This document shows positions 1-64,000 of a DNA stretch of 64,000 bases, piece by piece. Positions within the stretch are counted from its first letter, which is position 1, and every line of letters begins with the position of its first letter. The notes under the pieces were generated by a model. That model was not told where the DNA came from, ran no database searches, and was given only the letters and a program-made list of their open reading frames with translations. The translations under genes and the position numbers were made by a program. Origin of the DNA: Colwellia sp. D2M02 (GTDB taxonomy: Bacteria; Pseudomonadota; Gammaproteobacteria; Enterobacterales; Alteromonadaceae); contig NZ_JAHKPW010000089.1 in the NCBI RefSeq assembly GCF_018860755.1, positions 1 to 64,000 of the forward strand. Direction: 5' to 3'.

Positions 1-66
1 AAAATAGCTGCTAGAGAAATATTTGTTAAGCTGAGCTCAGGTTTCTTAGGACAGCTTGAACTTTAA
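1..66 (+). CDS. 3' end of an unidentified gene (partial)
   Basis: The first frame is open from the window edge to a TAA at 64-66 and encodes about 21 residues ending in GFLGQLEL. The next gene's ribosome site begins at the stop codon, which fits a tightly packed upstream gene. Too little is present to assign a family; the helical character would suit a small regulator, but that is a guess. Confidence 0.45.
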   Translation, partial: KIAAREIFVKLSSGFLGQLEL

Positions 67-78
67 AGGAAACGACCG

Positions 79-1482
79 TTGATTAAGAATATACATTCAC
101 TTAAATTAAAATGCGTATCTCTGACAGTAGCCTTAGCTCTGTTACCCTTTACAGTACAAGCTAACGATATTAGCTCTAATAACCCCTCTGAAATAAAGCT
201 TACCCCAGAAGTAACAGCCGATAATATTGACCATATTTATCGTGAAAGACCAACCAATAGTGTTTGGGAACATTTAACTCCAGCCGAAAATTATTATGAC
301 TCGCCATTTCAAGTCGCTTTATTTTCCCCTCAAAGCGGTGAAGATGGTGAGCGTTTATGGTCACAAACCAGCTCCATTTTTGCCTACGGCTTTGGTGTTA
401 TTGGTTTAATTGCTTTATTACCCGAAGATATTTCTAACTGGGATAAAGAAGAAGGCATTTTTAACAAGTGGTCAGATAATGTTAAAGACGGCCCCGTATG
501 GGACCGAGACACCGGTATGCTCAACTTTGTTGGCCACCCTTACTTTGGCGGTGTCTATTATCAAGTAGCGCGTAAATCGGGTTATCGACAATGGGATGCT
601 TTTGTTTACTCAACCTTAATGTCGACTTTTTATTGGGAGTACGGCATTGAAGCATTTGCTGAAACCCCTTCGATACAAGATTTAGTCATTACACCAGTAT
701 TAGGCTGGGCTTATGGTGAGTGGGCTTATAATACCGAAATGGATATTAGGGAGCAGGGTGGAAGTGTTTGGGGCTCCGACTTTCTAGGTAGCACCGCATT
801 GTTTTTTCTTGATCCCGTTGATTACATGAGTGCTGGTATCAATAACATTTTTGGTAAAGAAATCATTAAAGCGGGTACCGGTTATTTAAGCTTTAATGAC
901 GTACCGCTTGGCGATAATGGCCATAGTGAAAACCAAGTAAAGTTCAATATATCGCTTCAACTCGGCGATGGTGGCAGCTACAGCGGCAATAAAGCAAAAC
1001 ATGTAAAACGTACTAAAGACCCAATTCATACTGGAATTATAGGTATTACTTATGGTGTTGGTGCGGTTGACTTTGATGAGCAATGGCAAGCTGACAACGA
1101 TAAAACCACTGAATACAGCTTAGGTCTATATTTTACCCGCGAATTCTCTAGCCGTGTTACTTACTCAAAAGCAAAAGTTGATAATTTAGCGCTTAATCGC
1201 GAAATAAATTATGAAAACTATAGCCTAGATAGCCAATACTACTTCAACAGCGAACATGATTTTAGACCTTATGTTACCGCAGGTTTTGGTGAAACAATGT
1301 GGCAAAAAGAGCAAGAAAGTACAGTATTTCAAGTAAATGCTGGTGTTGGCGCTCATTACAAACTCAATAAAAACTTCGCATTACAGCTTGATTATCGCTA
1401 CTTTCACAGTACTAGTGCAAAAACCTCTGATCAAAATGTTAGTGCTCGAATCGTCTACTTTTTAGGTCAAGGTGAGCGTTAA
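79..1482 (+). CDS. DUF3943 domain outer-membrane-associated protein
   Basis: The 467-residue product begins with a Sec signal peptide (hydrophobic stretch about residues 12-25, cleavage likely near VQA-ND). The middle part (about 90-270) matches the DUF3943 family, with the segments VLGWAYGEW and STALFFLDPVDYM. The C-terminal 170 residues are rich in alternating aromatic/polar strands and end like an outer-membrane beta-barrel (surface-porin fold). The start is a TTG at 79 preceded by AAAGGA at 65-70, so it is preferred over later ATGs that would remove the signal peptide. Function is unknown; family members are predicted envelope proteins of Gram-negative bacteria. It stands alone, with a 145-base gap before the next gene. 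Confidence 0.8.
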   Translation: MIKNIHSLKLKCVSLTVALALLPFTVQANDISSNNPSEIKLTPEVTADNIDHIYRERPTNSVWEHLTPAENYYDSPFQVALFSPQSGEDGERLWSQTSSIFAYGFGVIGLIALLPEDISNWDKEEGIFNKWSDNVKDGPVWDRDTGMLNFVGHPYFGGVYYQVARKSGYRQWDAFVYSTLMSTFYWEYGIEAFAETPSIQDLVITPVLGWAYGEWAYNTEMDIREQGGSVWGSDFLGSTALFFLDPVDYMSAGINNIFGKEIIKAGTGYLSFNDVPLGDNGHSENQVKFNISLQLGDGGSYSGNKAKHVKRTKDPIHTGIIGITYGVGAVDFDEQWQADNDKTTEYSLGLYFTREFSSRVTYSKAKVDNLALNREINYENYSLDSQYYFNSEHDFRPYVTAGFGETMWQKEQESTVFQVNAGVGAHYKLNKNFALQLDYRYFHSTSAKTSDQNVSARIVYFLGQGER

Positions 1483-1627
1483 TCCTGACTTTAATAAATA
1501 CTATTAAACTCCTTATTAATTAAGTCTTCAGCGCTTGTAGTGTTCCGCAATATAGTTGGAAGAATTGCTAGAATTGAATATTTGACATAGTCTTATAATA
1601 CACCTTATTTTGTAATTTGAGGTTATT

Positions 1628-2806
1628 ATGAACTACTCAAAAATTTTTTATAGCGTACTTCTGCCTTGTTTGTTTGCTTGTCAAACACCTCCTTATCAGC
1701 TTGAAAAGCAATCATCCAATCCGCAAACATTATTCCTTGATAGTGCTTTTGAGCCATCAAATGAAAATATGATTTCCATAGAAAGCGAAGTAGATATTTT
1801 TTTATTAGACGATGAGATGAGAGCTGTCGTTGATAACAAATTGCGTAATCGCCATAGCTATCAACATAAAGCACGGATATTACTTGACCATCTTTTTAGT
1901 GTTGAAAATTTATCTTTACAGTATGAGGGTAATGCGAATATTGTTGCTCGCGAAGCGTTTCATAGTAAAACGGCTAACTGTATGTCGTTAACAATCATGG
2001 CTTACGCATTGGCAAAAGAAGCTGGGATGCATGTTCAATTTCAACAAGTTAATGTGCCAGAATACTGGCAGCGCGATAATAGTTATAGTTTTCTTACGGG
2101 TCATGTGAACTTACGTATTACGAATAAACCTAACTCTGAAAGTGTTTATACTTGGGGTGATAACGGTATTCAAATAGACTTTGATCCTTATATTGCCAAA
2201 CAACGATTTTCAATTAAAAAAATCACTAAAAAAACAGTCATTGCGATGTTTTATAATAACAAAGGTAGCGATGCTCTTATCAGAAGAAACTATGATGTAG
2301 CTTATCAATATTTTAAAGCAGCAATTAAACAAGACCCTAATTTTAGCCCTGCTTGGGGAAACTTAGGGATATTATATCGCTTAAATAACCATTACCAAGT
2401 TGCAGAAAAGACCTACCGTTATGCACTTACTATTAATGATAAAAATTTAACGGTATTAAATAATTTGGCACTATTGATGGAAATCCAAGGAAGAGTAACT
2501 GAATCTCAACCAATTAGAAATTATCTACAACAACTTAGACAATCAAACCCTTACTACCATGCACTTTTAGCTGACGAAGCTTTTGATGCTGGAGATTTTA
2601 TAACAGCTGAAAAACTTTATAAGTCAGCAATTGATTTATACCCACAAGGTTATGAATTTTATCATGGCTTAGCGAAAGCTTATTATAAACAAGGAAAAGT
2701 AAACTTATCTAAGCGAGCAATGCGAAAGGCGATCAGTTACAACTATGACAAAACAATCCAAAGACTATATGTTGCTAAGTTGCATTTTTTAAATGATATA
2801 GAGTGA
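1628..2806 (+). CDS. TPR-containing lipoprotein with transglutaminase-like N-terminal region
   Basis: The 392-residue product starts with a lipoprotein signal ending in a lipobox (LFAC, Cys at about residue 18). Residues about 85-175 resemble a transglutaminase-like fold: the TANCMSLT segment supplies a candidate Cys and the following GHVNLRI a candidate His. From about 205 to 390 there are tetratricopeptide repeats (for example the segments from NYDVAYQYFKAAIKQDPN onward). A GAGG-type ribosome site lies at 1620-1623. It is probably anchored in the outer membrane facing the periplasm and acts as a scaffold. The enzymatic role of the Cys/His pair is inferred and may be lost. Confidence 0.75.
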   Translation: MNYSKIFYSVLLPCLFACQTPPYQLEKQSSNPQTLFLDSAFEPSNENMISIESEVDIFLLDDEMRAVVDNKLRNRHSYQHKARILLDHLFSVENLSLQYEGNANIVAREAFHSKTANCMSLTIMAYALAKEAGMHVQFQQVNVPEYWQRDNSYSFLTGHVNLRITNKPNSESVYTWGDNGIQIDFDPYIAKQRFSIKKITKKTVIAMFYNNKGSDALIRRNYDVAYQYFKAAIKQDPNFSPAWGNLGILYRLNNHYQVAEKTYRYALTINDKNLTVLNNLALLMEIQGRVTESQPIRNYLQQLRQSNPYYHALLADEAFDAGDFITAEKLYKSAIDLYPQGYEFYHGLAKAYYKQGKVNLSKRAMRKAISYNYDKTIQRLYVAKLHFLNDIE

Positions 2807-2868
2807 CTTTTAACTGCCTAAGCGATAAATTAGCACTATAAATAACTCTTTAATAAAGAAGCCAATAA

Positions 2869-4098
2869 ATGAGAAATACCTATATAGCTCGACAAGCTAT
2901 TTTAAATCAAAAATTAGACACCATAGGTTATGAGCTTTTATTTAGAGACAGTCCAGATAATAAATTTCCTGAAATAGAGCAGGATATTGCTAGTTCAAAA
3001 TTGATTATTCAAAATCATATTCATGGTGATATTCAAACCTTAAGTATGGGAAAGCTTGCATTTATTAACTTTACCGAAAACTGTTTAGTACGAAAGTATC
3101 CATTATTATTTGACAAAAATAGCATTGTTATAGAGCTTGTAGGTCATGAAAAGCCAACTAAAGGCTTGTTAAAAATAATTATGTTTTATCGAGAGCATGG
3201 TTACAGTATTGCATTAACCGAATATGATTTGGCACCGCATTGGGAAGTACTATTTCCCTATATCGACATTATTAAAATCAATATTGAAAAAATTAACACT
3301 AAACGATTACCATCAGTTGTTGATAAAATGAAGCAACATGATATTAAAATATCAGCGGAACGTGTCGAAACCAAATTACAAAAGCAAACCTTAGCTGAGG
3401 TTGGTTTTGATTATTTTCAAGGTTACTTTTATCATCAACCTGAAATCATTGAAGGGAGAACATTAACCTCGATCAAAGCGCAAATGCTAGCTTTGCTTAA
3501 CGAAAGCTTTTCTCATCCGTTAAACTTTACCGCTATATCAGAAATTGTTGGTCATGATGTTAATTTATCTATTGCATTGTTAAAAATGGTCAATAATGTC
3601 GCTACCGGTACAAAAATTGAAATAACCTCATTAAAACAAGCCGCATCATATTTAGGTGAAGATAAGTTACGACAATTTGTTTCTATTTTAGCGTTATCAA
3701 ACTTAACTTCTGATTGCTCTGATGAAATTTGTCGCCAGGCCTTAATTACGGGTAAAGTCATGGCGGCTCTGAGTAACAAAGCAACGTTTACAACAATTAG
3801 CGATTATGCATTTATGACTGGCTTATTAAGCTCACTTGAAGTGATGCTATCAATGCCAATGGCTGAAATATTAAAATCGATGCCTGTGGCAAAACCAATA
3901 AAGTTAGCCTTAATATCTCGAGAAGGATTGCTCGGTGAATTGTTATCTTTAACAGTTTTTTATGTTTCAGGAAAAGATAACGATGAAAATGCCAACAGTA
4001 ATATGGCGAACTTAATGACTCAGCACGCTTTAACACAACAAGATCTACAGCAAGAGTTTTTATTAGCAAGCCAGTGGTGTAAAGCGTTAAATATTTAA
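2869..4098 (+). CDS. EAL-HDOD (YuxH-type) signalling protein
   Basis: The 409-residue protein has an N-terminal EAL-like domain (about 1-200) beginning with the family signature RQAILNQKLDTIGYELLFRD and a C-terminal HDOD domain (about 205-400). The EAL motif is degenerate: where EAL is expected the sequence reads IVIELVGHE, and the usual metal-binding acidic residues are not obvious, so cyclic-di-GMP hydrolysis is unlikely. Proteins of this architecture act as scaffolds in motility or biofilm control (family knowledge). The gene points towards helD on the far side of the 41-kb insertion, so the two were probably convergent neighbours before the transposon arrived. Confidence 0.85.
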   Translation: MRNTYIARQAILNQKLDTIGYELLFRDSPDNKFPEIEQDIASSKLIIQNHIHGDIQTLSMGKLAFINFTENCLVRKYPLLFDKNSIVIELVGHEKPTKGLLKIIMFYREHGYSIALTEYDLAPHWEVLFPYIDIIKINIEKINTKRLPSVVDKMKQHDIKISAERVETKLQKQTLAEVGFDYFQGYFYHQPEIIEGRTLTSIKAQMLALLNESFSHPLNFTAISEIVGHDVNLSIALLKMVNNVATGTKIEITSLKQAASYLGEDKLRQFVSILALSNLTSDCSDEICRQALITGKVMAALSNKATFTTISDYAFMTGLLSSLEVMLSMPMAEILKSMPVAKPIKLALISREGLLGELLSLTVFYVSGKDNDENANSNMANLMTQHALTQQDLQQEFLLASQWCKALNI

Positions 4099-4778
4099 GT
4101 TATTGCTTAAACTTTTGGTGGCAGGATTGTTGTAATTTCCTCAGCGTAAAAAATAAAATTTAAGCAGGGCGCTTCACTATAGATTTTTAAAGTACTCTTA
4201 ACTAGCAGCTTATTATCTGAAAAATAAAATAAATTTAAGAGTCCAATATTTTTACCTTCACCTTGTATGTGAAATTATGGTGAACGGTAAATAAATTTAA
4301 ACGGTAATGTTAGCCATTAAATAGCCCGATTAATAATGCACTTATATTTAACTGATATTTATATTGAAGCATATTCTTTTTAGTTTTTACTTTTTTAGCT
4401 AAGGCTTATCTATTTAATTACAGATATAACAAGTTTGATACTGAGCGATTAAACTTTTAACCTTGTCGTTAATTGCAAGTTCGGAAGTCCAGTTAAGTGA
4501 AAAAATATAGATGATGATAAAATACCTTAAAACCTAAAGTAAAAAAACGATAATTCACTTACTAAAATAAGAGCCAATTGAATAATGCGCACAAACAAAA
4601 TCTTGTGTGCGTAAAAACAAGAATCCTGCAGAGATATAAAAGCTAAATGGGAATATAACGATAATAACAACAGAAGCTAAAATGGCTACTTATAACTTTA
4701 CTTAACATTATAGTCTTTTAAAATAGTGATTTTAATAAGTAATAAATATCGTTATTTATCAATATATTGCTAAGTTAC
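4099..4778. other. Non-coding chromosome flank left of the transposon
   Basis: This 680-base stretch is very AT-rich and has no convincing gene. It contains an imperfect hairpin at 4587-4610 (GCGCACAA / TTGTGTGC) with no T-run. It also holds a 13-base sequence TGGCTACTTATAA at 4683-4695 that recurs in the same orientation at 45874-45886, outside the other end. The last bases, TTAC at 4775-4778, match the TTAC at 45808-45811 just outside the right end. Confidence 0.6.
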
Positions 4779-4813
4779 TGTTAATCCAAATTAAGCACTG
4801 GATCGGATCCAGT
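4779..4813 (-). repeat. Left transposon terminus with outer TnsB-like site
   Basis: Read on the minus strand this is GATC (4801-4804), six bases, TTAATTTG (4787-4794), then GATTAACA to the tip. It matches the right terminus at 45782-45807 with one substitution in the TTARCTTG core. A perfect 17-base palindrome, ACTGGATC-G-GATCCAGT, covers 4797-4813, so GATC is present twice. TnsB binding is inferred. Confidence 0.75.
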
Positions 4814-4880
4814 TTTCACTGGTATTTCATCTTATTGAATTAATGACACTATTTAGTGTATTAGCTTACTGACATTTTAC

Positions 4881-4910
4881 CGTTTGCAAGTTAACAACTA
4901 GATCTTATTC
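4881..4910 (-). repeat. Left-end inner TnsB-like site
   Basis: On the minus strand this reads AAGATCTAGTTG followed by TTAACTTGCAAACG. Apart from one base in the six-base spacer it matches the right-end site at 45671-45696 over 26 bases. It lies about 100 bases inside the outer site, a wide spacing like the left end of Tn7. Confidence 0.8.
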
Positions 4911-4913
4911 TAC

Positions 4914-4977
4914 GTAACGCTACGTGCATGAAATTTATATTTGCGACTATTCCCTAGTAAATTTCACGTAGCGTCAC
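4914..4977. repeat. 64-bp inverted-repeat element, copy 1
   Basis: The arms GTAACGCTACGTG (4914-4926) and CACGTAGCGTCAC (4965-4977) are inverted repeats with one mismatch around a 38-base AT-rich loop. A second copy with the same arms is at 45964-46028. The element ends two bases before the stop codon of the leftward gene at 4980-5408, so it could act as a terminator for that operon. The loops share a TTTGYGACT segment, so the copies are probably related by descent (a REP- or MITE-like element). Confidence 0.65.
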
Positions 4978-4979
4978 GT

Positions 4980-5408
4980 TTATATTTCAGTTATAACTTC
5001 ATTCCAAACAGTCAAATCATCTTTAACCCAAACAACATGATTCCATTTACTACCAACTAATGAGTAAATAATAAATGCACTACCATTATCTACAAAATCT
5101 TCATTAGGAATATATTGTGCTTTTAAGTTACCAGCGCTAAATGAAAAGTTTTTGTCTCTAGCTTCAAATGCAAATTGATTAAGTAAATTCCTTATCTCAT
5201 CATTACCCTTTAATAAATCATCAATACCACACCAACGATCACCAATACCGAAATAACCATTCTCTTCTATGTTTGGCGTCGTAATCATGCGTTTCGTAAA
5301 GTCATGTACTAACTGATTTGAAGAAAGTAATTCAAGAAAATCTATAAAACTGAAACAACTGTCAATTAGAACCTTTATTTTGTCATTGTCTTTTGTATTG
5401 ACTGCCAT
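4980..5408 (-). CDS. Hypothetical 142-aa protein, last gene of the hsd operon
   Basis: I do not recognise a family. The product is acidic, has no signal peptide or membrane segment, and includes a WCGIDDLLKG segment and a beta-rich C-terminal half ending in WNHVVWVKDDLTVWNEV, which looks like a small alpha/beta domain. It begins three bases after the hsdR stop codon and is the most distal gene of the leftward restriction-modification operon, so it is almost certainly co-transcribed. Possible roles are an immunity or anti-restriction partner or an adaptor; none is supported directly. A hairpin element follows its stop codon. Confidence 0.6.
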   Translation of the reverse strand: MAVNTKDNDKIKVLIDSCFSFIDFLELLSSNQLVHDFTKRMITTPNIEENGYFGIGDRWCGIDDLLKGNDEIRNLLNQFAFEARDKNFSFSAGNLKAQYIPNEDFVDNGSAFIIYSLVGSKWNHVVWVKDDLTVWNEVITEI

Positions 5409-5411
5409 AAC

Positions 5412-8400
5412 TTAAGCTCCCGTCCAATGGCTACTTAAAACTTCCGCTTGCTGTAAACACAAATCAATTGCTTCATCTGATTTATCTGGTGGGTATTTCC
5501 AGCGGCGCAATGCTCTACGTACTAGATTCCGTAAACGCGCTCTTACGCTGTCTCGTTTTTGCCAATCGACCGTTGTTGATTGTCGTAGCTTCTGAGTGAT
5601 TTCAATTGCTAGTCCACGTAACTGGTCATCGCCAAGTTCTTTTACTGCGCTTTCATTGGCAACCAATGCTCGGTAGAAAGCGACTTCATCTGAATTCAGC
5701 CCTAACTTTTCTGCTTCAGCTAAATCTATTTCCATATCTTTAGCCATTTTAATAAGCTCTTCAATAACTTGAGCTGTTTCTATTGCACGATTATGGTACT
5801 TACGTAGTGTTTCCATAATACGTTCTGAGTAGGCTTTTTCAGAAACCACATCGTTTTTCATACGTGCTTTGACTTCATCTTTTAGCAGTTTTTCTAAAAG
5901 CTCTACAGCAAGATTTCGTTGTGGCATATTTTTAACATCTTCTAAAAACTCTTCTGATAACAAACCTATATTCGGTTTGTCTAAGCCAACAGAAGCAAAA
6001 ATGTCTGTTACGCCTTCAGCAACTATTGCATTGTCGATAATTTGCTTCATTGCTGAGTTTTTATCTTCATCTGTACGACGTTTATCTGTACTGGTGAATT
6101 TGCTTAACGCGGCTTTAACAGCACTAAAAAAAGCTATTTCTTTTTTGTATTCTGCTGCTTCATCTAACGTACTACATAGCGTATATGCTTTTGTAAGTGG
6201 TGCCATCACATCAAAGAAACGTTTTTTACCATCGAGTTTTCCTTGAGGGCTTTCTAAACTTAATATGTGATTCATTACTCCTGGTAATAATTTAAGGGCA
6301 TTTTGTTCAAAGTCACCGTAATCAAAGCCATCTAACATCGCCTGAATAATTTCTAACTTCTCTAACATAATAGAGAATGCTTCATGGTTATCGAGTGTTG
6401 GTCGCCCTTTTCCCTTTGAATCTGTATAAGTTTTCAAAGCGTTTTTCAGCTCATTTGCAATACCTATATAATCAACAACTAAGCCACCAGGTTTATCTTT
6501 AAATACACGGTTAACGCGAGCAATTGCCTGCATTAAGTTATGACCTTTCATAGGTTTATCTATATACATAGTATGACAATTCGGAGCATCAAAGCCTGTT
6601 AACCACATGTCTCGAACAATCACTATTTGGAGAGGATCTTTTACGTCTTTATAGCGTTTTTCAAACAGCTTTTTTGTTTCTTTGTTATGTATATGAGGCT
6701 GTAATAAGGCTTTATCAGATGCCGAACCGGTCATTACAACTTTAATCGCGCCTTTAGAAGTATCATCATCATGCCACTCAGGTCTAAGATTAATTAACTC
6801 GTTATACATTTGTGCGCAAATGTCTCGGCTCATACAAACAATCATCACTTTGCCAGGGAATGTCGCCACTCTTGTTTCAAAATGATTAACTAAGTCAATA
6901 CAGACCTCTTCAATACGAGGATCAGAACCGACGAGTTTCTCTAGTGTTGCCCACTTAGATTTAGTGCTTTCTCTTGTGCCTACATCTTCTTCGTCTTCTA
7001 TAACTTCATCAATGTCGTTGTTAAGTTCTTCAATTTCATCTTGGCGAATGTCTAATTTGGCGAGGCGAGATTCATAATAGATCGGTACTGTTGCACCATC
7101 GTCAACGGCATCTTGAATATCATAAACAGATACATAACCACCAAATACTGATTGAGTATCTTTATCTACAGCTGAAATGGGCGTACCTGTAAAACCAATA
7201 AAAGATGCATTGGGTAAAGCATCACGCATATACTTAGAATAGCCATAAGTATATTCGCCCGTTTTAGGATTAAACTTGGCCTTATCACCATACTGGCTGC
7301 GGTGAGCTTCATCACTCACTACAACAATATTAGTTCTATCACTTAACACCGGATGTGCTGACTCATTAGCCACTAAGGTAAATTTTTGAACCGTTGTAAA
7401 AACAATGCCGCCCGATTGTTTACCTGTAAGTATATCGCGTAATGAATCTCTATCTTCTGCCTGAACAGGTGTTTGTTTTAGCGTGTCACTTGCCATGCCA
7501 AAGGTATTAAACAATTGCCCATCTAAATCATTTCTGTCGGTCACAACCACAATAGTTGGGTTATTCATTTCAGGTTGTGCCATTAGCTTTCCGGCATAAC
7601 ACACCATAGAAATAGACTTACCTGACCCTTGGGTATGCCAAACAACACCTGCCTTACCAGTACCAAACTTGCTTTTATTACCGTTATTCGAAATATTATA
7701 ATTAGCACTTGGCTCTGCGACTAACGCCAACATTTCTGGTTGTCTTGTTGCAATAATAGTTGCTTCTACCGCTGCACGTACGGCATGAAATTGATGGTAA
7801 CCTGCAATTTTCTTAATTAGTTCGCCACCCGACTCTTCAAATAATACAAAATATCGAATGTAATCTAAAAGCAGTTCTGGTTTAAAAAAACCACGTACCA
7901 ATGTTTCTAACCGAAATTCAAAAATACGTTTGTCATCTTCATTATCAATGGTTCGCCAAGGTAAAAAACGCTCTTTACTAGCAGTTAACGACCCTACTTT
8001 GGCTTCAACGCCATCACTAATAATCAATGCTTCATTAAAAACAAAAAGATCAGAGATCTCTTCTTTATAGGTTTGCAGTTGTTGATAAGCACTCCAAACA
8101 TCAGCACTATTATCCGCAGGATTTTTCAGTTCAACTACTGATATTGGCAAACCATTTATAAACACCACGATATCAGGTCGTCTATTACCCTTTATGCCTG
8201 TAATAGTGAATTGGTTGACGATTAAAAATTCGTTTTTATCTGTATTGTTAAAATCAATAAAACGAACATAATCAGCAACCTCTACATCACTTTCTTTAAA
8301 TTCAACCTTTAGGCCTTCAAGAAGGTATTGGTGAAATTGCTGATTATTTTTAATTAAGATAGGTGTGTCGAATTGAGTAATTACAGCAATGGCTTGTTCT

Positions 8401-8594
8401 AACGTAGCTAAAGGAATATGGGGGTTAATTATCTCAAGCTGTGCTAATAAACGTGCTTTTAAAATAACTTGCCGATAGTCTTCTCGCTCTGGAGAATCAC
8501 CGTCTGGTGCTATGTCGTAACCATTAGCATATTCATAACCAATTTCTGTAAACCAGTCTATGCAAAGTAGCTCTAATTGGTCTTCCGTAATCAT
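5412..8594 (-). CDS. hsdR: Type I restriction enzyme R subunit (HsdR)
   Basis: The 1060-residue protein has the standard HsdR order. An N-terminal PD-(D/E)XK nuclease (about 130-165) shows PDIVVF and VVELKNP. Two RecA-like helicase domains follow, with Walker A TQGSGKS, DEAH-type motif SDEAHRSQYG, GFTGTP, and later motif RVNRVF. A helical C-terminal region (about 880-1060) follows. It translocates DNA using ATP and cleaves when recruited by HsdM/HsdS to unmethylated sites. The start overlaps the upstream gene by four bases. The last 54 residues, beginning TVDWQKRDSVRARLRNLVRR, resemble the C-terminus of the FRG protein at 10920-12212, which suggests a shared docking module. Length is typical and all key motifs are intact. 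Confidence 0.95.
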   Translation of the reverse strand: MITEDQLELLCIDWFTEIGYEYANGYDIAPDGDSPEREDYRQVILKARLLAQLEIINPHIPLATLEQAIAVITQFDTPILIKNNQQFHQYLLEGLKVEFKESDVEVADYVRFIDFNNTDKNEFLIVNQFTITGIKGNRRPDIVVFINGLPISVVELKNPADNSADVWSAYQQLQTYKEEISDLFVFNEALIISDGVEAKVGSLTASKERFLPWRTIDNEDDKRIFEFRLETLVRGFFKPELLLDYIRYFVLFEESGGELIKKIAGYHQFHAVRAAVEATIIATRQPEMLALVAEPSANYNISNNGNKSKFGTGKAGVVWHTQGSGKSISMVCYAGKLMAQPEMNNPTIVVVTDRNDLDGQLFNTFGMASDTLKQTPVQAEDRDSLRDILTGKQSGGIVFTTVQKFTLVANESAHPVLSDRTNIVVVSDEAHRSQYGDKAKFNPKTGEYTYGYSKYMRDALPNASFIGFTGTPISAVDKDTQSVFGGYVSVYDIQDAVDDGATVPIYYESRLAKLDIRQDEIEELNNDIDEVIEDEEDVGTRESTKSKWATLEKLVGSDPRIEEVCIDLVNHFETRVATFPGKVMIVCMSRDICAQMYNELINLRPEWHDDDTSKGAIKVVMTGSASDKALLQPHIHNKETKKLFEKRYKDVKDPLQIVIVRDMWLTGFDAPNCHTMYIDKPMKGHNLMQAIARVNRVFKDKPGGLVVDYIGIANELKNALKTYTDSKGKGRPTLDNHEAFSIMLEKLEIIQAMLDGFDYGDFEQNALKLLPGVMNHILSLESPQGKLDGKKRFFDVMAPLTKAYTLCSTLDEAAEYKKEIAFFSAVKAALSKFTSTDKRRTDEDKNSAMKQIIDNAIVAEGVTDIFASVGLDKPNIGLLSEEFLEDVKNMPQRNLAVELLEKLLKDEVKARMKNDVVSEKAYSERIMETLRKYHNRAIETAQVIEELIKMAKDMEIDLAEAEKLGLNSDEVAFYRALVANESAVKELGDDQLRGLAIEITQKLRQSTTVDWQKRDSVRARLRNLVRRALRRWKYPPDKSDEAIDLCLQQAEVLSSHWTGA

Positions 8595-9733
8595 TCAGCT
8601 TCCTTAATTTGTGCTAACTCATCAATTAATTGTTTTAATTCAGGAACATCTATTAGTTTTTCTTGAAAGCTAGCCATTAATTTATGAACCGTTTCGACTT
8701 GCTGCTCATGTGAAGTTGTATGCTCAAATATACTCAACATGGGACATAGCATCACGATTGGATGCCATTTATTTGCTTTAGCTTTAGGCTCTTTTACAGT
8801 ATCAATAAATTGCCACTGATTAAATTCACGGCTAACTAAGCTTTGAAGCTTTGCTTTAAAAGATTGGTACGTTGAGGAGTCTTTAATATGTGTTTGACCA
8901 GTACGATTAAAGTCAAAGACAATACATAAATTTAATTCATCGTTTAAAAGCTCGGTAACACCATGATCATAACCATCCAGTATTACACCAAAAAAAATAC
9001 CAGGTAACCAACGTCTACCATGTTCACCAATCACTGGACAAAATTCTAATCCAACTCGCGATTCTGTTTTTTGTCTCTTAAATTCAGGCGTCAAACTAAG
9101 TGACTGTAAAGGCCAACTCTTGTGTTTAGCGGCTTGAAAAACAGAATCAACTTGGCTATCGAACTTAACTGCTTCTAGATAGTGCTTCATCGAAAAACTA
9201 TTTATAGGTGTACTTGGCCCTAACCCTTCTGTTTTCAAAAGTGTTAGAAAATCTTTAATTGCCCATGATAACTTTTCATCATTTAATGTTTGTTCAAGCT
9301 TGCTCAGACATTTATAAACATCTTTCCAACATAGTGCTGCATCGGGGTTTTGACCATGCTGGTACGCTTTAGCTGTTATTAGGATAATACGATGGTCATC
9401 AGTACAACTTTCAATATATTCACGATAATTTTTTAGCTGATTTTTGTGTAAGTTTGACCATACCTTGTGCTCAAAAACCCAGGTACATTCAGGCCACGCG
9501 ATCACTAAATCTGGATATTTATTTGAAAAATTTTCTTGAGTAGAAATTTCACAGTCGCCTTTTGGCAGTTCAACAGCAGTGGCTAAAAACTCATTAATAC
9601 AAGAAAGTACAGAGTCTCGTACTTCATCACTACTTCTTAATAACCAAGCAAATGCCTCAGTAACAAAGTTCTCTAGCGGATCAGTATTCTCTCTAGGGCG
9701 ATACTTTCTTAAATTAACGAGTAAACTTTCCAT
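8591..9733 (-). CDS. PD-(D/E)XK nuclease superfamily protein
   Basis: The 380-residue protein begins with a conserved helix (ENFVTEAFAWLLR, about 21-33) seen in PD-(D/E)XK proteins of defence islands. The nuclease core follows: Asp in PDLVIAW (about 75) and FEHKV (Glu about 88, Lys about 90), the classic D-(E/Q)xK arrangement. The C-terminal half (about 190-380) is of unknown fold. It sits between hsdR and the DUF4268 gene, overlapping hsdR by four bases and one base downstream of the previous stop, so translation is probably coupled. It is likely an accessory effector or regulator of the type I system. The catalytic triad appears intact, but activity and substrate are inferred. Confidence 0.8.
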   Translation of the reverse strand: MESLLVNLRKYRPRENTDPLENFVTEAFAWLLRSSDEVRDSVLSCINEFLATAVELPKGDCEISTQENFSNKYPDLVIAWPECTWVFEHKVWSNLHKNQLKNYREYIESCTDDHRIILITAKAYQHGQNPDAALCWKDVYKCLSKLEQTLNDEKLSWAIKDFLTLLKTEGLGPSTPINSFSMKHYLEAVKFDSQVDSVFQAAKHKSWPLQSLSLTPEFKRQKTESRVGLEFCPVIGEHGRRWLPGIFFGVILDGYDHGVTELLNDELNLCIVFDFNRTGQTHIKDSSTYQSFKAKLQSLVSREFNQWQFIDTVKEPKAKANKWHPIVMLCPMLSIFEHTTSHEQQVETVHKLMASFQEKLIDVPELKQLIDELAQIKEAE

Positions 9734-9734
9734 A

Positions 9735-10919
9735 TTAAATAATGTCCTTAATTTGTTCTTTTAGTTTTTGGTTCGCATTTTGTAATGGTTGTTTTAATGC
9801 TTTTTCAAATTTGATCATTTCTGCTACCAACCACTTAATTATCTCAGGCCAGTTTTCATTGTTATAACCATCAAATTCTTTTCTAAATTGGATTCTACTG
9901 GCTTTTTTATCATCGAGTCTTAACCATTCAAGTTCAGCTCCAAACTTGCTTTCAATCTCTTGTTTCTTTGTTAATAACAAATCGAACATAAACTTATTGT
10001 CTTCTGTTTGTGAGCGACTCATATTAAATTCAACACGTGCTTCTTTGGTGCCAAAAATAAGTGCAAACGGACAAGAGCGAACGCCAGAGCCAGCATTAAT
10101 CCAATGATCCTTTGTTGGGCTAATGTTATCGAATAAATTACAATCACTGTCACGCATTGCTTCAAGTGCTTGTTCCCAAAACCCTAGTCTGACTTTATGG
10201 CGATTTTTAAGCTCAACTACCGTTTCTTTTTCATCGGCTTCTTTGGCACTAATTCCAATCATCAGCTCTTTTACTTCGGGCGTTGGAATAATTTGTTCAA
10301 CGTTTAAAAACAATTGTTGTTCTTCAAGGCCGCCCATTGAATACGGAGTAACTTTGAAACACTGTAATTGAATGTTGTGGCTTAATAGCCAAAGTGCGGT
10401 ACTGGTAACTTCTTTGCGATAATTAGCGGCGACAAATATTAAGCGTTGGTTGTTACCTGAATTCAATACCACCTCACCTAAATCTGGTACGTCTAAAAAC
10501 TCACAGATAAGCGTATTAGCATCTTGTTTGGCTTCAGCACTATTACTATTCTTGGTATACAGATCACAAAAACGATTCAAATAGCTTTGGAAAATTTCAA
10601 CAATTTGTTTTTTGTTTAAGCTAGAGCAATACGACGCATATTTAAGCGCTTGCCAAATAACATCACGGCCAGTGTCATCAAGTTTGTTTTCAATCACCAC
10701 TAAGTTACCGTCTTTATCTAAGGCTAATAAGTCTAGACGTTCGCGGGTATCGTCAAAACCATCAAACTCTTTTTGAATGATTAACAGTTCTTCACCAAAA
10801 GCATCAGGCTGATAAGCTAACCATTCTTGTAAATGATTACGTTCTGAGAAACCCAACTCACTAAAGCTTTTACTTTGTAAACGAGATATGCGGTTACTCG
10901 ATTGGTCTATCTTGAACAT
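9735..10919 (-). CDS. DUF4268 protein with N-terminal nuclease-like domain
   Basis: The 394-residue protein has an N-terminal PD-(D/E)XK-type fold: Glu about 44, LDLLALD (Asp about 63) and VVIENK (Glu about 77, Lys about 79), followed by a conserved helix with QALKYASY. The C-terminal part (about 245-385) matches DUF4268, with FWEQALEAMRD and later EWLRLDDKKASRI. DUF4268 proteins recur in restriction and other defence loci, but their role is not established. The gene touches the FRG gene upstream (stop and start are adjacent), so it belongs to the same transcript. It is the second of three nuclease-like proteins between hsdS and hsdR. Confidence 0.8.
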   Translation of the reverse strand: MFKIDQSSNRISRLQSKSFSELGFSERNHLQEWLAYQPDAFGEELLIIQKEFDGFDDTRERLDLLALDKDGNLVVIENKLDDTGRDVIWQALKYASYCSSLNKKQIVEIFQSYLNRFCDLYTKNSNSAEAKQDANTLICEFLDVPDLGEVVLNSGNNQRLIFVAANYRKEVTSTALWLLSHNIQLQCFKVTPYSMGGLEEQQLFLNVEQIIPTPEVKELMIGISAKEADEKETVVELKNRHKVRLGFWEQALEAMRDSDCNLFDNISPTKDHWINAGSGVRSCPFALIFGTKEARVEFNMSRSQTEDNKFMFDLLLTKKQEIESKFGAELEWLRLDDKKASRIQFRKEFDGYNNENWPEIIKWLVAEMIKFEKALKQPLQNANQKLKEQIKDII

Positions 10920-12212
10920 TTAACTTCCTTGTTGGCTGTCTATGATAAGTGCAAAATTAACAACATCTTCTGTTGCTTCTGTTAATAGATCATCGGGGAA
11001 ATAATCACGCTTTAACCTTCTCCTGACGATGTTTTTTAACCGAGATAGTTCTGATTGTCTTACTTGCCAATCAACACCTGCTTTTACATCAATAAATTCA
11101 ACAACTACATTGGCCAATTCTTTAACTTGCTGTACTTTCAGGTTGTTAGCTATAGCATCATTCGTTTGTATTGCGTTAATAAGCTCTTGCGCTCTACTTT
11201 CAGAATTTATACTTTTTACAAATTCATTTAATGGTTTAATGAATTCCTCTTTAATGGGGCTAACTACCTTAGAAAGTTCTTTAGATTTCAACTTTGTTTT
11301 TAATGTCTGTTCAACTAACAACTCATTGCAATACCCTGATGCACCAATCAAATCAGGAAATAAACTTGCATGATGAATATTCATTTTCCTTAGGTGGCGT
11401 AAGCACTCTAGCCTAATCTCTTGGGAATTAGGTATATGAATTCGACAAATATATTTACTAAGTTCGTTAGGATCATTAACATCAATATCGGAATCAACAA
11501 GGGCTTTGAATAATGAGGACTCTAACGTTTCCCCATAAGGTGCAAAAGTAAATAAACCTGCTTGATTCACCAATCTGCCATGATCATCTTTAGACGGCTC
11601 AACCACCTTAGGGTGTTTTTTATCAAATGGGTCTTCATCATCTTCAACTAAATCAGCTATAAATGTTTTATTTAATACATAAATGACTCTGCTAAAGTTA
11701 TTAGGGATAGTATTTTCTTGCTCATCAACATCTACCCAGGTTTCAGGATCTTCTTGCATGAATGAAAAAAAGAGAGATACATAAGGTGATAAAGACCAAT
11801 CTAGTAGTGGAGTGGCTAATCCATGATGTTGCCCAATAGCCCATAATTCTTCGTCATCTTCTTTGAAAATGGTGTTATCAGGAACTCTACCTCTAATAGA
11901 TAATCTAAAATTCCTCAGTTGCTTGCGTGCAAGACTCGCGTCGATAGCTTCTTTTGCAATACGGTCTAATGTTGGTAGTAAAGGCCATTTATAATGCTGT
12001 TGTCCTCTAAAAACAAATTCTTGTTCATCGTTATCTTGCCGATAGTGTTTAACAACATTATGAAAATCCTCCCAAGAGTCAATTCGCGCAGTGGGAATAA
12101 GGCCATCAATATGTTGATCGTACACACAAAATTCTGGCCAGACCTTTAAATTTTTATAATATTCAGTTTTCCTCTCGGTATACTTAGGTTCTTGTAAATC
12201 CTTTTGGTCCAT
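10920..12212 (-). CDS. FRG-domain protein with HsdR-like C-terminal module
   Basis: The 430-residue protein carries an FRG domain (about 45-230), recognised by FRGQ at about 68-71, the conserved WPLLPTLDR and, further on, LATPLLDWSLSPYVSL. FRG domains are found in defence and toxin-like proteins; their activity is unsettled. The last 52 residues, starting GVDWQVRQSELSRLKNIVRR, closely parallel the HsdR C-terminus (TVDWQKRDSVRARLRNLVRR, then a YPPD/FPDD turn). In HsdR this region is thought to contact the methyltransferase, so the FRG protein may dock on the same HsdM/HsdS core (inference). The start codon overlaps the hsdS stop by one base. Confidence 0.85.
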   Translation of the reverse strand: MDQKDLQEPKYTERKTEYYKNLKVWPEFCVYDQHIDGLIPTARIDSWEDFHNVVKHYRQDNDEQEFVFRGQQHYKWPLLPTLDRIAKEAIDASLARKQLRNFRLSIRGRVPDNTIFKEDDEELWAIGQHHGLATPLLDWSLSPYVSLFFSFMQEDPETWVDVDEQENTIPNNFSRVIYVLNKTFIADLVEDDEDPFDKKHPKVVEPSKDDHGRLVNQAGLFTFAPYGETLESSLFKALVDSDIDVNDPNELSKYICRIHIPNSQEIRLECLRHLRKMNIHHASLFPDLIGASGYCNELLVEQTLKTKLKSKELSKVVSPIKEEFIKPLNEFVKSINSESRAQELINAIQTNDAIANNLKVQQVKELANVVVEFIDVKAGVDWQVRQSELSRLKNIVRRRLKRDYFPDDLLTEATEDVVNFALIIDSQQGS

Positions 12213-13621
12213 TAGTTATCACACTCCAATGGTAAGTCTCCTGATAATAGCTTAGGTAAAAGAATGTCACGAATTTCACCTAACGACGTATTTTCTAATT
12301 CATTATATTTTATTTTGTTAAACAAGCCTGAAAATATATCCTCTATGATTTCAAATAAGTTATTCCCAGGATTAACAACGTTCAACCTATCAAAATCTTT
12401 TGGATAAATATGTGGTTGTGCGGCACCTGTTTGCATTGATGTAATTAGTTTTTGTTTCAACTTTAGCAATACATAATTTGTATACAAATACTTGGTCGCT
12501 TTACTACAGATGAATGAACAATCAGAGGCCCAAACATCAGTGTAATAAATATTCACATATCCTGCGTTTGCACCTGATGCACTCACTGTTATAACAGGCC
12601 CTTTAACATTAGCTGTATTGTGGTAACACGAGGGTTTCAATCCACCTGCGACAACAGGAACACTTCCATGAACCACTGTTTTTTTCGTGATATTTTTACC
12701 TTTTGTTAACTTTGTTAACTTTGAAAATGGAGTTACCTCCCACCCCATTGGAATTTCTCCGAGTTCACTATCTACGAGTTGGTTTGGAAATAAATCGACT
12801 AGGGCTTGAAGCTGTTCGGTAGGAACGATTTTATTCACACCAGCAATGGATTCCAGGGCGGCTTGTATTTCTGCCTGTGCAATGTTTTCAGCAGAAGGTG
12901 CTTTAGCTTTTTGTGCAGCATTAGCTGATAGTTGTTCTTTTGCATAATCAGCAAGCAAGGCTTCACGGGCGGCTATCTTAGCTTTAGTCGGTTCAAAATC
13001 AACAAACCAGCTTTTAAAAATCGCTTGTGCTATTTCTTCTAGAGTTTGATTGGTTTGACGATTCAGGCTCGTCTTTTTTTCGAACGGTACAATATTATTT
13101 TTTATTAATTTCTGGTACTCAATATCAGGTAAAAGCACTGGTAATTTTCTAATAACTGATAAATTTAACCGCTCTGCAACACTACCATCCCTAAATCGAA
13201 GCAGATACCGCTGAAAAGCAGATGAATTAATATAGGCTCTGAGATATGTACTATCTAAAATTTCTTGTTTAGGTTTAATGAGTACCATTCTCTGCCCCAA
13301 ACATACCTGTGTATTTTCGGGCACTTCAGCGGCATCACCAAAATATGTACCCTCTCGGCTGAATAGTAAGTCACCAAACAAAGGTTCTGCTCTTTTTATT
13401 CTATCGGCATATGTTTTGTGTGATACTTTTACTGCCTTGGTAGTATCGAAGAAGCCATTTCGTATATCTTGAGTACGAACTGCATAAGGGCCATTGTCAC
13501 TCAACTTAGGTGTAGAATGAGGGCAATCGAAAACCCCATTACAAACGTCATCTAAAATTTCGAATCGCCAGCCTTCAGGCAAGGTATTAATACCAAGTTC
13601 AATGAGTAAGTCTTCAAACAT
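12212..13621 (-). CDS. hsdS: Type I restriction-modification specificity subunit (HsdS)
   Basis: With the start at 13621 (MFEDLLIELG) the product is 469 residues. It has two target-recognition half domains (about 20-185 and 290-460), each opening with a segment such as LPEGWRFEILDDV or IPMGWEVTPFSKL. A central helical region contains the conserved AIFKSWFVDFEPTKAK. HsdS reads a bipartite DNA sequence and holds two HsdM subunits. The chosen start overlaps the hsdM 3' end by eight bases; an in-frame start at 13657 would add 12 residues with no family support. The two recognition domains differ, so the target should be asymmetric, but it cannot be read from sequence. Confidence 0.92.
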   Translation of the reverse strand: MFEDLLIELGINTLPEGWRFEILDDVCNGVFDCPHSTPKLSDNGPYAVRTQDIRNGFFDTTKAVKVSHKTYADRIKRAEPLFGDLLFSREGTYFGDAAEVPENTQVCLGQRMVLIKPKQEILDSTYLRAYINSSAFQRYLLRFRDGSVAERLNLSVIRKLPVLLPDIEYQKLIKNNIVPFEKKTSLNRQTNQTLEEIAQAIFKSWFVDFEPTKAKIAAREALLADYAKEQLSANAAQKAKAPSAENIAQAEIQAALESIAGVNKIVPTEQLQALVDLFPNQLVDSELGEIPMGWEVTPFSKLTKLTKGKNITKKTVVHGSVPVVAGGLKPSCYHNTANVKGPVITVSASGANAGYVNIYYTDVWASDCSFICSKATKYLYTNYVLLKLKQKLITSMQTGAAQPHIYPKDFDRLNVVNPGNNLFEIIEDIFSGLFNKIKYNELENTSLGEIRDILLPKLLSGDLPLECDN

Positions 13622-15395
13622 CGTAACCAACCTTCGACAAGCTCTTTTTAATATCAATGACTAACAGATTTGAATCTGCAAACTGTTCTTTGAGTAGACT
13701 GGTTAGACGTTCCATTTTATCAGTAAAGGCTTCCCCATCACCCTCCTGTTCAACAGCACCGATATAACGACCAGGGGTTAAGACATAATCATGTTTGATA
13801 ATTTCGGCTAGTTTTACTGATTTACAAAAACCAGCAACATCTTGATAAGGTGCTTCTGGCTCTATAGTCATTCCTTTAACGTCACTTTCAGCTTCAGCCT
13901 TTTCTTTCCAAGCCATTACTGACTCTGCCGAATGGAAGTCTTTACTTTGCCATTTATGAAATAAATTGGTCACTGAGGCGGTATCTTGTTCAGTGAAGTC
14001 ACGTAATACACGGTCTTTCATATAGCCTAAGTTGCGAGCATCAATAAATAATACTTCGCCTGTTCTATCACGTAGCTCTTCACCCATGGCATTGGTATGG
14101 GCTTTTTTGTTTTTGGTTAAAAACCAGATACAGGCAGGAATTTGGGTATTAGTAAACAATTGCCCTGGTAAGGCGATCATACATTCGATTAAGTCGTTAT
14201 CGATAAGTGCTTGGCGAATAATGCCTTCGTTACTGGTATTTGAACTCATCGAACCATTGGCTAATAACAAGCCCATGCTGCCTTTGGGTGCTAAGTGATA
14301 CAACATGTGCTGCATCCAAGCAAAGTTAGCATTGTTGGTTGGCGGTGTGCCATAAAGCCAACGCGGGTCTTCGTCACTAACGCCTGTATCCCACTCTTTC
14401 ATATTGAAAGGCGGATTCGCCATTATGTAATCTGCGCGTAAATCAGGGTGTTGATTATTGGTATAAGTTGACGCTGGCTCTTTACCAAAGTTAAAGTCGA
14501 TACCACGAATCGCCATGTTCATAGCCGCTAATTGCCACGTAGTATGGTTGTATTCTTGTCCGTAAATAGAAACGTTTCCTATTTTACCGCCATGTTCCGT
14601 GATAAATTTTTCTGATTGCACAAAAAATCCACCGCTGCCCATAGCAGGGTCATAAACACGGCCTTTATATGGCTGTAGCATTTCAACAATCAAACTAACA
14701 ATAGATTTAGGTGTGTAGTATTGACCACCTTTTTTACCTTCGGCTAAAGCAAACTGCCCTAAGAAGTATTCGTAAACATGACCTAGAATATCTTTAGAAT
14801 TCATGGTTGCATGGTTGAAAGGTACAGTAGAGATTAAATCAATTAACTCGGCCAATTTACTTTGATCAATTTTAAGTGTGGTATAAAGCTTGTTGAGTAC
14901 GCCTTTTAACTTGCTATTGTCTTTTTCAATAGCTTCAAGTGCATGGTCAATTAACTGCCCAACCGAGCGAATTATTTTACCACCTTTACCTGTTGTGCTA
15001 TTAACACCTACTTCTAATTCACCACCTTTTAATAAAGGTGAATTCTTGTCACGCAAAAATGACCAACGCGCTTCTTTAGGCACCCAAAATACGTTCTTTT
15101 CGGTGTAAAAATCACGTACTTCAAGCTCAACATTGACTTCATCAAGGTATTCTTGGCTTTCAATGCCACCTTCAAAATCAGCAGGGTCAATAAAGTATTC
15201 GTTATCAGACTGTGCAAATTGATCTCTTAATTGCTCGCGACGAATTTCAAATGCGTCACTGGTGTATTTTAAGAATACTAGCCCTAACATCACATGTTTA
15301 TAGTGCGCAGCATCAAGCGCAGGCAATAATTTATTGGCTGCTGTCCATAGCTTTTTTTCTAAACTATTTAAAAATTCTTGTTCTTCATTGTTCAT
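13614..15395 (-). CDS. hsdM: Type I DNA methyltransferase subunit (HsdM)
   Basis: The 593-residue protein has an N-terminal helical HsdM_N domain (about 5-150) followed by an N6-adenine methyltransferase domain (about 160-480). Visible motifs are the SAM-binding VYDPAMGSGGFF and the catalytic NPPF in YIMANPPF. The signature GQYYTPKSIV is typical of HsdM. It methylates adenine in the HsdS target and protects host DNA. It is the third gene of the leftward operon after the WYL and GHKL-nuclease genes, with a 56-base gap upstream. The motifs look intact, so an active methylase is expected. Confidence 0.95.
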   Translation of the reverse strand: MNNEEQEFLNSLEKKLWTAANKLLPALDAAHYKHVMLGLVFLKYTSDAFEIRREQLRDQFAQSDNEYFIDPADFEGGIESQEYLDEVNVELEVRDFYTEKNVFWVPKEARWSFLRDKNSPLLKGGELEVGVNSTTGKGGKIIRSVGQLIDHALEAIEKDNSKLKGVLNKLYTTLKIDQSKLAELIDLISTVPFNHATMNSKDILGHVYEYFLGQFALAEGKKGGQYYTPKSIVSLIVEMLQPYKGRVYDPAMGSGGFFVQSEKFITEHGGKIGNVSIYGQEYNHTTWQLAAMNMAIRGIDFNFGKEPASTYTNNQHPDLRADYIMANPPFNMKEWDTGVSDEDPRWLYGTPPTNNANFAWMQHMLYHLAPKGSMGLLLANGSMSSNTSNEGIIRQALIDNDLIECMIALPGQLFTNTQIPACIWFLTKNKKAHTNAMGEELRDRTGEVLFIDARNLGYMKDRVLRDFTEQDTASVTNLFHKWQSKDFHSAESVMAWKEKAEAESDVKGMTIEPEAPYQDVAGFCKSVKLAEIIKHDYVLTPGRYIGAVEQEGDGEAFTDKMERLTSLLKEQFADSNLLVIDIKKSLSKVGYDV

Positions 15396-15451
15396 TTAAT
15401 ATCTCTTATTACTTAATTAATGGACGTGCATATGCTTTAACTGGGTTAGTG

Positions 15452-17455
15452 TTAATTAATACCTAACTGATGGAAAAATACTTTATTGCGCATATCAGCA
15501 TCTTTTAATAATTTGTCCCAACTTAGCACTTCGATATATAAGTTGAGGTTTGCATGCCATTTGAAATAACCTTTGCGGTCAGGCATTGGCGTGAAGTCAT
15601 GTTCTTCTTCTAACCAAGTTCTTACTTTTTTATCAAAATCACAGACGACATAACCATAAAAAGGAGTGTTGTTTTCAATATTTATTTCGCGGCCTTCAGG
15701 TGTTTCAAAATCACCATTTTTGATTTTTCGTATATAACGAATAATTTGTTTTACTGGATCATCCTTTGTTGAAGCATTTGCAAAGTCATTACGCTTTGGC
15801 TTTTTGAACTCAAATACCATAACAGGGTTACTAGGTTCGTTTTCGCCTCTAAATACTACGCGTTTGTCGTATGCTAGTAAGTCTGGACGGTCAGATAAAT
15901 GACCTTCAAGTGGCAAATCTGATGATAAATATTCGGTAAAATTTAGCCGTTCGTCGATGAGCCATAAATTATGTTCTTGGAAAGGCGTTTTTATTGAGTC
16001 GCCTTTACGAGGGAATATAATGTCATGCACAACCCCTTCAGATGAAAACTTCCCGTCATCATTAGCTTCTAAGCTTTTTTTGAATATATCAATTATGCTG
16101 CGCCTTAAAGCAACATAGTGCGCAAGGTCATTTTTATTAGACTCAGATATGCGGCCTAATATGTCGGTGGCTTTATCATGTAATGATTGGTTGTCTTCTG
16201 ATGCCAGTATGGCCTTCACATCTTTTTTTAACTCACCTTCAACATTAAATTTAGCTTTTTGAAAGGTTAATTCTATTTGTTCTTCTGATGGATTCATCGG
16301 CAAGTTAGATAAATCGATGGTGTCGAGCATTTGCGTATGCCATGGCGCTTCTTCACTAATATAATCAACGACCAGTCTTTGTTTTTTACTTGTACGCTCA
16401 TCAACTTCTTCGCTAACAACCTCATGCGCAGTCTTTACTGCTTGTTCTTCGATTTGAGATTGTGAAATGCCGTATTGCAGGTCGTGATCTTTATGGAAAT
16501 CGAAGTTACCACGTTCAAGTGACACGTGTTCATCTAAGAAGGATGAGAAAACATATACTTTTAATATGAAATTTCTAGTTGCGCCAGACGGTGATTTCTC
16601 ACTAAACTCTTCAGCAAATTCGGGGATATAATTCTGAATTTGTGTAGAGGTTACAGTTCGCTTATGTGCTACTAAATTCACTTGGCTTTTTTGCTGCTTA
16701 GGTGAGTAAAACTTAAATACACGAGCAATAAAAGCTTGTTGTTCACCATTGTTTTCACTCAATACAAATTCTTGATTAAACGTAGGTAGTTCAACGATTG
16801 AATCTCGCCCTTCTTTTTTTAAAAATTCATTTAAAGTAATGGTCTTGCCATCACATTCGTCTTTAAGTTCAACAATTGGGCATTGGTAGCCATCAGTACA
16901 AAAATAAGGAAGTAGCTTTTCAAACAGTGTACGAGCAATAGTTTTATGCTTTCTATCGTTAAACTTCGAACCTTTTATCGACTTTAATTCTGCGGTTGTA
17001 CCCGAACATTCAAATTCGGTTGGTGCAATTTTTTCGTTTTCTATGATGTCGTTTTTCTTACCCATCTTAAACGACCGGTTGAACTTGGTATCACCCGATA
17101 TGTAATTACTGGAAATAATTAAATCTTCAAAATATTTTAAGCAGGTAAAGCGACCAAAGCCTTTACCACCAATATCGATTTTATGAGCAGAATATAAAGT
17201 ATCAAATGACTCACGGTTTTTATCAGTAAAACCAATGCCGTTATCTTTTACAGTAAAGCCGGTCACTTCAGGCACGCTACTTGAGTCTAATTGCATCTGA
17301 GGGGCTCGTTTGATGAGTACTTCAACTTTCCCGTTTACCGCACTACCCATTTCAATGGCTTGAATGGCATTAACCACCAACTCCACCAATGGTGTGTAAA
17401 CATTAATCCCTGATTTTATGTTTTCGACTGCACGCCTAATATTTACATTACTCAT
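15452..17455 (-). CDS. GHKL ATPase fused to a PD-(D/E)XK-like nuclease domain
   Basis: The 667-residue protein starts with a GHKL (Hsp90/MutL-type) ATP-binding domain. The N-box is ELVVNAIQAI (about 25-34), the G1 motif DNGIGF (about 71-76) and the lid GGKGFGRFT (about 96-104). A long helical middle follows. Near the C-terminus is a nuclease-like core: PDLLAYD (Asp about 525) and VFEFKKP (Glu about 549, Lys about 551). The fusion suggests an ATP-controlled nuclease, comparable in logic to MutL. It is encoded between the WYL regulator and hsdM in the same direction with an 18-base gap, so it belongs to the restriction operon. The exact defence role is unknown; motifs appear intact. Confidence 0.82.
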   Translation of the reverse strand: MSNVNIRRAVENIKSGINVYTPLVELVVNAIQAIEMGSAVNGKVEVLIKRAPQMQLDSSSVPEVTGFTVKDNGIGFTDKNRESFDTLYSAHKIDIGGKGFGRFTCLKYFEDLIISSNYISGDTKFNRSFKMGKKNDIIENEKIAPTEFECSGTTAELKSIKGSKFNDRKHKTIARTLFEKLLPYFCTDGYQCPIVELKDECDGKTITLNEFLKKEGRDSIVELPTFNQEFVLSENNGEQQAFIARVFKFYSPKQQKSQVNLVAHKRTVTSTQIQNYIPEFAEEFSEKSPSGATRNFILKVYVFSSFLDEHVSLERGNFDFHKDHDLQYGISQSQIEEQAVKTAHEVVSEEVDERTSKKQRLVVDYISEEAPWHTQMLDTIDLSNLPMNPSEEQIELTFQKAKFNVEGELKKDVKAILASEDNQSLHDKATDILGRISESNKNDLAHYVALRRSIIDIFKKSLEANDDGKFSSEGVVHDIIFPRKGDSIKTPFQEHNLWLIDERLNFTEYLSSDLPLEGHLSDRPDLLAYDKRVVFRGENEPSNPVMVFEFKKPKRNDFANASTKDDPVKQIIRYIRKIKNGDFETPEGREINIENNTPFYGYVVCDFDKKVRTWLEEEHDFTPMPDRKGYFKWHANLNLYIEVLSWDKLLKDADMRNKVFFHQLGIN

Positions 17456-17473
17456 AATATATCCTTATATTGT

Positions 17474-18346
17474 TTAACAACCAGGTGCTATTGCTAAACC
17501 TTCTGTACTGTGAAGTGTTTGATTGTTTTGTAAATAAAGCTGATATTCTGCGCCTGAAAGTGAAGCACTTTCAGAACAGTCCACATTCCAACGCCTTAAT
17601 AGATAACCTGCCATTGCAGCTCTAACATCTAATTTGAGCACGCCATTTTCCATTCCGTAATCCATTTTAATGGCGGTTGGATATTCAACATTCTTAGGGT
17701 GCGGGACTATTTCAAGTGGCATGATTGTATTCCACTGTTCATCTTGAACCTTAATTTCATTCACTTCAGGCTCGTTATTAATAACCGTTACTTTGGCAAG
17801 GCGTGTTAATACAAAGTCTCTAAACGCATTACTCTTTCTGTCATAAGCTCGAACATGCCAACGAAGACCATTATCAACAATAGTGTGTGGTACTAATTCA
17901 CGAGCACCAGAGCCACTTGAAAGTGAGGTATAGATAACACTTACTGCTTTGCAATTAATCATAGCTTGGGTCAGTTTAGCGATAACGTTGATATCAGGTA
18001 CGTTTAGTTGGCTTGGTTGCTCAACCGGAAATTCGACATCACCTATGGCATCAAAGCCATCAGAGATTTGATGTGCAAGCTTAACTAGCGTGCGCTTAGC
18101 ATCATGTGTAAATAATGGTTTGAAGCTATTAGTTAGAAAGTATTTCTTTTGGGTATTGTTATACGCCATGTTCTTTGGCGCATGCTCTTTATAGAGGTTG
18201 ATATCGCGTGTAGCGGCAGAAACACCAAGCTTGAAGTGCTGGACAATTTCGGAGCGTGTAACGCTACCGGTAAAATACAACTTAAAGTCAATATAGGCGA
18301 GACGCTGCTGTTGAGCGTAGCTTAACTTTTCCAATTGATTGTCCAT
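17474..18346 (-). CDS. WYL-domain transcriptional regulator (BrxR/CapW-like)
   Basis: The 290-residue protein has an N-terminal winged helix-turn-helix (about 8-60, including TRSEIVQHFKLGVSAATRDI), a linker, a WYL domain (about 125-205) and a C-terminal dimerisation region. This matches the BrxR/CapW group, homodimeric repressors at the head of phage-defence operons (family knowledge). It is the first gene of the leftward restriction operon. Two similar 20-base repeats lie 45 and 96 bases upstream of its start and are the likely operators, which implies autoregulation of the whole operon and release by a ligand of the WYL pocket. No BREX genes are present. Confidence 0.85.
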   Translation of the reverse strand: MDNQLEKLSYAQQQRLAYIDFKLYFTGSVTRSEIVQHFKLGVSAATRDINLYKEHAPKNMAYNNTQKKYFLTNSFKPLFTHDAKRTLVKLAHQISDGFDAIGDVEFPVEQPSQLNVPDINVIAKLTQAMINCKAVSVIYTSLSSGSGARELVPHTIVDNGLRWHVRAYDRKSNAFRDFVLTRLAKVTVINNEPEVNEIKVQDEQWNTIMPLEIVPHPKNVEYPTAIKMDYGMENGVLKLDVRAAMAGYLLRRWNVDCSESASLSGAEYQLYLQNNQTLHSTEGLAIAPGC

Positions 18347-18390
18347 ATCGTAGAAATTTCTTTTTATTATTCAAATAGTCAAAGTCAGTA

Positions 18391-18461
18391 TGTCTCATAA
18401 TGAAACACACCTCAATAGATAAAATGTCAATATTGGTTAATTGTCTGATAATTAAACACAC
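18391..18461. promoter_or_regulatory. Tandem operator-like repeats upstream of the WYL regulator
   Basis: Two direct repeats fit the consensus TGTCTSATAATKAAACACAC at 18391-18410 and 18442-18461. Their starts are 51 bases apart, close to five helical turns. Copy 1 is centred on the palindrome TCATNATGA. The location just upstream of the WYL gene start (18346) fits binding by that dimeric repressor. Binding itself is inferred. Confidence 0.65.
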
Positions 18462-18865
18462 TTGTTTGATTTATATCAGGTTATGACTGCCCTGCTTTCT
18501 TCTAGCAGTACTTACTATGTCAATAAGTAAGTGAAATGTCGTAAGAAATATTATGATTTCATTTTTCTATTTTTAGTTTTTCATTCTATTGACAGTGAAT
18601 TTTTTCAAAAAATATCGACTTTATTAACTCACTGAATAATAGAAATATATCGATTTCTCACCTAGTAGCTTTATTCGCTTTTTTTCGTGTTTTTTCTTTA
18701 TGTTCAACCTTAATAATCTATATAGATTCAGACTGTTAAGAAACAAAGTGCAGACATAGTATATCAATAAATAAGTCCCATAAATTCAGTGGGTTAATAA
18801 ATTTGACACCTGATTTTTCGTACCTATAATTCGCACAAATTTGAATAATTAATGAGCAATAAATT
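18462..18865. other. Intergenic region between the WYL operon and tnsA
   Basis: These 404 bases separate the divergent WYL operon and tns operon. The stretch is AT-rich and I see no gene. I looked for transposon-end sites (GATC-N6-TTARCTTG or TGTTAATCC) here and found none, so the tns block does not seem to have its own end. It should hold the tnsA promoter; no box is strong enough to name. Confidence 0.5.
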
Positions 18866-19486
18866 ATGAGTATGAAACGAAGAGTATTAGGTAAACAAAG
18901 CGCAGTAAGAAGCACCGTAACTGGTTACAACAACAATCTTAAAACAGCAGTACTACTAGAAAGCACCCTTGAAGTAGATTACTACCGAATGATGGAATTT
19001 ACCTTGCCCGAAGGTGCCACACTTGAGATGCAGCCAGAGCACATAGAGCTAATCATTGATGGCAAGAGAATACGTTACACACCTGATGCGAAGATTACGA
19101 TGCCAGATGGACGCATTATCATGATTGAAATCAAGTACGAGAAAGATATTCACAAACCTAATATTAGGCAAAAACTCATCAAAGCGAAGTGGAAATATGC
19201 ATCAATGGGTTTTCAATTTGATGTAATGACGGAAAGAGAAATACGTAAAGGCCATCAAGCAGAAAACTTTTCTCACTTGCTTGCTGCGCTGCACCACGAC
19301 AAGCCTGTAGATGCATTTCATTTGTTAGTGAGCGATCTACCAACGCAACAGTATTCTATCAAAGAGATGATTGAAATAGCTTTTAGCAAAGGTATGAGCG
19401 AATCAATCGTGAAAATTTCGATGGCTCATATGTTGTTTCAATGGGATACCACGTTAGCTTGGTCTGATATTCGTTTAAGCTTTTAA
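18866..19486 (+). CDS. tnsA: Tn7-like transposition endonuclease TnsA
   Basis: The 206-residue protein has a TnsA endonuclease domain. Candidate catalytic residues are a Glu in LESTLEVDYY (about 32 or 36), Asp in YTPDAKI (about 74) and Glu/Lys in MIEIKYE (about 88 and 90). The C-terminal part (about 110-206) is the helical TnsC-contact region. TnsA cuts the 5' ends at the element's tips so that transposition is cut-and-paste (family knowledge). It is shorter than Tn7 TnsA (273 aa) but the core is complete. It opens a rightward operon with tnsB 11 bases downstream. An in-frame ATG two codons later is an alternative start. Confidence 0.9.
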   Translation: MSMKRRVLGKQSAVRSTVTGYNNNLKTAVLLESTLEVDYYRMMEFTLPEGATLEMQPEHIELIIDGKRIRYTPDAKITMPDGRIIMIEIKYEKDIHKPNIRQKLIKAKWKYASMGFQFDVMTEREIRKGHQAENFSHLLAALHHDKPVDAFHLLVSDLPTQQYSIKEMIEIAFSKGMSESIVKISMAHMLFQWDTTLAWSDIRLSF

Positions 19487-19497
19487 GGAGAATTCAA

Positions 19498-21429
19498 ATG
19501 CTCAACCCTGCAATCAATATCCTGCGTAAAGCCGGAACATTAGTTAGATTTAATAATTTGTTAGCGCGAAGTCACCCTGTTGGCCCAAACTATATTGCTC
19601 TTAACTTTGAAAATGATGAAATTCCACCAGCAGTGCTCTCAGACATTGAGTTGGACGAGGCTTATGGCAGAGAGTTAAGCCTTGTTCACGATAAAAAAAC
19701 AACACCTAATCACGCAGTAACGCTTACACCTAAGCAAAAAACCAAACTATTTAAGATACAGGCTTATTTGGATACGCTTTATGAGATTGGGGGTCGAAAA
19801 GACATCATTGGGGGGATCAAGTTACGTGAAAAAGTAATAAAAATAGCATCCAAAAGATTGAATGATGAATCCCCACCTTCACCGGCACAACTTGCTATTT
19901 GGGCGCAAGAGCAAAGAGATTATGTTGGCGGTGTTTGTGCAAAGGTTTCTACCGCCGTAAAAAATAAGCGAATGTCTAAGTTTGACGAAATACAAGCGTT
20001 TGCCATTGAGGTTGCCGATGAGTTCATTTTTGGAAAATTCACTTCTTTCCAGTATTTTTACGATATGTTTGTAACAAGAGCAGAGAAAAGATTTAAGACT
20101 CTGCCATCTCGTGAAACCGTTAGGAAATGGTTAGAGCAAATAATCTGCCCTAAAAAGAGACTGAAAGGCCTCAATAGAGCCGAGCGACGAAGAGAGCTTC
20201 GAAATGCCATTAAAAAATTCAAAACAACAAGGCCTTATGAACGTTTAGAAGCTGATGCATGTAGTATGCGTGTTGGTGTTAGGGATGATGAAGGAAATTA
20301 TCTCGGACAAGCCACTGTTATTTTTTTTCTTGATGTGCATACCAGAAGTGTCGCTGGATATGAATTACATATCGGTGCTGGTGAGCCTTCATCTTCTGTC
20401 GTTAGTGCATTTAGGCATGCAGTATGTAAAAAAGAGCCTGGAACTTACCACACTTTACGAAACAATTATTGGTATTGCAGTGGCCCTCCTGAAAAGGCCG
20501 TTTATGATGGAGGTGCAGGCTTCATATCAAATGAAACGCAATCCTATATGAAGTTAACTGTTGGCACACTGGTTGAGACATTAGCTTCCTACAGCCCTTG
20601 GTTAAAACCTTTTGTTGAGCGATTTATTTATACGTTTAGAACAAATTGTGAGGCAAGGCTCCCAGGTTATGTTGGCAAACAAAAAGACCAAGCTAAACTT
20701 GAACATAAAATAGAAGAAAGAGCCCATCTCACTGTCGATGAGTTACGAAGAGCTATCGAGTCATGGATTGTTGATGAATATCATCATAAGCCTCATTCCG
20801 GCATAAATGGCTTAACGCCCTACCAAGCATGGGAAAAAGCTAGAAAAGAATGCCTTTTACCAGTAGATGTAAAAGATGAATATAAAATTCGTTTACCCAA
20901 AGGTAAAAAACGTGAAGCGACTATCTCTGGTGACGCTTTTCACCTAGGCGTAACTATTAATCGCCTTAAATACAATGATGATGACGGAAGGCTTAAAGAG
21001 ATTGGAAACTGGCTGGCCCAGACTAACCAGCCTAGGAAGGTCACTTGTTATTATTCCGATTGTGATCTTTCAGCAATTACTGTTCTTTGCCCAAGAACAC
21101 TTCATGAATTTAAAGTCCCTGCTATTGATGAAAATATCAAGCCAGGTATGTCATTAATAGAATTCCAAGCACTAAAACCTTCAGCATACAAAAATAAAGG
21201 ATTTAGCCATTATAGAACGATGGAGGATAACCCTGAAATGGTTAAAGCTCATGAGGCTGTGAATAAAAAGGTTGGTAAAAAGAAAACAACTAAATTGAGA
21301 AGAACCTCTATTGAGAATATTCAAAATAACATCGACACCTTGACTATTGAGAATTACAAGCCCACTGACATTGATCCCTACGTTGACGAGATAGATTGGG
21401 ATGATATTGAACCACTTCCACAATCTTAA
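19498..21429 (+). CDS. tnsB: Tn7-like DDE transposase TnsB
   Basis: The 643-residue protein has N-terminal DNA-binding domains (about 60-230) and an RNase H-like rve transposase core (about 240-440). The acidic triad is visible: Asp in RLEADAC (about 253), Asp in VYDGGAGF (about 337) and Glu in KPFVERF (about 374). The spacing of the last two is close to the D-35-E pattern. The C-terminal mu-type beta-barrel follows (about 470-540), then a charged tail that would contact TnsC. A good ribosome site (AAGGAG) precedes the ATG. TnsB binds the GATC-N6-TTARCTTG sites at the ends and joins 3' ends to the target. The DGG in place of the common DNG is minor. Confidence 0.93.
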   Translation: MLNPAINILRKAGTLVRFNNLLARSHPVGPNYIALNFENDEIPPAVLSDIELDEAYGRELSLVHDKKTTPNHAVTLTPKQKTKLFKIQAYLDTLYEIGGRKDIIGGIKLREKVIKIASKRLNDESPPSPAQLAIWAQEQRDYVGGVCAKVSTAVKNKRMSKFDEIQAFAIEVADEFIFGKFTSFQYFYDMFVTRAEKRFKTLPSRETVRKWLEQIICPKKRLKGLNRAERRRELRNAIKKFKTTRPYERLEADACSMRVGVRDDEGNYLGQATVIFFLDVHTRSVAGYELHIGAGEPSSSVVSAFRHAVCKKEPGTYHTLRNNYWYCSGPPEKAVYDGGAGFISNETQSYMKLTVGTLVETLASYSPWLKPFVERFIYTFRTNCEARLPGYVGKQKDQAKLEHKIEERAHLTVDELRRAIESWIVDEYHHKPHSGINGLTPYQAWEKARKECLLPVDVKDEYKIRLPKGKKREATISGDAFHLGVTINRLKYNDDDGRLKEIGNWLAQTNQPRKVTCYYSDCDLSAITVLCPRTLHEFKVPAIDENIKPGMSLIEFQALKPSAYKNKGFSHYRTMEDNPEMVKAHEAVNKKVGKKKTTKLRRTSIENIQNNIDTLTIENYKPTDIDPYVDEIDWDDIEPLPQS

Positions 21430-21439
21430 GGAGACACTA

Positions 21440-22495
21440 ATGGTAAATGTTTCAACGGTTCTGCCATTTGATTTAAATACTAACATTTCTAAACGTATAG
21501 CTTTAAAGAAGCTACCACATAACGTAAAAGAGCTGAGGTTCAGAACTTATTTGCATAATGATTTTTCTAATGCGTTAGCCGGCCTGCGAGAGACATTCGC
21601 TATGTCTGGTTTTGAATCAACGGGTTGTACGTTATTTGGTGACCCCGGTGTTGGAAAAAGTCGCCTGATTCGTTATTTCGTTACAGAAATTTATGCAAAA
21701 CCTGAATACAAACCAACGAAAAGCGTAACGCCAATTCCAATCATTTCAATTCGAGTTCCAGGAAAACCAACAATTTCTAGAATTTGTGAGCAAATATTAA
21801 AATGTACACAAAAACATTATAAGCCCCCTTCTAGGGATGGTGACTCAATTATGCTGAGAGTTTCTCGTGTGTTGCAATATTTAAACATTGAAATGATCAT
21901 CTTTGATGAATTTCAACATTTGTTAAGAAAGCACGCAACAATAAGTACTGCCGATGCTGTTGCATTCATTAAAGTGCTCATGGATGAGCATGGTTTAAGT
22001 GTTGTTTTTGCAGGCCTACCTGAAGCTCAATCATTACTGGAAGAACACCCTGAATTATCACAAAGGATGAGTTTTGCAAAAGTAGATCTACATGAGTTTT
22101 CTCTTAAAAAAGATGGACCGTGTAATTTAAAAGATTTTGCATTGTACATTAAAAGCATTGAAGTTAACTTCAATGAATTGGGAATAACTATATTTCCATT
22201 ATCTAATAAAAATATGCTTGTACGCATATATTTAGCAACACTGGGTAACCCAAGGCGTATTGGCCAGTTATTTACTCGTGTTATGTTGAGATACCATGAT
22301 AAAAAACAGATAACAAATCAGGAGTTTCAACAAGTCTTTAGTCAAATGCCTTTTAATAAAATGAATGGTTTTAATTTATTTACTGAACCACAGACCTCAG
22401 TTAAAGCTTCTTTTGAGCGTTTGCTTAAAATGCAAAGAAAGGAGTCTTTAAAGGAACATAACCAGCACAGACTAGGTTCTCGTCAAGGTGATTGA
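21440..22495 (+). CDS. tnsC: Tn7-like AAA+ regulator TnsC
   Basis: With the ATG at 21440, preceded by AAGGAG, the product is 351 residues. An earlier in-frame ATG at 21401 lies inside tnsB and has no ribosome site. It is an AAA+ ATPase with Walker A GDPGVGKS (about 67-74) and Walker B MIIFDEFQHLL. The sensor region and a C-terminal lid follow. TnsC bridges the target selector TniQ and the TnsAB transposase and enforces target immunity (family knowledge). It is compact compared with Tn7 TnsC (555 aa), more like the TniB-type proteins of Tn5053- and CAST-like systems. The motifs are intact. Confidence 0.92.
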   Translation: MVNVSTVLPFDLNTNISKRIALKKLPHNVKELRFRTYLHNDFSNALAGLRETFAMSGFESTGCTLFGDPGVGKSRLIRYFVTEIYAKPEYKPTKSVTPIPIISIRVPGKPTISRICEQILKCTQKHYKPPSRDGDSIMLRVSRVLQYLNIEMIIFDEFQHLLRKHATISTADAVAFIKVLMDEHGLSVVFAGLPEAQSLLEEHPELSQRMSFAKVDLHEFSLKKDGPCNLKDFALYIKSIEVNFNELGITIFPLSNKNMLVRIYLATLGNPRRIGQLFTRVMLRYHDKKQITNQEFQQVFSQMPFNKMNGFNLFTEPQTSVKASFERLLKMQRKESLKEHNQHRLGSRQGD

Positions 22496-22496
22496 T

Positions 22497-23744
22497 ATGT
22501 TGGTTTTACGACCTTACCCAAAACCCACTGAGCGCCTTAACGAATACCTTATACGGCTGTGTTATGTAAATGGCTTTTTTAAAATATCTGAGCTTTTAAG
22601 TGTTTTAGGTATGCGTCCAGTTAAACAAGCCCAAATGGGCCAATGGGCTCCGCATCATCTCAAAGCGCTTAATGAAGTGCTCACCAAAGCCCTTGGCAGA
22701 CCTTGTGATGATGTTATTGCGCTTCATAGTCGTAATGACTCCGATAAATGGCTGTTTGGTTATGACAGAACGCTAGCTGAGCTGATTGTCGATTTCCCAA
22801 GAATTTGCGTACATTGTGTTAATGAAGAAAAAGCCATGGATTGGCGTTGGGCGATTGGCACTGCTGCACGATGCCCAAAACATTTAACGCCTTTAATTGA
22901 TAGCTGTCCTCATTGCGATAAGCCTCTTATGTGGGATGCCAATATTTTAGAGTTTTGCCCAAAGTGCAAAAAGTCTTGGGATATAACTGGTACTGAAGTA
23001 GTTGAGCCTTTATCTCAATTGGAAAAGGATTTATGGCCAGCTATTGATGGCAATATCAATGTGACTGAAAAACAACTGCAAGAGTTAACCTACGCAATGT
23101 ATATGGCGGCTCGCCCTTTTGATGTGATGATTCAGCGTTATGGCCGCATTCCTTTTAGCCGAAATCATTATCAGCTTGTACTTAATGGTTTAGCCCTACT
23201 CACTAGTGAAGACTATCGAAGTAAGTGGGTTAAAGCCTGTCAACGCTACTGGAAAAACTACCCAGGTTATATTAATCCCGTTCGTTTGTTTTTAGAAAAT
23301 GTTGAAATAGTTGATACTGGCGTAAGTTGCCAATCTTTTGGTTTTAACGAGCGCACTGAATTCATTCAAAAAGCACGAGTCCAGTATGTTAAGGATAAGG
23401 ACAAGGACCAGCCAATCTACCATGTTGATATCTTTTTATTAGCAAAAGCCCTGAATTTGAGTGTAAGTGACAGTACGATTTTGTTTGAAGCTAAAACCTT
23501 TCCTATGGTGAATAAATCCTTTGTGGGTAATCATAAAATGATGAAGTCTAAGATATTTAATATCAAAGACATTATCAAAAAGGTAAAGAGTTTCGCTAAA
23601 GGCCCTAAAGCTCATACAAGTTATACATGCATAACTGAAAATTCAGCATCGCTTGTACGCCATTTATGCCAATACGGTGATGTGGTTAATGCTCTGTCCT
23701 ATCAAAACAGATTCACGGTTATTTCAACGATGCGTTTGATTTAA
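22497..23744 (+). CDS. tniQ: TniQ/TnsD target selector, N-terminal 415 residues before a frameshift
   Basis: This frame encodes a TniQ domain beginning LRPYPKPTERLNEYLIRLCY, then a zinc-binding region (CVHC, CPKH, CPHC, CPKC at about 100-170). The ATG at 22497 follows the tnsC stop by one base; a GTG at 22488 is an alternative. The frame ends abruptly at 23744, but the next frame continues a plausible protein (NDAFDLSEVYIDKAM and on). One missing base in the A-run at 23704-23707 would join the two into about 496 residues, close to TnsD length. So tniQ is probably frameshifted here, by mutation or sequencing error. If real, site-specific targeting may be lost. Confidence 0.85.
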   Translation: MLVLRPYPKPTERLNEYLIRLCYVNGFFKISELLSVLGMRPVKQAQMGQWAPHHLKALNEVLTKALGRPCDDVIALHSRNDSDKWLFGYDRTLAELIVDFPRICVHCVNEEKAMDWRWAIGTAARCPKHLTPLIDSCPHCDKPLMWDANILEFCPKCKKSWDITGTEVVEPLSQLEKDLWPAIDGNINVTEKQLQELTYAMYMAARPFDVMIQRYGRIPFSRNHYQLVLNGLALLTSEDYRSKWVKACQRYWKNYPGYINPVRLFLENVEIVDTGVSCQSFGFNERTEFIQKARVQYVKDKDKDQPIYHVDIFLLAKALNLSVSDSTILFEAKTFPMVNKSFVGNHKMMKSKIFNIKDIIKKVKSFAKGPKAHTSYTCITENSASLVRHLCQYGDVVNALSYQNRFTVISTMRLI

Positions 23745-23986
23745 GTGAAGTCTATATTGATAAGGCCATGCTCTCTTCTTGGTTAATTGAGTTTCGTGAA
23801 GAGCAATGTCGCTATGCAATCACTATTGCGAGTGCTGCCTCTGCATTACAAACAAACGAGGAAACGATTAAATCACTCGTCTATGACGGAGAGCTGCGCT
23901 GGGGAAAACATCAGCGCCGTGGGGAGTTTATCGAAGGTGATAGTTTTCTTAGTTATATCAAACGAAACAATCTTGATGAAACCTAA
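23708..23986 (+). pseudogene. tniQ: C-terminal part of tniQ in the shifted frame
   Basis: The frame shifted by one base carries about 92 further residues, including YFNDAFDLSEVYIDKAM, AITIASAASALQTNEETIKS and GELRWGKHQRRGEFI, which resemble a small helix-turn-helix domain like that at the C-terminus of TnsD proteins. An internal ATG at 23768 could in theory start a 72-residue protein, but it has no good ribosome site and the coding-like sequence extends upstream of it. The simplest reading is a split tniQ. The stop overlaps the next gene's start. Confidence 0.7.
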
Positions 23987-24269
23987 CGTACAACATGAGG
24001 TACTTACGCGAAGAATTCACGATATTTACTTAAACGTACGGTTACTCGATGCTATTACGGTTGAGGATAGATATATCTTTATTATCAATGCCCTCATTAA
24101 TACATTAAGAGCCAGACTGATTGGTGATGAATTTTTAGAAATCCAAATACTTGGCTACGATAAAACAGGCTTTCCGGAGTTTTTAGTGGATATGCCACTC
24201 GCAAAGGTTCAAGACTTCTATCCTTTGTTAGAGCGATACAAACAACAAGCGCTAGGCTCCAATACATGA
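23976..24269 (+). CDS. Hypothetical 97-aa protein at the end of the tns operon
   Basis: The product starts MKPNVQHEVLTRRIHDIYLN and has no match I recognise. It is mostly helical and mildly acidic with a C-terminal LPLLERYK-like helix (FYPLLERYKQQ). The ATG at 23976 overlaps the tniQ tail stop by 11 bases, so translation is probably coupled. An upstream in-frame start at 23787 would lie deep in the tniQ tail and is rejected. Its place after tniQ suggests a transposition accessory factor, but it does not resemble TnsE. Confidence 0.65.
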   Translation: MKPNVQHEVLTRRIHDIYLNVRLLDAITVEDRYIFIINALINTLRARLIGDEFLEIQILGYDKTGFPEFLVDMPLAKVQDFYPLLERYKQQALGSNT

Positions 24270-24681
24270 GGAATTGCAGATGGATAATACTGAAGCGTCA
24301 AATTTTACAGATGACAGTCACGATGGCTCAAAGCCCTTTATATAAAGATAAGCATTGAAGCACTCAAAATACCCGGAATATAAGATGAATAAACTCAACG
24401 TATTGATGTATTGGCAGTTAACCGTTATTTCAAAGTATCATAATATTCAGTGCCAGAAAAATTAGATAAATATATATGCAGCTTATCTCTTATACTCCGA
24501 ATTTTTAAGAAATAAGCTTTTACTTCTATATGTTAAATGATTAATTTTATAGTTAATGATCTTTTTTGATGTGCTTAAAAACAGGCTTGGACATATACTA
24601 AGGAGCATGTTATTCAAACCAAATCTTGTATGCTAGCCTTAGTCAGACATTTTGAGTGAGTGTTATGTAAGATCTGAGAGA
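24270..24681. other. Intergenic region between the tns operon and the Avs-like gene
   Basis: These 412 bases lie between convergent genes. A short open frame at 24280-24345 (21 codons, MDNTEASNF...) has a ribosome-site-like GAGGAATTG upstream and may be a remnant or a tiny gene. The remainder is AT-rich. No transposon-end site and no convincing terminator are visible. Confidence 0.45.
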
Positions 24682-27600
24682 TTACATCTCATTATTTTCA
24701 AAATATTCATTTAAAATAGCCATTGCCATTTTATTTTGACGTTCAGCCATGAGTCTTATTATTCGTAACAGTGCTCTTTGTGTTACAGGCGGAAGTTTAT
24801 TCAACTCGCCAATATCATCCAAAACCAATTTAACCAGTAAAACGAGCTGTTCTTCAGCGTTTTTATCGGTTTCATTTGAATACCACGTTAGCTCTTCCAA
24901 ACAGGTATCAATCCATGTCAGCCCTTGATGTCTTATTTCAAATGCACTACGGGTTCTTAGAAAACGTAGTAACTTAACTAATGAGTCTAGTGATAATCTT
25001 TTTGACGCATGTACATCAAGATGGTTACTCATTCCTTTAACAATATCAGCATGCTGTTCATTCCAAATAAAATCAATTATTATCTGATTCAAGCCAAAAA
25101 TAGCATCCCAAATATCCTCTAAATACCTTTTGCTTCGATCAATTTGTTGCCAATTTTTATTGCTCAGTGCAAATTGAATCATCTCGTTCCAATGTAATAA
25201 AAACACTGAACTGTCTGTTTTTTCATCATTCAACGCAGAGAACCATTCATAAAAGAAATCATCAATCCAAAGGTGTGCTGACGACCCCAACTCAAGTAGA
25301 GGTTGCCACAAGCTTCTAGCCTCTTCAGTGCTGTCACAACTTAAGATGATGCCTGGTAATTTTCCTAGTAACCATTTATCAAACTCATAAGGCATCCCAT
25401 CAACTTCATCAACTTTCTGAACACCATAATCCATTTGCCATAAAATAGTTTGACTACACTGTTTCCAAAAGCTCAACCAATATGATTTTTCGGTGGAATT
25501 GATGGCCCTATCTAATGTTGGTAACCAATCATAGACACGCTTTATAACGGCAAAGTCAATACCTGTTGACCGAAGATGTGCTTTCCTCTGGCCATATTCT
25601 TCGCTTATATAGATCTCATTAGAAAAAGTGTGATCTAGTGACTTCCAAGCAGGTATTTCAAAAGCTAAAGTTCCATCAATGAATTTATGAAAATAGTTAT
25701 TAAATTCTGAATAGAGCTGTGCAACAGATAGCTTTTCTTCTCCATGTATCTCATTTGAGGCTATTAAGATCCTTTCTCTATAAACAGCCCAAACTGTCGC
25801 TAGGTGAATTAATCGATAAAAATCGTCTCCAAATTCAGCTCGCTGATCAGACACTACATTAAAGAGTCTCTCAGTCGTCTCATAGTGAAAGCTAATACAC
25901 AAGTGACCTATTGCAGCTCTAATATCTTTATCGTCCCGATACTCTATCCACATGAAGGGGATCACATCTGCGCAAAATCTATCCCATTCAAAATCCATAG
26001 ATGATTCAGCAATACGCAGATCCATTTCTGGCTGCTCAAAAACACAGCCTAATATAGTCTGATAACACCATTCTTCATATTCTCCCCATATATCATTAAG
26101 TTGATTTTTATATGTATATAATACTGCTGCCAAAGCGCATTTTGTTCTCACCAGTTGTAATTTTCTATCAACGTCAGCGTCTTTAAACTCCAGTTTGGCG
26201 AATGTCTCCAAAGGACTTATCATATTTTCTGAGCTAGGCTCCGTCCCCTTATCAATCAGTTCTCTGCATCGCATTGGAATTACTAAGAGTGATTGCGTAA
26301 TTTCATTCTCCTGACTTTCAGCAGCCCATTTATCCTCTAAAACTTTAGGGGGAGTATATATAAGGCTATATTTATGCGATTCGACCTTTTGATAGCCCCA
26401 GTTTGACAAATCTAATTTGTGTAACAAATTAAATGTTAAAGGATAATAGGGGTTCTCTTCTGCTGTTTTATCCAACCAGGATTTAAATGCAGGGAGTACT
26501 TTAGAAGTAACTGTTTTTTTAAACGCCTGATCTTCTATCATCATTGGCAGTATTAAACTTTCAATGTCTGTTTTTCGGTAATCTCGTAAATGCCATGCTT
26601 TAGCAGCATTGATTTCTCTTTTAGTTTGTCGATGAGAAAAACCTATCATCTGATGTCCTTCGCTATCTCCAATATGGTAGAAGTCATAGTTAAATAGTTC
26701 AGGGATCCTAAGAAAGTCAGCGCAAACCCCTTTAAAGAGTGGAGTCGATTTTTTAGCCAATTGTAAACAAACACCAACTATGGCCATAGAGTGACTATGG
26801 GTTAATAAATGATTAATATCATCACTAATATCCTGGTCATCATCTACTTTATCTGACAACCACTTTTCTAAGGCCATTAACGCACATACCAATAGTTTCG
26901 GTGGCGGAACTGTAGCTCTACAAGCATACATCCACCGACGTTCACCAATCCATGTTTTTGTTTCCCCGTTTAACTCAATATCTAACGTCAAAAGGAGGTT
27001 TTCATTGGCAATTGACTCATGGCCATTCAATTTTTCCTGCTCTTTGTCCTCTAACCATTTATTAGTCGCTATTTCGGTTAGCCTTAGTATTACTCTCATA
27101 CCTTCATTTGGGGATACGGATAACAAATGAAAAAATGGACCTTTATCGAAAGAAACAGGAAAAAGATTCAGGTTATCAACCAAACCATATTGTTTGTCTC
27201 TTGATGAATGGAAGCTGGAGAATCGCTTACCACCTTCTCTTATACATAATGCCAAGATGATAATTGCCGCCTTATCAGCTTTTTGTACAATCAAAGGCAA
27301 TGAATGCATGGTATGTAAAAAAAAGTACCTGAAATCCCCATCAACAGAGAAAACAGGCCCATCTGCTGATGATGGGAAAAACACTTCCTCCCCATAGATA
27401 GTATTCATTTCTAACGATTGAGCCTCTAATTCTTCAATCCTTTTTAGCCATACGGGATCGGTAATTGGTTCAGGTGCTGGATCTGATGGTAAGGCTGTTG
27501 TTGGCTGGGCCAAACCGCTGGCACAATAGGAAAGCTTGACAATATCATCCATATTTTCATGTGATGCAGTAAAAGCAGTTTGATAAAAAAATGGCGCTTT

Positions 27601-29982
27601 TTCATCATCATAATTTAGCCAACGATTGTTATCATGCGAACGACGATGCTGATTGTGTTGTAGTGCTTTCCAACCCATTTTAATAGCCATATCGGCTAGA
27701 GTTTTTCGATAAAGTGTACTTTTTGGAGTGTGCCTTAGCCATGTTTGACAAATCTGCGCAGTTTGGCTCGGTACCAACTGAATAAATTCGCTTTGTTTAG
27801 ATTCTATTACAGTCAAAAAACCGTACCAATAATTCATTATTGGACGTCTATTCCAAGTCATGGCAGCTAAAGAGTCAGCACCTAACTTTTCCGTTAACTT
27901 CATAGTTAACGGATCGGGTTGAGTTGCAACGAATAGAAACCGTTTTAAGAGTCTTTTCAATAAACTGGCTTTATCATTAATCAGTTCAGGCCAAAGCCTT
28001 GTAATGATAACTCCAGGTTGGGATGAGTAAATAATAGATTCAAGTAACAGATCAGTAGTTAAAAACCATTCTTTATTTGCAAGTGATGTTTTGATCAACT
28101 TAAACCAAATACTCGTGTCTTGGTCTTTTTCTAAAAGATGGAGCCCTAATAATGTAATGGCTCTGTACCAACTAGGCAGGTTTATTTTGCTGAAAAGGTA
28201 CTCCTGATCCTCTTCCAAGTTCATCCATAGCACTCTTTGCTTGAACCAATCCAAGAAAAGGTCATGGGAAAAACTTATACGCCCTTTATTTCTTTGGCAA
28301 ATACCATCTTTTTCTAAGCCTTCTAATACTATTAAATCAGCGGTAGGAAATTTTGTACTTTTTATTGATGATAACAATGTGTCTGCTAATTTTTCAGCCA
28401 GAGTTAATGAGAAAGCTTCTCGCATTGCACCATCACTCTTATCGGTAAACTCAGCCTGCCAATACCACTCGATTAAATCAGCTTCACTTGTCCATTTTGA
28501 TGTATCTGGAAGCTGAACGAAACCACTGAATAGATCAATGATTTTGGGCCGTTTAAGTAATGGTTGTAATCTGCTTGATTGAAATATTTTACCAAACTGT
28601 GGAAAAATAGAAATTACTTGATTGATTTCGTCTTCAGTAAAATTTTCAATTGTAAACGGTTTTGCTTTGGTAATTTCACCAATATGATTAATAAGACCAC
28701 GTTGTAATGTTTCCCAACGAGATTCTTGGCAAGTTATAAGTAATTTGAAATTTTTCCGAAGTAACAGTGGTTTGAGTAATTGCCCTGCTGTTGCATAGTA
28801 GTTATCGCTTATACGGTCAAGACCATCAATCACTACAAGATAATCATTAAAAGGTAGATGTTCAACCAAATCAGACCATTGGTGCTCTATGTTAAGTTTT
28901 TTGGCAGCTTGGTTAAGGTTTTTACTCTCAAGAAGGTAGCTATCAAGCCAGAGTGTCTTTCCGTTAAACTCATTATGCGCAATTGATTTTGCCAATACAG
29001 ATTTACCAGCTCCAGATTCACCAACCATAACGATTAAGGGATGTTGTTTGAGTTCAGCTTTTAACTTGTTTCGTAACACAAACCTGTCAACAGCAAGACG
29101 GCCACCGATTAAATGAGGTAAATTATCTTGTGCATTCTGGCTATACTTTTCAATAATATTGATATCATTAAAGTAGTTAGGATAGCCTTTGAATGAAAAC
29201 TCATGACTTAATTGATGAATAAATTCTGTATTATTTAGTGAGCCTTCGTTCACTCTGGTCGATTTAACCATCAGGTGTAATCGGTCAAAAAGGTTCTGCG
29301 CTAACCCGAGCTTAGGATCCTTTAGAGCATTCTGACAATTCAATAGTGACTGACTGAAGTCATTGGATTGTTGCTCATGTATATCTGATGAAAATATGAC
29401 AAGCCTTTTAAGTAAATTATCATGATCGATAGCTTTAACTGAATGGTTATCTTTCAAATCACTTGGACAAGAAAAACTGTTATATAAGTCAGTTATATCT
29501 TTTGAAAATTGTCCGTCCTTCATCTTGACCGATAATTCATCATCGATTGAGTGCTGGACTTTACTTAATAGTGAATTCAAGGAGTTTTTTGCTGCACCTG
29601 ATAATGGGCTGGTAATAATGCCTAGATAGTCATATTTCCTATCAAACAGTTTATTGCCATCATAATGCAAATAATGACGCCAAATGGCCTCTACGAAATC
29701 GACAGGCGCTTTTTTGGCTGTAAACTGCTTATTACTTTTGATCGAAATTGCACAATTAACGTCTCGGCCATGTTCTTTTAGTGTTAACAGAATATCATCT
29801 AGTAGCCAGCCAATGTTTCCGACTTGGAAGCTGATTTTTTTTATCTCACCCGTGCAAACCGAAGAAAGCGGCAATGCGCAGAGCATACGACTGGATAACC
29901 AACTAGCCACAAGGTCTTCAAAATCAAATCCTTTACCGCTGGTTAATTCTGAAGGAGCCAGATAATACGGGTTTGTTTTCAC
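24682..29982 (-). CDS. Avs-like antiviral STAND NTPase with N-terminal nuclease-like domain
   Basis: The 1766-residue protein has a Cap4/DUF4297-like nuclease region at the N-terminus (Glu about 22, WLLDDILL with Asp about 62-63, and AISIKSN with Lys about 82). A STAND-type P-loop NTPase follows, with Walker A GESGAGKS (about 321-328) and Walker B YLVVIDGLDR (about 381-390). More than 1000 residues of helical, probably TPR-like sensor region follow. This order and size fit the Avs family, which detect phage proteins directly and activate a DNA nuclease (family knowledge). The usual E/Q in the (E/Q)xK motif is Ser here. It is a single-gene unit, transcribed towards the tns operon. Which phage protein it would sense is not evident. 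Confidence 0.8.
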   Translation of the reverse strand: MKTNPYYLAPSELTSGKGFDFEDLVASWLSSRMLCALPLSSVCTGEIKKISFQVGNIGWLLDDILLTLKEHGRDVNCAISIKSNKQFTAKKAPVDFVEAIWRHYLHYDGNKLFDRKYDYLGIITSPLSGAAKNSLNSLLSKVQHSIDDELSVKMKDGQFSKDITDLYNSFSCPSDLKDNHSVKAIDHDNLLKRLVIFSSDIHEQQSNDFSQSLLNCQNALKDPKLGLAQNLFDRLHLMVKSTRVNEGSLNNTEFIHQLSHEFSFKGYPNYFNDINIIEKYSQNAQDNLPHLIGGRLAVDRFVLRNKLKAELKQHPLIVMVGESGAGKSVLAKSIAHNEFNGKTLWLDSYLLESKNLNQAAKKLNIEHQWSDLVEHLPFNDYLVVIDGLDRISDNYYATAGQLLKPLLLRKNFKLLITCQESRWETLQRGLINHIGEITKAKPFTIENFTEDEINQVISIFPQFGKIFQSSRLQPLLKRPKIIDLFSGFVQLPDTSKWTSEADLIEWYWQAEFTDKSDGAMREAFSLTLAEKLADTLLSSIKSTKFPTADLIVLEGLEKDGICQRNKGRISFSHDLFLDWFKQRVLWMNLEEDQEYLFSKINLPSWYRAITLLGLHLLEKDQDTSIWFKLIKTSLANKEWFLTTDLLLESIIYSSQPGVIITRLWPELINDKASLLKRLLKRFLFVATQPDPLTMKLTEKLGADSLAAMTWNRRPIMNYWYGFLTVIESKQSEFIQLVPSQTAQICQTWLRHTPKSTLYRKTLADMAIKMGWKALQHNQHRRSHDNNRWLNYDDEKAPFFYQTAFTASHENMDDIVKLSYCASGLAQPTTALPSDPAPEPITDPVWLKRIEELEAQSLEMNTIYGEEVFFPSSADGPVFSVDGDFRYFFLHTMHSLPLIVQKADKAAIIILALCIREGGKRFSSFHSSRDKQYGLVDNLNLFPVSFDKGPFFHLLSVSPNEGMRVILRLTEIATNKWLEDKEQEKLNGHESIANENLLLTLDIELNGETKTWIGERRWMYACRATVPPPKLLVCALMALEKWLSDKVDDDQDISDDINHLLTHSHSMAIVGVCLQLAKKSTPLFKGVCADFLRIPELFNYDFYHIGDSEGHQMIGFSHRQTKREINAAKAWHLRDYRKTDIESLILPMMIEDQAFKKTVTSKVLPAFKSWLDKTAEENPYYPLTFNLLHKLDLSNWGYQKVESHKYSLIYTPPKVLEDKWAAESQENEITQSLLVIPMRCRELIDKGTEPSSENMISPLETFAKLEFKDADVDRKLQLVRTKCALAAVLYTYKNQLNDIWGEYEEWCYQTILGCVFEQPEMDLRIAESSMDFEWDRFCADVIPFMWIEYRDDKDIRAAIGHLCISFHYETTERLFNVVSDQRAEFGDDFYRLIHLATVWAVYRERILIASNEIHGEEKLSVAQLYSEFNNYFHKFIDGTLAFEIPAWKSLDHTFSNEIYISEEYGQRKAHLRSTGIDFAVIKRVYDWLPTLDRAINSTEKSYWLSFWKQCSQTILWQMDYGVQKVDEVDGMPYEFDKWLLGKLPGIILSCDSTEEARSLWQPLLELGSSAHLWIDDFFYEWFSALNDEKTDSSVFLLHWNEMIQFALSNKNWQQIDRSKRYLEDIWDAIFGLNQIIIDFIWNEQHADIVKGMSNHLDVHASKRLSLDSLVKLLRFLRTRSAFEIRHQGLTWIDTCLEELTWYSNETDKNAEEQLVLLVKLVLDDIGELNKLPPVTQRALLRIIRLMAERQNKMAMAILNEYFENNEM

Positions 29983-30051
29983 TTTAAATGCATCCTTGAT
30001 TTTATTGTTTGAGTATAAATTATGGATATATGTTTAAAAAATATTGTCTGA

Positions 30052-31068
30052 TTAAGTTTCATCAAAACTAGAATCAATCGAGGATTTACAGATCTTTTGT
30101 TGTATCTCTTCCACGGTTCTTGTTTTACCGCCATAGTGAATCACTGCATGGCAATTAGGACATAAAGGGATCAGATCATTCTTAGGATCAACTTCATATC
30201 GGCTATTTACCTCTGAAACCGGAGTTAAATGGTGGACATGAATATAGCCATAGAACTCATTCCCATAAATCTCTCCAAAATCAATATCGCATACCTTACA
30301 TCGAGATCCGTGATGTTCGATACAGGCGAGTCTCGCTTTTTTGTTTCGTTCATATTTATTGACTTGGATAGTGCGCTTAGCACCTTCCCACATTTTGTCA
30401 GTAGTTTCTTCAGCCAGAGAAATAGTATCGTCTACTGACTTAGCAATGACAGTAAACTTTAATTTTTCTAAGATAGGTCTTACCGTATCATTTCCACCAC
30501 TAAAGTCATTAGACTCAAGGGGGTTACTAAATTGATAACCGAATGCGGCTCCGAATATGGCTTTAGAGTCATATTGTTTCCCTTCATACACTAGGAAAAA
30601 TTGACGTGCTTTCCCAAAACCATACTTAGATAAAAACTCCTTTCTTCCTACTGAGTCAAACTCATCAATTGCTTTTATAACTGCATTTCTACTCGTCAGT
30701 TCTTTGTAGTTAGGTTTAATTGGTAATGCCCCCTCTATGCTCTGTTCTGTGTTTGAGTAAGAAAGACTAAGCCAAGGTTTGCAACTACCACACTCTTTTG
30801 AAAAACGACCGCTAGCATCTCCTTCGTCTTTTGCCCACTGTCGTACTTCGTTGATATTGACAGAACAAACTTTAATATAATTACGCTCCGTAAAGCCACC
30901 TTGTTCTGCGTTTCCTTGTTGCGCTGTAACATACGAGCAATTAGCTGTGTGTAAAACCCTATAATCTAATGGTTTACTTATAGATGTGTTTAAAACAAAT
31001 CCATCTTTGTTATCGCGGAGCCAATTCAGATATCCCTGTTCATCATTAATGAATTCTATGTATTTCAC
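30052..31068 (-). CDS. HNH endonuclease with McrA-like N-terminal domain
   Basis: The 338-residue protein has an unassigned N-terminal region (about 1-110, with a CGSC pair). A middle domain (about 120-210) resembles the N-terminal head domain of ScoMcrA-type enzymes (YDSKAIFGAAFGYQF, then NDFSGGNDT). At the C-terminus is an HNH domain (about 245-325): CKVC, HVHHLTPV and CPNCHAVIH. ScoMcrA cuts modified DNA, so a type IV restriction role is possible (family knowledge plus inference). The start overlaps the HEPN-like gene stop by four bases (ATGA), so the two are translationally coupled and may work together. Confidence 0.82.
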   Translation of the reverse strand: MKYIEFINDEQGYLNWLRDNKDGFVLNTSISKPLDYRVLHTANCSYVTAQQGNAEQGGFTERNYIKVCSVNINEVRQWAKDEGDASGRFSKECGSCKPWLSLSYSNTEQSIEGALPIKPNYKELTSRNAVIKAIDEFDSVGRKEFLSKYGFGKARQFFLVYEGKQYDSKAIFGAAFGYQFSNPLESNDFSGGNDTVRPILEKLKFTVIAKSVDDTISLAEETTDKMWEGAKRTIQVNKYERNKKARLACIEHHGSRCKVCDIDFGEIYGNEFYGYIHVHHLTPVSEVNSRYEVDPKNDLIPLCPNCHAVIHYGGKTRTVEEIQQKICKSSIDSSFDET

Positions 31069-31811
31069 TTATTAGATCCTTTATCTGCATTACGTTGATA
31101 CATATTGTTAATAATTATAGAAATATCTTGAAAATAGCATAAAACATCGTTGTATAACGACTTTGAACCATGCGCAAAACTATTTCTAATGCCAGGTAAG
31201 GTTTTACAAAGCATGGCAACGTAATCCCATTTTACATCATACTGAGATTCGTCTATTTCACTGTCGTCCCATTCGTATTCTTGTAAGTTTTGATCTTCCA
31301 TTATTTTAGAAATCTTCTTTCTATAGACGTTTTCTGCTTCTAGTTTGTTTCTGTTATGCCACATTGGAAAGTCACTATTAACTATCAATCGACGGTCTTT
31401 TAGGTATTGCATATAAATACTTAAGCCAGCTCTTGGCCCACGGCCATTACGTTGTTTACTTTTGATGTACCTTTTGAGTTCTTCCTCACCAATACATTCT
31501 TTAATTGATAGCTCTAAAACTGAATATAATTGCTGTTGGGCAATATTGTAAAAACGATAAACGTGAAAGGCATAAAGATAAAGGTTTCGGGCAGTATCAT
31601 ATTGTGTAGTTATTTCTTCGGGTACTTTAGAGTCGAGTTTAAACAGTTCAATTTCATTAAATAATGTTTCAACTGAAGTCACACCAAAATAATGATTTCT
31701 TACATCGGCTGCCCCCATATTAATAGGTGTTCTAAGACAGTCCGTTGGGTAAACTAATTTGCTTGTAGCGTGTTGTTGTTGGTCTTTTATTAGTTCTAAA
31801 TCGTTATTCAT
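31065..31811 (-). CDS. HEPN-like protein paired with the HNH nuclease
   Basis: The 248-residue protein is mostly helical. Near the C-terminus it carries PGIRNSFAHGS, which matches the R-x4-H motif of HEPN ribonucleases and the RNxxAHG style common in that superfamily. No other domain is recognised. The 3' end overlaps the HNH gene by four bases, and 21 bases separate its start from the second HNH gene upstream. It may be an RNA-cleaving effector or an oligomerising partner of the HNH protein; HEPN assignment rests on this motif and the helical pattern. Confidence 0.6.
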   Translation of the reverse strand: MNNDLELIKDQQQHATSKLVYPTDCLRTPINMGAADVRNHYFGVTSVETLFNEIELFKLDSKVPEEITTQYDTARNLYLYAFHVYRFYNIAQQQLYSVLELSIKECIGEEELKRYIKSKQRNGRGPRAGLSIYMQYLKDRRLIVNSDFPMWHNRNKLEAENVYRKKISKIMEDQNLQEYEWDDSEIDESQYDVKWDYVAMLCKTLPGIRNSFAHGSKSLYNDVLCYFQDISIIINNMYQRNADKGSNK

Positions 31812-31832
31812 AATGCTGCACTACAACTTCAT

Positions 31833-32981
31833 CTATTGTTTGAACCTGCTTTCACGGTGAAAAGCTAAGTAATCTTGGTGTTGCTTGGCGAGCAGAACAT
31901 TCATATCTGCATGTATGCCAAGCGCTTGGTATTCTTCTAGGTGATCGGATATCAATATTCTCCCCCGATCATCGAAACTGATATAACCTAAATCAAACGC
32001 TTTATCGATATTGGCCAGGAGCAATAATCCATTGAATGGATCTAAGCGCTCTTCATTGTCTGATTTAGACCACGGTTTAATATGTGACGCGATTAAAAAC
32101 GAGTAGTTTTGAAACTTAGTTACTGCACAGCCCTGCCAATGATTAATTAAATCTTCTCTAAATCGTCCTTGCCCTACACGGGTATTTACCATGACAGCCT
32201 TTTGCGTATCAGGAATAGTTTTATCTAGGATGATTTCATCAATGTCATGTTGTACTTCAGCTTGCGTGATGTCTGATAAAAAGGCTCTGTAGCTTTTAAT
32301 GGCCGCGCTATACATGCCATTGCCACGTTTATCTTTTTCAACAAACTCTCGCACTTCATAAGTCTTACTGACGATATTTTCGTACTCCACAAACGAGCCA
32401 ACGCTAAGTAAGCTTTGTTTAGTTACACCGGCATCGTTTAACCAATTAGGAATAGAGTTTTTCAGCGCTCCCACATAGTTCTTAATGGTTTTATCTGACT
32501 TACCAATGGATTTAGCCCAGCGACCATATTGGTCTTCGAGTGTATCTAGGTTTGCTGTTAACGCATTTCTTAGTATCGGCGCTGTGTTTGGACTTTTAAG
32601 GAAATCAAAAAGTGCTTCATCAAGGTAAGCAAAGTTAACAAGCTTACGTATATTGGCATCTGTTGCTGATTTCTTTTTTATTGATTCAAACGCTGGTTTA
32701 TTTTCATTTGATACGTCTAAGTGCCAAAGCCCTGAAGACTTTAAATGATAAAACGGTAAGAACGGGCTATCAGCGTCATTGCCTTGTTTTAATCTTAAGA
32801 AGTGCCAGCTAAAGCGCTTCTTCAGTGTTTCATCATAGTAAATACGGTTATCTTGGATATGACCTTGTTCGATTAAGTCCATAACAGCAAACATCATACA
32901 AACCTTATGAGGCTTGGCTCTGCCAGATGATTTATCTGGCCTAATGCTTTGAAGTTTGTCGTTATAGAATGCCAGTGTCAT
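31833..32981 (-). CDS. HNH endonuclease (HNH_2 type)
   Basis: The 382-residue protein ends in an HNH_2 domain (about 265-365): GRFREDLINHWQGCAVT, ASHIKPW, then ERLDPFNGLLLLANIDKAFD. The N-terminal 130 residues resemble the DNA-binding region of similar restriction-type HNH proteins (RWSxHFLRLKQ-like segment), and the middle is helical. It is an annotated-type defence nuclease of the kind found alone in islands. Four bases separate its start from the upstream cold-shock/excalibur gene, so the two share a transcript. Substrate unknown. Confidence 0.85.
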   Translation of the reverse strand: MTLAFYNDKLQSIRPDKSSGRAKPHKVCMMFAVMDLIEQGHIQDNRIYYDETLKKRFSWHFLRLKQGNDADSPFLPFYHLKSSGLWHLDVSNENKPAFESIKKKSATDANIRKLVNFAYLDEALFDFLKSPNTAPILRNALTANLDTLEDQYGRWAKSIGKSDKTIKNYVGALKNSIPNWLNDAGVTKQSLLSVGSFVEYENIVSKTYEVREFVEKDKRGNGMYSAAIKSYRAFLSDITQAEVQHDIDEIILDKTIPDTQKAVMVNTRVGQGRFREDLINHWQGCAVTKFQNYSFLIASHIKPWSKSDNEERLDPFNGLLLLANIDKAFDLGYISFDDRGRILISDHLEEYQALGIHADMNVLLAKQHQDYLAFHRESRFKQ

Positions 32982-32984
32982 TAG

Positions 32985-33521
32985 TTAAAACCTTGAGTCG
33001 TTTTCACAAGGTATACCATCATGGTCACCATCCATTTTTGTATTAGGACAATGTTTGGTGAAGAACTCAGCTTCTGCACGAGATGTCATTTGGCTGCAAT
33101 GCTGGCGTCCATCACAGGTAAAGTGCTGTGTTGGAGTAATCTTTGTTGGTATTGACGTTGGTGTAAATTGTGTTTGCGGTGCTTGGTTGCTTTTACCTAA
33201 ATCAAGGCGCTGAAACGTGAATGCAGCGATAGCGACAATGACGGCAGCATAGATAAATTTATTGCCTGAGCGAGGTTTATAATTTTTTGAAACCTTAAAG
33301 GATGAATTAGCTTTTACGCTTTCAATACAAGCATTGGTCGCTCTAGACTTCCCTTTATGCTGCTCAACATCAAAATGAATGAAGTCGCCTTGCTTAGGCT
33401 TTCTGCTCATATGCTTGAGCGCAGAGATATGAATGAAGGTGTCTTGCTTTAATTCAGAACACTTTATAAAGCCAAATCCTTTGGCATTGTCCCACTTTGT
33501 TAACTGACCTCGGTACATCAC
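32985..33521 (-). CDS. Cold-shock domain, membrane segment and excalibur domain protein
   Basis: The 178-residue protein has an N-terminal cold-shock domain (about 1-68: GQLTKWDNAKGFGFIKC and DTFIHISAL), a single transmembrane helix (about 87-103), a Pro/Thr-rich linker and a C-terminal excalibur calcium-binding motif (DGDHDGIPCE, about 164-173). The topology would place a nucleic-acid-binding domain in the cytoplasm and a calcium-binding domain outside. This combination is known in gammaproteobacterial genomes but its role is unclear. It lies upstream of the HNH gene in one operon. Confidence 0.85.
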   Translation of the reverse strand: MMYRGQLTKWDNAKGFGFIKCSELKQDTFIHISALKHMSRKPKQGDFIHFDVEQHKGKSRATNACIESVKANSSFKVSKNYKPRSGNKFIYAAVIVAIAAFTFQRLDLGKSNQAPQTQFTPTSIPTKITPTQHFTCDGRQHCSQMTSRAEAEFFTKHCPNTKMDGDHDGIPCENDSRF

Positions 33522-33574
33522 AATCCTTGTTTCATCTTCAATGATGAAATAGTACCAAGGAACAATAATAAAAT

Positions 33575-34177
33575 CTAAGACTTACGTGTAAAAACTACAG
33601 TTTCCCAACAAACATCAGGACGATTAAGTTGGTCTGTGTCGTTATCTGTGTGTAGCACGGTTAAATTGAACGCTTTTGCTCCTTCGATTAAACGTGTGCT
33701 ATTTACATCAAATGCCTTTCTTCCATCATTGAACTCACCGTGTCTTAAGGTAATAACGAGTATGCCTTCATCATTTAATAATGAACTTAATCGCTTTAAA
33801 CTTTGGCGCTGTTGTTCTTTAGATAAGTGCATCCAAACAGCACTTATTAGAATTACATCGTAGGTATTTTCATTTAAAGAAGGTAACTCAGGCAAAGTAT
33901 CACTTTTCCAGCTGACTTTATCGCCAGTTAGAGCTATCCCTTTATCCATGAGGGGTTGTGCTGGCTCGATTGCGGTAACGCATAACCCGAAATCATGTAA
34001 TGCGAGAGCATCTCGTCCACTTCCAGCCCCGATATCTAACGCTGTTTTGTATTTTGATAAGTTTATAGAACTGAGCCAAGATTGATGAACGACATCAAAT
34101 GAAAGTGACTGGTATTGGTCAAATAATGCTGTTGCATTATCACTATAAAACGAGATGTTATTGTTAAGCTCTTCCAT
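33575..34177 (-). CDS. Class I SAM-dependent methyltransferase
   Basis: The 200-residue protein has the Rossmann methyltransferase motifs: I in ALDIGAGSGRDALAL (about 42-56), an acidic residue after strand 2 (TAIEPAQ), and DVILISAVWMHL as motif IV. It is a full-length small methyltransferase of unknown acceptor. It is a separate unit, 53 bases downstream of the cold-shock/excalibur gene's start region in the same leftward direction, with a divergent phosphatase-like gene upstream. A small-molecule or protein acceptor is possible. Confidence 0.85.
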   Translation of the reverse strand: MEELNNNISFYSDNATALFDQYQSLSFDVVHQSWLSSINLSKYKTALDIGAGSGRDALALHDFGLCVTAIEPAQPLMDKGIALTGDKVSWKSDTLPELPSLNENTYDVILISAVWMHLSKEQQRQSLKRLSSLLNDEGILVITLRHGEFNDGRKAFDVNSTRLIEGAKAFNLTVLHTDNDTDQLNRPDVCWETVVFTRKS

Positions 34178-34347
34178 TGGCTGTTCTCGTTTGCTTAAAA
34201 AAGATAACTGCTTCTATTTGTTAGTCATTTTAAGGATAAATTCTATTGCTGTAAATACAGCACGGAAACTGTTTGGTGTTATAGGTTTTAATTTTCGAAC
34301 TTGGTAGTATCATTGATATAAACCTTACGCTTTTATGCAATTACCTT

Positions 34348-34686
34348 TTGAAAATTTTATTCCTATGCACTGCTAACATCCAGCGCTCTAGAACTGCTGA
34401 GGACCACTTTCGTGAAAATTACCCAGAGCACAGCTATAAATCAGCTGGGCTTAGTGAAAAGTATTGCAAGCAGCACGGAACAACAGTTTGTACTACAGAG
34501 CTGTTAGATTGGGCTGATATGGTGTTCGCAATGGGGACTATGCATTTACAAAGGATTGAAGAGTATGCCGGCAAATATTATCTAGACAAAGTTGAGAATT
34601 TAACTATCGAGGATGTTTATCAATACATGCAACCTGACTTGGTTAAAACACTTGATACACATGAAAAGCTTCAGTTTTTAAAATAA
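34348..34686 (+). CDS. Low-molecular-weight phosphotyrosine phosphatase-like protein
   Basis: The 112-residue protein begins MKILFLCTANIQRSRTAE, matching the C-x5-R-S phosphate loop of low-molecular-weight tyrosine phosphatases, although with Gln where Asn/Cys is common. The family's second motif is replaced by a WADMVFAMGTMHLQRI segment. It belongs to the short (about 110-aa) group of this fold found in many island contexts. The start is a TTG at 34348; later starts would remove the catalytic loop. Function is uncertain. Confidence 0.75.
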   Translation: MKILFLCTANIQRSRTAEDHFRENYPEHSYKSAGLSEKYCKQHGTTVCTTELLDWADMVFAMGTMHLQRIEEYAGKYYLDKVENLTIEDVYQYMQPDLVKTLDTHEKLQFLK

Positions 34687-34708
34687 CTGGTGGAAACGAA
34701 CACTGGTT

Positions 34709-35104
34709 TTACATCTCACTCTTCATGCTATCAATTCGTTTATAAACCTCATACAAAATACCGAAATTTCCACTGCATATTAAAGACAATGGGCTTCTAC
34801 CATTAAAATATGGATTATTATTTACCATGCTCATAAAACCATATACGTTTTTAGGGTTTGAGAACATCGTTCGAAGCGAGCCATGAATGTTAGCAAGATA
34901 ACTAATGCGTTCAAGTTGGTCGTTAGTCAGCTCAACATTAACAGGGTCAGTGTAAGTCTGAGTAAAAGTGTCTTTTGAAACACCTATAACAGCTTGCTTT
35001 TGTGACTCAGAGCAACCCCACTTTTCAAGAATATTCAGACCCAGCTTAAAAGCAGCGCTATGATTGATACTTGGTGAATATTTGTTTGCAGTATTTGTAA
35101 TCAT
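34709..35104 (-). CDS. MbcA/ParS/Xre-type antitoxin-like protein
   Basis: The 131-residue protein has an N-terminal helical region resembling an Xre-like domain (NILEKWGCSESQKQAVIGVS) and a C-terminal MbcA/ParS/Xre toxin-binding-like region (SLRTMFSNP, NGRSPLSLICSGN). Such proteins usually neutralise RES toxins. No RES toxin is adjacent; the next gene upstream encodes an AbrB-like protein with a similar C-terminus. The start codon directly follows the upstream gene's stop codon. Confidence 0.7.
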   Translation of the reverse strand: MITNTANKYSPSINHSAAFKLGLNILEKWGCSESQKQAVIGVSKDTFTQTYTDPVNVELTNDQLERISYLANIHGSLRTMFSNPKNVYGFMSMVNNNPYFNGRSPLSLICSGNFGILYEVYKRIDSMKSEM

Positions 35105-35449
35105 TTATGAGATATCTCCCATAGCCAATCTATCCAATAGCTCAAATACTTTATCTTTTCCTTCGTCAGTTGAAATCAGCTCAATTGCCGCTTTCCCCAG
35201 AAAAAATGCTCTCTTAGTGCTCAACCATTTAGAAGCTAATTCATCTGTTTTAACTATGTCCAATACACGTTCATAAATATCATCGGGCACATCAGTGTTA
35301 TGACTTTTCCATAAATTAACCTGCTTGCCTATACCAAACTCTACGTTATCGCCTTGAGAAACTGACAACTTTTCAATCACTTGTGATGGCAACTCTAGGA
35401 GCAACTTTCCTTCAATCTCTTTGACTTGGCTTGTCAGTTTGTTTTTCAT
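35105..35449 (-). CDS. AbrB-like protein with ParS/MbcA-like C-terminus
   Basis: The 114-residue protein has an N-terminal swapped-hairpin AbrB-like region (KEIEGKLLLELPSQVIEKL, about 8-45). Its C-terminal half (about 70-114: SKWLSTKRAFFLGKAAIEL, then STDEGKDKVFELLDRL) follows the ParS/MbcA toxin-binding pattern. It looks like a DNA-binding antitoxin. It lies head to tail with the MbcA-like gene (no gap) and both are leftward. The absence of a neighbouring toxin is odd. Confidence 0.7.
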   Translation of the reverse strand: MKNKLTSQVKEIEGKLLLELPSQVIEKLSVSQGDNVEFGIGKQVNLWKSHNTDVPDDIYERVLDIVKTDELASKWLSTKRAFFLGKAAIELISTDEGKDKVFELLDRLAMGDIS

Positions 35450-35528
35450 GAAGCCGCCTATGATTAATTGGTGTTAATTAATCATAGGTCAAACCACGTG
35501 AACTGTAAATATATACAGCACTAAAAAC

Positions 35529-37586
35529 CTAAGAGGCACTAGATAGTTTTGCTAGATATAGCCTAGAGCGAGGAGAAAGGTTTAGTTGAGCTTTAGGCTC
35601 TTTTATTTTAGTTATCAATTCATTAGCGATAACCGTATCCATCTCAAAGACAAATCGTGTAGCTTCAATTTCCTTTTTTGGCGTTGAAGACCAACCTTTT
35701 CGGTTCCAATCATCCAAGAGTTTATCTTTAGGGACAATTAGGTGTAAATGCTTAATTGCTCTGGTTATTGCAACATAAAATAGCCGCCTTTCTTCTTTAA
35801 GTTCATCATGAACCTTCGTTTGCAAAGACGCTAATTCTTTGGGTACTGATGGTTCATTGCTTATCCCTGGATAAGCGTTATCTTCTAAGCCGATGATGAT
35901 AACGTTATCCCACTCTAAGCCTTTAGAGCCATGCATAGTAGTTAAATGGTATTTCACATTATCTTCTTGATATTCTTTTGGCGTAATTAGGATAGTTAAT
36001 AAATCAGCAATCGTAATTTGGAAGGTATTCAAAAGTTGCAGCATAAAGCTAATACCGCGTAGTTGATCGTTTGATTCTCTACGCAGAATTGATGATTCAC
36101 TAATATTTGAAAATAGGTCCTTTTCATTGATGAATTTGTACACTTCTGAGGCATCATCTTCAGCTTTAAATGAATTCTGTATATCTTTAAGTGAATTAAA
36201 TATCTTGTGGTTAAGTCTATGTTTTAAATCGACAGAATCTTTAATGACTTTATAAAATTGCGTTTTATCCTTTGTAATGGCCTCAGTTAACTCATTGAGC
36301 ATACCTTTTGGCAACCTGAATCCAAGCTGTTTGAGGAAATTCTTTATTAACGGTTTAAAGCTTTTAATTGGACTTACTCTATTAAAGTCACCATCTATGG
36401 CTAAACACATTAATAACGCAAATAGTGTAATTTCAGGTCGGGAAACAAGTTTTTGTTTAGATGTCTTTACGCTATAAGGCAAGTTTAGTAGTTGAAGAAC
36501 AATCTCCGGCTCTATAAGGTCCGCATTAGACCTTGCAATAATAGCAGTAGAGTCAGTTGTCGAGTTTTTTTCACAATACTGGATAATTTTTAGGAGATTC
36601 CCTCCTTGGTGAATTGAAACTTCTGTATCAGCATTGTTAGGATGACTTATACAAAAACTATCATCTGAATAGTTATTATCAACCTTGTTTTTACTAATAA
36701 CAGAGTTAGCGACATACGCCAATTGGTGCCCATATCTAAAGGTATATGATAGGTTGTAAACTTTGCTTTCTTTAAAGTCTCTTTCGAATATTCCCTCAAT
36801 AAAATCAGGACGACTGCCTCGCCACTCATATATGCACTGGTTAACATCTCCGACAACCATTACGCTTGTACTTTGCTGAGTTATTCCTTTTATTAATTCA
36901 TTCTGTATGTAATTAACATCTTGATATTCATCAACAATTACTTGGCTAAAAATTGGAGTTGGGAATTGATTAGAACGAAGTAATTGAACCGCCTCAATCA
37001 ATGAATCATCAAAGGTTCTAAGGTTATATTGCTCCAATAACTCACAATACTTTCGGTATGAGCGTTTATTGTTTGTATCCACATCTTTGTAGTTAGGGTC
37101 ATTTTCTAAATCATCAGGCGTCAATTCTTCTAAGCGCCAGTTTGAAATGTTTAACTCTAACTTCTCGATATCATTATTATCAACGTAACTACCTTCGATT
37201 TGATTTCCGAATAAGTAGCACTCTCTTAATAAACCTTGGTATTTATAATCTTCCGGCCTGAGGAGTGTTTTTCGCTTTATTAATTTTGATTTTTGCGCTT
37301 CTTGAATTAACTTAAGAGCATAGCTGTTGAATGTTCTTACTTCTGGAGAATAGGCTAAGTTATATTTGCTAATCGCAACGTTTAGTTTATCTTGAAAACT
37401 TACTTGTGCAGCCTTGTTGTACATTAGGATAAGTATGCTTTGAGGGGGAATGCCTTTCGTAAGCAAGTTAGTAACACGCATTATCAATGTAGTTGTTTTA
37501 CCACTACCAGGTACGGCTTTAACTAGTGCATGACCATGGATATGCTCTGCTATCTTTCTTTGTTCTTTTGTTAATTTCTTACTCAT
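35529..37586 (-). CDS. UvrD/Rep-family ATP-dependent helicase
   Basis: The 685-residue superfamily 1 helicase shows motif I (VPGSGKTTT, about 25), motif II (VDEYQDVN), motif III (GDVNQCIYEWRGS), motif V (TMHGSKGLEWD) and motif VI (RRLFYVAITRA). It unwinds DNA with 3'-5' polarity by family. Its start overlaps the CoiA-like gene's stop by four bases, so the two form a coupled helicase-nuclease pair in the same operon. It is not the chromosomal UvrD or Rep by context. Confidence 0.92.
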   Translation of the reverse strand: MSKKLTKEQRKIAEHIHGHALVKAVPGSGKTTTLIMRVTNLLTKGIPPQSILILMYNKAAQVSFQDKLNVAISKYNLAYSPEVRTFNSYALKLIQEAQKSKLIKRKTLLRPEDYKYQGLLRECYLFGNQIEGSYVDNNDIEKLELNISNWRLEELTPDDLENDPNYKDVDTNNKRSYRKYCELLEQYNLRTFDDSLIEAVQLLRSNQFPTPIFSQVIVDEYQDVNYIQNELIKGITQQSTSVMVVGDVNQCIYEWRGSRPDFIEGIFERDFKESKVYNLSYTFRYGHQLAYVANSVISKNKVDNNYSDDSFCISHPNNADTEVSIHQGGNLLKIIQYCEKNSTTDSTAIIARSNADLIEPEIVLQLLNLPYSVKTSKQKLVSRPEITLFALLMCLAIDGDFNRVSPIKSFKPLIKNFLKQLGFRLPKGMLNELTEAITKDKTQFYKVIKDSVDLKHRLNHKIFNSLKDIQNSFKAEDDASEVYKFINEKDLFSNISESSILRRESNDQLRGISFMLQLLNTFQITIADLLTILITPKEYQEDNVKYHLTTMHGSKGLEWDNVIIIGLEDNAYPGISNEPSVPKELASLQTKVHDELKEERRLFYVAITRAIKHLHLIVPKDKLLDDWNRKGWSSTPKKEIEATRFVFEMDTVIANELITKIKEPKAQLNLSPRSRLYLAKLSSAS

Positions 37587-38557
37587 ACTTCTACTACTTT
37601 ATAATACTTACAGACTTTGGCCTCTGTGTAAGGAACGCTACTGTGTTTTATTGTGCAACTAACTTGTCCATCGTCCCAACCTGAAGCATTAGTACATTTT
37701 AAACAATTGGAATAGATGTTTCCTGGATCCATTTCTTTTACTAAATTGATTATGCTTTCCGTCTTAATACGCTTATCTAGAGCAACCGGCCAACAATTGT
37801 TAAGCGAAAGATCGTCTTCTGATAGATGGTTAAACGGTTTTTCGAGTTTGTTTAAACGACCACTGGCACTCAGAGTCCAAGTTTCAAACTTGTGAGAGGT
37901 TAAATTACAGTTTTGATGGCACTCTTTAACTGATTTTTCTTTTGCGCTGAAGTTATATAAGGAGATGTTAATATCGTTGATAGAGAAGTCAGACTCTTGA
38001 ATATACTTAATATCATTTTCATCATTCACTGATATTTCAATGATTGGAATACCAGAAGCAATCTTTTCTTCCGTGCATTCATGCGTAACAAAAATTTCGA
38101 TATAACATTTGCTGTCATTATCAGTATTAACCAACATGACATCTGGGGTGAAACCTGTGCTTTTATCGTATAGCTCTAAAATCGCTTCATTAAATAAACT
38201 TCTTAGATTGTATTTGGCTTCAACTAAATTAGTACAACTAATACTGTCATCCTGTAAAAATGATTTCTTTTTACTCTGGCAAGTTATAGCTCGTTTCAGA
38301 ATAAGGGCTATAGGGTCTTTAAAATCATTAAACCTATTATAAAAGGCATTTTTAGCGGCATTGTGAAGGTAGCTTTCGTAACTACAAGTCGCATTATTAT
38401 GACGAAAATGATGAACGTTAAATTTACCTTGGACCGCGACCATTTCTTCACGACAACCAGGACAAGTGTATGAGTTATGCTTTATAACATTTGATATGTG
38501 GGTCAACATACCTGAGCAATCATTCGCATAGGCGTACTGGGCAGAAGAAACTACCAT
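37583..38557 (-). CDS. CoiA-like nuclease paired with the helicase
   Basis: The 324-residue protein has an N-terminal zinc-ribbon (CPGC about 32-35, then HHFRH and C about 58), as in competence protein CoiA. A PD-(D/E)XK-like core follows (TPDVMLV with Asp about 139, YIEIFVTHE with Glu about 154). A second Cys cluster (NCLKC) occurs near residue 286. CoiA domains are nuclease-like and act on DNA in competence or defence settings (family knowledge). It is the first gene of the leftward pair with the UvrD helicase. Confidence 0.75.
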   Translation of the reverse strand: MVVSSAQYAYANDCSGMLTHISNVIKHNSYTCPGCREEMVAVQGKFNVHHFRHNNATCSYESYLHNAAKNAFYNRFNDFKDPIALILKRAITCQSKKKSFLQDDSISCTNLVEAKYNLRSLFNEAILELYDKSTGFTPDVMLVNTDNDSKCYIEIFVTHECTEEKIASGIPIIEISVNDENDIKYIQESDFSINDINISLYNFSAKEKSVKECHQNCNLTSHKFETWTLSASGRLNKLEKPFNHLSEDDLSLNNCWPVALDKRIKTESIINLVKEMDPGNIYSNCLKCTNASGWDDGQVSCTIKHSSVPYTEAKVCKYYKVVEV

Positions 38558-38909
38558 TTACTACTCTTCCATGAACACTGTATTTCTATAGAAGTTAATC
38601 TTTTCATTAAACATGGATTTTATCAACGGTAATAGCCACTAATACCTCTAATTCTGATTTAATAGTCCATATTTTATAAATCATAAAGCTCGTTATTTTG
38701 ATTTATAAATTCCAATGATTTAAATCATCTTAATCGTTTTGAGCAAACGGGTGCGCTTTCTGGTGCTCTTCTTTTAATCCACTAATGGTTACGAAAGTAT
38801 ATTCTTGTGTAGTGGATAAGTAGTTTTGGACTTTTTTTACAAGATTTAATCAAGTAAAATATGATGAATATCAAGAAGGAATTACTTAAATATATTAACG
38901 GAGTTTAAT
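38558..38909. other. Divergent promoter region between nuclease-helicase pair and biosynthetic operon
   Basis: These 352 bases separate two divergent operons. The stretch is AT-rich, has no gene that I can support, and must hold promoters for both sides. A GGAG ribosome site at 38900-38903 serves the TTG start at 38910. Confidence 0.5.
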
Positions 38910-39458
38910 TTGCTATTCCCTCAAGTTGCAGTTGTAGGCAACGCTAGAATCACTTCTGACAATATAAAAATTTTATCCGAACAAGTTGGACAAATAATCA
39001 GCGAACTCGGTTTCAATCTTGTTTGTGGTGGATTAGGTGGAGTAATGGAAGCTGCATGCTTTGGTCACCATTCTGTTTCAAATAATAACAAATGTATAGG
39101 AGTACTCCCATCCTATGATGAAAGAACAGCTAATCCCTATATTGATATAGTGATTCCATCTGGGTTAGATATTGGAAGGAATCAGCTTGTTGTAGCGAGT
39201 GGGTTTGCTGTTGTTGTTATCGGTGGTGGTTCAGGAACACTAAGTGAAATAGCATTAGCTTCACAAATAGGTAAGCATATTTTACTTATGAAAGGTTCAG
39301 GTGGTTGGGCGGACAAGCTAACAGAAGAGTATTTGGATCACCGTCAAAACTCTAAATTGTACCATATAACTAATTTACAACAGCTTCGCACAACGCTAGT
39401 AGAACTTTCTCAGAAAGAAGTTAAATCAGGCAGTATTGATAGTGGTCATAATAGATGA
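38910..39458 (+). CDS. LOG-family nucleotide-binding protein
   Basis: The 182-residue protein has a Rossmann-like fold with the LOG-family signatures CGGLGGVMEAA (about 39-49) and VVIGGGSGTLSEIALA (about 105-120). LOG proteins release cytokinin-like bases from nucleotide phosphates; the TIGR00725 subgroup seen here often has unknown substrates. The TTG start is preceded by GGAG. It is the first gene of a seven-gene rightward operon, with the next gene overlapping by four bases. Substrate is unknown. Confidence 0.8.
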   Translation: MLFPQVAVVGNARITSDNIKILSEQVGQIISELGFNLVCGGLGGVMEAACFGHHSVSNNNKCIGVLPSYDERTANPYIDIVIPSGLDIGRNQLVVASGFAVVVIGGGSGTLSEIALASQIGKHILLMKGSGGWADKLTEEYLDHRQNSKLYHITNLQQLRTTLVELSQKEVKSGSIDSGHNR

Positions 39459-40420
39459 AACTCCTGATCCCAGTTAGTTATTTTTTTAATCAGCCTCGTA
39501 GCGAAATTTGGCAACTAGATACAGAAACTAAGACAAAAACGCTAGAGTTTAAATTACCTAATAATCCCCTGCCGGTAAAAGGTAAAGGCATTACTTGTCT
39601 ATCATGGCTTGATTCAGAAACACTTGTAGGTTGTGATTTTAATAGTGTTTTTCTGGTAGATTGGACCTTAAAAAAAGTTATTAAAGTTAGCCAAGCTGCT
39701 GACTTTAATGACTTACATCATTTACGTGTTAATTTTCAAAGCATTGTCGTTGCTAATACAGGTAGAGATCGTCTCGAAATTTTAGATAATCAGCTTCGCC
39801 ATATCGACAATATCGACTTGTTATCTGCTGAGGAAGTAGATACTCGTTTAAATGGAAATTATAAATTAACTGGCGACTATTATGATAGCGATATATCACA
39901 TAAACCTTTTAATCAACGTAAAGTACCTGACAAATATCACGTTAATCATGTAATGCAAGATAGTAAGCTACTAAACAACCAAGTTATTGCGACAAGTTTT
40001 AAAAGAAAAGTACTTTTAAATGCACAAACACTCGAAGTTGTAAGTAACGAGCTTCCAACAGCACCTCATGATGGGGTTATTTATAACGAATTTATATGGG
40101 TTACTACGGTTTCTGGTCAGGTTTATCGTTCTCGAAATTCGATACCTTTTGAATTTGTTCCATTTTATAACCTTTTTAAACACGCGAAGTTTAAAGGATG
40201 GTGCCGAGGGTTGTTAATTGAAGGCAATGACATGTTTATTGCTATTACCGCTGTTTACGAAAGCAGCGACAGAACAAACTGGTTAGACTGTTCCATCGAT
40301 AATACCAAATCAGGTATCTATCAAATCGACTTAACGACCTTAGAAATTAAACACTTTTTTGATTTTAGCCACGAAGACGGTTCGCGGTTGTTTTCCATAA
40401 TTTTGAATCAACATGCCTAG
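39455..40420 (+). CDS. Beta-propeller-like protein of unknown function
   Basis: The 321-residue protein has no certain family. Repeated beta-rich units and spaced His residues (NDLHHLRV, YHVNHVM, APHDGVI) resemble a metal-binding six-bladed propeller of the SMP-30/NHL type. No signal peptide is present, so it should be cytoplasmic. The ATG overlaps the stop of the LOG gene by four bases and its own 3' end overlaps the deacetylase gene by eight, so it is part of the operon. A lactonase or lyase role is possible but not shown. Confidence 0.6.
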   Translation: MKLLIPVSYFFNQPRSEIWQLDTETKTKTLEFKLPNNPLPVKGKGITCLSWLDSETLVGCDFNSVFLVDWTLKKVIKVSQAADFNDLHHLRVNFQSIVVANTGRDRLEILDNQLRHIDNIDLLSAEEVDTRLNGNYKLTGDYYDSDISHKPFNQRKVPDKYHVNHVMQDSKLLNNQVIATSFKRKVLLNAQTLEVVSNELPTAPHDGVIYNEFIWVTTVSGQVYRSRNSIPFEFVPFYNLFKHAKFKGWCRGLLIEGNDMFIAITAVYESSDRTNWLDCSIDNTKSGIYQIDLTTLEIKHFFDFSHEDGSRLFSIILNQHA

Positions 40421-41216
40421 TCAACCAAGAATATATATGCTTCATAGGGTTTTGAAATCTTACGACCCCAATAATTACTATTTTCATCGCAATACTGCCA
40501 TCAGTTGGGAAAGGTTCTTAAATCTGTTAGATGAAATCCAAGGAAACGGATGGACCACTCGACCAATATCTTATATTTCCTCAGGCTACACTAGCAGAGA
40601 TATCTTTATTACTTTTGATGATGGGTATAGTGATAACAGAGAAGCATTAGACGAAATACTTAGAAGAGGTATGCTCGCTACAGTTTATCCTGCTAGGGAT
40701 TTTGTAAAAAATAGATTTTCTCCCATTGATGATATGGCTCACCATTTAATGGCTGAGCCAGTTATCTCAAAAGAAATAGGTGAATCGCTATTAAATGGTC
40801 GCTTAAAAAAAATACTTAGGGCAATCTCTGCACCAAGATACCGATATTTAAGAAATAAATGGTTTGGAATAGAGCAAGATGCTATGAATCCTTTTTTATT
40901 TATGACTGAAGAATTACTTTTACACTACAGTAAGTTAGGAGTTGAGGTGGGAATTCATGGAAGTAGCCATAGAGTTTTCACACAATTACCAAAAAGCTCA
41001 CTGATGAATGAAATTACTGATAGTGTCAATTGGATTTTAAATCTCACAAATATTTATCCAAAGTCTATTTGTTTTCCTCATGGTAAGCATGACATTGAAG
41101 TTGTTGCGTTATCTTTAAAGCATACAAACCTATTATTAGGTGTTGAAGGTGGCAGCTTTTGCACTCCTGTACTTCCAAGAATCCATATTAAAGAACACGA
41201 AAATGTTAGAACCTGA
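40413..41216 (+). CDS. Polysaccharide deacetylase-family protein (NodB fold)
   Basis: The 267-residue protein has the NodB motif ITFDDGYSDN (about 68-77), where the second Asp would bind metal, and GIHGSSHR (about 179-186) as the His motif. A C-terminal FPHGKHD segment could be a later motif. It would remove an acetyl or formyl group from an amino sugar or related compound by family. There is no signal peptide, so the substrate is probably intracellular. Overlaps on both sides show translational coupling. Confidence 0.85.
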   Translation: MPSQPRIYMLHRVLKSYDPNNYYFHRNTAISWERFLNLLDEIQGNGWTTRPISYISSGYTSRDIFITFDDGYSDNREALDEILRRGMLATVYPARDFVKNRFSPIDDMAHHLMAEPVISKEIGESLLNGRLKKILRAISAPRYRYLRNKWFGIEQDAMNPFLFMTEELLLHYSKLGVEVGIHGSSHRVFTQLPKSSLMNEITDSVNWILNLTNIYPKSICFPHGKHDIEVVALSLKHTNLLLGVEGGSFCTPVLPRIHIKEHENVRT

Positions 41217-41883
41217 TAAGACTTTGCTATGCACACTTAGGCGTCAATTTGAAACCTTTCCTTTTCATAACTTAGGGCAACTTCTCGCAAAAGAAACTTG
41301 TATTGGAGGCACTTGCTTTGACCAAGCATTAAAATTAAAACATGATTTAATAAAGTTGGGTTACGAAGCTTCAATACATGAAGCTATAGTTTGCTTAACT
41401 GGAGATAAATCTCATCGTCTAGTTAAAGTTGAAAACAGCAAGAACATTAGTTTTCTGGATGCGGGCTCTGGATGGCCAACTCTTTATCAAGCGCATAGCC
41501 GACAAAAGCAATATATATCTCAAGTTGCCAGTATTCAATTTCGCATTACCAAAAAGTCAAACAACCTTTTGATAGAGCGTTATGATGAGGTTTCTTGGCG
41601 TGAGATGAACAGGATCTCCATTATCCCTCAGCAAGAAGCTGTTATCATAGCAAAGTACAAAAGACGTTATTTACAGCCACTACCTTATGACAATGAATTA
41701 AGGTTTTGTTGGCTAGAACAGCAGAAATTTCATCGGATTACTGGTAGTACCTTGAGGGTTTTTGAATCTAATAAAGAGACTAAACGAGTTAATTTAAGCT
41801 CTACTGATATAGTCAAACACGTAAACAACTTCTTTCCAGAACTAGTTTCTGATTTAAGTTTGTATTTAGAGAGATTCCAATAA
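41203..41883 (+). CDS. Arylamine N-acetyltransferase-like enzyme
   Basis: With the ATG at 41203 the protein has 226 residues and begins MLEPDKTLLCTLRRQF. It shows the NAT-like triad: Cys in GGTCFDQ (about 37), His in KSHRLVKV and Asp in FLDAGSG. The conserved FPFHNLGQL near the N-terminus also fits. NATs transfer acyl groups to amines, and relatives act as amide synthases in antibiotic pathways (family knowledge). An earlier GTG at 41140 lies deep in the deacetylase gene and is not used. The gene overlaps its neighbours on both sides. Confidence 0.75.
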   Translation: MLEPDKTLLCTLRRQFETFPFHNLGQLLAKETCIGGTCFDQALKLKHDLIKLGYEASIHEAIVCLTGDKSHRLVKVENSKNISFLDAGSGWPTLYQAHSRQKQYISQVASIQFRITKKSNNLLIERYDEVSWREMNRISIIPQQEAVIIAKYKRRYLQPLPYDNELRFCWLEQQKFHRITGSTLRVFESNKETKRVNLSSTDIVKHVNNFFPELVSDLSLYLERFQ

Positions 41884-43379
41884 TGTGCGGTTTCGTTGTA
41901 TCAATAACTAAAACTAAATGTATCAATACGCCCGATAGGTGTATTGGTCAAGATATATTATTGCGTGGTGAAGACTCTGTCACATCAACGATAACTTCTG
42001 TCGGTGGCTTTTATATCAAAATAGAGTTTGCTCACTTATTTATTACAACACCAAGTGTTGTTCAACCTATTCAGAATTTAAAGAAAACATTAGTGATTAA
42101 TGGAGAAATATATAATTACCATGAAATGGCAGAGTTGCTAGGTCTTGACGCTAGTTTAACCAATGATTCCGATGTCTTTTTTCAGTATATTAATAAGTTT
42201 GGTTTAAAGAAAGCACTTACCGTGGCTAACGGGATGTTTTCTGGTGTATTAATAAATAATGAGACAGGTCAATTCGATTTATTCACCGACCATTTAGGAA
42301 AAAAACCTCTCATCATTTGGAACAGTCTGTACGGTTGGCATATTGGTACAGGTATAGATTCAAACCTATTCAAGGAAGAAACGAATAACTTGCGAGTTTT
42401 GTCACCAGGTAGTTATGAATTTCATTGTGAAAACGGAAACTTAACGTCAAAGTTTCGATATAAAAACGAAAATTCATTGGACGCACATGCTAGTTTATCT
42501 AAACTACTAGAGTCATCTATATCATTAAGAACAAATACGAAAAAACCTTTTGCTATTGCTCTGAGTGGAGGGTTAGATAGTTCTATAATTGCCGCTATTG
42601 TAGAAACAAAATTACATTTAAAGCCCCAATATTATGTCGTAGGATCTTCGTTTCCAGACAAAGTTATAGAGTTAGCTAAACATTTAAACATTCCTAACAA
42701 TCGGTTAGTACTAGTTCCACCACCAACTCAAAGCAACTTTAAAGAACTCTTATTTCAAACATGTAAAATAACAAAGAGTTTTAACCCTTCTATAGTCTCA
42801 AATGGATTATCAACTCTTCTGCTTTGCCAAGCTATTAAAAATGATGGCTTTAGGATTCTACTTTCAGGTGAAGGAGCTGATGAATTCTTTTGTGGCTATC
42901 AAGGGATGTATAACGGTAGCAACAACCCTGAAAAGATGCGTTCATCACTGGTTAAAAATTTATATTTTACTGAATTACGTCGACTAGATTTAATTAGTGC
43001 TAGTTGTAGTGTTGAGGTTCGCTGCCCGTTTTTGGATAAAAGAGTGACTCAATTTGCTCTTTGCTTGAATGCTAAAGATTTATGTTGTGTAACAGAGAGT
43101 ACAGGTAAAATTAAACTGCGAAACGAATTCACTGGTCTTTTACCTGACTCTATAGTTCATGCACCTAAAGAGCCATTTGATATCACCGCTGGAATTCAAA
43201 AACTTGTAATTGACGAATTAAGTAATATATCTAGTTCTGAGCGAGATGCACTAGAAATAGTTTTTAGTGAAGTATTTGGTGATACACCATTGAAATATCA
43301 CCCATATTTTTCACATTACCCTGCATTTGATAAGATGATTGACAATAGAAAACGTAAATATGAACTAACTTACAATTAA
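41883..43379 (+). CDS. Asparagine synthetase (glutamine-hydrolysing)
   Basis: The 498-residue protein starts MCGF, with the nucleophilic Cys2 of the class II glutaminase domain. VINGEIYN and later DHLGKKPL support that domain (about 1-190). The synthetase domain has the PP-loop SGGLDSS (about 224-230) and LLSGEGADEFFCGY. It would amidate an acid using glutamine ammonia and ATP. Such enzymes occur in antibiotic, lasso-peptide and glycan loci as well as in asparagine synthesis. The start overlaps the previous stop by one base. It is a little shorter than AsnB (about 550 aa), so the substrate may not be aspartate. Confidence 0.88.
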   Translation: MCGFVVSITKTKCINTPDRCIGQDILLRGEDSVTSTITSVGGFYIKIEFAHLFITTPSVVQPIQNLKKTLVINGEIYNYHEMAELLGLDASLTNDSDVFFQYINKFGLKKALTVANGMFSGVLINNETGQFDLFTDHLGKKPLIIWNSLYGWHIGTGIDSNLFKEETNNLRVLSPGSYEFHCENGNLTSKFRYKNENSLDAHASLSKLLESSISLRTNTKKPFAIALSGGLDSSIIAAIVETKLHLKPQYYVVGSSFPDKVIELAKHLNIPNNRLVLVPPPTQSNFKELLFQTCKITKSFNPSIVSNGLSTLLLCQAIKNDGFRILLSGEGADEFFCGYQGMYNGSNNPEKMRSSLVKNLYFTELRRLDLISASCSVEVRCPFLDKRVTQFALCLNAKDLCCVTESTGKIKLRNEFTGLLPDSIVHAPKEPFDITAGIQKLVIDELSNISSSERDALEIVFSEVFGDTPLKYHPYFSHYPAFDKMIDNRKRKYELTYN

Positions 43380-43411
43380 TTTATAAGTATAAAAACAGTT
43401 CCCTAAATGAA

Positions 43412-44299
43412 ATGGCATTAATGCCCAATGTATATAACCCAAATATGGCTGCAATTTTGAATTCCGAATTATCAATTTTTAGAAAGTTTATACATATACC
43501 CTCTTACGTTAAACATCCGACAGGTAATATTGAAGCAATAAACTTCATTACTAGTCACCTTGAAAGCATAGGCTTTAAAATTCAAATTAGAGGGGATGAA
43601 TTGTCTGAGCAACCAACTATTGTTGCAAAATATTTAGGACATAAAAGTAATCGAAAAGTGGTTATTTATGGCCATTATGACGTTGCTTTAGTAAAAGATT
43701 CAAAAAACTGGGTTTCTGATGATCCGTTTACTTTGGAAGAAGTCGAAGGCAGAGTTTACGGTAGAGGAATTGCTGACAATAAAGGGCCTCTACTTTCTCG
43801 TATACAAGCTATTACTGAACTTATAAAGTCTGATAAGCCTGTACCTCAAATATTATGGTTAATTCAAGGGGAAGAAGAAATAATTGAAGGCGAAAGAGTG
43901 GCGCATAAGGTATTCAAGAATGAAATCCCTTCTTTTGGTGCTAATCTATACATTGAAGAAACTGGCTTTAACGATTTAGTAACGAATGAGCAAATCGCTT
44001 TCTTGTGGTCACGTTCTGTTCCAGAAAAACAGTTATATAAGTGGCACTCCTTGCTCAATAACTCGCTAAACCAACCTAGAATTGAATTCAGACATTTGAA
44101 TAAACTAAATGGGATAGAAGCATGTCCCCTTTTATCTAATCTTCCTCAAAATTCCATTTATATTGGATTTGGTCCAAATGATAAATTACACAACATACAT
44201 CAAGATAATGAATCTTTAGCTAAATCAAAACTATTACAGCATAAAAATCAGTTCAAGAAATTCATTACCTTATTTGCAGAGGCTACAGATGTGGAGTGA
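43412..44299 (+). CDS. Short M20-family metallohydrolase
   Basis: The 295-residue protein has the M20 catalytic core: GHYDVAL (His about 88, Asp about 90), GRGIADNKGP (Asp about 120) and QGEEEI (Glu about 153-154), followed by LYIEETG. After about residue 185 it jumps to a short C-terminal region with FGPNDKLHNIHQDNES (the last His motif). The usual dimerisation/lid domain of about 110 residues is missing. The core residues look intact, so it could be a monomeric dipeptidase or amidase. It lies 32 bases after the asparagine synthetase gene. Confidence 0.8.
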   Translation: MALMPNVYNPNMAAILNSELSIFRKFIHIPSYVKHPTGNIEAINFITSHLESIGFKIQIRGDELSEQPTIVAKYLGHKSNRKVVIYGHYDVALVKDSKNWVSDDPFTLEEVEGRVYGRGIADNKGPLLSRIQAITELIKSDKPVPQILWLIQGEEEIIEGERVAHKVFKNEIPSFGANLYIEETGFNDLVTNEQIAFLWSRSVPEKQLYKWHSLLNNSLNQPRIEFRHLNKLNGIEACPLLSNLPQNSIYIGFGPNDKLHNIHQDNESLAKSKLLQHKNQFKKFITLFAEATDVE

Positions 44300-45524
44300 C
44301 AAATTAGTTTATGTAGTATTAGCGACTGCTGAGCCACAACGAGCATTACGTTTAATAGAGAGTATGAAGAAGCATCTGCCAAACTATAGAGTTATATCTT
44401 CGTTATTACTTATCGGAAAAGCCGAAAGATTAGAGCAAGCTCCTTTAAATGCTAGTGTTAATGTTATTGATCATCTCTCATATTACCCTTCAATCTCTGA
44501 GAGCAGAAATATTTGCCAATCATATCTACGTATTCAGATGAATGAAAAAAGTGGTATAGGCCTAGTTCTAGATGATGATTTAATATGGACGATGTCTGAA
44601 GAAAGTTTTACTCCTCTTGTTGAAGAATTAAAGCACTTAAAATGTGACATGGCTTTTGGCGCTTTATCTGGTGATGCACCAATTCCTAAAGAGTATACGA
44701 GAGCAAGTCCTTTATTGGATGTTATAATAGCCATCAATAATAATTGCTATTACAAAAAGACGAAGAATATAGAGAATTATGTTGCTTCGGTTAGCTTACA
44801 GGACCGTAGCAATGTAACTACAAATAGACATCATGATTATTATTCTTTTAAACCTGAGAAATTTAATGCACAACAAGTCCTCATTGAAAAACTAGATTGG
44901 TCAGAATTCATAATTAATTTAGCTCATGGCAAAATAACTACCAGATTGATGGAGTTACCCGATGAAATTAAACCAGCAACAGGCCGAGAAAGAGGCGGCT
45001 CTACATTAATATTCAATTCTGATGTTTTGCTATGTAAGAACGACTCTATTTCTTGCTTGGGAATAACGAGTCGTAGAGGTGATATGTTGATGGCATCAGA
45101 AGCTCACTTTTTAGGCTTCAATTTGTTTAACGTTCCTTCATTTTTATCTCATCAAAGAGAGGAGTCTTTTGATTCTCATGACTATAAAAAACTTATTGGA
45201 GACATTATTGGTTATTCAATAGTTGAATATAAAACAGATAATCGCAACTCCCCCAAATCATTCATCGGACATTTAACTTCGCGAATCAACACAACCATAT
45301 TTATTCTTAAAGAAACAACAACGATGTTATCTGTGTTAAAGGACTGGCTAAACGATAACAAAAATCTAAATGAAGAAATATCTTTTGCTATATCAACGAT
45401 GATAGAAGAAAACTCTATTTCCATAAATTATTTACAAAGTTTTGATATTCAAGCTGCAATTGAGCCATTTAATAAATTGATGAATAAGAAGACTTGGTCA
45501 AGCTCACAATGCTTAGTAGGTTAA
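44289..45524 (+). CDS. Glycosyltransferase-like protein
   Basis: With the ATG at 44289 the protein has 411 residues (MWSDKLVYVVLATAEPQRAL). A TTG at 44274 is an alternative start. The N-terminal third resembles a GT-A fold, with VLATAEPQRALRLIESM and a DxD-like GLVLDDDLIW (about 96-105). The remainder is unassigned. It may transfer a sugar to the operon's product. It overlaps the M20 gene's 3' end and closes the operon. A hairpin without a T-run follows at 45620-45635. Confidence 0.6.
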   Translation: MWSDKLVYVVLATAEPQRALRLIESMKKHLPNYRVISSLLLIGKAERLEQAPLNASVNVIDHLSYYPSISESRNICQSYLRIQMNEKSGIGLVLDDDLIWTMSEESFTPLVEELKHLKCDMAFGALSGDAPIPKEYTRASPLLDVIIAINNNCYYKKTKNIENYVASVSLQDRSNVTTNRHHDYYSFKPEKFNAQQVLIEKLDWSEFIINLAHGKITTRLMELPDEIKPATGRERGGSTLIFNSDVLLCKNDSISCLGITSRRGDMLMASEAHFLGFNLFNVPSFLSHQREESFDSHDYKKLIGDIIGYSIVEYKTDNRNSPKSFIGHLTSRINTTIFILKETTTMLSVLKDWLNDNKNLNEEISFAISTMIEENSISINYLQSFDIQAAIEPFNKLMNKKTWSSSQCLVG

Positions 45525-45669
45525 ATGCAGCATTTAATAAGTAATTTGAAATTATAAACATATTTCTTGGGCCTTAAACCTAGACATTATTAGCATTTGT
45601 ATATATTGTATTTATATACCTGCGATTTCTCGCAGCCCTTGCTATGTATGGATTTCGTAGTCTGACATT

Positions 45670-45726
45670 GAAGATCTAGTCGTTAACTTGCAAACGCTAT
45701 GAAGATCTAACTGTTAGCTTGCAAAG
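45670..45726 (+). repeat. Right-end inner TnsB-like sites (two copies)
   Basis: Two sites read GATC-TAGTCG-TTAACTTGC at 45673-45691 and GATC-TAACTG-TTAGCTTGC at 45704-45722, 31 bases apart. A decayed third site with only GATC remaining follows at 45737-45740. The close packing resembles the right end of Tn7. They face opposite to the left-end copies. Confidence 0.8.
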
Positions 45727-45778
45727 AGTAGAAAAAGATCTTTGCAGAATCCTCGTAAGTTATTGAATCTAAAAAGCA

Positions 45779-45807
45779 CAAGATCTACTTCTTAACTTGG
45801 ATTAACA
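45779..45807 (+). repeat. Right transposon terminus with outer TnsB-like site
   Basis: GATC (45782-45785), six bases, TTAACTTG (45792-45799), then GATTAACA ending at 45807. This is the inverted partner of the left terminus at 4779. TTAC follows directly (45808-45811), matching the TTAC before the left tip. Confidence 0.78.
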
Positions 45808-45963
45808 TTACTTTGATGTATTTAATGTTATTCCAGTAATTGGTCTATTAACTTATAAATTACTGCTTATAAGTGGCTACTTATAATTTAGGCACTTAGC
45901 AGGATAAGTACTTTTGTTTATGCGCTTTATCGTTTTTTATTGGATGATTATTATACTTTTTTG

Positions 45964-46028
45964 GTGACGCTACGTGGCTAAAATAGTTTTTTGTGACTCC
46001 TACTGCGTTATTTTTTACGTAGCGTCAC
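45964..46028. repeat. 65-bp inverted-repeat element, copy 2
   Basis: The arms GTGACGCTACGTG (45964-45976) and ACGTAGCGTCAC (46017-46028) form an inverted repeat with an AT-rich loop. They match copy 1 at 4914-4977 nearly exactly. Copy 2 lies outside the transposon about 100 bases after the helD stop codon and could be a terminator for it. Confidence 0.65.
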
Positions 46029-46126
46029 CTTAAAATTACTCCATTTTAATCTGATACTTGTTTTACGTTCTTTCAAATGGTGTTTAGAATTACGCGCTAG
46101 TGTTTTTCTTTATGGTAACTTTACTT

Positions 46127-48616
46127 TTACATTAGCTCTATGCTTGAACGTTGTTCATTAAAGTATGTTGATGCTACTTGAATATTGTAATTACCGCTAA
46201 GCAACTCGTTAATAAACTCGGATGTGTTTTCTTGACTGGCAATAATATGTGCTTGGTATTTTGCTCGTGTTAAACCAACATAAAGTAAACGACGTTCTTC
46301 AGAGTTAGGAAAATCGTCAGCGCTTGGTAATAAAGCTTCAACAAGTACATCATTTTTATTCTTTGCGGGAAAACCGAAATCACTATTATCAAAACTTAAT
46401 AAAATAACATAGTCTGCTTCAAGTCCTTTAGCATTATGATAAGTCCAAAAAAATATTTGGCTTTCTAAAAAGCTATGACTGTTTGAACTTTGTTGTTTAA
46501 TTTTTTCGTGTAAACTCGTTAATTGAAATCGATAACGAGCAATTACCGCAATACTTGCTTGTGGTGATCTCTTCAAAATATTTTTAATTAAGTTAAGCGC
46601 TTTATCGTAATAGCTTTTTTTATTGTGATGCTCAGTATAATCATCGTGTAGAAAAACTTGTGGCTGACTGACTTGTTCATGAGTAACTATATGCTTTTTA
46701 TATTGTTCAGGGTTTTTCATGACAAACTGCCCAGCGACTTCTGCAATACTATTATTATAACGAAACGTTTTTTGTAATTTTGACAATGAATATCTGCCCA
46801 CTAATTTTTCAAATTGAGTTGTTAGTGTTAAGTCTCCACCAGAAAAACGATAGATAGATTGCCAATCATCACCAACGGCCGTTAATTTTACTTGGTGTCC
46901 TTGTGTTATTAACGCATCCAATAGTTGATATCGCGCATTAGAAATATCTTGAAATTCATCAACTAATATATGAGACCACTGCGGTATTAACATTTTTTGA
47001 GTGACGACATCATAGGCATTATTGATCATGTCATCAAAATCAATCGTCTTTTGTTGGTGTAACTCTTCGCTATAAGCTTTTGTTATTTTTACTAATATAT
47101 CAGTATGGATTTCACTGTTTACAATATTAGCATGAACAAAACGTGTCTTTATTTCACGGGGTGAAAGTCGTTCAGTACGCTGTGCTTGTAAGCACGGTTG
47201 GTAGCGTTCAACAGCCAGTTTCATTAAACCACAATCAGTAAAGTGCTTAATAAGCGTATTTTTGTAACGACTATTTTGTTGATATTGATTAACTAGCTCA
47301 TCCGTATTTTTTAAGTGAGGAATAATTATTTTAAGTTGCTGTTCAATACTTTTTTGATCGAAACCTTTATTTTGATTAAAGCGGTTTATCATTTTCTTAT
47401 TTGGATAATCTAAGACTATGATGCGCCCTAACCCTTTATTATTGTCAAATGCTACCTTGATATTTTCTGAGGTTAAATGAAAAGAGCCATGTTGTTGTAG
47501 TAACTCATATTTGAAATCAATTTCATTAATAAACAAAAGGTTAGAAATTAAAAACTCCTGGTACGTTCTCATTTTATCCCCCGACAAGGTAAGATAAATA
47601 GGCGCTAATGAAGTATTATCAGGCATATATAATGTGCTAAGTAACTGATAGAAAAAGTTTATGTCCTGCTTTATTGCTTGGTTTAACCAAAGCGTCAACC
47701 AGCTTGTCTGTTTATTTGCATCATTGGCAAAAATCGATAGCGCAGTTGGTAAATTACACTGGGTTAAAATAAAACGCGCTAAACCATGAAAAGTCATAAT
47801 GTGAGGCGTTAGCGGTGAGTTATTATTAGCAAGCTTATGAGTATTTTTATTAAAACGTGCCGTTAGTTCACTTGCCGCCGCTTTGTTATAAGCCAAAATT
47901 AAAATTTTGTCGGCTGAGGTTGTTTTTCTGTCAATTAAGTCGAGCGCTTTTGCTACCATAACCGAGGTTTTTCCGGTGCCTGCAGCGGCTAAAATTAAAT
48001 TTTTATCGTTATCTCGTATTACAGCTAATCGTTGCTCGATGGTTAATGGGTTTGATTCGATTACATCATAAAATTGTTTTCGAGCTTGTAATGTCGCTTG
48101 CTCATAATTATGACGTAATGCAGCAGATAATTTTTCTATCGTGTTGAAGTTTAATAGCTTTTTAAATACGTCAATACTTTCACTATAAATATTTTTATGC
48201 CAAACATCTTGATTATTACGATAATTATTGAGTAATGGCAGTAATTGCTCAGCAAGTATATTAAGCGACGAGTCTCGTAAAAACTCATCAAAAGCGAGCT
48301 TTTTTAATGTTATTTGGATGGCTTTTAGTTTCGCCAATATAATAGGCTGTATATTTTTTGCTAGTGCTTCACTAAAGGCTTTGGCTTGAGTCGATTTTAA
48401 AAAGCGTATTTGCGTATTGTTATAATCGCCTAAATAAATAGTACTATGTAAATAGCTTTGTTGAATTTGTGGAAAGCCAACAAAGGTTGAAAAATGATAG
48501 GATTTACTTGCGCCTAACTTAAAGTACGCAACAACAGCATTATCATTCAATTGTGCATACTTTAAATAAGTAAAAAAATTACCAATACTTGATGGGTAAG
48601 CCGTTATTACAGACAT
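46127..48616 (-). CDS. helD: DNA helicase IV-like (HelD) superfamily 1 helicase
   Basis: The 829-residue helicase has Walker A LAAAGTGKTSVM (about 209), motif II LVDEFQDIS, motif III GDDWQSIYRFSGGD, motif V TYHNAKGLEADYV and motif VI RRLLYVGLTRAKY, the pattern of E. coli helicase IV. An N-terminal region of about 200 residues matches the HelD lead-in. It is longer than the E. coli protein (684 aa). It lies just right of the transposon, and its 3' end faces the insertion. It is core genome by context. Confidence 0.85.
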   Translation of the reverse strand: MSVITAYPSSIGNFFTYLKYAQLNDNAVVAYFKLGASKSYHFSTFVGFPQIQQSYLHSTIYLGDYNNTQIRFLKSTQAKAFSEALAKNIQPIILAKLKAIQITLKKLAFDEFLRDSSLNILAEQLLPLLNNYRNNQDVWHKNIYSESIDVFKKLLNFNTIEKLSAALRHNYEQATLQARKQFYDVIESNPLTIEQRLAVIRDNDKNLILAAAGTGKTSVMVAKALDLIDRKTTSADKILILAYNKAAASELTARFNKNTHKLANNNSPLTPHIMTFHGLARFILTQCNLPTALSIFANDANKQTSWLTLWLNQAIKQDINFFYQLLSTLYMPDNTSLAPIYLTLSGDKMRTYQEFLISNLLFINEIDFKYELLQQHGSFHLTSENIKVAFDNNKGLGRIIVLDYPNKKMINRFNQNKGFDQKSIEQQLKIIIPHLKNTDELVNQYQQNSRYKNTLIKHFTDCGLMKLAVERYQPCLQAQRTERLSPREIKTRFVHANIVNSEIHTDILVKITKAYSEELHQQKTIDFDDMINNAYDVVTQKMLIPQWSHILVDEFQDISNARYQLLDALITQGHQVKLTAVGDDWQSIYRFSGGDLTLTTQFEKLVGRYSLSKLQKTFRYNNSIAEVAGQFVMKNPEQYKKHIVTHEQVSQPQVFLHDDYTEHHNKKSYYDKALNLIKNILKRSPQASIAVIARYRFQLTSLHEKIKQQSSNSHSFLESQIFFWTYHNAKGLEADYVILLSFDNSDFGFPAKNKNDVLVEALLPSADDFPNSEERRLLYVGLTRAKYQAHIIASQENTSEFINELLSGNYNIQVASTYFNEQRSSIELM

Positions 48617-48683
48617 TGAAATAGAAAAGCCTTGGGGGAAAGAAAAAAGGATGGCTTAACCACCCTACTTTTACCGGTTTATT

Positions 48684-48719
48684 CCCATCATAAGATTATA
48701 AATAAAAATTTATGATGGG
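48684..48719. terminator. Hairpin between helD and the dsbA-like gene
   Basis: CCCATCATAA (48684-48693) and TTATGATGGG (48710-48719) pair perfectly around a 16-base AT-rich loop. On the plus strand it is followed by TTTT; on the minus strand, the sense of the dsbA-like gene that ends at 48746, the tail is AATAAA. A terminator is likely but a strong T-run is absent on that strand. Confidence 0.5.
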
Positions 48720-48745
48720 TTTTAGATAACGTTTTCAATGAGTTA

Positions 48746-49399
48746 TTATTGATTGTATGCTTGAGATATTGCCTCATCGACAAGTTTCACTAACGGCTCA
48801 TAACCAAAGTTAATCAATGGCTTACCATTAACAAAGAACTGTGGCGTTGCTCTTACTTTTAACATTTTTCCATCGTTAATATCTTTAGCTATCGCCTCAC
48901 TTACTTGCTCGCTTTGTTGGTCAAGTGTTAGTTGAGTAGCGTCTAACTTCAATCGTTGCAAAGCGATTAACGCGAGCTCTGGCTGAGCAACATGATGTTG
49001 CACCCAATTATTTTGGTTTTTATATAATAATTCAACAGCTGGCCAAAACTTGCCTTGTAAATGCGCGGCTTCAAGTATTTTAACCACTTGATCTGAGCCT
49101 TGGTGTAATGGCGCATAACGTTTTACTAGCTTAATTTTACCAGGGTTATTTTTCATGATGCGATTTACTAAAGGGTAAAACTGGCGGCATGTTTCACAAG
49201 CGGGATCAAAAAACTCAACAATAGTGACTTTGGCATCAGCACTGCCTTTAAAAGGTGCATTATCACGCGTTAGCCATTGTGCGTCTTGTGTTGTTTGCGC
49301 TTGTATTTTACTTTGCTCATTATTAAATATACTTACCGCGACAATAAAAGCAGTACAAAGAATAATGATAGTGCTAATAAAAAGTGTTTTTTTATTCAT
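48746..49399 (-). CDS. DsbA-like thioredoxin-fold oxidoreductase, membrane-anchored
   Basis: With the ATG at 49399 the protein has 217 residues. An N-terminal membrane anchor or signal (about 4-23) leads to a thioredoxin fold with CETC in FFDPACETCRQF (about 70-73) and cis-Pro region VRATPQFFVNG. It would catalyse disulfide formation in the periplasm. It is encoded directly after dsbB with an eight-base overlap, so the two form an oxidation pair. A start at 49429 would add ten residues with no support. Confidence 0.88.
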   Translation of the reverse strand: MNKKTLFISTIIILCTAFIVAVSIFNNEQSKIQAQTTQDAQWLTRDNAPFKGSADAKVTIVEFFDPACETCRQFYPLVNRIMKNNPGKIKLVKRYAPLHQGSDQVVKILEAAHLQGKFWPAVELLYKNQNNWVQHHVAQPELALIALQRLKLDATQLTLDQQSEQVSEAIAKDINDGKMLKVRATPQFFVNGKPLINFGYEPLVKLVDEAISQAYNQ

Positions 49400-49847
49400 G
49401 GTTGTTTCTCGATGATTGAAGGTAAGCAATAAACAATAATAAGCCGATTAGCGTAAACGTTAATAAAGACATCAGTGGAATATTTAAAAAACCCAATAAA
49501 TTAATATGTGTTTCTGAGCAAGGTATTCCTTGTACGCAAGGTTGGGCTGATTTAGGGATAATACCAGCAACTAGCAGCACATGATATAAAGCAACAAGCC
49601 AACCAAAAGTGACTAAGCTACTAATATAACGAATAATTTTTTCATCATAAGGAAATAATGCCAGTGGCATTACAATCACTAATGGGTAAAGTGCAATACG
49701 CTGATACCAACATAATACACAAACAGGTAACTTAACTATTTCACTTAAAAATAAGCTGATGAGTGTGGCTGCTGTGGCAATAATCCATACAGAAAACAGC
49801 AAATACCAGGCAGTAGCGGCTTGTTTATTTTGTGCTATGTTGTTCAT
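49392..49847 (-). CDS. dsbB: Disulfide bond formation protein DsbB family
   Basis: The 151-residue membrane protein has four predicted transmembrane helices. The first periplasmic Cys pair is CVLC (PVCVLCWYQRIAL, about 38-41) and the second is CVQGIPC (about 104-110). It reoxidises the DsbA-like partner and passes electrons to quinone. Spacing and length fit the short DsbB family. It is the first gene of the pair. Confidence 0.9.
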   Translation of the reverse strand: MNNIAQNKQAATAWYLLFSVWIIATAATLISLFLSEIVKLPVCVLCWYQRIALYPLVIVMPLALFPYDEKIIRYISSLVTFGWLVALYHVLLVAGIIPKSAQPCVQGIPCSETHINLLGFLNIPLMSLLTFTLIGLLLFIAYLQSSRNNHE

Positions 49848-50137
49848 GTTTTCTCAGTGTTTTTACAGTGATTTTCCCAAAATATAGCGGCATATATACT
49901 CGCATAATTTTAATATACCTTCTTGATTGATAAAGGCATATTAATTATTTGAACGCTATATTAACATAACTTATTTATGCTGATGTAGCATTTACTGAAT
50001 TAACTCCCGTTTGAACTAGCACGGGCATATATTAATGATTTCTGTTAATCTATATTTAAAAGTAAGCGGTATAATTCAATAGCTTTTGGCGTTAAACAGC
50101 TTGCTTGACCTACTAAAACTTAAGAATATTAACAGCC

Positions 50138-51046
50138 ATGACCTTTACTTCATTATCAAATAAAACAGCCTCTGACATTTACTTGTTATCTTTGCAATCA
50201 AAACAAAGTCGGGTCACTATGGCATCTTTATTAAACGTGGTTGCTTATAAGTTTGATAACAAAAAGAACCATCAATCTGTTGATTGGTCAAAACTTCACT
50301 ATGAAAAAATTCTGATGTTGCTATCTGACTTGTCAGATGAAGGTAAGTCCCCTGCTACGATTAATGTTTACCTATCAGCCCTTAAAGGCGTTGCTAAAGA
50401 AGCTTGGCGTAAAAAGCAACTTGATGTTGAAAGCTATCAGCATATTAAAGAAATTAGACGTATTAAAGGCTCTCGAAGTATTAAAGGTCGAGCTCTTGAG
50501 CTTGATGAATTAAATACGTTAATCGATTATTGCATGTCACAAGAAGGCGTTATTGCGATGCGTGATGCTGCCGTTATTGCTTTAGTATATGGTGCAGGTT
50601 TGCGACGACATGAGGCTGCTGGTCTAATGTTGTCAGACTTAGATGTTGATCAAGGCACTATTAAAGTACTCGGTAAAGGTAACAAAGAACGAGTTAATGC
50701 CTTACATAACCGTAATTTAGATATTATTCATACTTGGTTAGATGAGCGAGGTTTAGAGCCTGGGCCATTATTTTTACGAGCCCGAAAAGGTAATCGTTTA
50801 GTTAATGAGCCTATTTCTGGGCAGACTATTTACGATATTATTATTCGTCGTTATAAAGAAGCTGGACTAAAACGGTTAACTCCCCATGATTTGCGTAGAA
50901 CCTTTGCCACTAAGCTATTAGAGAATGGCGAAGATGTTTTTCTGGTACAAGATTTGATGGGACATTCGTCGGTGGAAACAACAAAAAATTATGATAGACG
51001 TGATGAAAAAGCGAAAACAAAGGCAGCAAAAGCGCTACCTTTTTAA
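50138..51046 (+). CDS. Tyrosine recombinase / site-specific integrase
   Basis: The 302-residue protein has an N-terminal SAM-like core-binding domain (about 10-105) and a catalytic domain with the full set: Arg in GAGLRRHEA (about 155), Lys in GKGNKERV, HDLRR (about 250-254), GHSS (about 275) and the nucleophilic Tyr in KNYDRR (about 289). It stands alone outside the Tn7-like element, with no second integrase or attachment repeats nearby. It may be a chromosomal recombinase or a remnant of an older element. No substrate can be named. Confidence 0.85.
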   Translation: MTFTSLSNKTASDIYLLSLQSKQSRVTMASLLNVVAYKFDNKKNHQSVDWSKLHYEKILMLLSDLSDEGKSPATINVYLSALKGVAKEAWRKKQLDVESYQHIKEIRRIKGSRSIKGRALELDELNTLIDYCMSQEGVIAMRDAAVIALVYGAGLRRHEAAGLMLSDLDVDQGTIKVLGKGNKERVNALHNRNLDIIHTWLDERGLEPGPLFLRARKGNRLVNEPISGQTIYDIIIRRYKEAGLKRLTPHDLRRTFATKLLENGEDVFLVQDLMGHSSVETTKNYDRRDEKAKTKAAKALPF

Positions 51047-51074
51047 GTGATTTGATCAGTTAATCTAGCTAATG

Positions 51075-51968
51075 TTAGTTAACCGAGGTGTTAATTGGCT
51101 TAATTTTTAATACCAGTGCAGGGTCTATTTTTACGTCGAACCAATTAATTCGCCAATCTAAATGAGGTCCTGTGGTGCGTCCGCTGTTACCGACGGCAGC
51201 AATAACTTGCCCTTGTTCAACCATATCCCCTTGTTTTACATAAGATTTACTTAAATGTAAAAATGTTGAGCTGATGCCATGACCATGTTCAATAATCATA
51301 GTACCACCCGAGTAAAACATATCGGGCACCCAAAGTAGTACTTTACCAGCCGCAGGTGCTTTTACCGGATCGCCAATTTTACCAGCATAATCTAAACCAA
51401 AGTGTGGTCTTTTCTTCACGCCGTTAAAAACGCGTTGACTGCCATACACGCCAGTTATGGTGCCATCAATTGGCGCAATAAAACCACCGGCAAAGCTAGT
51501 TAAATCGGTACTAATAGTACGCGCTGCTTTTACTTGCTTACTATCTTTGGCTGAGCGCTTTACCGCTTGAGGGTTCGGCTTCATAATACTTTTTTTAATA
51601 CCTTCAATACGCTGAATGTTATATTCGCGTTTTTTCGGCGTAAGTATTTTTTCTACCCGATCACCATTAACATTACTAATAGCTAAGGTATAACTATCAA
51701 CATCATCACGAGAAAAACCAAAGGTATAATCTCCATCTGCTGATAGAGGTAATTTCTTATCGTTTAAAGTGACGGTATTACCAACCGATGTTTTACCTAC
51801 AAGTAAGCCACCTTGCTCAACAACACCTGCGAGCTTAATACTCGGCTTATTATTATCTAATGCAAAAGCACTCGTACTGATAGATAATGTACTAATACTA
51901 AACGTTGCAATATAAGCAGAAAAAGCGATGTTTTTAGCGACTTTTGTTAAACCGTTAAATTTAGCCAT
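51075..51968 (-). CDS. M23-family peptidoglycan peptidase-like protein
   Basis: With the ATG at 51968 the product has 297 residues and begins with a signal peptide (about 1-38, ending AFA). The LytM/M23 domain (about 160-290) has the H-x3-D motif in HFGLDYAG. The usual HxH motif reads HLDW instead of HLHW, so the last zinc ligand is Asp; HLDWR variants appear in related marine proteins in my recollection, so activity may persist. It overlaps the pterin-synthase-like gene by eight bases and lies downstream of it. Confidence 0.85.
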   Translation of the reverse strand: MAKFNGLTKVAKNIAFSAYIATFSISTLSISTSAFALDNNKPSIKLAGVVEQGGLLVGKTSVGNTVTLNDKKLPLSADGDYTFGFSRDDVDSYTLAISNVNGDRVEKILTPKKREYNIQRIEGIKKSIMKPNPQAVKRSAKDSKQVKAARTISTDLTSFAGGFIAPIDGTITGVYGSQRVFNGVKKRPHFGLDYAGKIGDPVKAPAAGKVLLWVPDMFYSGGTMIIEHGHGISSTFLHLSKSYVKQGDMVEQGQVIAAVGNSGRTTGPHLDWRINWFDVKIDPALVLKIKPINTSVN

Positions 51969-52848
51969 TAACAATTGCTCCTTTTGCTACCCCTTCATAA
52001 GCAATTACCTTAACTGCTTTATTAGCTAATTCAGGCATTGCTTTTAATTGTCGAACAATAAAGTCAGCAAGTAGCTCGACCGTTGAATCACAATCAACCA
52101 CATCTAAAATATTACTTGGTACGGCAATATCAAAACGACCTTGCGGTGCATGATAACTAAAGTATTGGTGATCGGGTGTTAAATCATTTTGTGCCTGAGT
52201 AGATAACTGAATATCAGCAGCATCAATACGATCAGCCTCACTAGCAATATAGATATCTTGCCAGCGTTGACACCATAGCTTTTCAAGCGCGGTGTCTTTA
52301 ATACCATCAACAAAAATTTGTATTTTTGAGCGATGACCATGAGCAATACGCTGACAATTACCATCATGAAGCTTTAAACCATGAGTGTAATGGTAATAGT
52401 CATTATGCATTACCTCTGGTCGCAACGTTAAAGTTAAGCCTTCAACATTGGTTGGTAATTGCGCTTTAATAATGGCAGTTAAATGGCGAGTTACATCAGT
52501 AATATTAATGGTTAAACTATCAACTGGCGCAAATGCACACTGAGGTGATTGTAAATGATAGCTACCAACAGCACTGGTAAAGTCAATCACTTGATGGTTT
52601 TCATTATGTGGTGACTCGGCCAATATTACAGATTTTTCTTGCATCGGTAATAAAAGTTTATGATCTACGGCATCATCAATAATGGCTTTTATTTGCTTTT
52701 TAACAACGGCAAAATCAAGCACCATGCTCATTTCATTAAGTGAGCCGTCAAGTAATACATCAACTATCCAACTTTCACCTACAATACCGCGCTCTACACA
52801 CAAATATGAAAAATCAATAACGGTAAGATCATCTACAAATAATTGCAT
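51961..52848 (-). CDS. 6-pyruvoyl-tetrahydropterin synthase/QueD-like, duplicated
   Basis: The 295-residue protein has two PTPS-like halves (about 1-120 and 125-290). The first half has MVLDFAVVKKQIKAIIDDAVDHKLL, shown here in parts: VLDFAVVKK and DHKLL. The second has GHRSKIQIFVDG, a zinc-type His and the pterin-binding pattern. QueD-type enzymes make carboxytetrahydropterin in the queuosine pathway. The fusion is unusual against the usual 120-aa subunit but occurs in this group. It is upstream of the M23 gene and downstream of pyrC. Confidence 0.75.
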   Translation of the reverse strand: MQLFVDDLTVIDFSYLCVERGIVGESWIVDVLLDGSLNEMSMVLDFAVVKKQIKAIIDDAVDHKLLLPMQEKSVILAESPHNENHQVIDFTSAVGSYHLQSPQCAFAPVDSLTINITDVTRHLTAIIKAQLPTNVEGLTLTLRPEVMHNDYYHYTHGLKLHDGNCQRIAHGHRSKIQIFVDGIKDTALEKLWCQRWQDIYIASEADRIDAADIQLSTQAQNDLTPDHQYFSYHAPQGRFDIAVPSNILDVVDCDSTVELLADFIVRQLKAMPELANKAVKVIAYEGVAKGAIVNG

Positions 52849-52908
52849 TTTTTTCCTTAATTTACGTTTGGCTCTCTACTTAAATATTTTTGCACAAACA
52901 GTGGTTAA

Positions 52909-52930
52909 CGATAACGTTAAATTGTTATCG
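52909..52930. repeat. Inverted repeat between pyrC and the QueD-like gene
   Basis: CGATAAC (52909-52915) and GTTATCG (52924-52930) form a perfect seven-base hairpin with an eight-base loop. It lies just after the pyrC stop. No T-run follows, so it may be an operator or RNA element rather than a terminator. Confidence 0.4.
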
Positions 52931-52962
52931 CAAACGTCACTTAACTATTTACTCGACCAAAG

Positions 52963-54003
52963 TTAGTCTTGTACTTGCCATAATATTTCTTCGTTAGCAC
53001 GCACAGGTACAACAACATCACTACCAAAGCTCATAGTTTCAGGCACTGACCATGACTTTTTAACGAGGGTTATTTTATCGTTATTTACAGGTAATTGATA
53101 AAAGTTTGGTCCATTTAAGCTGGCAAATGCTTCTAATTGATCGAGCGCGTTCTCTTGCTCAAATACTTCAGCATATAACTCAATTGCAGCGTGAGCAGAA
53201 TAAACACCAGCACAGCCACAAGCTGATTCTTTAGCGTGCTGAGCATGTGGCGCAGAATCTGTGCCTAAGAAAAATTTATTGCTACCACTGGTAGCCGCTT
53301 TAATTAAAGCATGTTGATGAATGTTACGCTTTAAAATAGGTAAACAAAAATAATGTGGGCGAATACCGCCAACTAACATATCGTTACGGTTATAAAGTAA
53401 ATGGTGCACAGTAATTGTTGCGGCAATATTGTCACCGGCACTTTCAACAAAATCGACAGCATTTTTTGTTGTAATATGCTCTAACACGATACGTAGTAAT
53501 GGGTATTTTGCGACTAAAGGCTTTAAAATTGTATCAATAAAAACTTGTTCACGATCGAAAATATCAATTTCACAGCTGGTTACTTCGCCATGAATAAGTA
53601 ATGGCATTCCTACCGATTGCATCGCCGCAAAAACATCGGCTAACTTAGCAACATCAGTTACCCCTGATGATGAGTTAGTTGTAGCACCTGCGGGATATAA
53701 TTTAGCAGCAAAAACTAAACCTGACTCTTTGGCTTCGATAATATCTTGAGCACTGGTTTGGTCAGTTAAATAAAGTACCATTAGCGGCTTAAAATGGGCG
53801 CTAGGATTTTGCGCCATAATGCGTTCATAATAAGCGGTTGCTGCTTTCACTTCCGTTACTGGAGGCACTAAATTAGGCATAACGATAGCACGTCCAAAGT
53901 AACGGCTAATATCGGTAACGGTATTATTTAGTACTTCGCCATCACGTAAATGTACATGCCAATCATCAGGACGTGTAATAGTTAAAGTTGTTGTACTTGT
54001 CAT
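52963..54003 (-). CDS. pyrC: Dihydroorotase
   Basis: With the ATG at 54003, preceded by GGAG, the protein has 346 residues, matching E. coli PyrC (348). It begins [20 protein letters not shown], with HVH as the metal-binding start motif. A Lys in FAAKLYPAG is the carbamylated ligand candidate, and LGTDSAPHA carries the final Asp. It converts carbamoyl aspartate to dihydroorotate in pyrimidine synthesis. A GTG at 54015 is an alternative start and is weaker. Confidence 0.95.
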
Positions 54004-54264
54004 TTTTTGCTCCACTTATCTATATTCAATTCTTTAGCAGTAAATGAATGCAAAGCCAAAGAATGTATTTTGTAATGAATGTTTAACGAATATTTTTTAC
54101 TACTTCAAGGGTATATAATAGTTTAACGCACCACTTCACCGACATTGTTAATAATTTACTTACCCGTTAACGAAAAATAATAATCAATTGATTTAAAAGG
54201 CAATAAAAAGTAACGCGTAACTTGTTGGTGGTATAAAAAGTGTTACTATGCACAATAAATGTGC

Positions 54265-55347
54265 TTAAAAGTCTTCATTATTTTCAGGTGATTTATTACT
54301 TTCTAATAATGCCAGTAACTGCTCTTTTAAATTTGGCGGCACTTTATAAATGGTTAATGAATCATTATGCGGATTATACACTACATCTTCGCCAAAGTGA
54401 CTACGCTCAAAGCTCAAACTGATGCCATTACCATAACCTGAATACTTAGTGATTTTATTGACCACAGCTTGCTCGTGCGGAAACGACTCTTCAATAGGAT
54501 ATGACTGCGCTTGACAGAATTGATAAAAGTCTTGCTCGCCCTCTCCTGATTCAATCACTTTACCTAACTCTTGTATTGATACATCTTGCGAGCTCGCTTT
54601 TTGCTCTTTACAGTAGTTAAGTAAATCTTTACGGGTTTTTTGTTTTTCACCTGCGTCTAATTGATTAACCGCCACATAATCTTCAACCGCTTGTACTAAT
54701 GTTTGGGTTTGCTCTTTAGCATTTAAGCCTTCTTCACAACCTAAAAAATCTAAGAAAAAGTCTGAAACTTTACGCCCTGCACGACCTTTAATAAATGAAA
54801 TATAACGATTACCCGTACTATTTTGTTGGTAGTCAAACAAATCAATACGTGCTGCTAATTGCAGTTTATTGGTATCTAAATGCTGCGCTGCTGAAATATT
54901 AAGTTCACCATCAACGCTGTAATGCTCAGAAATAGGAATAACGGCAACCAGTAAATAGCGCCCTCCCATATATTCATAATGACAAACTACTAAATAGCCT
55001 GTTTCTGCTAAATCGTATTTCTCAATTTCATTTTTTAAGACATTTGCCGCTTGCGTACTGAAAGTGTAAAAGTCTTGTTGCTCACCTAAGTAACTTTCCA
55101 TTAAATCGACAAAACGTGCGGCATCACCTTCGCTCGGCATAGCGTTAAAGCTACCATAAGCTTTACTGCCCTTTGCATTATAAATGGCATGTAAACCGTC
55201 AACAAAATTACTAATTTTCTGATTGTATTGATTTAACTCACCGTCCCCATTATGCAAACTTTTAGGACCTAAGCGCAGTACCACTTCACCGGTTTCTTCT
55301 TTTTTAGTGAGAAAATGTAGTGCAATATTTGAAATAATTAAGCTCAT
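54265..55347 (-). CDS. yejK: Nucleoid-associated protein YejK (NdpA)
   Basis: The 360-residue protein begins MSLIISNIALHFLTK and continues IYNAKGSKAYGSF, as in YejK. The long alpha/beta body and FQFCQAQSYPIEESFPHE region fit the family. It associates with the nucleoid (family knowledge). It is divergent from yejL and yejM, as in many gammaproteobacteria. Length is slightly above the E. coli protein (335 aa). Confidence 0.92.
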   Translation of the reverse strand: MSLIISNIALHFLTKKEETGEVVLRLGPKSLHNGDGELNQYNQKISNFVDGLHAIYNAKGSKAYGSFNAMPSEGDAARFVDLMESYLGEQQDFYTFSTQAANVLKNEIEKYDLAETGYLVVCHYEYMGGRYLLVAVIPISEHYSVDGELNISAAQHLDTNKLQLAARIDLFDYQQNSTGNRYISFIKGRAGRKVSDFFLDFLGCEEGLNAKEQTQTLVQAVEDYVAVNQLDAGEKQKTRKDLLNYCKEQKASSQDVSIQELGKVIESGEGEQDFYQFCQAQSYPIEESFPHEQAVVNKITKYSGYGNGISLSFERSHFGEDVVYNPHNDSLTIYKVPPNLKEQLLALLESNKSPENNEDF

Positions 55348-55469
55348 AGTTATATTTTATCTTCAATTTTAGAAAGTATGTGTTGATGTCGACGCTAATG
55401 TTTATATTAAATTGTGCAGGCATTTGATAAACTAGGATAATTAAATTTATCATTAGCGAACTACTTATT

Positions 55470-55676
55470 ATGCCTATTGTATCGAAATATTCGAATGAAC
55501 GTGTAGAAAAAATTATCCAAGAGTTATTAGACGTGTTAGTAAACGAAGAAGCGACACCCGATTTAGCCCTTATGTGTTTAGGTAATACTATTACTAACGT
55601 GCTTGCTAACGTACCTGAAGCCAAAAGAGCTGCGGTTGTTGACAATTTTACTCGAGCATTAAAGCAATCTATTTAA
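55470..55676 (+). CDS. yejL: YejL family protein (DUF1414)
   Basis: The 68-residue protein [19 protein letters not shown] matches YejL throughout, including [12 protein letters not shown]. Its function is unknown. It lies between yejK and yejM, divergent from yejK. Confidence 0.93.
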
Positions 55677-55760
55677 ACCTCGTTATTTAATAAGCTTTAT
55701 TTTGTAACGTTTAATTAGCGTACCTATTTCACTTACCTAACACAGAGAAAATACAGTTCA

Positions 55761-57473
55761 ATGGTTTCTTTTGACACAAAAAGCTATAGCAAAAAACTAT
55801 TACAATTAATCAGTTGGAGCCATTGGTTCACTTTTTTCAATATTATCGCCGCAATTGCCCTTTCTTCTTATTATGTTTTCAATGAAACGGCACCAACAAC
55901 GATTTTAGGTTATTTGTATGTATTAACCACTTGGGTCAGTCATATCGCATTTTTAACCTTTATGAGCTTTGTGTTAATACTGTTTCCGCTTATATTAATT
56001 TTTCCTCATACACGCTTTATACGAACAAGCGGCTCCATTATATTTACCATTGGTTTATTACTGCTAATACTTGATGCCTTTATTTATAGCCGCTTAGGTT
56101 ATCATTTGAATGCCTCATCAAGTGAACAAATTATTGGATTAATTAAAGATATAGCGCAACAAAGTGTTATGTTTTATGCCATTAGTGGTGCTCTCGCCAT
56201 TATTATTTTAAGCTTTCAGTTCACGGCCAGTAATTATGCGTGGAAACACTTAAAACAATTACAGAAAACCACCTTTACACATTTTGTAATTTTTGGTTTT
56301 GTTGCCTCTTTCTTTTTTAGCCACTTAACCCATGTTTGGGCCGATGCTAATTTAGAATATGATATTTTACGTCAAGATACGGTATTACCCTTATCGTACC
56401 CAGCTACCGCTAAAACCTTATTAACCAAGTACGACTTATTTAATATTGATGATTATAACGAGCGAAAAAACAGCCCGTTATCGTTTACAAAAACAATACC
56501 TAATTACCCTACGTTAGCCTCAAGCCAATGCAGCGCGGTTGATACCCAGCATTCAGTTTTTCTTATTTTAACTGACGCGCAAATTTCAGCAGAACAAATT
56601 CAGCACTTTACTCAACGAGCAACGGCTAACACCTTGGAGCTAAGCCAAAATATAGATACCGGTTTAACTGAAGAGTCTTGGTTTAATTTGCTCTACTCCT
56701 TACCGAGTATTTATCAGCAAGATATTCTCAAACAAGGCGAGCAGCCGTTACTGTTTCAACAAATTGCGCAGCAAAAATTAGCAACGAGCTTAACAATTAT
56801 CAATAAAGATACTTATGAAAGTACTCGAGATAGTGCTAATACCACCAATGAACCGTTATGGTTTAATGCCCTATTTACAGACGTATCAAAATTAACGGAT
56901 GTTTCAAGCTTATTATTTGCCAAAAAACTGAATAATAAACCCGCTGGTTTACACGTTTTTTACTTTAAAAATTCACCGAATAATAACCAGTACCAGTTTG
57001 AATTATTTATTGAAGCATTGTTACTGGCGCAGAAGCAAAAAACTGATAAAGATACGGTATGGATCAGCGCTATTGGTAATGCTCGTGATGAAATGCGCTT
57101 AGCGACTAAGCCCGCTTTACTTATTCAACAAAGCCCTTTAAACACCTCAACACAGCATAAAAAGCTTAGCCATAATACAAGTCTTATGGATTTACAACCA
57201 ACCTTAATGAAAAATTGGTTAGGCTGTGATTTACCCGTACCAGCATTTGCTAATGGCAGCGATTTAATAACGTTAAATAAAGATCGCATTATTGCCAATA
57301 CTACTGCGCAAGGTATTATTGTTTTTGATAAGGATAAGTCAGCATTTATAGATCAATTGGGTAATTTTCAAAGTTACTCTACGCAATTATCTGCACCAAT
57401 TACGATTAATGCAGACTTTCCGTTAATGATTGATGGTGTACATTTTATTAAGCAATTTAGCGCGCAACAATAA
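55761..57473 (+). CDS. yejM: YejM-like inner-membrane sulfatase-fold protein
   Basis: The 570-residue protein has five predicted N-terminal transmembrane helices (about 20-210; DUF3413) and a periplasmic alkaline-phosphatase/sulfatase-like domain (about 245-560). The catalytic Thr/metal motifs seem incomplete (HSVFLILTDAQI), as in E. coli YejM/PbgA, which controls LPS synthesis through LpxC proteolysis (family knowledge). It follows yejL in the same direction. Confidence 0.88.
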   Translation: MVSFDTKSYSKKLLQLISWSHWFTFFNIIAAIALSSYYVFNETAPTTILGYLYVLTTWVSHIAFLTFMSFVLILFPLILIFPHTRFIRTSGSIIFTIGLLLLILDAFIYSRLGYHLNASSSEQIIGLIKDIAQQSVMFYAISGALAIIILSFQFTASNYAWKHLKQLQKTTFTHFVIFGFVASFFFSHLTHVWADANLEYDILRQDTVLPLSYPATAKTLLTKYDLFNIDDYNERKNSPLSFTKTIPNYPTLASSQCSAVDTQHSVFLILTDAQISAEQIQHFTQRATANTLELSQNIDTGLTEESWFNLLYSLPSIYQQDILKQGEQPLLFQQIAQQKLATSLTIINKDTYESTRDSANTTNEPLWFNALFTDVSKLTDVSSLLFAKKLNNKPAGLHVFYFKNSPNNNQYQFELFIEALLLAQKQKTDKDTVWISAIGNARDEMRLATKPALLIQQSPLNTSTQHKKLSHNTSLMDLQPTLMKNWLGCDLPVPAFANGSDLITLNKDRIIANTTAQGIIVFDKDKSAFIDQLGNFQSYSTQLSAPITINADFPLMIDGVHFIKQFSAQQ

Positions 57474-57614
57474 AAACGAGCAATACGAATAAAAAGCAAA
57501 CAAAAAGTAAGTTAAGGTGATATTTTTCATTGCATTACCGATGTAAATCATTATGATACCTCTCACAAATGCAGCGACAGTTTTTCTCCCCAGCTTACTG
57601 TAGTATTTGTATTT

Positions 57615-57691
57615 CGGGGTATAGCGCAGCTTGGTAGCGCGTGCGTCTGGGGGACGTGAGGTCGCAAGTTCGAATCTTGCTACTCCGACCA
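57615..57691 (+). tRNA. tRNA-Pro (GGG)
   Basis: The 77-base sequence folds as a standard cloverleaf with the encoded CCA end. The D arm has AGCTTGGTA between GCGC stems, the anticodon is GGG at 57649-57651 with U33 before it, and the T loop is TTCGAAT. It reads CCC/CCU codons. Confidence 0.95.
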
Positions 57692-57703
57692 TATTAATGA
57701 ATT

Positions 57704-57728
57704 AAGACGTCCTAGGGCGTCTTTTTTT
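57704..57728 (+). terminator. Rho-independent terminator after tRNA-Pro
   Basis: AAGACG (57704-57709) pairs with CGTCTT (57718-57723) around TCCTAGGG, and seven Ts end the structure. It follows the tRNA by 12 bases. Confidence 0.85.
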
Positions 57729-57920
57729 ATGCCTAACTACCACTAACCTAACTACCACTAAAATATTATCAAACAGCCTATCTTTATGTTTATTATTGTC
57801 TTTTGATGTTAATGACCTATATCAAGAATTAAACGAATTTAATTAATCGTTTTGATCACTTAGCCTTCTTACTAATGTCTTCTTAGGTATTAAGTTTGTT
57901 AATGTGAGAGCAAATCAGCC

Positions 57921-60900
57921 CTAGTGTAAGTAGCGTTGCAATACTTGCACTATTACGTCTTTATTAATGGGTTTGCTAATATAATCATTCATTCCCGCTT
58001 CTAGACATTTTTCTTGATCGCCCAACATCGCATTAGCAGTCATTGCTGTAATTGGAATTTGTTGATATCGCTCGCCGGCATCACCTTGTCGTATAGCTCC
58101 AGTTGCTTGATAACCGTCCATCTCAGGCATTTGGCAGTCCATAAAAATAAAGGTAAATGGGGTATCTTGGCTTGACCCATTAAGTGTATTGATCGCATCA
58201 ATACCATTGACAGCAATTTCACATTCAAGACCGATCTTTTGCAGTACACCTTTAGCGACCATTTGATTCACTCGGTTATCTTCTACCAGCAAGATCCGGG
58301 TATTATCAGGCCAATCATAAGCTAGTGCTAGATCGGTTGGCTTTTGGTACTCGATAATCTCGTTCGTTTGTTGCTCATTATCTGGCTCAGCGGGTATTTT
58401 GTCTGTAAAAAATCGTTCAATGACACTATGTAAATCTTTAATGGTTACTGGTTTAGGGAAATAATAATCAACACCTAAGTCACTTAAGTGTTTAGGCGTA
58501 ACCAATGCCGACATAGGCGTCATCAAAGCAACCTTAAAACTAGGGATAGATAAGTTAGCGCGCAGTTTGCTAATAACATTTTCACCGCTAACAGCAAACA
58601 AATCATAACTGATCAATATCAATTCAATGGGTTGTTTTTGCTCAACTTGCTTTTGACAAAGATCCATTACACTTTGTTCGTCATAAGCGGCTTGTGCTGG
58701 CATTTGCCACTGCTGTAATTGCTTGGTAATAATATCGGCATTATGTTTATTAGCATCAACAACTAACGTAGCTCGTTTTTGATAGTCAAACTGCGGTTGA
58801 CTCCCCTGATCTTGCTCTGGTTTATCAACGACTAAGACACAGGTAAAGGTTGAACCTTGATCAGCAACACTACTCAGCGTAATACTTCCCGACATTTTTT
58901 CACACAGTTTTTTTACAATGGCTAAACCTAAACCTGTACCACCAAACTGCCGAGTTGTTGAAGCGTCTACTTGGCTAAACGCTGAAAATAATAAATGATG
59001 TTTTTCCTGGGGAATGCCAATACCACTATCAGAAACCGTTATGGTTAACTTATACTTTGATGAGGTATGTTCTTGTTGCAAGACTCGCAACATCACCTCG
59101 CCTTTGGCGGTAAACTTAATCGCATTACTGACTAAGTTAGTCAGTATTTGTCGAATGCGGTAGGCATCGCCAATAATGAGACGTTGTTTAACGTCAACCA
59201 TATCAAGGATAAGTTCTAAGCCTTTATCTTGCGCTGTTTGCGCCATTGAATCGGCAAAGCCACCAAGCAAGTCGATTAAATCAAATTCTCGCTGCTCTAA
59301 GTTTAACCGATTTGCATCAATTTTAGAGAAATCGAGCACATCATTGATTAAGCTAAGTAATGATTCGGCACTATCTTTGGCGATTTCAATTCGATGACTT
59401 TGCTCTTTCGTTAAGGTGGTACCTTTTAACAACGACAACATTCCAATAACACCATTCATTGGCGTACGAATTTCATGACTCATACTAGCTAAAAACTCAT
59501 TTTTAGCTTTCACAGCCAATTCAGCCATTTCTTTTGCTTGTAGTAGAGCTTGCTTATTTCTCTCTGAAGATAATTCTGAATTAAGCCAGTTTGAAAAGAG
59601 TTGAATAAACTCTAATTCACGCTCACTAAACGGCCGGCCCAAAGGCTCTGGCGATGAAAAATTTAATGTACCAAAACGTTTACCTTCAACAATTAACGGC
59701 ACACCAATATAACTTTCTAGTCCGAAATTTTGATAACACGGATGAGTATTTATATGGCTATTACCCGCATGATGAAACGCTGTAGGTTGATCGGCTGATA
59801 ATGTATGTACGCAATAGGTATTACCAAGTTCGAAGGTCATTCCTGTCTTCAATTCATCATTAGGAGACTGACAATAGACTACTTTATATTCTTTATCGGT
59901 AATTTCACTAACAATAGCCAAAGGGAGGTTAAAAATTTCACGGCCCAATGCCAATAACTTTGTCACTTTTTCGTCAATATTTAGTGCAACTGAAGAGGTT
60001 ATTCGATGTAGTTGGTTAAGTGCAAATTCCGTTTGCTTAATGCCACTAATATCATTTTGAATAACAATAAAAGAAGCGATGCGCTTATTAAGCTCTTTTA
60101 ATGGCACAATAGTTGTATCTAGCCACAGTTGTCGACCACCTTTAATCTTATTGAGTGACTCTCCACGCCAATATTCTTGCTTAACACACACTCTGAAAAT
60201 ATCTTCGTAATCTTGTTGTCGATAAATGTCGCCACACACTAAAAATACGCTTTTACCAATAATTTCTTGCGGTTGATACTGATAAAACTCAGCAAAACGT
60301 TGATTAGCATAAGTAATATTCCCTTTCATATTAACGCGATAAACTATTGCATGTTTATTGATCGCAAACTTAAACTCTTCATTAAGATTTTTACTGATTA
60401 ATAACTCTTGATAGTTACTGGCAATATGGCGCTGCATAGGTAAAAACACCAGCCGATAAATCAGCAGCAACACTACCAAGACACTAAACCATATTACTAC
60501 TTGAGTATTTTTCAAGGTATCCTGGTTGGCGTTAGCCTCTTGCTTCAATAGTTGAACAGCATGATCAAGGTTAATCAGCAATTGTTCTACCAATTTTTCG
60601 TCAAACTGTTTTTTTATGATTAAATAGGCTCGCTGTGGCTTGTTTTCTTCAGAGAGCCGCTGTGCCGCATCAACATAGAACTGTACTTTGTTATCAAGAT
60701 TTTCTGGATTATCAAAATATAGCAGAGTCAGTTTTTCTGATATTGTGCTTTGATTTTTTTTGGCATAGTCAGCCAAAAACAACTGATTAGCGGCAAGTTT
60801 ATCTGCGGCATAAACTAAAGTTTTTCGCACCTCGTTATTTTGTACGCCATCTTTAATCGCTTGATAGTGGCGTACAGCATTAAGCGCAATTTTTTGTGAG

Positions 60901-61067
60901 AGCATGCGTTGACTACCCGCAATATCAATAATCTGAGCGACTTTACGCTGTTGCTCAGATAAGGTAATTACTCCATAAAATGAGCCACTCACTAAGAGAG
61001 CGACTAAGGTAGTCGCAATCCATATTTGCTTTTTTACTTGTTGTTGTAATTGTTGCGTTTTTGCCAT
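57921..61067 (-). CDS. Hybrid sensor histidine kinase with PAS, GAF and two receiver domains
   Basis: The 1048-residue protein has an N-terminal PilJ-type nitrate/nitrite-sensor-like periplasmic domain (DIAGSQRMLSQKIAL, about 43-57) flanked by membrane helices (about 15-35 and 185-205). PAS (about 230-345) and GAF (about 365-505) domains follow. HisKA has the phospho-His in SHEIRTPMNG (about 533). HATPase_c has DSGIGIP and GGTGLGLAI. Two receiver domains close the protein; the second has FIFMDCQMPEMDG and looks canonical, and the first is weaker. It is a membrane sensor kinase with unknown ligand. Confidence 0.92.
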   Translation of the reverse strand: MAKTQQLQQQVKKQIWIATTLVALLVSGSFYGVITLSEQQRKVAQIIDIAGSQRMLSQKIALNAVRHYQAIKDGVQNNEVRKTLVYAADKLAANQLFLADYAKKNQSTISEKLTLLYFDNPENLDNKVQFYVDAAQRLSEENKPQRAYLIIKKQFDEKLVEQLLINLDHAVQLLKQEANANQDTLKNTQVVIWFSVLVVLLLIYRLVFLPMQRHIASNYQELLISKNLNEEFKFAINKHAIVYRVNMKGNITYANQRFAEFYQYQPQEIIGKSVFLVCGDIYRQQDYEDIFRVCVKQEYWRGESLNKIKGGRQLWLDTTIVPLKELNKRIASFIVIQNDISGIKQTEFALNQLHRITSSVALNIDEKVTKLLALGREIFNLPLAIVSEITDKEYKVVYCQSPNDELKTGMTFELGNTYCVHTLSADQPTAFHHAGNSHINTHPCYQNFGLESYIGVPLIVEGKRFGTLNFSSPEPLGRPFSERELEFIQLFSNWLNSELSSERNKQALLQAKEMAELAVKAKNEFLASMSHEIRTPMNGVIGMLSLLKGTTLTKEQSHRIEIAKDSAESLLSLINDVLDFSKIDANRLNLEQREFDLIDLLGGFADSMAQTAQDKGLELILDMVDVKQRLIIGDAYRIRQILTNLVSNAIKFTAKGEVMLRVLQQEHTSSKYKLTITVSDSGIGIPQEKHHLLFSAFSQVDASTTRQFGGTGLGLAIVKKLCEKMSGSITLSSVADQGSTFTCVLVVDKPEQDQGSQPQFDYQKRATLVVDANKHNADIITKQLQQWQMPAQAAYDEQSVMDLCQKQVEQKQPIELILISYDLFAVSGENVISKLRANLSIPSFKVALMTPMSALVTPKHLSDLGVDYYFPKPVTIKDLHSVIERFFTDKIPAEPDNEQQTNEIIEYQKPTDLALAYDWPDNTRILLVEDNRVNQMVAKGVLQKIGLECEIAVNGIDAINTLNGSSQDTPFTFIFMDCQMPEMDGYQATGAIRQGDAGERYQQIPITAMTANAMLGDQEKCLEAGMNDYISKPINKDVIVQVLQRYLH

Positions 61068-61347
61068 ATCAGGTAAGTTAGATTAGCTCATTAAGCTATT
61101 ATTTAAAGAGTATGATCAAACTTTAGCTTAGTATTAACTGCTTTGCAGTAAAAAGTATCTATATTATTGATAAAGCTAATAAAGCTCTTCGAGGTAAAAC
61201 TGGACTGACTATATTGAAAACTTTACAAGGTTGAAAAACGATTCGGGGCGAAAAATTTAGCTCAAACCTAAACTGACAAGGTACCTAATAACTAACTAAG
61301 TAACTGGGTAACTGCCAGCTTAGACCTGAACTTATATCATGTTCGCC

Positions 61348-62742
61348 TTAGAAACTGCGGTGCTCAAAACTAAATGCTGATTCAGTGATAAGCTCGCCAC
61401 TGCCGTTTTGTGGCGTTGAATAAAACGTGACCTGTAAGGTATCATTTTTATTATTTAAGGTGACACTAGAAAAACCCCAAGTAAAACTTTTAGACCACAG
61501 TAGCTGATATTGTGGATAGCGCTTCGCTTGTTGCTCTGCAAATGGTGTATGTTTGCCACGCATTTTTGATGCTGCACCACTGATAATAAGCGGTAAAGGT
61601 GAATTTTCTGTTTCGCTGTCATACAGTGAACAATCATCGCTCAGTAGTTCCAAATCATGTTCATGACCCGCAATATAAGCATCAGCATACTGACAAAGGT
61701 TAGGTAAAATAAGCTTTCTTAATACATGCCCTTCATCATATTTAGTGCCTCCAATTGACCACAAAATATGATGACCATAAACAATTTTCCACTTTGCGGT
61801 TGAGTTTTTAAGCCCTTGCTCAAGCCACTTTAGTTGCGTTATATCTTCACCATTAAGCGGTAATTCGTGGGAGCTATGATGCTCTAGTTCAGCTTTACCT
61901 TCTTTTACAGCAAGCGCTATATTCTGTTCACTACCGTCAGGGTTTAATGGCACTTCATAAAAAGTTTGTCCTGACAGTAACATGTTGGTATCAAGTACAA
62001 AAAACTCAACATCATTACCAGGTTCACCTTGAGTATAACTGTAATACCCTTTGGCATCTAAATGAAAATTAGCCTGCTCAGCCATCCACTGGGTTTGTAA
62101 AGCAACACCTTTGCGCGATGACTTCCAATCATGATTTCCTAAGGCTGAATAAATAACTAGCTCAGGGCTCTGTGATAATAACGGTTTAAGTGGCGCTAAC
62201 AGTAAATCGTCCATGCGTTTTTGATCGTCTTTACCATCATTAGCATCAGCGCCATCAGGGTAAATATTATCTCCCAACTGTATCGCAAAATCACATGCTT
62301 TACGTTGACATAAACTTGCCATAGCTTGACCTACCGCATAAGAGCCACCTTGTTCAATAGTACTATTGGTTTCTGGTATTATGTATAACGGTGGCGTTTC
62401 AAATTCCTCAATAGGTCTATGCTCCTCAAGCCATTCTTGGCGCTCATTATTTATGTACTGCTGTTTGCTAAGGCGTTTTTCAACGTCCTTTAATTTAGGG
62501 TAGTCGACATGATAGCCGCCATCACCAAAAGCAATAAAGGTGATGTTTTTAGGGGTATTACTAGTCGGATCCTCTACACTACTTATTGTTTGCTCAGTAC
62601 TACAAGCAAGCAAGTTAGTCGTTAATAAAACAGCGTAAAAGCTCATTAACTTGGGAAAGCGTGTCGTGTTAACGATATGGTATTTTGAAGTGTTCAACGT
62701 TGTAGTGCTCTGTTTTGATATATTGAATATAGATTTGGTCAT
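61348..62742 (-). CDS. Metallophosphoesterase (purple acid phosphatase-like)
   Basis: The 464-residue protein has the calcineurin-like motifs FGDGGYH, GDNIYPDG, GNHDW, GHHILWS and AGHEHD in order. An N-terminal hydrophobic segment ends NLLAC, which suggests a lipoprotein; an in-frame ATG at 62646 would begin that signal directly, so the true start may be there. It probably acts outside the inner membrane on phosphate esters. It lies 115 bases downstream of the TonB receptor gene in the same direction, which hints at a phosphate-scavenging unit. Confidence 0.88.
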   Translation of the reverse strand: MTKSIFNISKQSTTTLNTSKYHIVNTTRFPKLMSFYAVLLTTNLLACSTEQTISSVEDPTSNTPKNITFIAFGDGGYHVDYPKLKDVEKRLSKQQYINNERQEWLEEHRPIEEFETPPLYIIPETNSTIEQGGSYAVGQAMASLCQRKACDFAIQLGDNIYPDGADANDGKDDQKRMDDLLLAPLKPLLSQSPELVIYSALGNHDWKSSRKGVALQTQWMAEQANFHLDAKGYYSYTQGEPGNDVEFFVLDTNMLLSGQTFYEVPLNPDGSEQNIALAVKEGKAELEHHSSHELPLNGEDITQLKWLEQGLKNSTAKWKIVYGHHILWSIGGTKYDEGHVLRKLILPNLCQYADAYIAGHEHDLELLSDDCSLYDSETENSPLPLIISGAASKMRGKHTPFAEQQAKRYPQYQLLWSKSFTWGFSSVTLNNKNDTLQVTFYSTPQNGSGELITESAFSFEHRSF

Positions 62743-62857
62743 AGTGAATATTGTTAAGTTTAAAAGTAAAAAATTAAAAGCACTGAAAGGCTAGCTTAAT
62801 GAGTATTGATTAAACTAGCCAACTGATTTTGGTGCTATGAAAGTGTCGTTACAACAC

Positions 62858-64000
62858 TTATAACGAGGTGATTGTGAAACCTAGTTCAAATGAGCTACCG
62901 TATTCTTCATATTGATAATTGAAGTTTTGCTGACCATGGTAAAGATAGTACGGTTCATTGGTTAGGTTAACCGCATTGAAATACACTTGCATGTTTTGTG
63001 AAATATAGTATTTGGCACTAAAGTCTATTTGCATGTGTGTATCTTCATAAACAGCACTATCACCATCATCAAACTGATAGTTTTCGCTGGTGTAGTTAGC
63101 ACTCAAACGTGTACTAAAATGATTGTTTTCAAAGCCAACAATAATATTGGCAATAGTATCGGCTTGATTAGGCAATTTATCATCAGCATCAATAAAGGTG
63201 CCATTTGCGCCTAACATAAGGCCAGATTGAAAGTTTTTATTCCATGCTAATTCAATGCCGGTTAATGAAGCGCTGCCACCATTAACATGTTGAATAACTT
63301 CATCAAATCCATCCCAATCGCCATTATCTTGTACTTCTTGTTGAATAATAAAATTATCAATGTCTTTATAAAATAATCCTGCTGATAAAACACCAATATG
63401 ACCCGGGTAGTATTCAATTGAAAAGTCTACATTATTTGACTCATAAGGGTTTAACTCAGGGTTACCTACTTCTGCCTTACGTTCAGTTTCAATAACACCG
63501 TCATCTTGTGCTACTTCCGTTTCAATAATTTGATAAGCGGCTGAGTTGCCAAAAGAAGGACGCGCAATAGTTTGCGTTAGCGCAAAACGCGCAACAAGTT
63601 TGTCGCTGGCATCATAGCGAATGTTTAAGCTAGGTAAAATATGGTTGTAATCTTTGTCGACCAACCATGGGGTAATATTGACGGTATCATCGCCATTAAC
63701 GTCATCAACGGTTAATTCAACTTTATTACCTTGGGTTTCAAACGTGGTGCCTTCATAACGAAGCCCTGTAACAATATGCCACTTTTCAATATCAAGAGTT
63801 ATCATCGCATACGCTGACAATATATCTTCGCTACTTTGATAACTTTGCCCTGCTGTATCAATACTTGAGTCGAGCTCATTTTTTTCAAACTGACTAATAT
63901 TGCTCATAACATAACTATGCACTGCCGATTGCGAAAGGCCTGGTCCAAAATCACCCAAGCCATAATCAGGGCTATTCGCGCCAAACGCTTGAGCAGTCAC
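62858..64000 (-). CDS. TonB-dependent receptor (C-terminal part, cut by the window edge)
   Basis: The frame is open to the right edge, so only the last 380 residues or more are seen. They form the beta-barrel of a TonB-dependent receptor: HIVTGLRYEGT and GNPELNPYESNNVDFSIEY, with the C-terminal strand ending in GFTITSL. The plug domain and TonB box lie outside the window. Substrate is unknown; a sugar-phosphate or phosphorylated compound is possible given the adjacent phosphatase. Confidence 0.88.
   Translation of the reverse strand: MTAQAFGANSPDYGLGDFGPGLSQSAVHSYVMSNISQFEKNELDSSIDTAGQSYQSSEDILSAYAMITLDIEKWHIVTGLRYEGTTFETQGNKVELTVDDVNGDDTVNITPWLVDKDYNHILPSLNIRYDASDKLVARFALTQTIARPSFGNSAAYQIIETEVAQDDGVIETERKAEVGNPELNPYESNNVDFSIEYYPGHIGVLSAGLFYKDIDNFIIQQEVQDNGDWDGFDEVIQHVNGGSASLTGIELAWNKNFQSGLMLGANGTFIDADDKLPNQADTIANIIVGFENNHFSTRLSANYTSENYQFDDGDSAVYEDTHMQIDFSAKYYISQNMQVYFNAVNLTNEPYYLYHGQQNFNYQYEEYGSSFELGFTITSL

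Follow-up and report, generated by a model that had tools for sequence, protein, structure and literature searches.

The window analysed here, a 64,000-nucleotide stretch of a Colwellia sp. D2M02 contig (NZ_JAHKPW010000089.1, positions 1 to 64,000), carries a gene for a large STAND protein related to Avs4, and this gene adjoins tnsABC-tniQ homologues (18866-23744) of the kind that Tn7-like transposons carry (Table 1). A 1766-residue frame had been drawn at this place in a first, sequence-only reading made without database searches, and the frame proved sound; its strand, unstated there, is minus. The start codon is preceded, 10 bases upstream, by AAGGA.

Table 1. Features of the Avs4-like gene and of the genes on either side of it (positions are those of the window)
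Feature	Position	Strand	Basis
TnsA-like endonuclease	18866..19486	+	Pfam PF08722, E 1.3e-6
TnsB-like transposase	19498..21429	+	Pfam rve_3; PADLOC TnsB, E 4.1e-18
TnsC/TniB-like ATPase	21401..22495	+	Pfam TniB, E 3.8e-21
TniQ-like target selector	22488..23744	+	Pfam TniQ, E 4.2e-8
Avs4-like STAND protein gene	24682..29982	-	1766 codons, GTG start, internal stops absent
Helical sensor, residues 601-1766, homologous to Avs4 sensor	24685..28182	-	Sensor-only hhalign
Sensor stretch matching NCBIfam Avs4 model positions 755-1061	26323..27228	-	57.2 bits, E 4.2e-16 (search of this genome)
NTPase to early-sensor stretch matching NCBIfam Avs4 model positions 184-660	27676..29106	-	41.6 bits, E 1.5e-11
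NACHT/STAND NTPase and winged-helix region, residues 291-600	28183..29112	-	Pfam, alignment
Walker B, VVIDGLD, residues 383-389	28816..28836	-	Sequence and alignment
Walker A, GESGAGKS, residues 321-328	28999..29022	-	Sequence and alignment
Predicted PD-(D/E)XK-like N-terminal nuclease domain, residues about 1-130	29593..29982	-	Motif residues, PDC-M54A match, dN/dS
S80-I81-K82, variant of the (E/Q)xK motif	29737..29745	-	Alignment of 15 N-termini
D62-D63, predicted metal-binding acidic residues	29794..29799	-	Invariant in 15/15 N-termini
HNH endonuclease gene	30052..31068	-	Pfam HNH; 69 bases upstream of the Avs4-like gene

A second copy of the gene, on a contig of a Colwellia MAG (L001), is 91% identical over residues 1-1761, and at the DNA level this contig matches window positions 24684-30777 with 91.9% identity, the match stopping at the stop codon of the Avs4-like gene. 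Comparing the two copies gave a dN/dS of 0.195 for the whole gene, with values by stretch of 0.117 (residues 2-130, the lowest of the six stretches compared), 0.222 (131-290) and 0.133 (291-600), followed by 0.37, 0.261 and 0.152 in three successive parts of the sensor. The gene is under purifying selection, and the closely similar Colwellia copy together with the low whole-gene dN/dS therefore marks it as a conserved gene and not a chance frame.

Comparison with related genomes places the gene in a block that is likely foreign. Three relatives (L075, L076, and L077) keep the gene at 17474-18346, after which DNA homology stops at 18392, 18420, and 18416; the next gene in common lies at 34348 (L075, L076) or 32985 (L077), and all three are without a block of about 14.6-16 kb, so that an insertion of foreign DNA of this size is likely here. 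Two others (L078 and L079) have the gene at 17474-18346 and parts of the left side in common with the window, with no long match rightward. Tn7-like transposons have paired ends with TnsB-site repeats, and a 5-bp target duplication, around their cargo. Here, repeats were seen on the tnsA side only: TGTCAATA occurs at 18425 and again at 18518, and a near copy follows at 18762. No convincing counterpart was found on the far side, and a scan for a target duplication and terminal inverted repeats returned only chance-like pairs. The first reading had called the gene transposon cargo, and this stands in part: the adjoining tnsABC-tniQ genes and the block missing from three relatives speak for it, but because paired ends and a target duplication were not found, we regard the gene as likely cargo only. 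Separately, two 20-base direct repeats at 18391 and 18442, 90% alike, lie where homology to the relatives ends and may mark the tnsA-side end of the transposon.

The encoded protein is ordered as a nuclease-like N-terminal domain, a STAND NTPase with a winged-helix region, and a sensor some 1166 residues long; this effector-STAND-sensor plan is also that of Avs2, Avs3, and Avs5. Pfam NACHT matches residues 317-457 (E 1e-6; 29.1 bits, cut-off 26.7), and the nucleotide-binding motifs are intact: in an alignment of 23 sequences used for column conservation, from which L052 was left out, G321, G324, G326, and K327 (Walker A), D386 (Walker B), and H573 and D574 (the winged-helix HD motif) are present in every sequence. 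The STAND NTPase read from the letters was thus confirmed, and the NACHT match, together with the alignment of N-terminal motifs described below, supports the Avs-like architecture proposed with it. The sensor of more than 1000 residues was likewise as predicted in length; its helical nature comes from a second predicted model (three sequences), mostly helix and of low confidence (mean pLDDT 48.0). Foldseek with that model retrieved mostly large helical-repeat proteins, with the EcAvs4 structure (8DGF) absent among the best 50 of 548 rows, a result that we consider uninformative.

Homology to the Avs4 sensor was detected with the sensor on its own. With everything before residue 600 removed, hhalign aligned a 4-sequence profile of the window's clade to Avs4 with a probability of 99.5% (E 1.7e-22, 974 columns) and a 7-sequence profile with 99.8% (E 1.2e-30, 973 columns), and even the window protein with only its L001 copy reached 96.6% (E 4.8e-10), aligning around residues 887-1314. 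Reversed Avs4 gave 0.1%, and five other large or STAND control proteins gave at most 0.5% in 15 comparisons, these being single sequences and hence weaker controls than profiles. In searches of the PDB, one profile (A2, E 1.1e-141) was rejected as independent evidence for Avs4 because it contained a true Avs4 (L051), and the search was therefore repeated without Avs4 (alignment A9 leaves out L051 and L052); a profile of 16 relatives free of Avs4 then had 8DGF as its best match (E 1.6e-40), covering the NTPase and mid-sensor, and matched Avs2 (9O4E) in the NTPase only. For a 4-sequence full-length profile, 8DGF was absent among the best 60 of 70 rows (E <= 1; 60th at E 0.43).

Model searches in the other direction agreed. 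An Avs4 model of seven sequences (L051, three proteins annotated avs4, and three relatives that are unannotated and 23-34% identical to L051; the Avs4 set contains one near-duplicate pair, L058 and L059) scored the window protein at 112 bits over residues 269-754 and 923-1314, while under E 10 it matched no reversed sequence and one of 200 shuffles (E 5). Searched with the NCBIfam Avs4 model at E <= 1e-10, this genome gave only the Avs4-like locus and 14 control genomes gave nothing; relaxing the limit to E <= 10 added one match of 12.3 bits elsewhere in the genome and brought matches in 11 of the 14 controls. The relation to Avs4 appeared only when relatives were included or the whole genome was searched with the model, since scans with the window protein alone named no Avs family and specifically yielded no Avs4 match at E <= 1 in PADLOC or at E <= 0.1 in NCBIfam.

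How close this relation is can be judged from a tree of the NTPase and sensor (24 rows, midpoint root, L052 on a long branch, composition varying in many rows). The window gene falls in a clade of seven rows (100/100), comprising also Colwellia L001, Geminocystis L006, Paraburkholderia L007, Aromatoleum L008, viral contig L041, and L045, and the Avs4 set forms a separate clade of seven rows (100/100), with nine rows carrying a QxK motif outside both. Two relatives with broken frames (L010 and L046), plasmid matches H6-H20, and the relatives in G814 and G953 were left out of the alignments. The window protein shares with Avs4 itself (AVAST type 4) a homologous STAND NTPase, winged-helix HD motif, and long helical sensor, but its best-scoring stretch (57.2 bits) falls well short of the 1500 bits set as equivalog cut-off for that family (NF041815). 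Judged by these comparisons, the window protein is an Avs4-like branch and not Avs4 in the narrow sense. The proposed clustering with the Avs types, which reportedly go back to Gao et al. 2022, was therefore borne out for one type, Avs4, by NTPase and sensor, but not for others: the NCBIfam Avs2, Avs3a, and Avs5 models had no match in the window's genome at E <= 10. The Avs1c model, of 63 positions, did not match either, a result with no bearing on the Avs1 STAND protein. EruA (NF058535) has a similar NACHT NTPase (E 1.7e-5), with the match confined to residues 311-489.

Two members of the clade differ in layout. The copy in L045 is spread over two frames about 1 kb apart, a nuclease part (7596-8108) and an NTPase-sensor part (9180-13892), and may be interrupted or split, and the Geminocystis plasmid relative L006 (5821-10635) has NTPase and sensor without the nuclease part. 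In addition, the Colwellia contig L001 holds a second STAND-like gene at 13189-16107 with a QLK nuclease-like start, seen by eye.

Because the sensor lies in the Avs4 lineage, a concrete candidate trigger, the phage portal protein, can be named. According to PMC12931631, Avs1-4 nucleases cut phage and host genomes upon recognising terminase, portal, or Ksap1, and by homology the window protein would probably be triggered by portal and kill by DNA cleavage. The first reading had left room for a phage protein not yet linked to any Avs type. This is now disfavoured, because homology to the sensor of Avs4, whose trigger is the portal protein, extends over nearly the whole length of the window protein's sensor, and it keeps some standing because the two sensors are remote. 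In one such reading, the sensor of an Avs4-like STAND nuclease would have switched to another conserved phage protein, an alternative that we hold to be possible but unlikely: the sensor's distance from Avs4 (own clade, 57 bits, about 15% identity to L051) leans towards it, yet homology runs along 974 columns, mid-sensor included, so that a shared ligand is the simpler guess.

Portal sensing stays the preferred reading of the sensor. As to the effector, the first 130 residues hold a helix Glu, then DD, then (S/Q)xK; a conserved Glu, an Asp, and (E/Q)xK in this order are the signature of PD-(D/E)XK nucleases. D62, D63, and K82 never vary across the 15 N-termini aligned, and 13 of these keep the helix Glu, with Ala in its place in L043 and L053. 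Two positions before the Lys, Ser stands in six N-termini (window, L001, L007, L008, L041, and L045) and Gln in nine, and this choice goes along with a second one, Asn two after the Lys in all six Ser forms and Arg directly after it in all nine Gln forms. The Ser that had been noticed in place of E/Q is therefore real, and its presence in 6/15 N-termini with a linked Asn argues that it is a trait of the clade and not local decay.

In family searches at E <= 10, none of the 15 N-termini matched a nuclease family of Pfam. In PADLOC, DUF626_VIII matched 10/15 (best E 1.1e-21), two models of the candidate system PDC-M54A matched 6/15 and 4/15, and HamA matched one (E 0.014). The window protein's own N-terminus (300 residues) matches PDC-M54A at residues 17-289 (E 1.9e-5), and the whole protein gave no match to the PDC-M54A models at E <= 0.01. 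With hhalign, the clade's N-terminal profile, in which the domain is present in 5 of 7 rows (L006 and the frame used for L045 being without it), aligns with the QxK relatives (98.0%, E 1.5e-13), whereas no relation to the Avs4 N-terminus was detected by this profile (0.3%), the QxK relatives themselves reaching 2.8% against Avs4. A structure prediction aimed at the nuclease fold (three sequences) did not resolve it (mean pLDDT 37.7), and both predicted models are too poor to show the nuclease fold or the sensor fold. Motif conservation, matches to PADLOC candidate models, and low dN/dS together suggest a PD-(D/E)XK-like nuclease.

PDC-M54A probably corresponds to a "mid" clade (L009, L042-L044, L047-L050, and L053), which has its NTPase and sensor lineage in common with the window protein and an N-terminal nuclease homologous to it, but which carries QxKR where the window protein has SxKxN and lies outside the window's clade in the tree. 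With NTPase and sensor homologous to Avs4 and the nuclease not detectably so, this looks like one NTPase-sensor lineage that carries different nucleases. It is conceivable, if doubtful, that the window's clade amounts to an Avs type of its own, in which an Avs4-related sensor has moved to a new phage ligand and, in members keeping it, a Ser-x-Lys-x-Asn nuclease differs in chemistry or substrate from known Avs nucleases.

Less probable still is a defence STAND protein whose nuclease has degenerated, so that the N-terminus would not cut but act by binding, either to DNA or to a partner such as the product of the upstream HNH gene. Such a reading would account for the Ser in place of E/Q and for the HNH gene adjoining the Avs4-like gene in the Colwellia relative too (L001, where the gene runs off the contig; the 242 aa compared are 83% identical). 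Against it, however, stand the invariance of D62, D63, and K82, the lowest dN/dS of six stretches in residues 2-130, and the sharing of Ser among six N-termini, as well as the HNH gene's own distribution: of 22 loci searched, only the Colwellia one yielded an HNH relative, and on this count the HNH gene was rejected as part of the system.

Relatives of the window protein are sparse. Protein searches found them in 20 of 72,556 plasmid records, none of 50,697 phage records, and one viral contig, with no additional relatives in further viral-contig scans; by genome, they occur in 3 of 369 in the class (own included, one by NTPase only) and, at E <= 1e-6, in 4 of 246 in the family (own included). 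A profile search of the phylum matched 165 of 398 genomes at E <= 0.001; among the matches listed, those in 12 genomes (own included) were long and the others were short NTPase matches. For 18 relatives scored at E <= 0.01, the Avs4 models of NCBIfam and PADLOC each matched 13 and three PDC-M54A models matched 8, 6, and 1; one of the 18 is L051, the true Avs4 (2088 bits). Genes beside the plasmid relatives include integrases, transposases, restriction genes, and NACHT genes. It is highly improbable that the protein is a STAND regulator unconnected with phage defence, in view of its homology to Avs4, the PDC-M54A matches of some relatives, the mobile and restriction genes around the plasmid copies, and the sparse distribution in the family. 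In the open-licence PMC literature, judged by title and abstract start, we found no paper on this clade, and none was found there on EruA with NACHT or on PDC-M54.

Taken together, we think it moderately likely that the window gene encodes an antiviral STAND protein akin to Avs4, from a deep branch, which combines the NTPase and sensor of Avs4 with a different nuclease and would work by portal recognition and DNA cleavage. The resting protein would be inactive. When portal protein is produced during infection, its monomer would be bound by the long helical sensor, as it is by the TPR domain of EcAvs4; the NTPase would bind ATP and the protein would assemble into an oligomer, and oligomerisation of Avs proteins on activation is mentioned in PMC12799240. 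Clustering would then activate the putative PD-(D/E)XK-like domains, which may cut phage and host DNA, and the infected cell would die before phage release.

What is new here is a protein whose sensor is in the Avs4 lineage and whose nuclease is not detectably so. To our knowledge, the case for portal sensing by STAND proteins comes from Avs4. Should this branch sense portal as well, portal recognition would span proteins that are about 15% identical and have swapped effectors, and the sensor columns kept in at least 20 of 23 sequences, which include P942, P949, L1038, S1065, D1100, and R1136, would be candidates for what matters in recognition; if it does not, the branch would offer a close outgroup for how sensors change ligand. 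Either way, its members are easily overlooked as defence genes, because annotation of the plasmid relatives goes no further than AAA ATPase, NACHT, or hypothetical protein.

Several genes further along the window are of separate interest. Between two HNH genes, the minus-strand gene at 31065-31811 encodes an RNSFAH stretch, which we take to be a HEPN-type Rx4H motif, and is possibly a HEPN RNase gene; its protein had zero Pfam matches and PHROG matches only near E 0.06. The gene at 31833-33521 (minus strand) encodes an HNH_2 nuclease that matches a phosphorothioate-DNA restriction model at E 5e-12, below the cut-off, and begins three bases after a gene with cold-shock and Excalibur domains. 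At 35529-38557 (minus strand), overlapping genes for a UvrD/GajB-like helicase and a CoiA_N/DruB-like protein look like a two-gene defence unit. Finally, an operon-like run on the plus strand (38910-45524) encodes a SLOG family protein, a weak DUF4915 match, a polysaccharide deacetylase, an asparagine synthase with glutamine amidotransferase, and an M20 peptidase, and is perhaps a small biosynthetic cluster.
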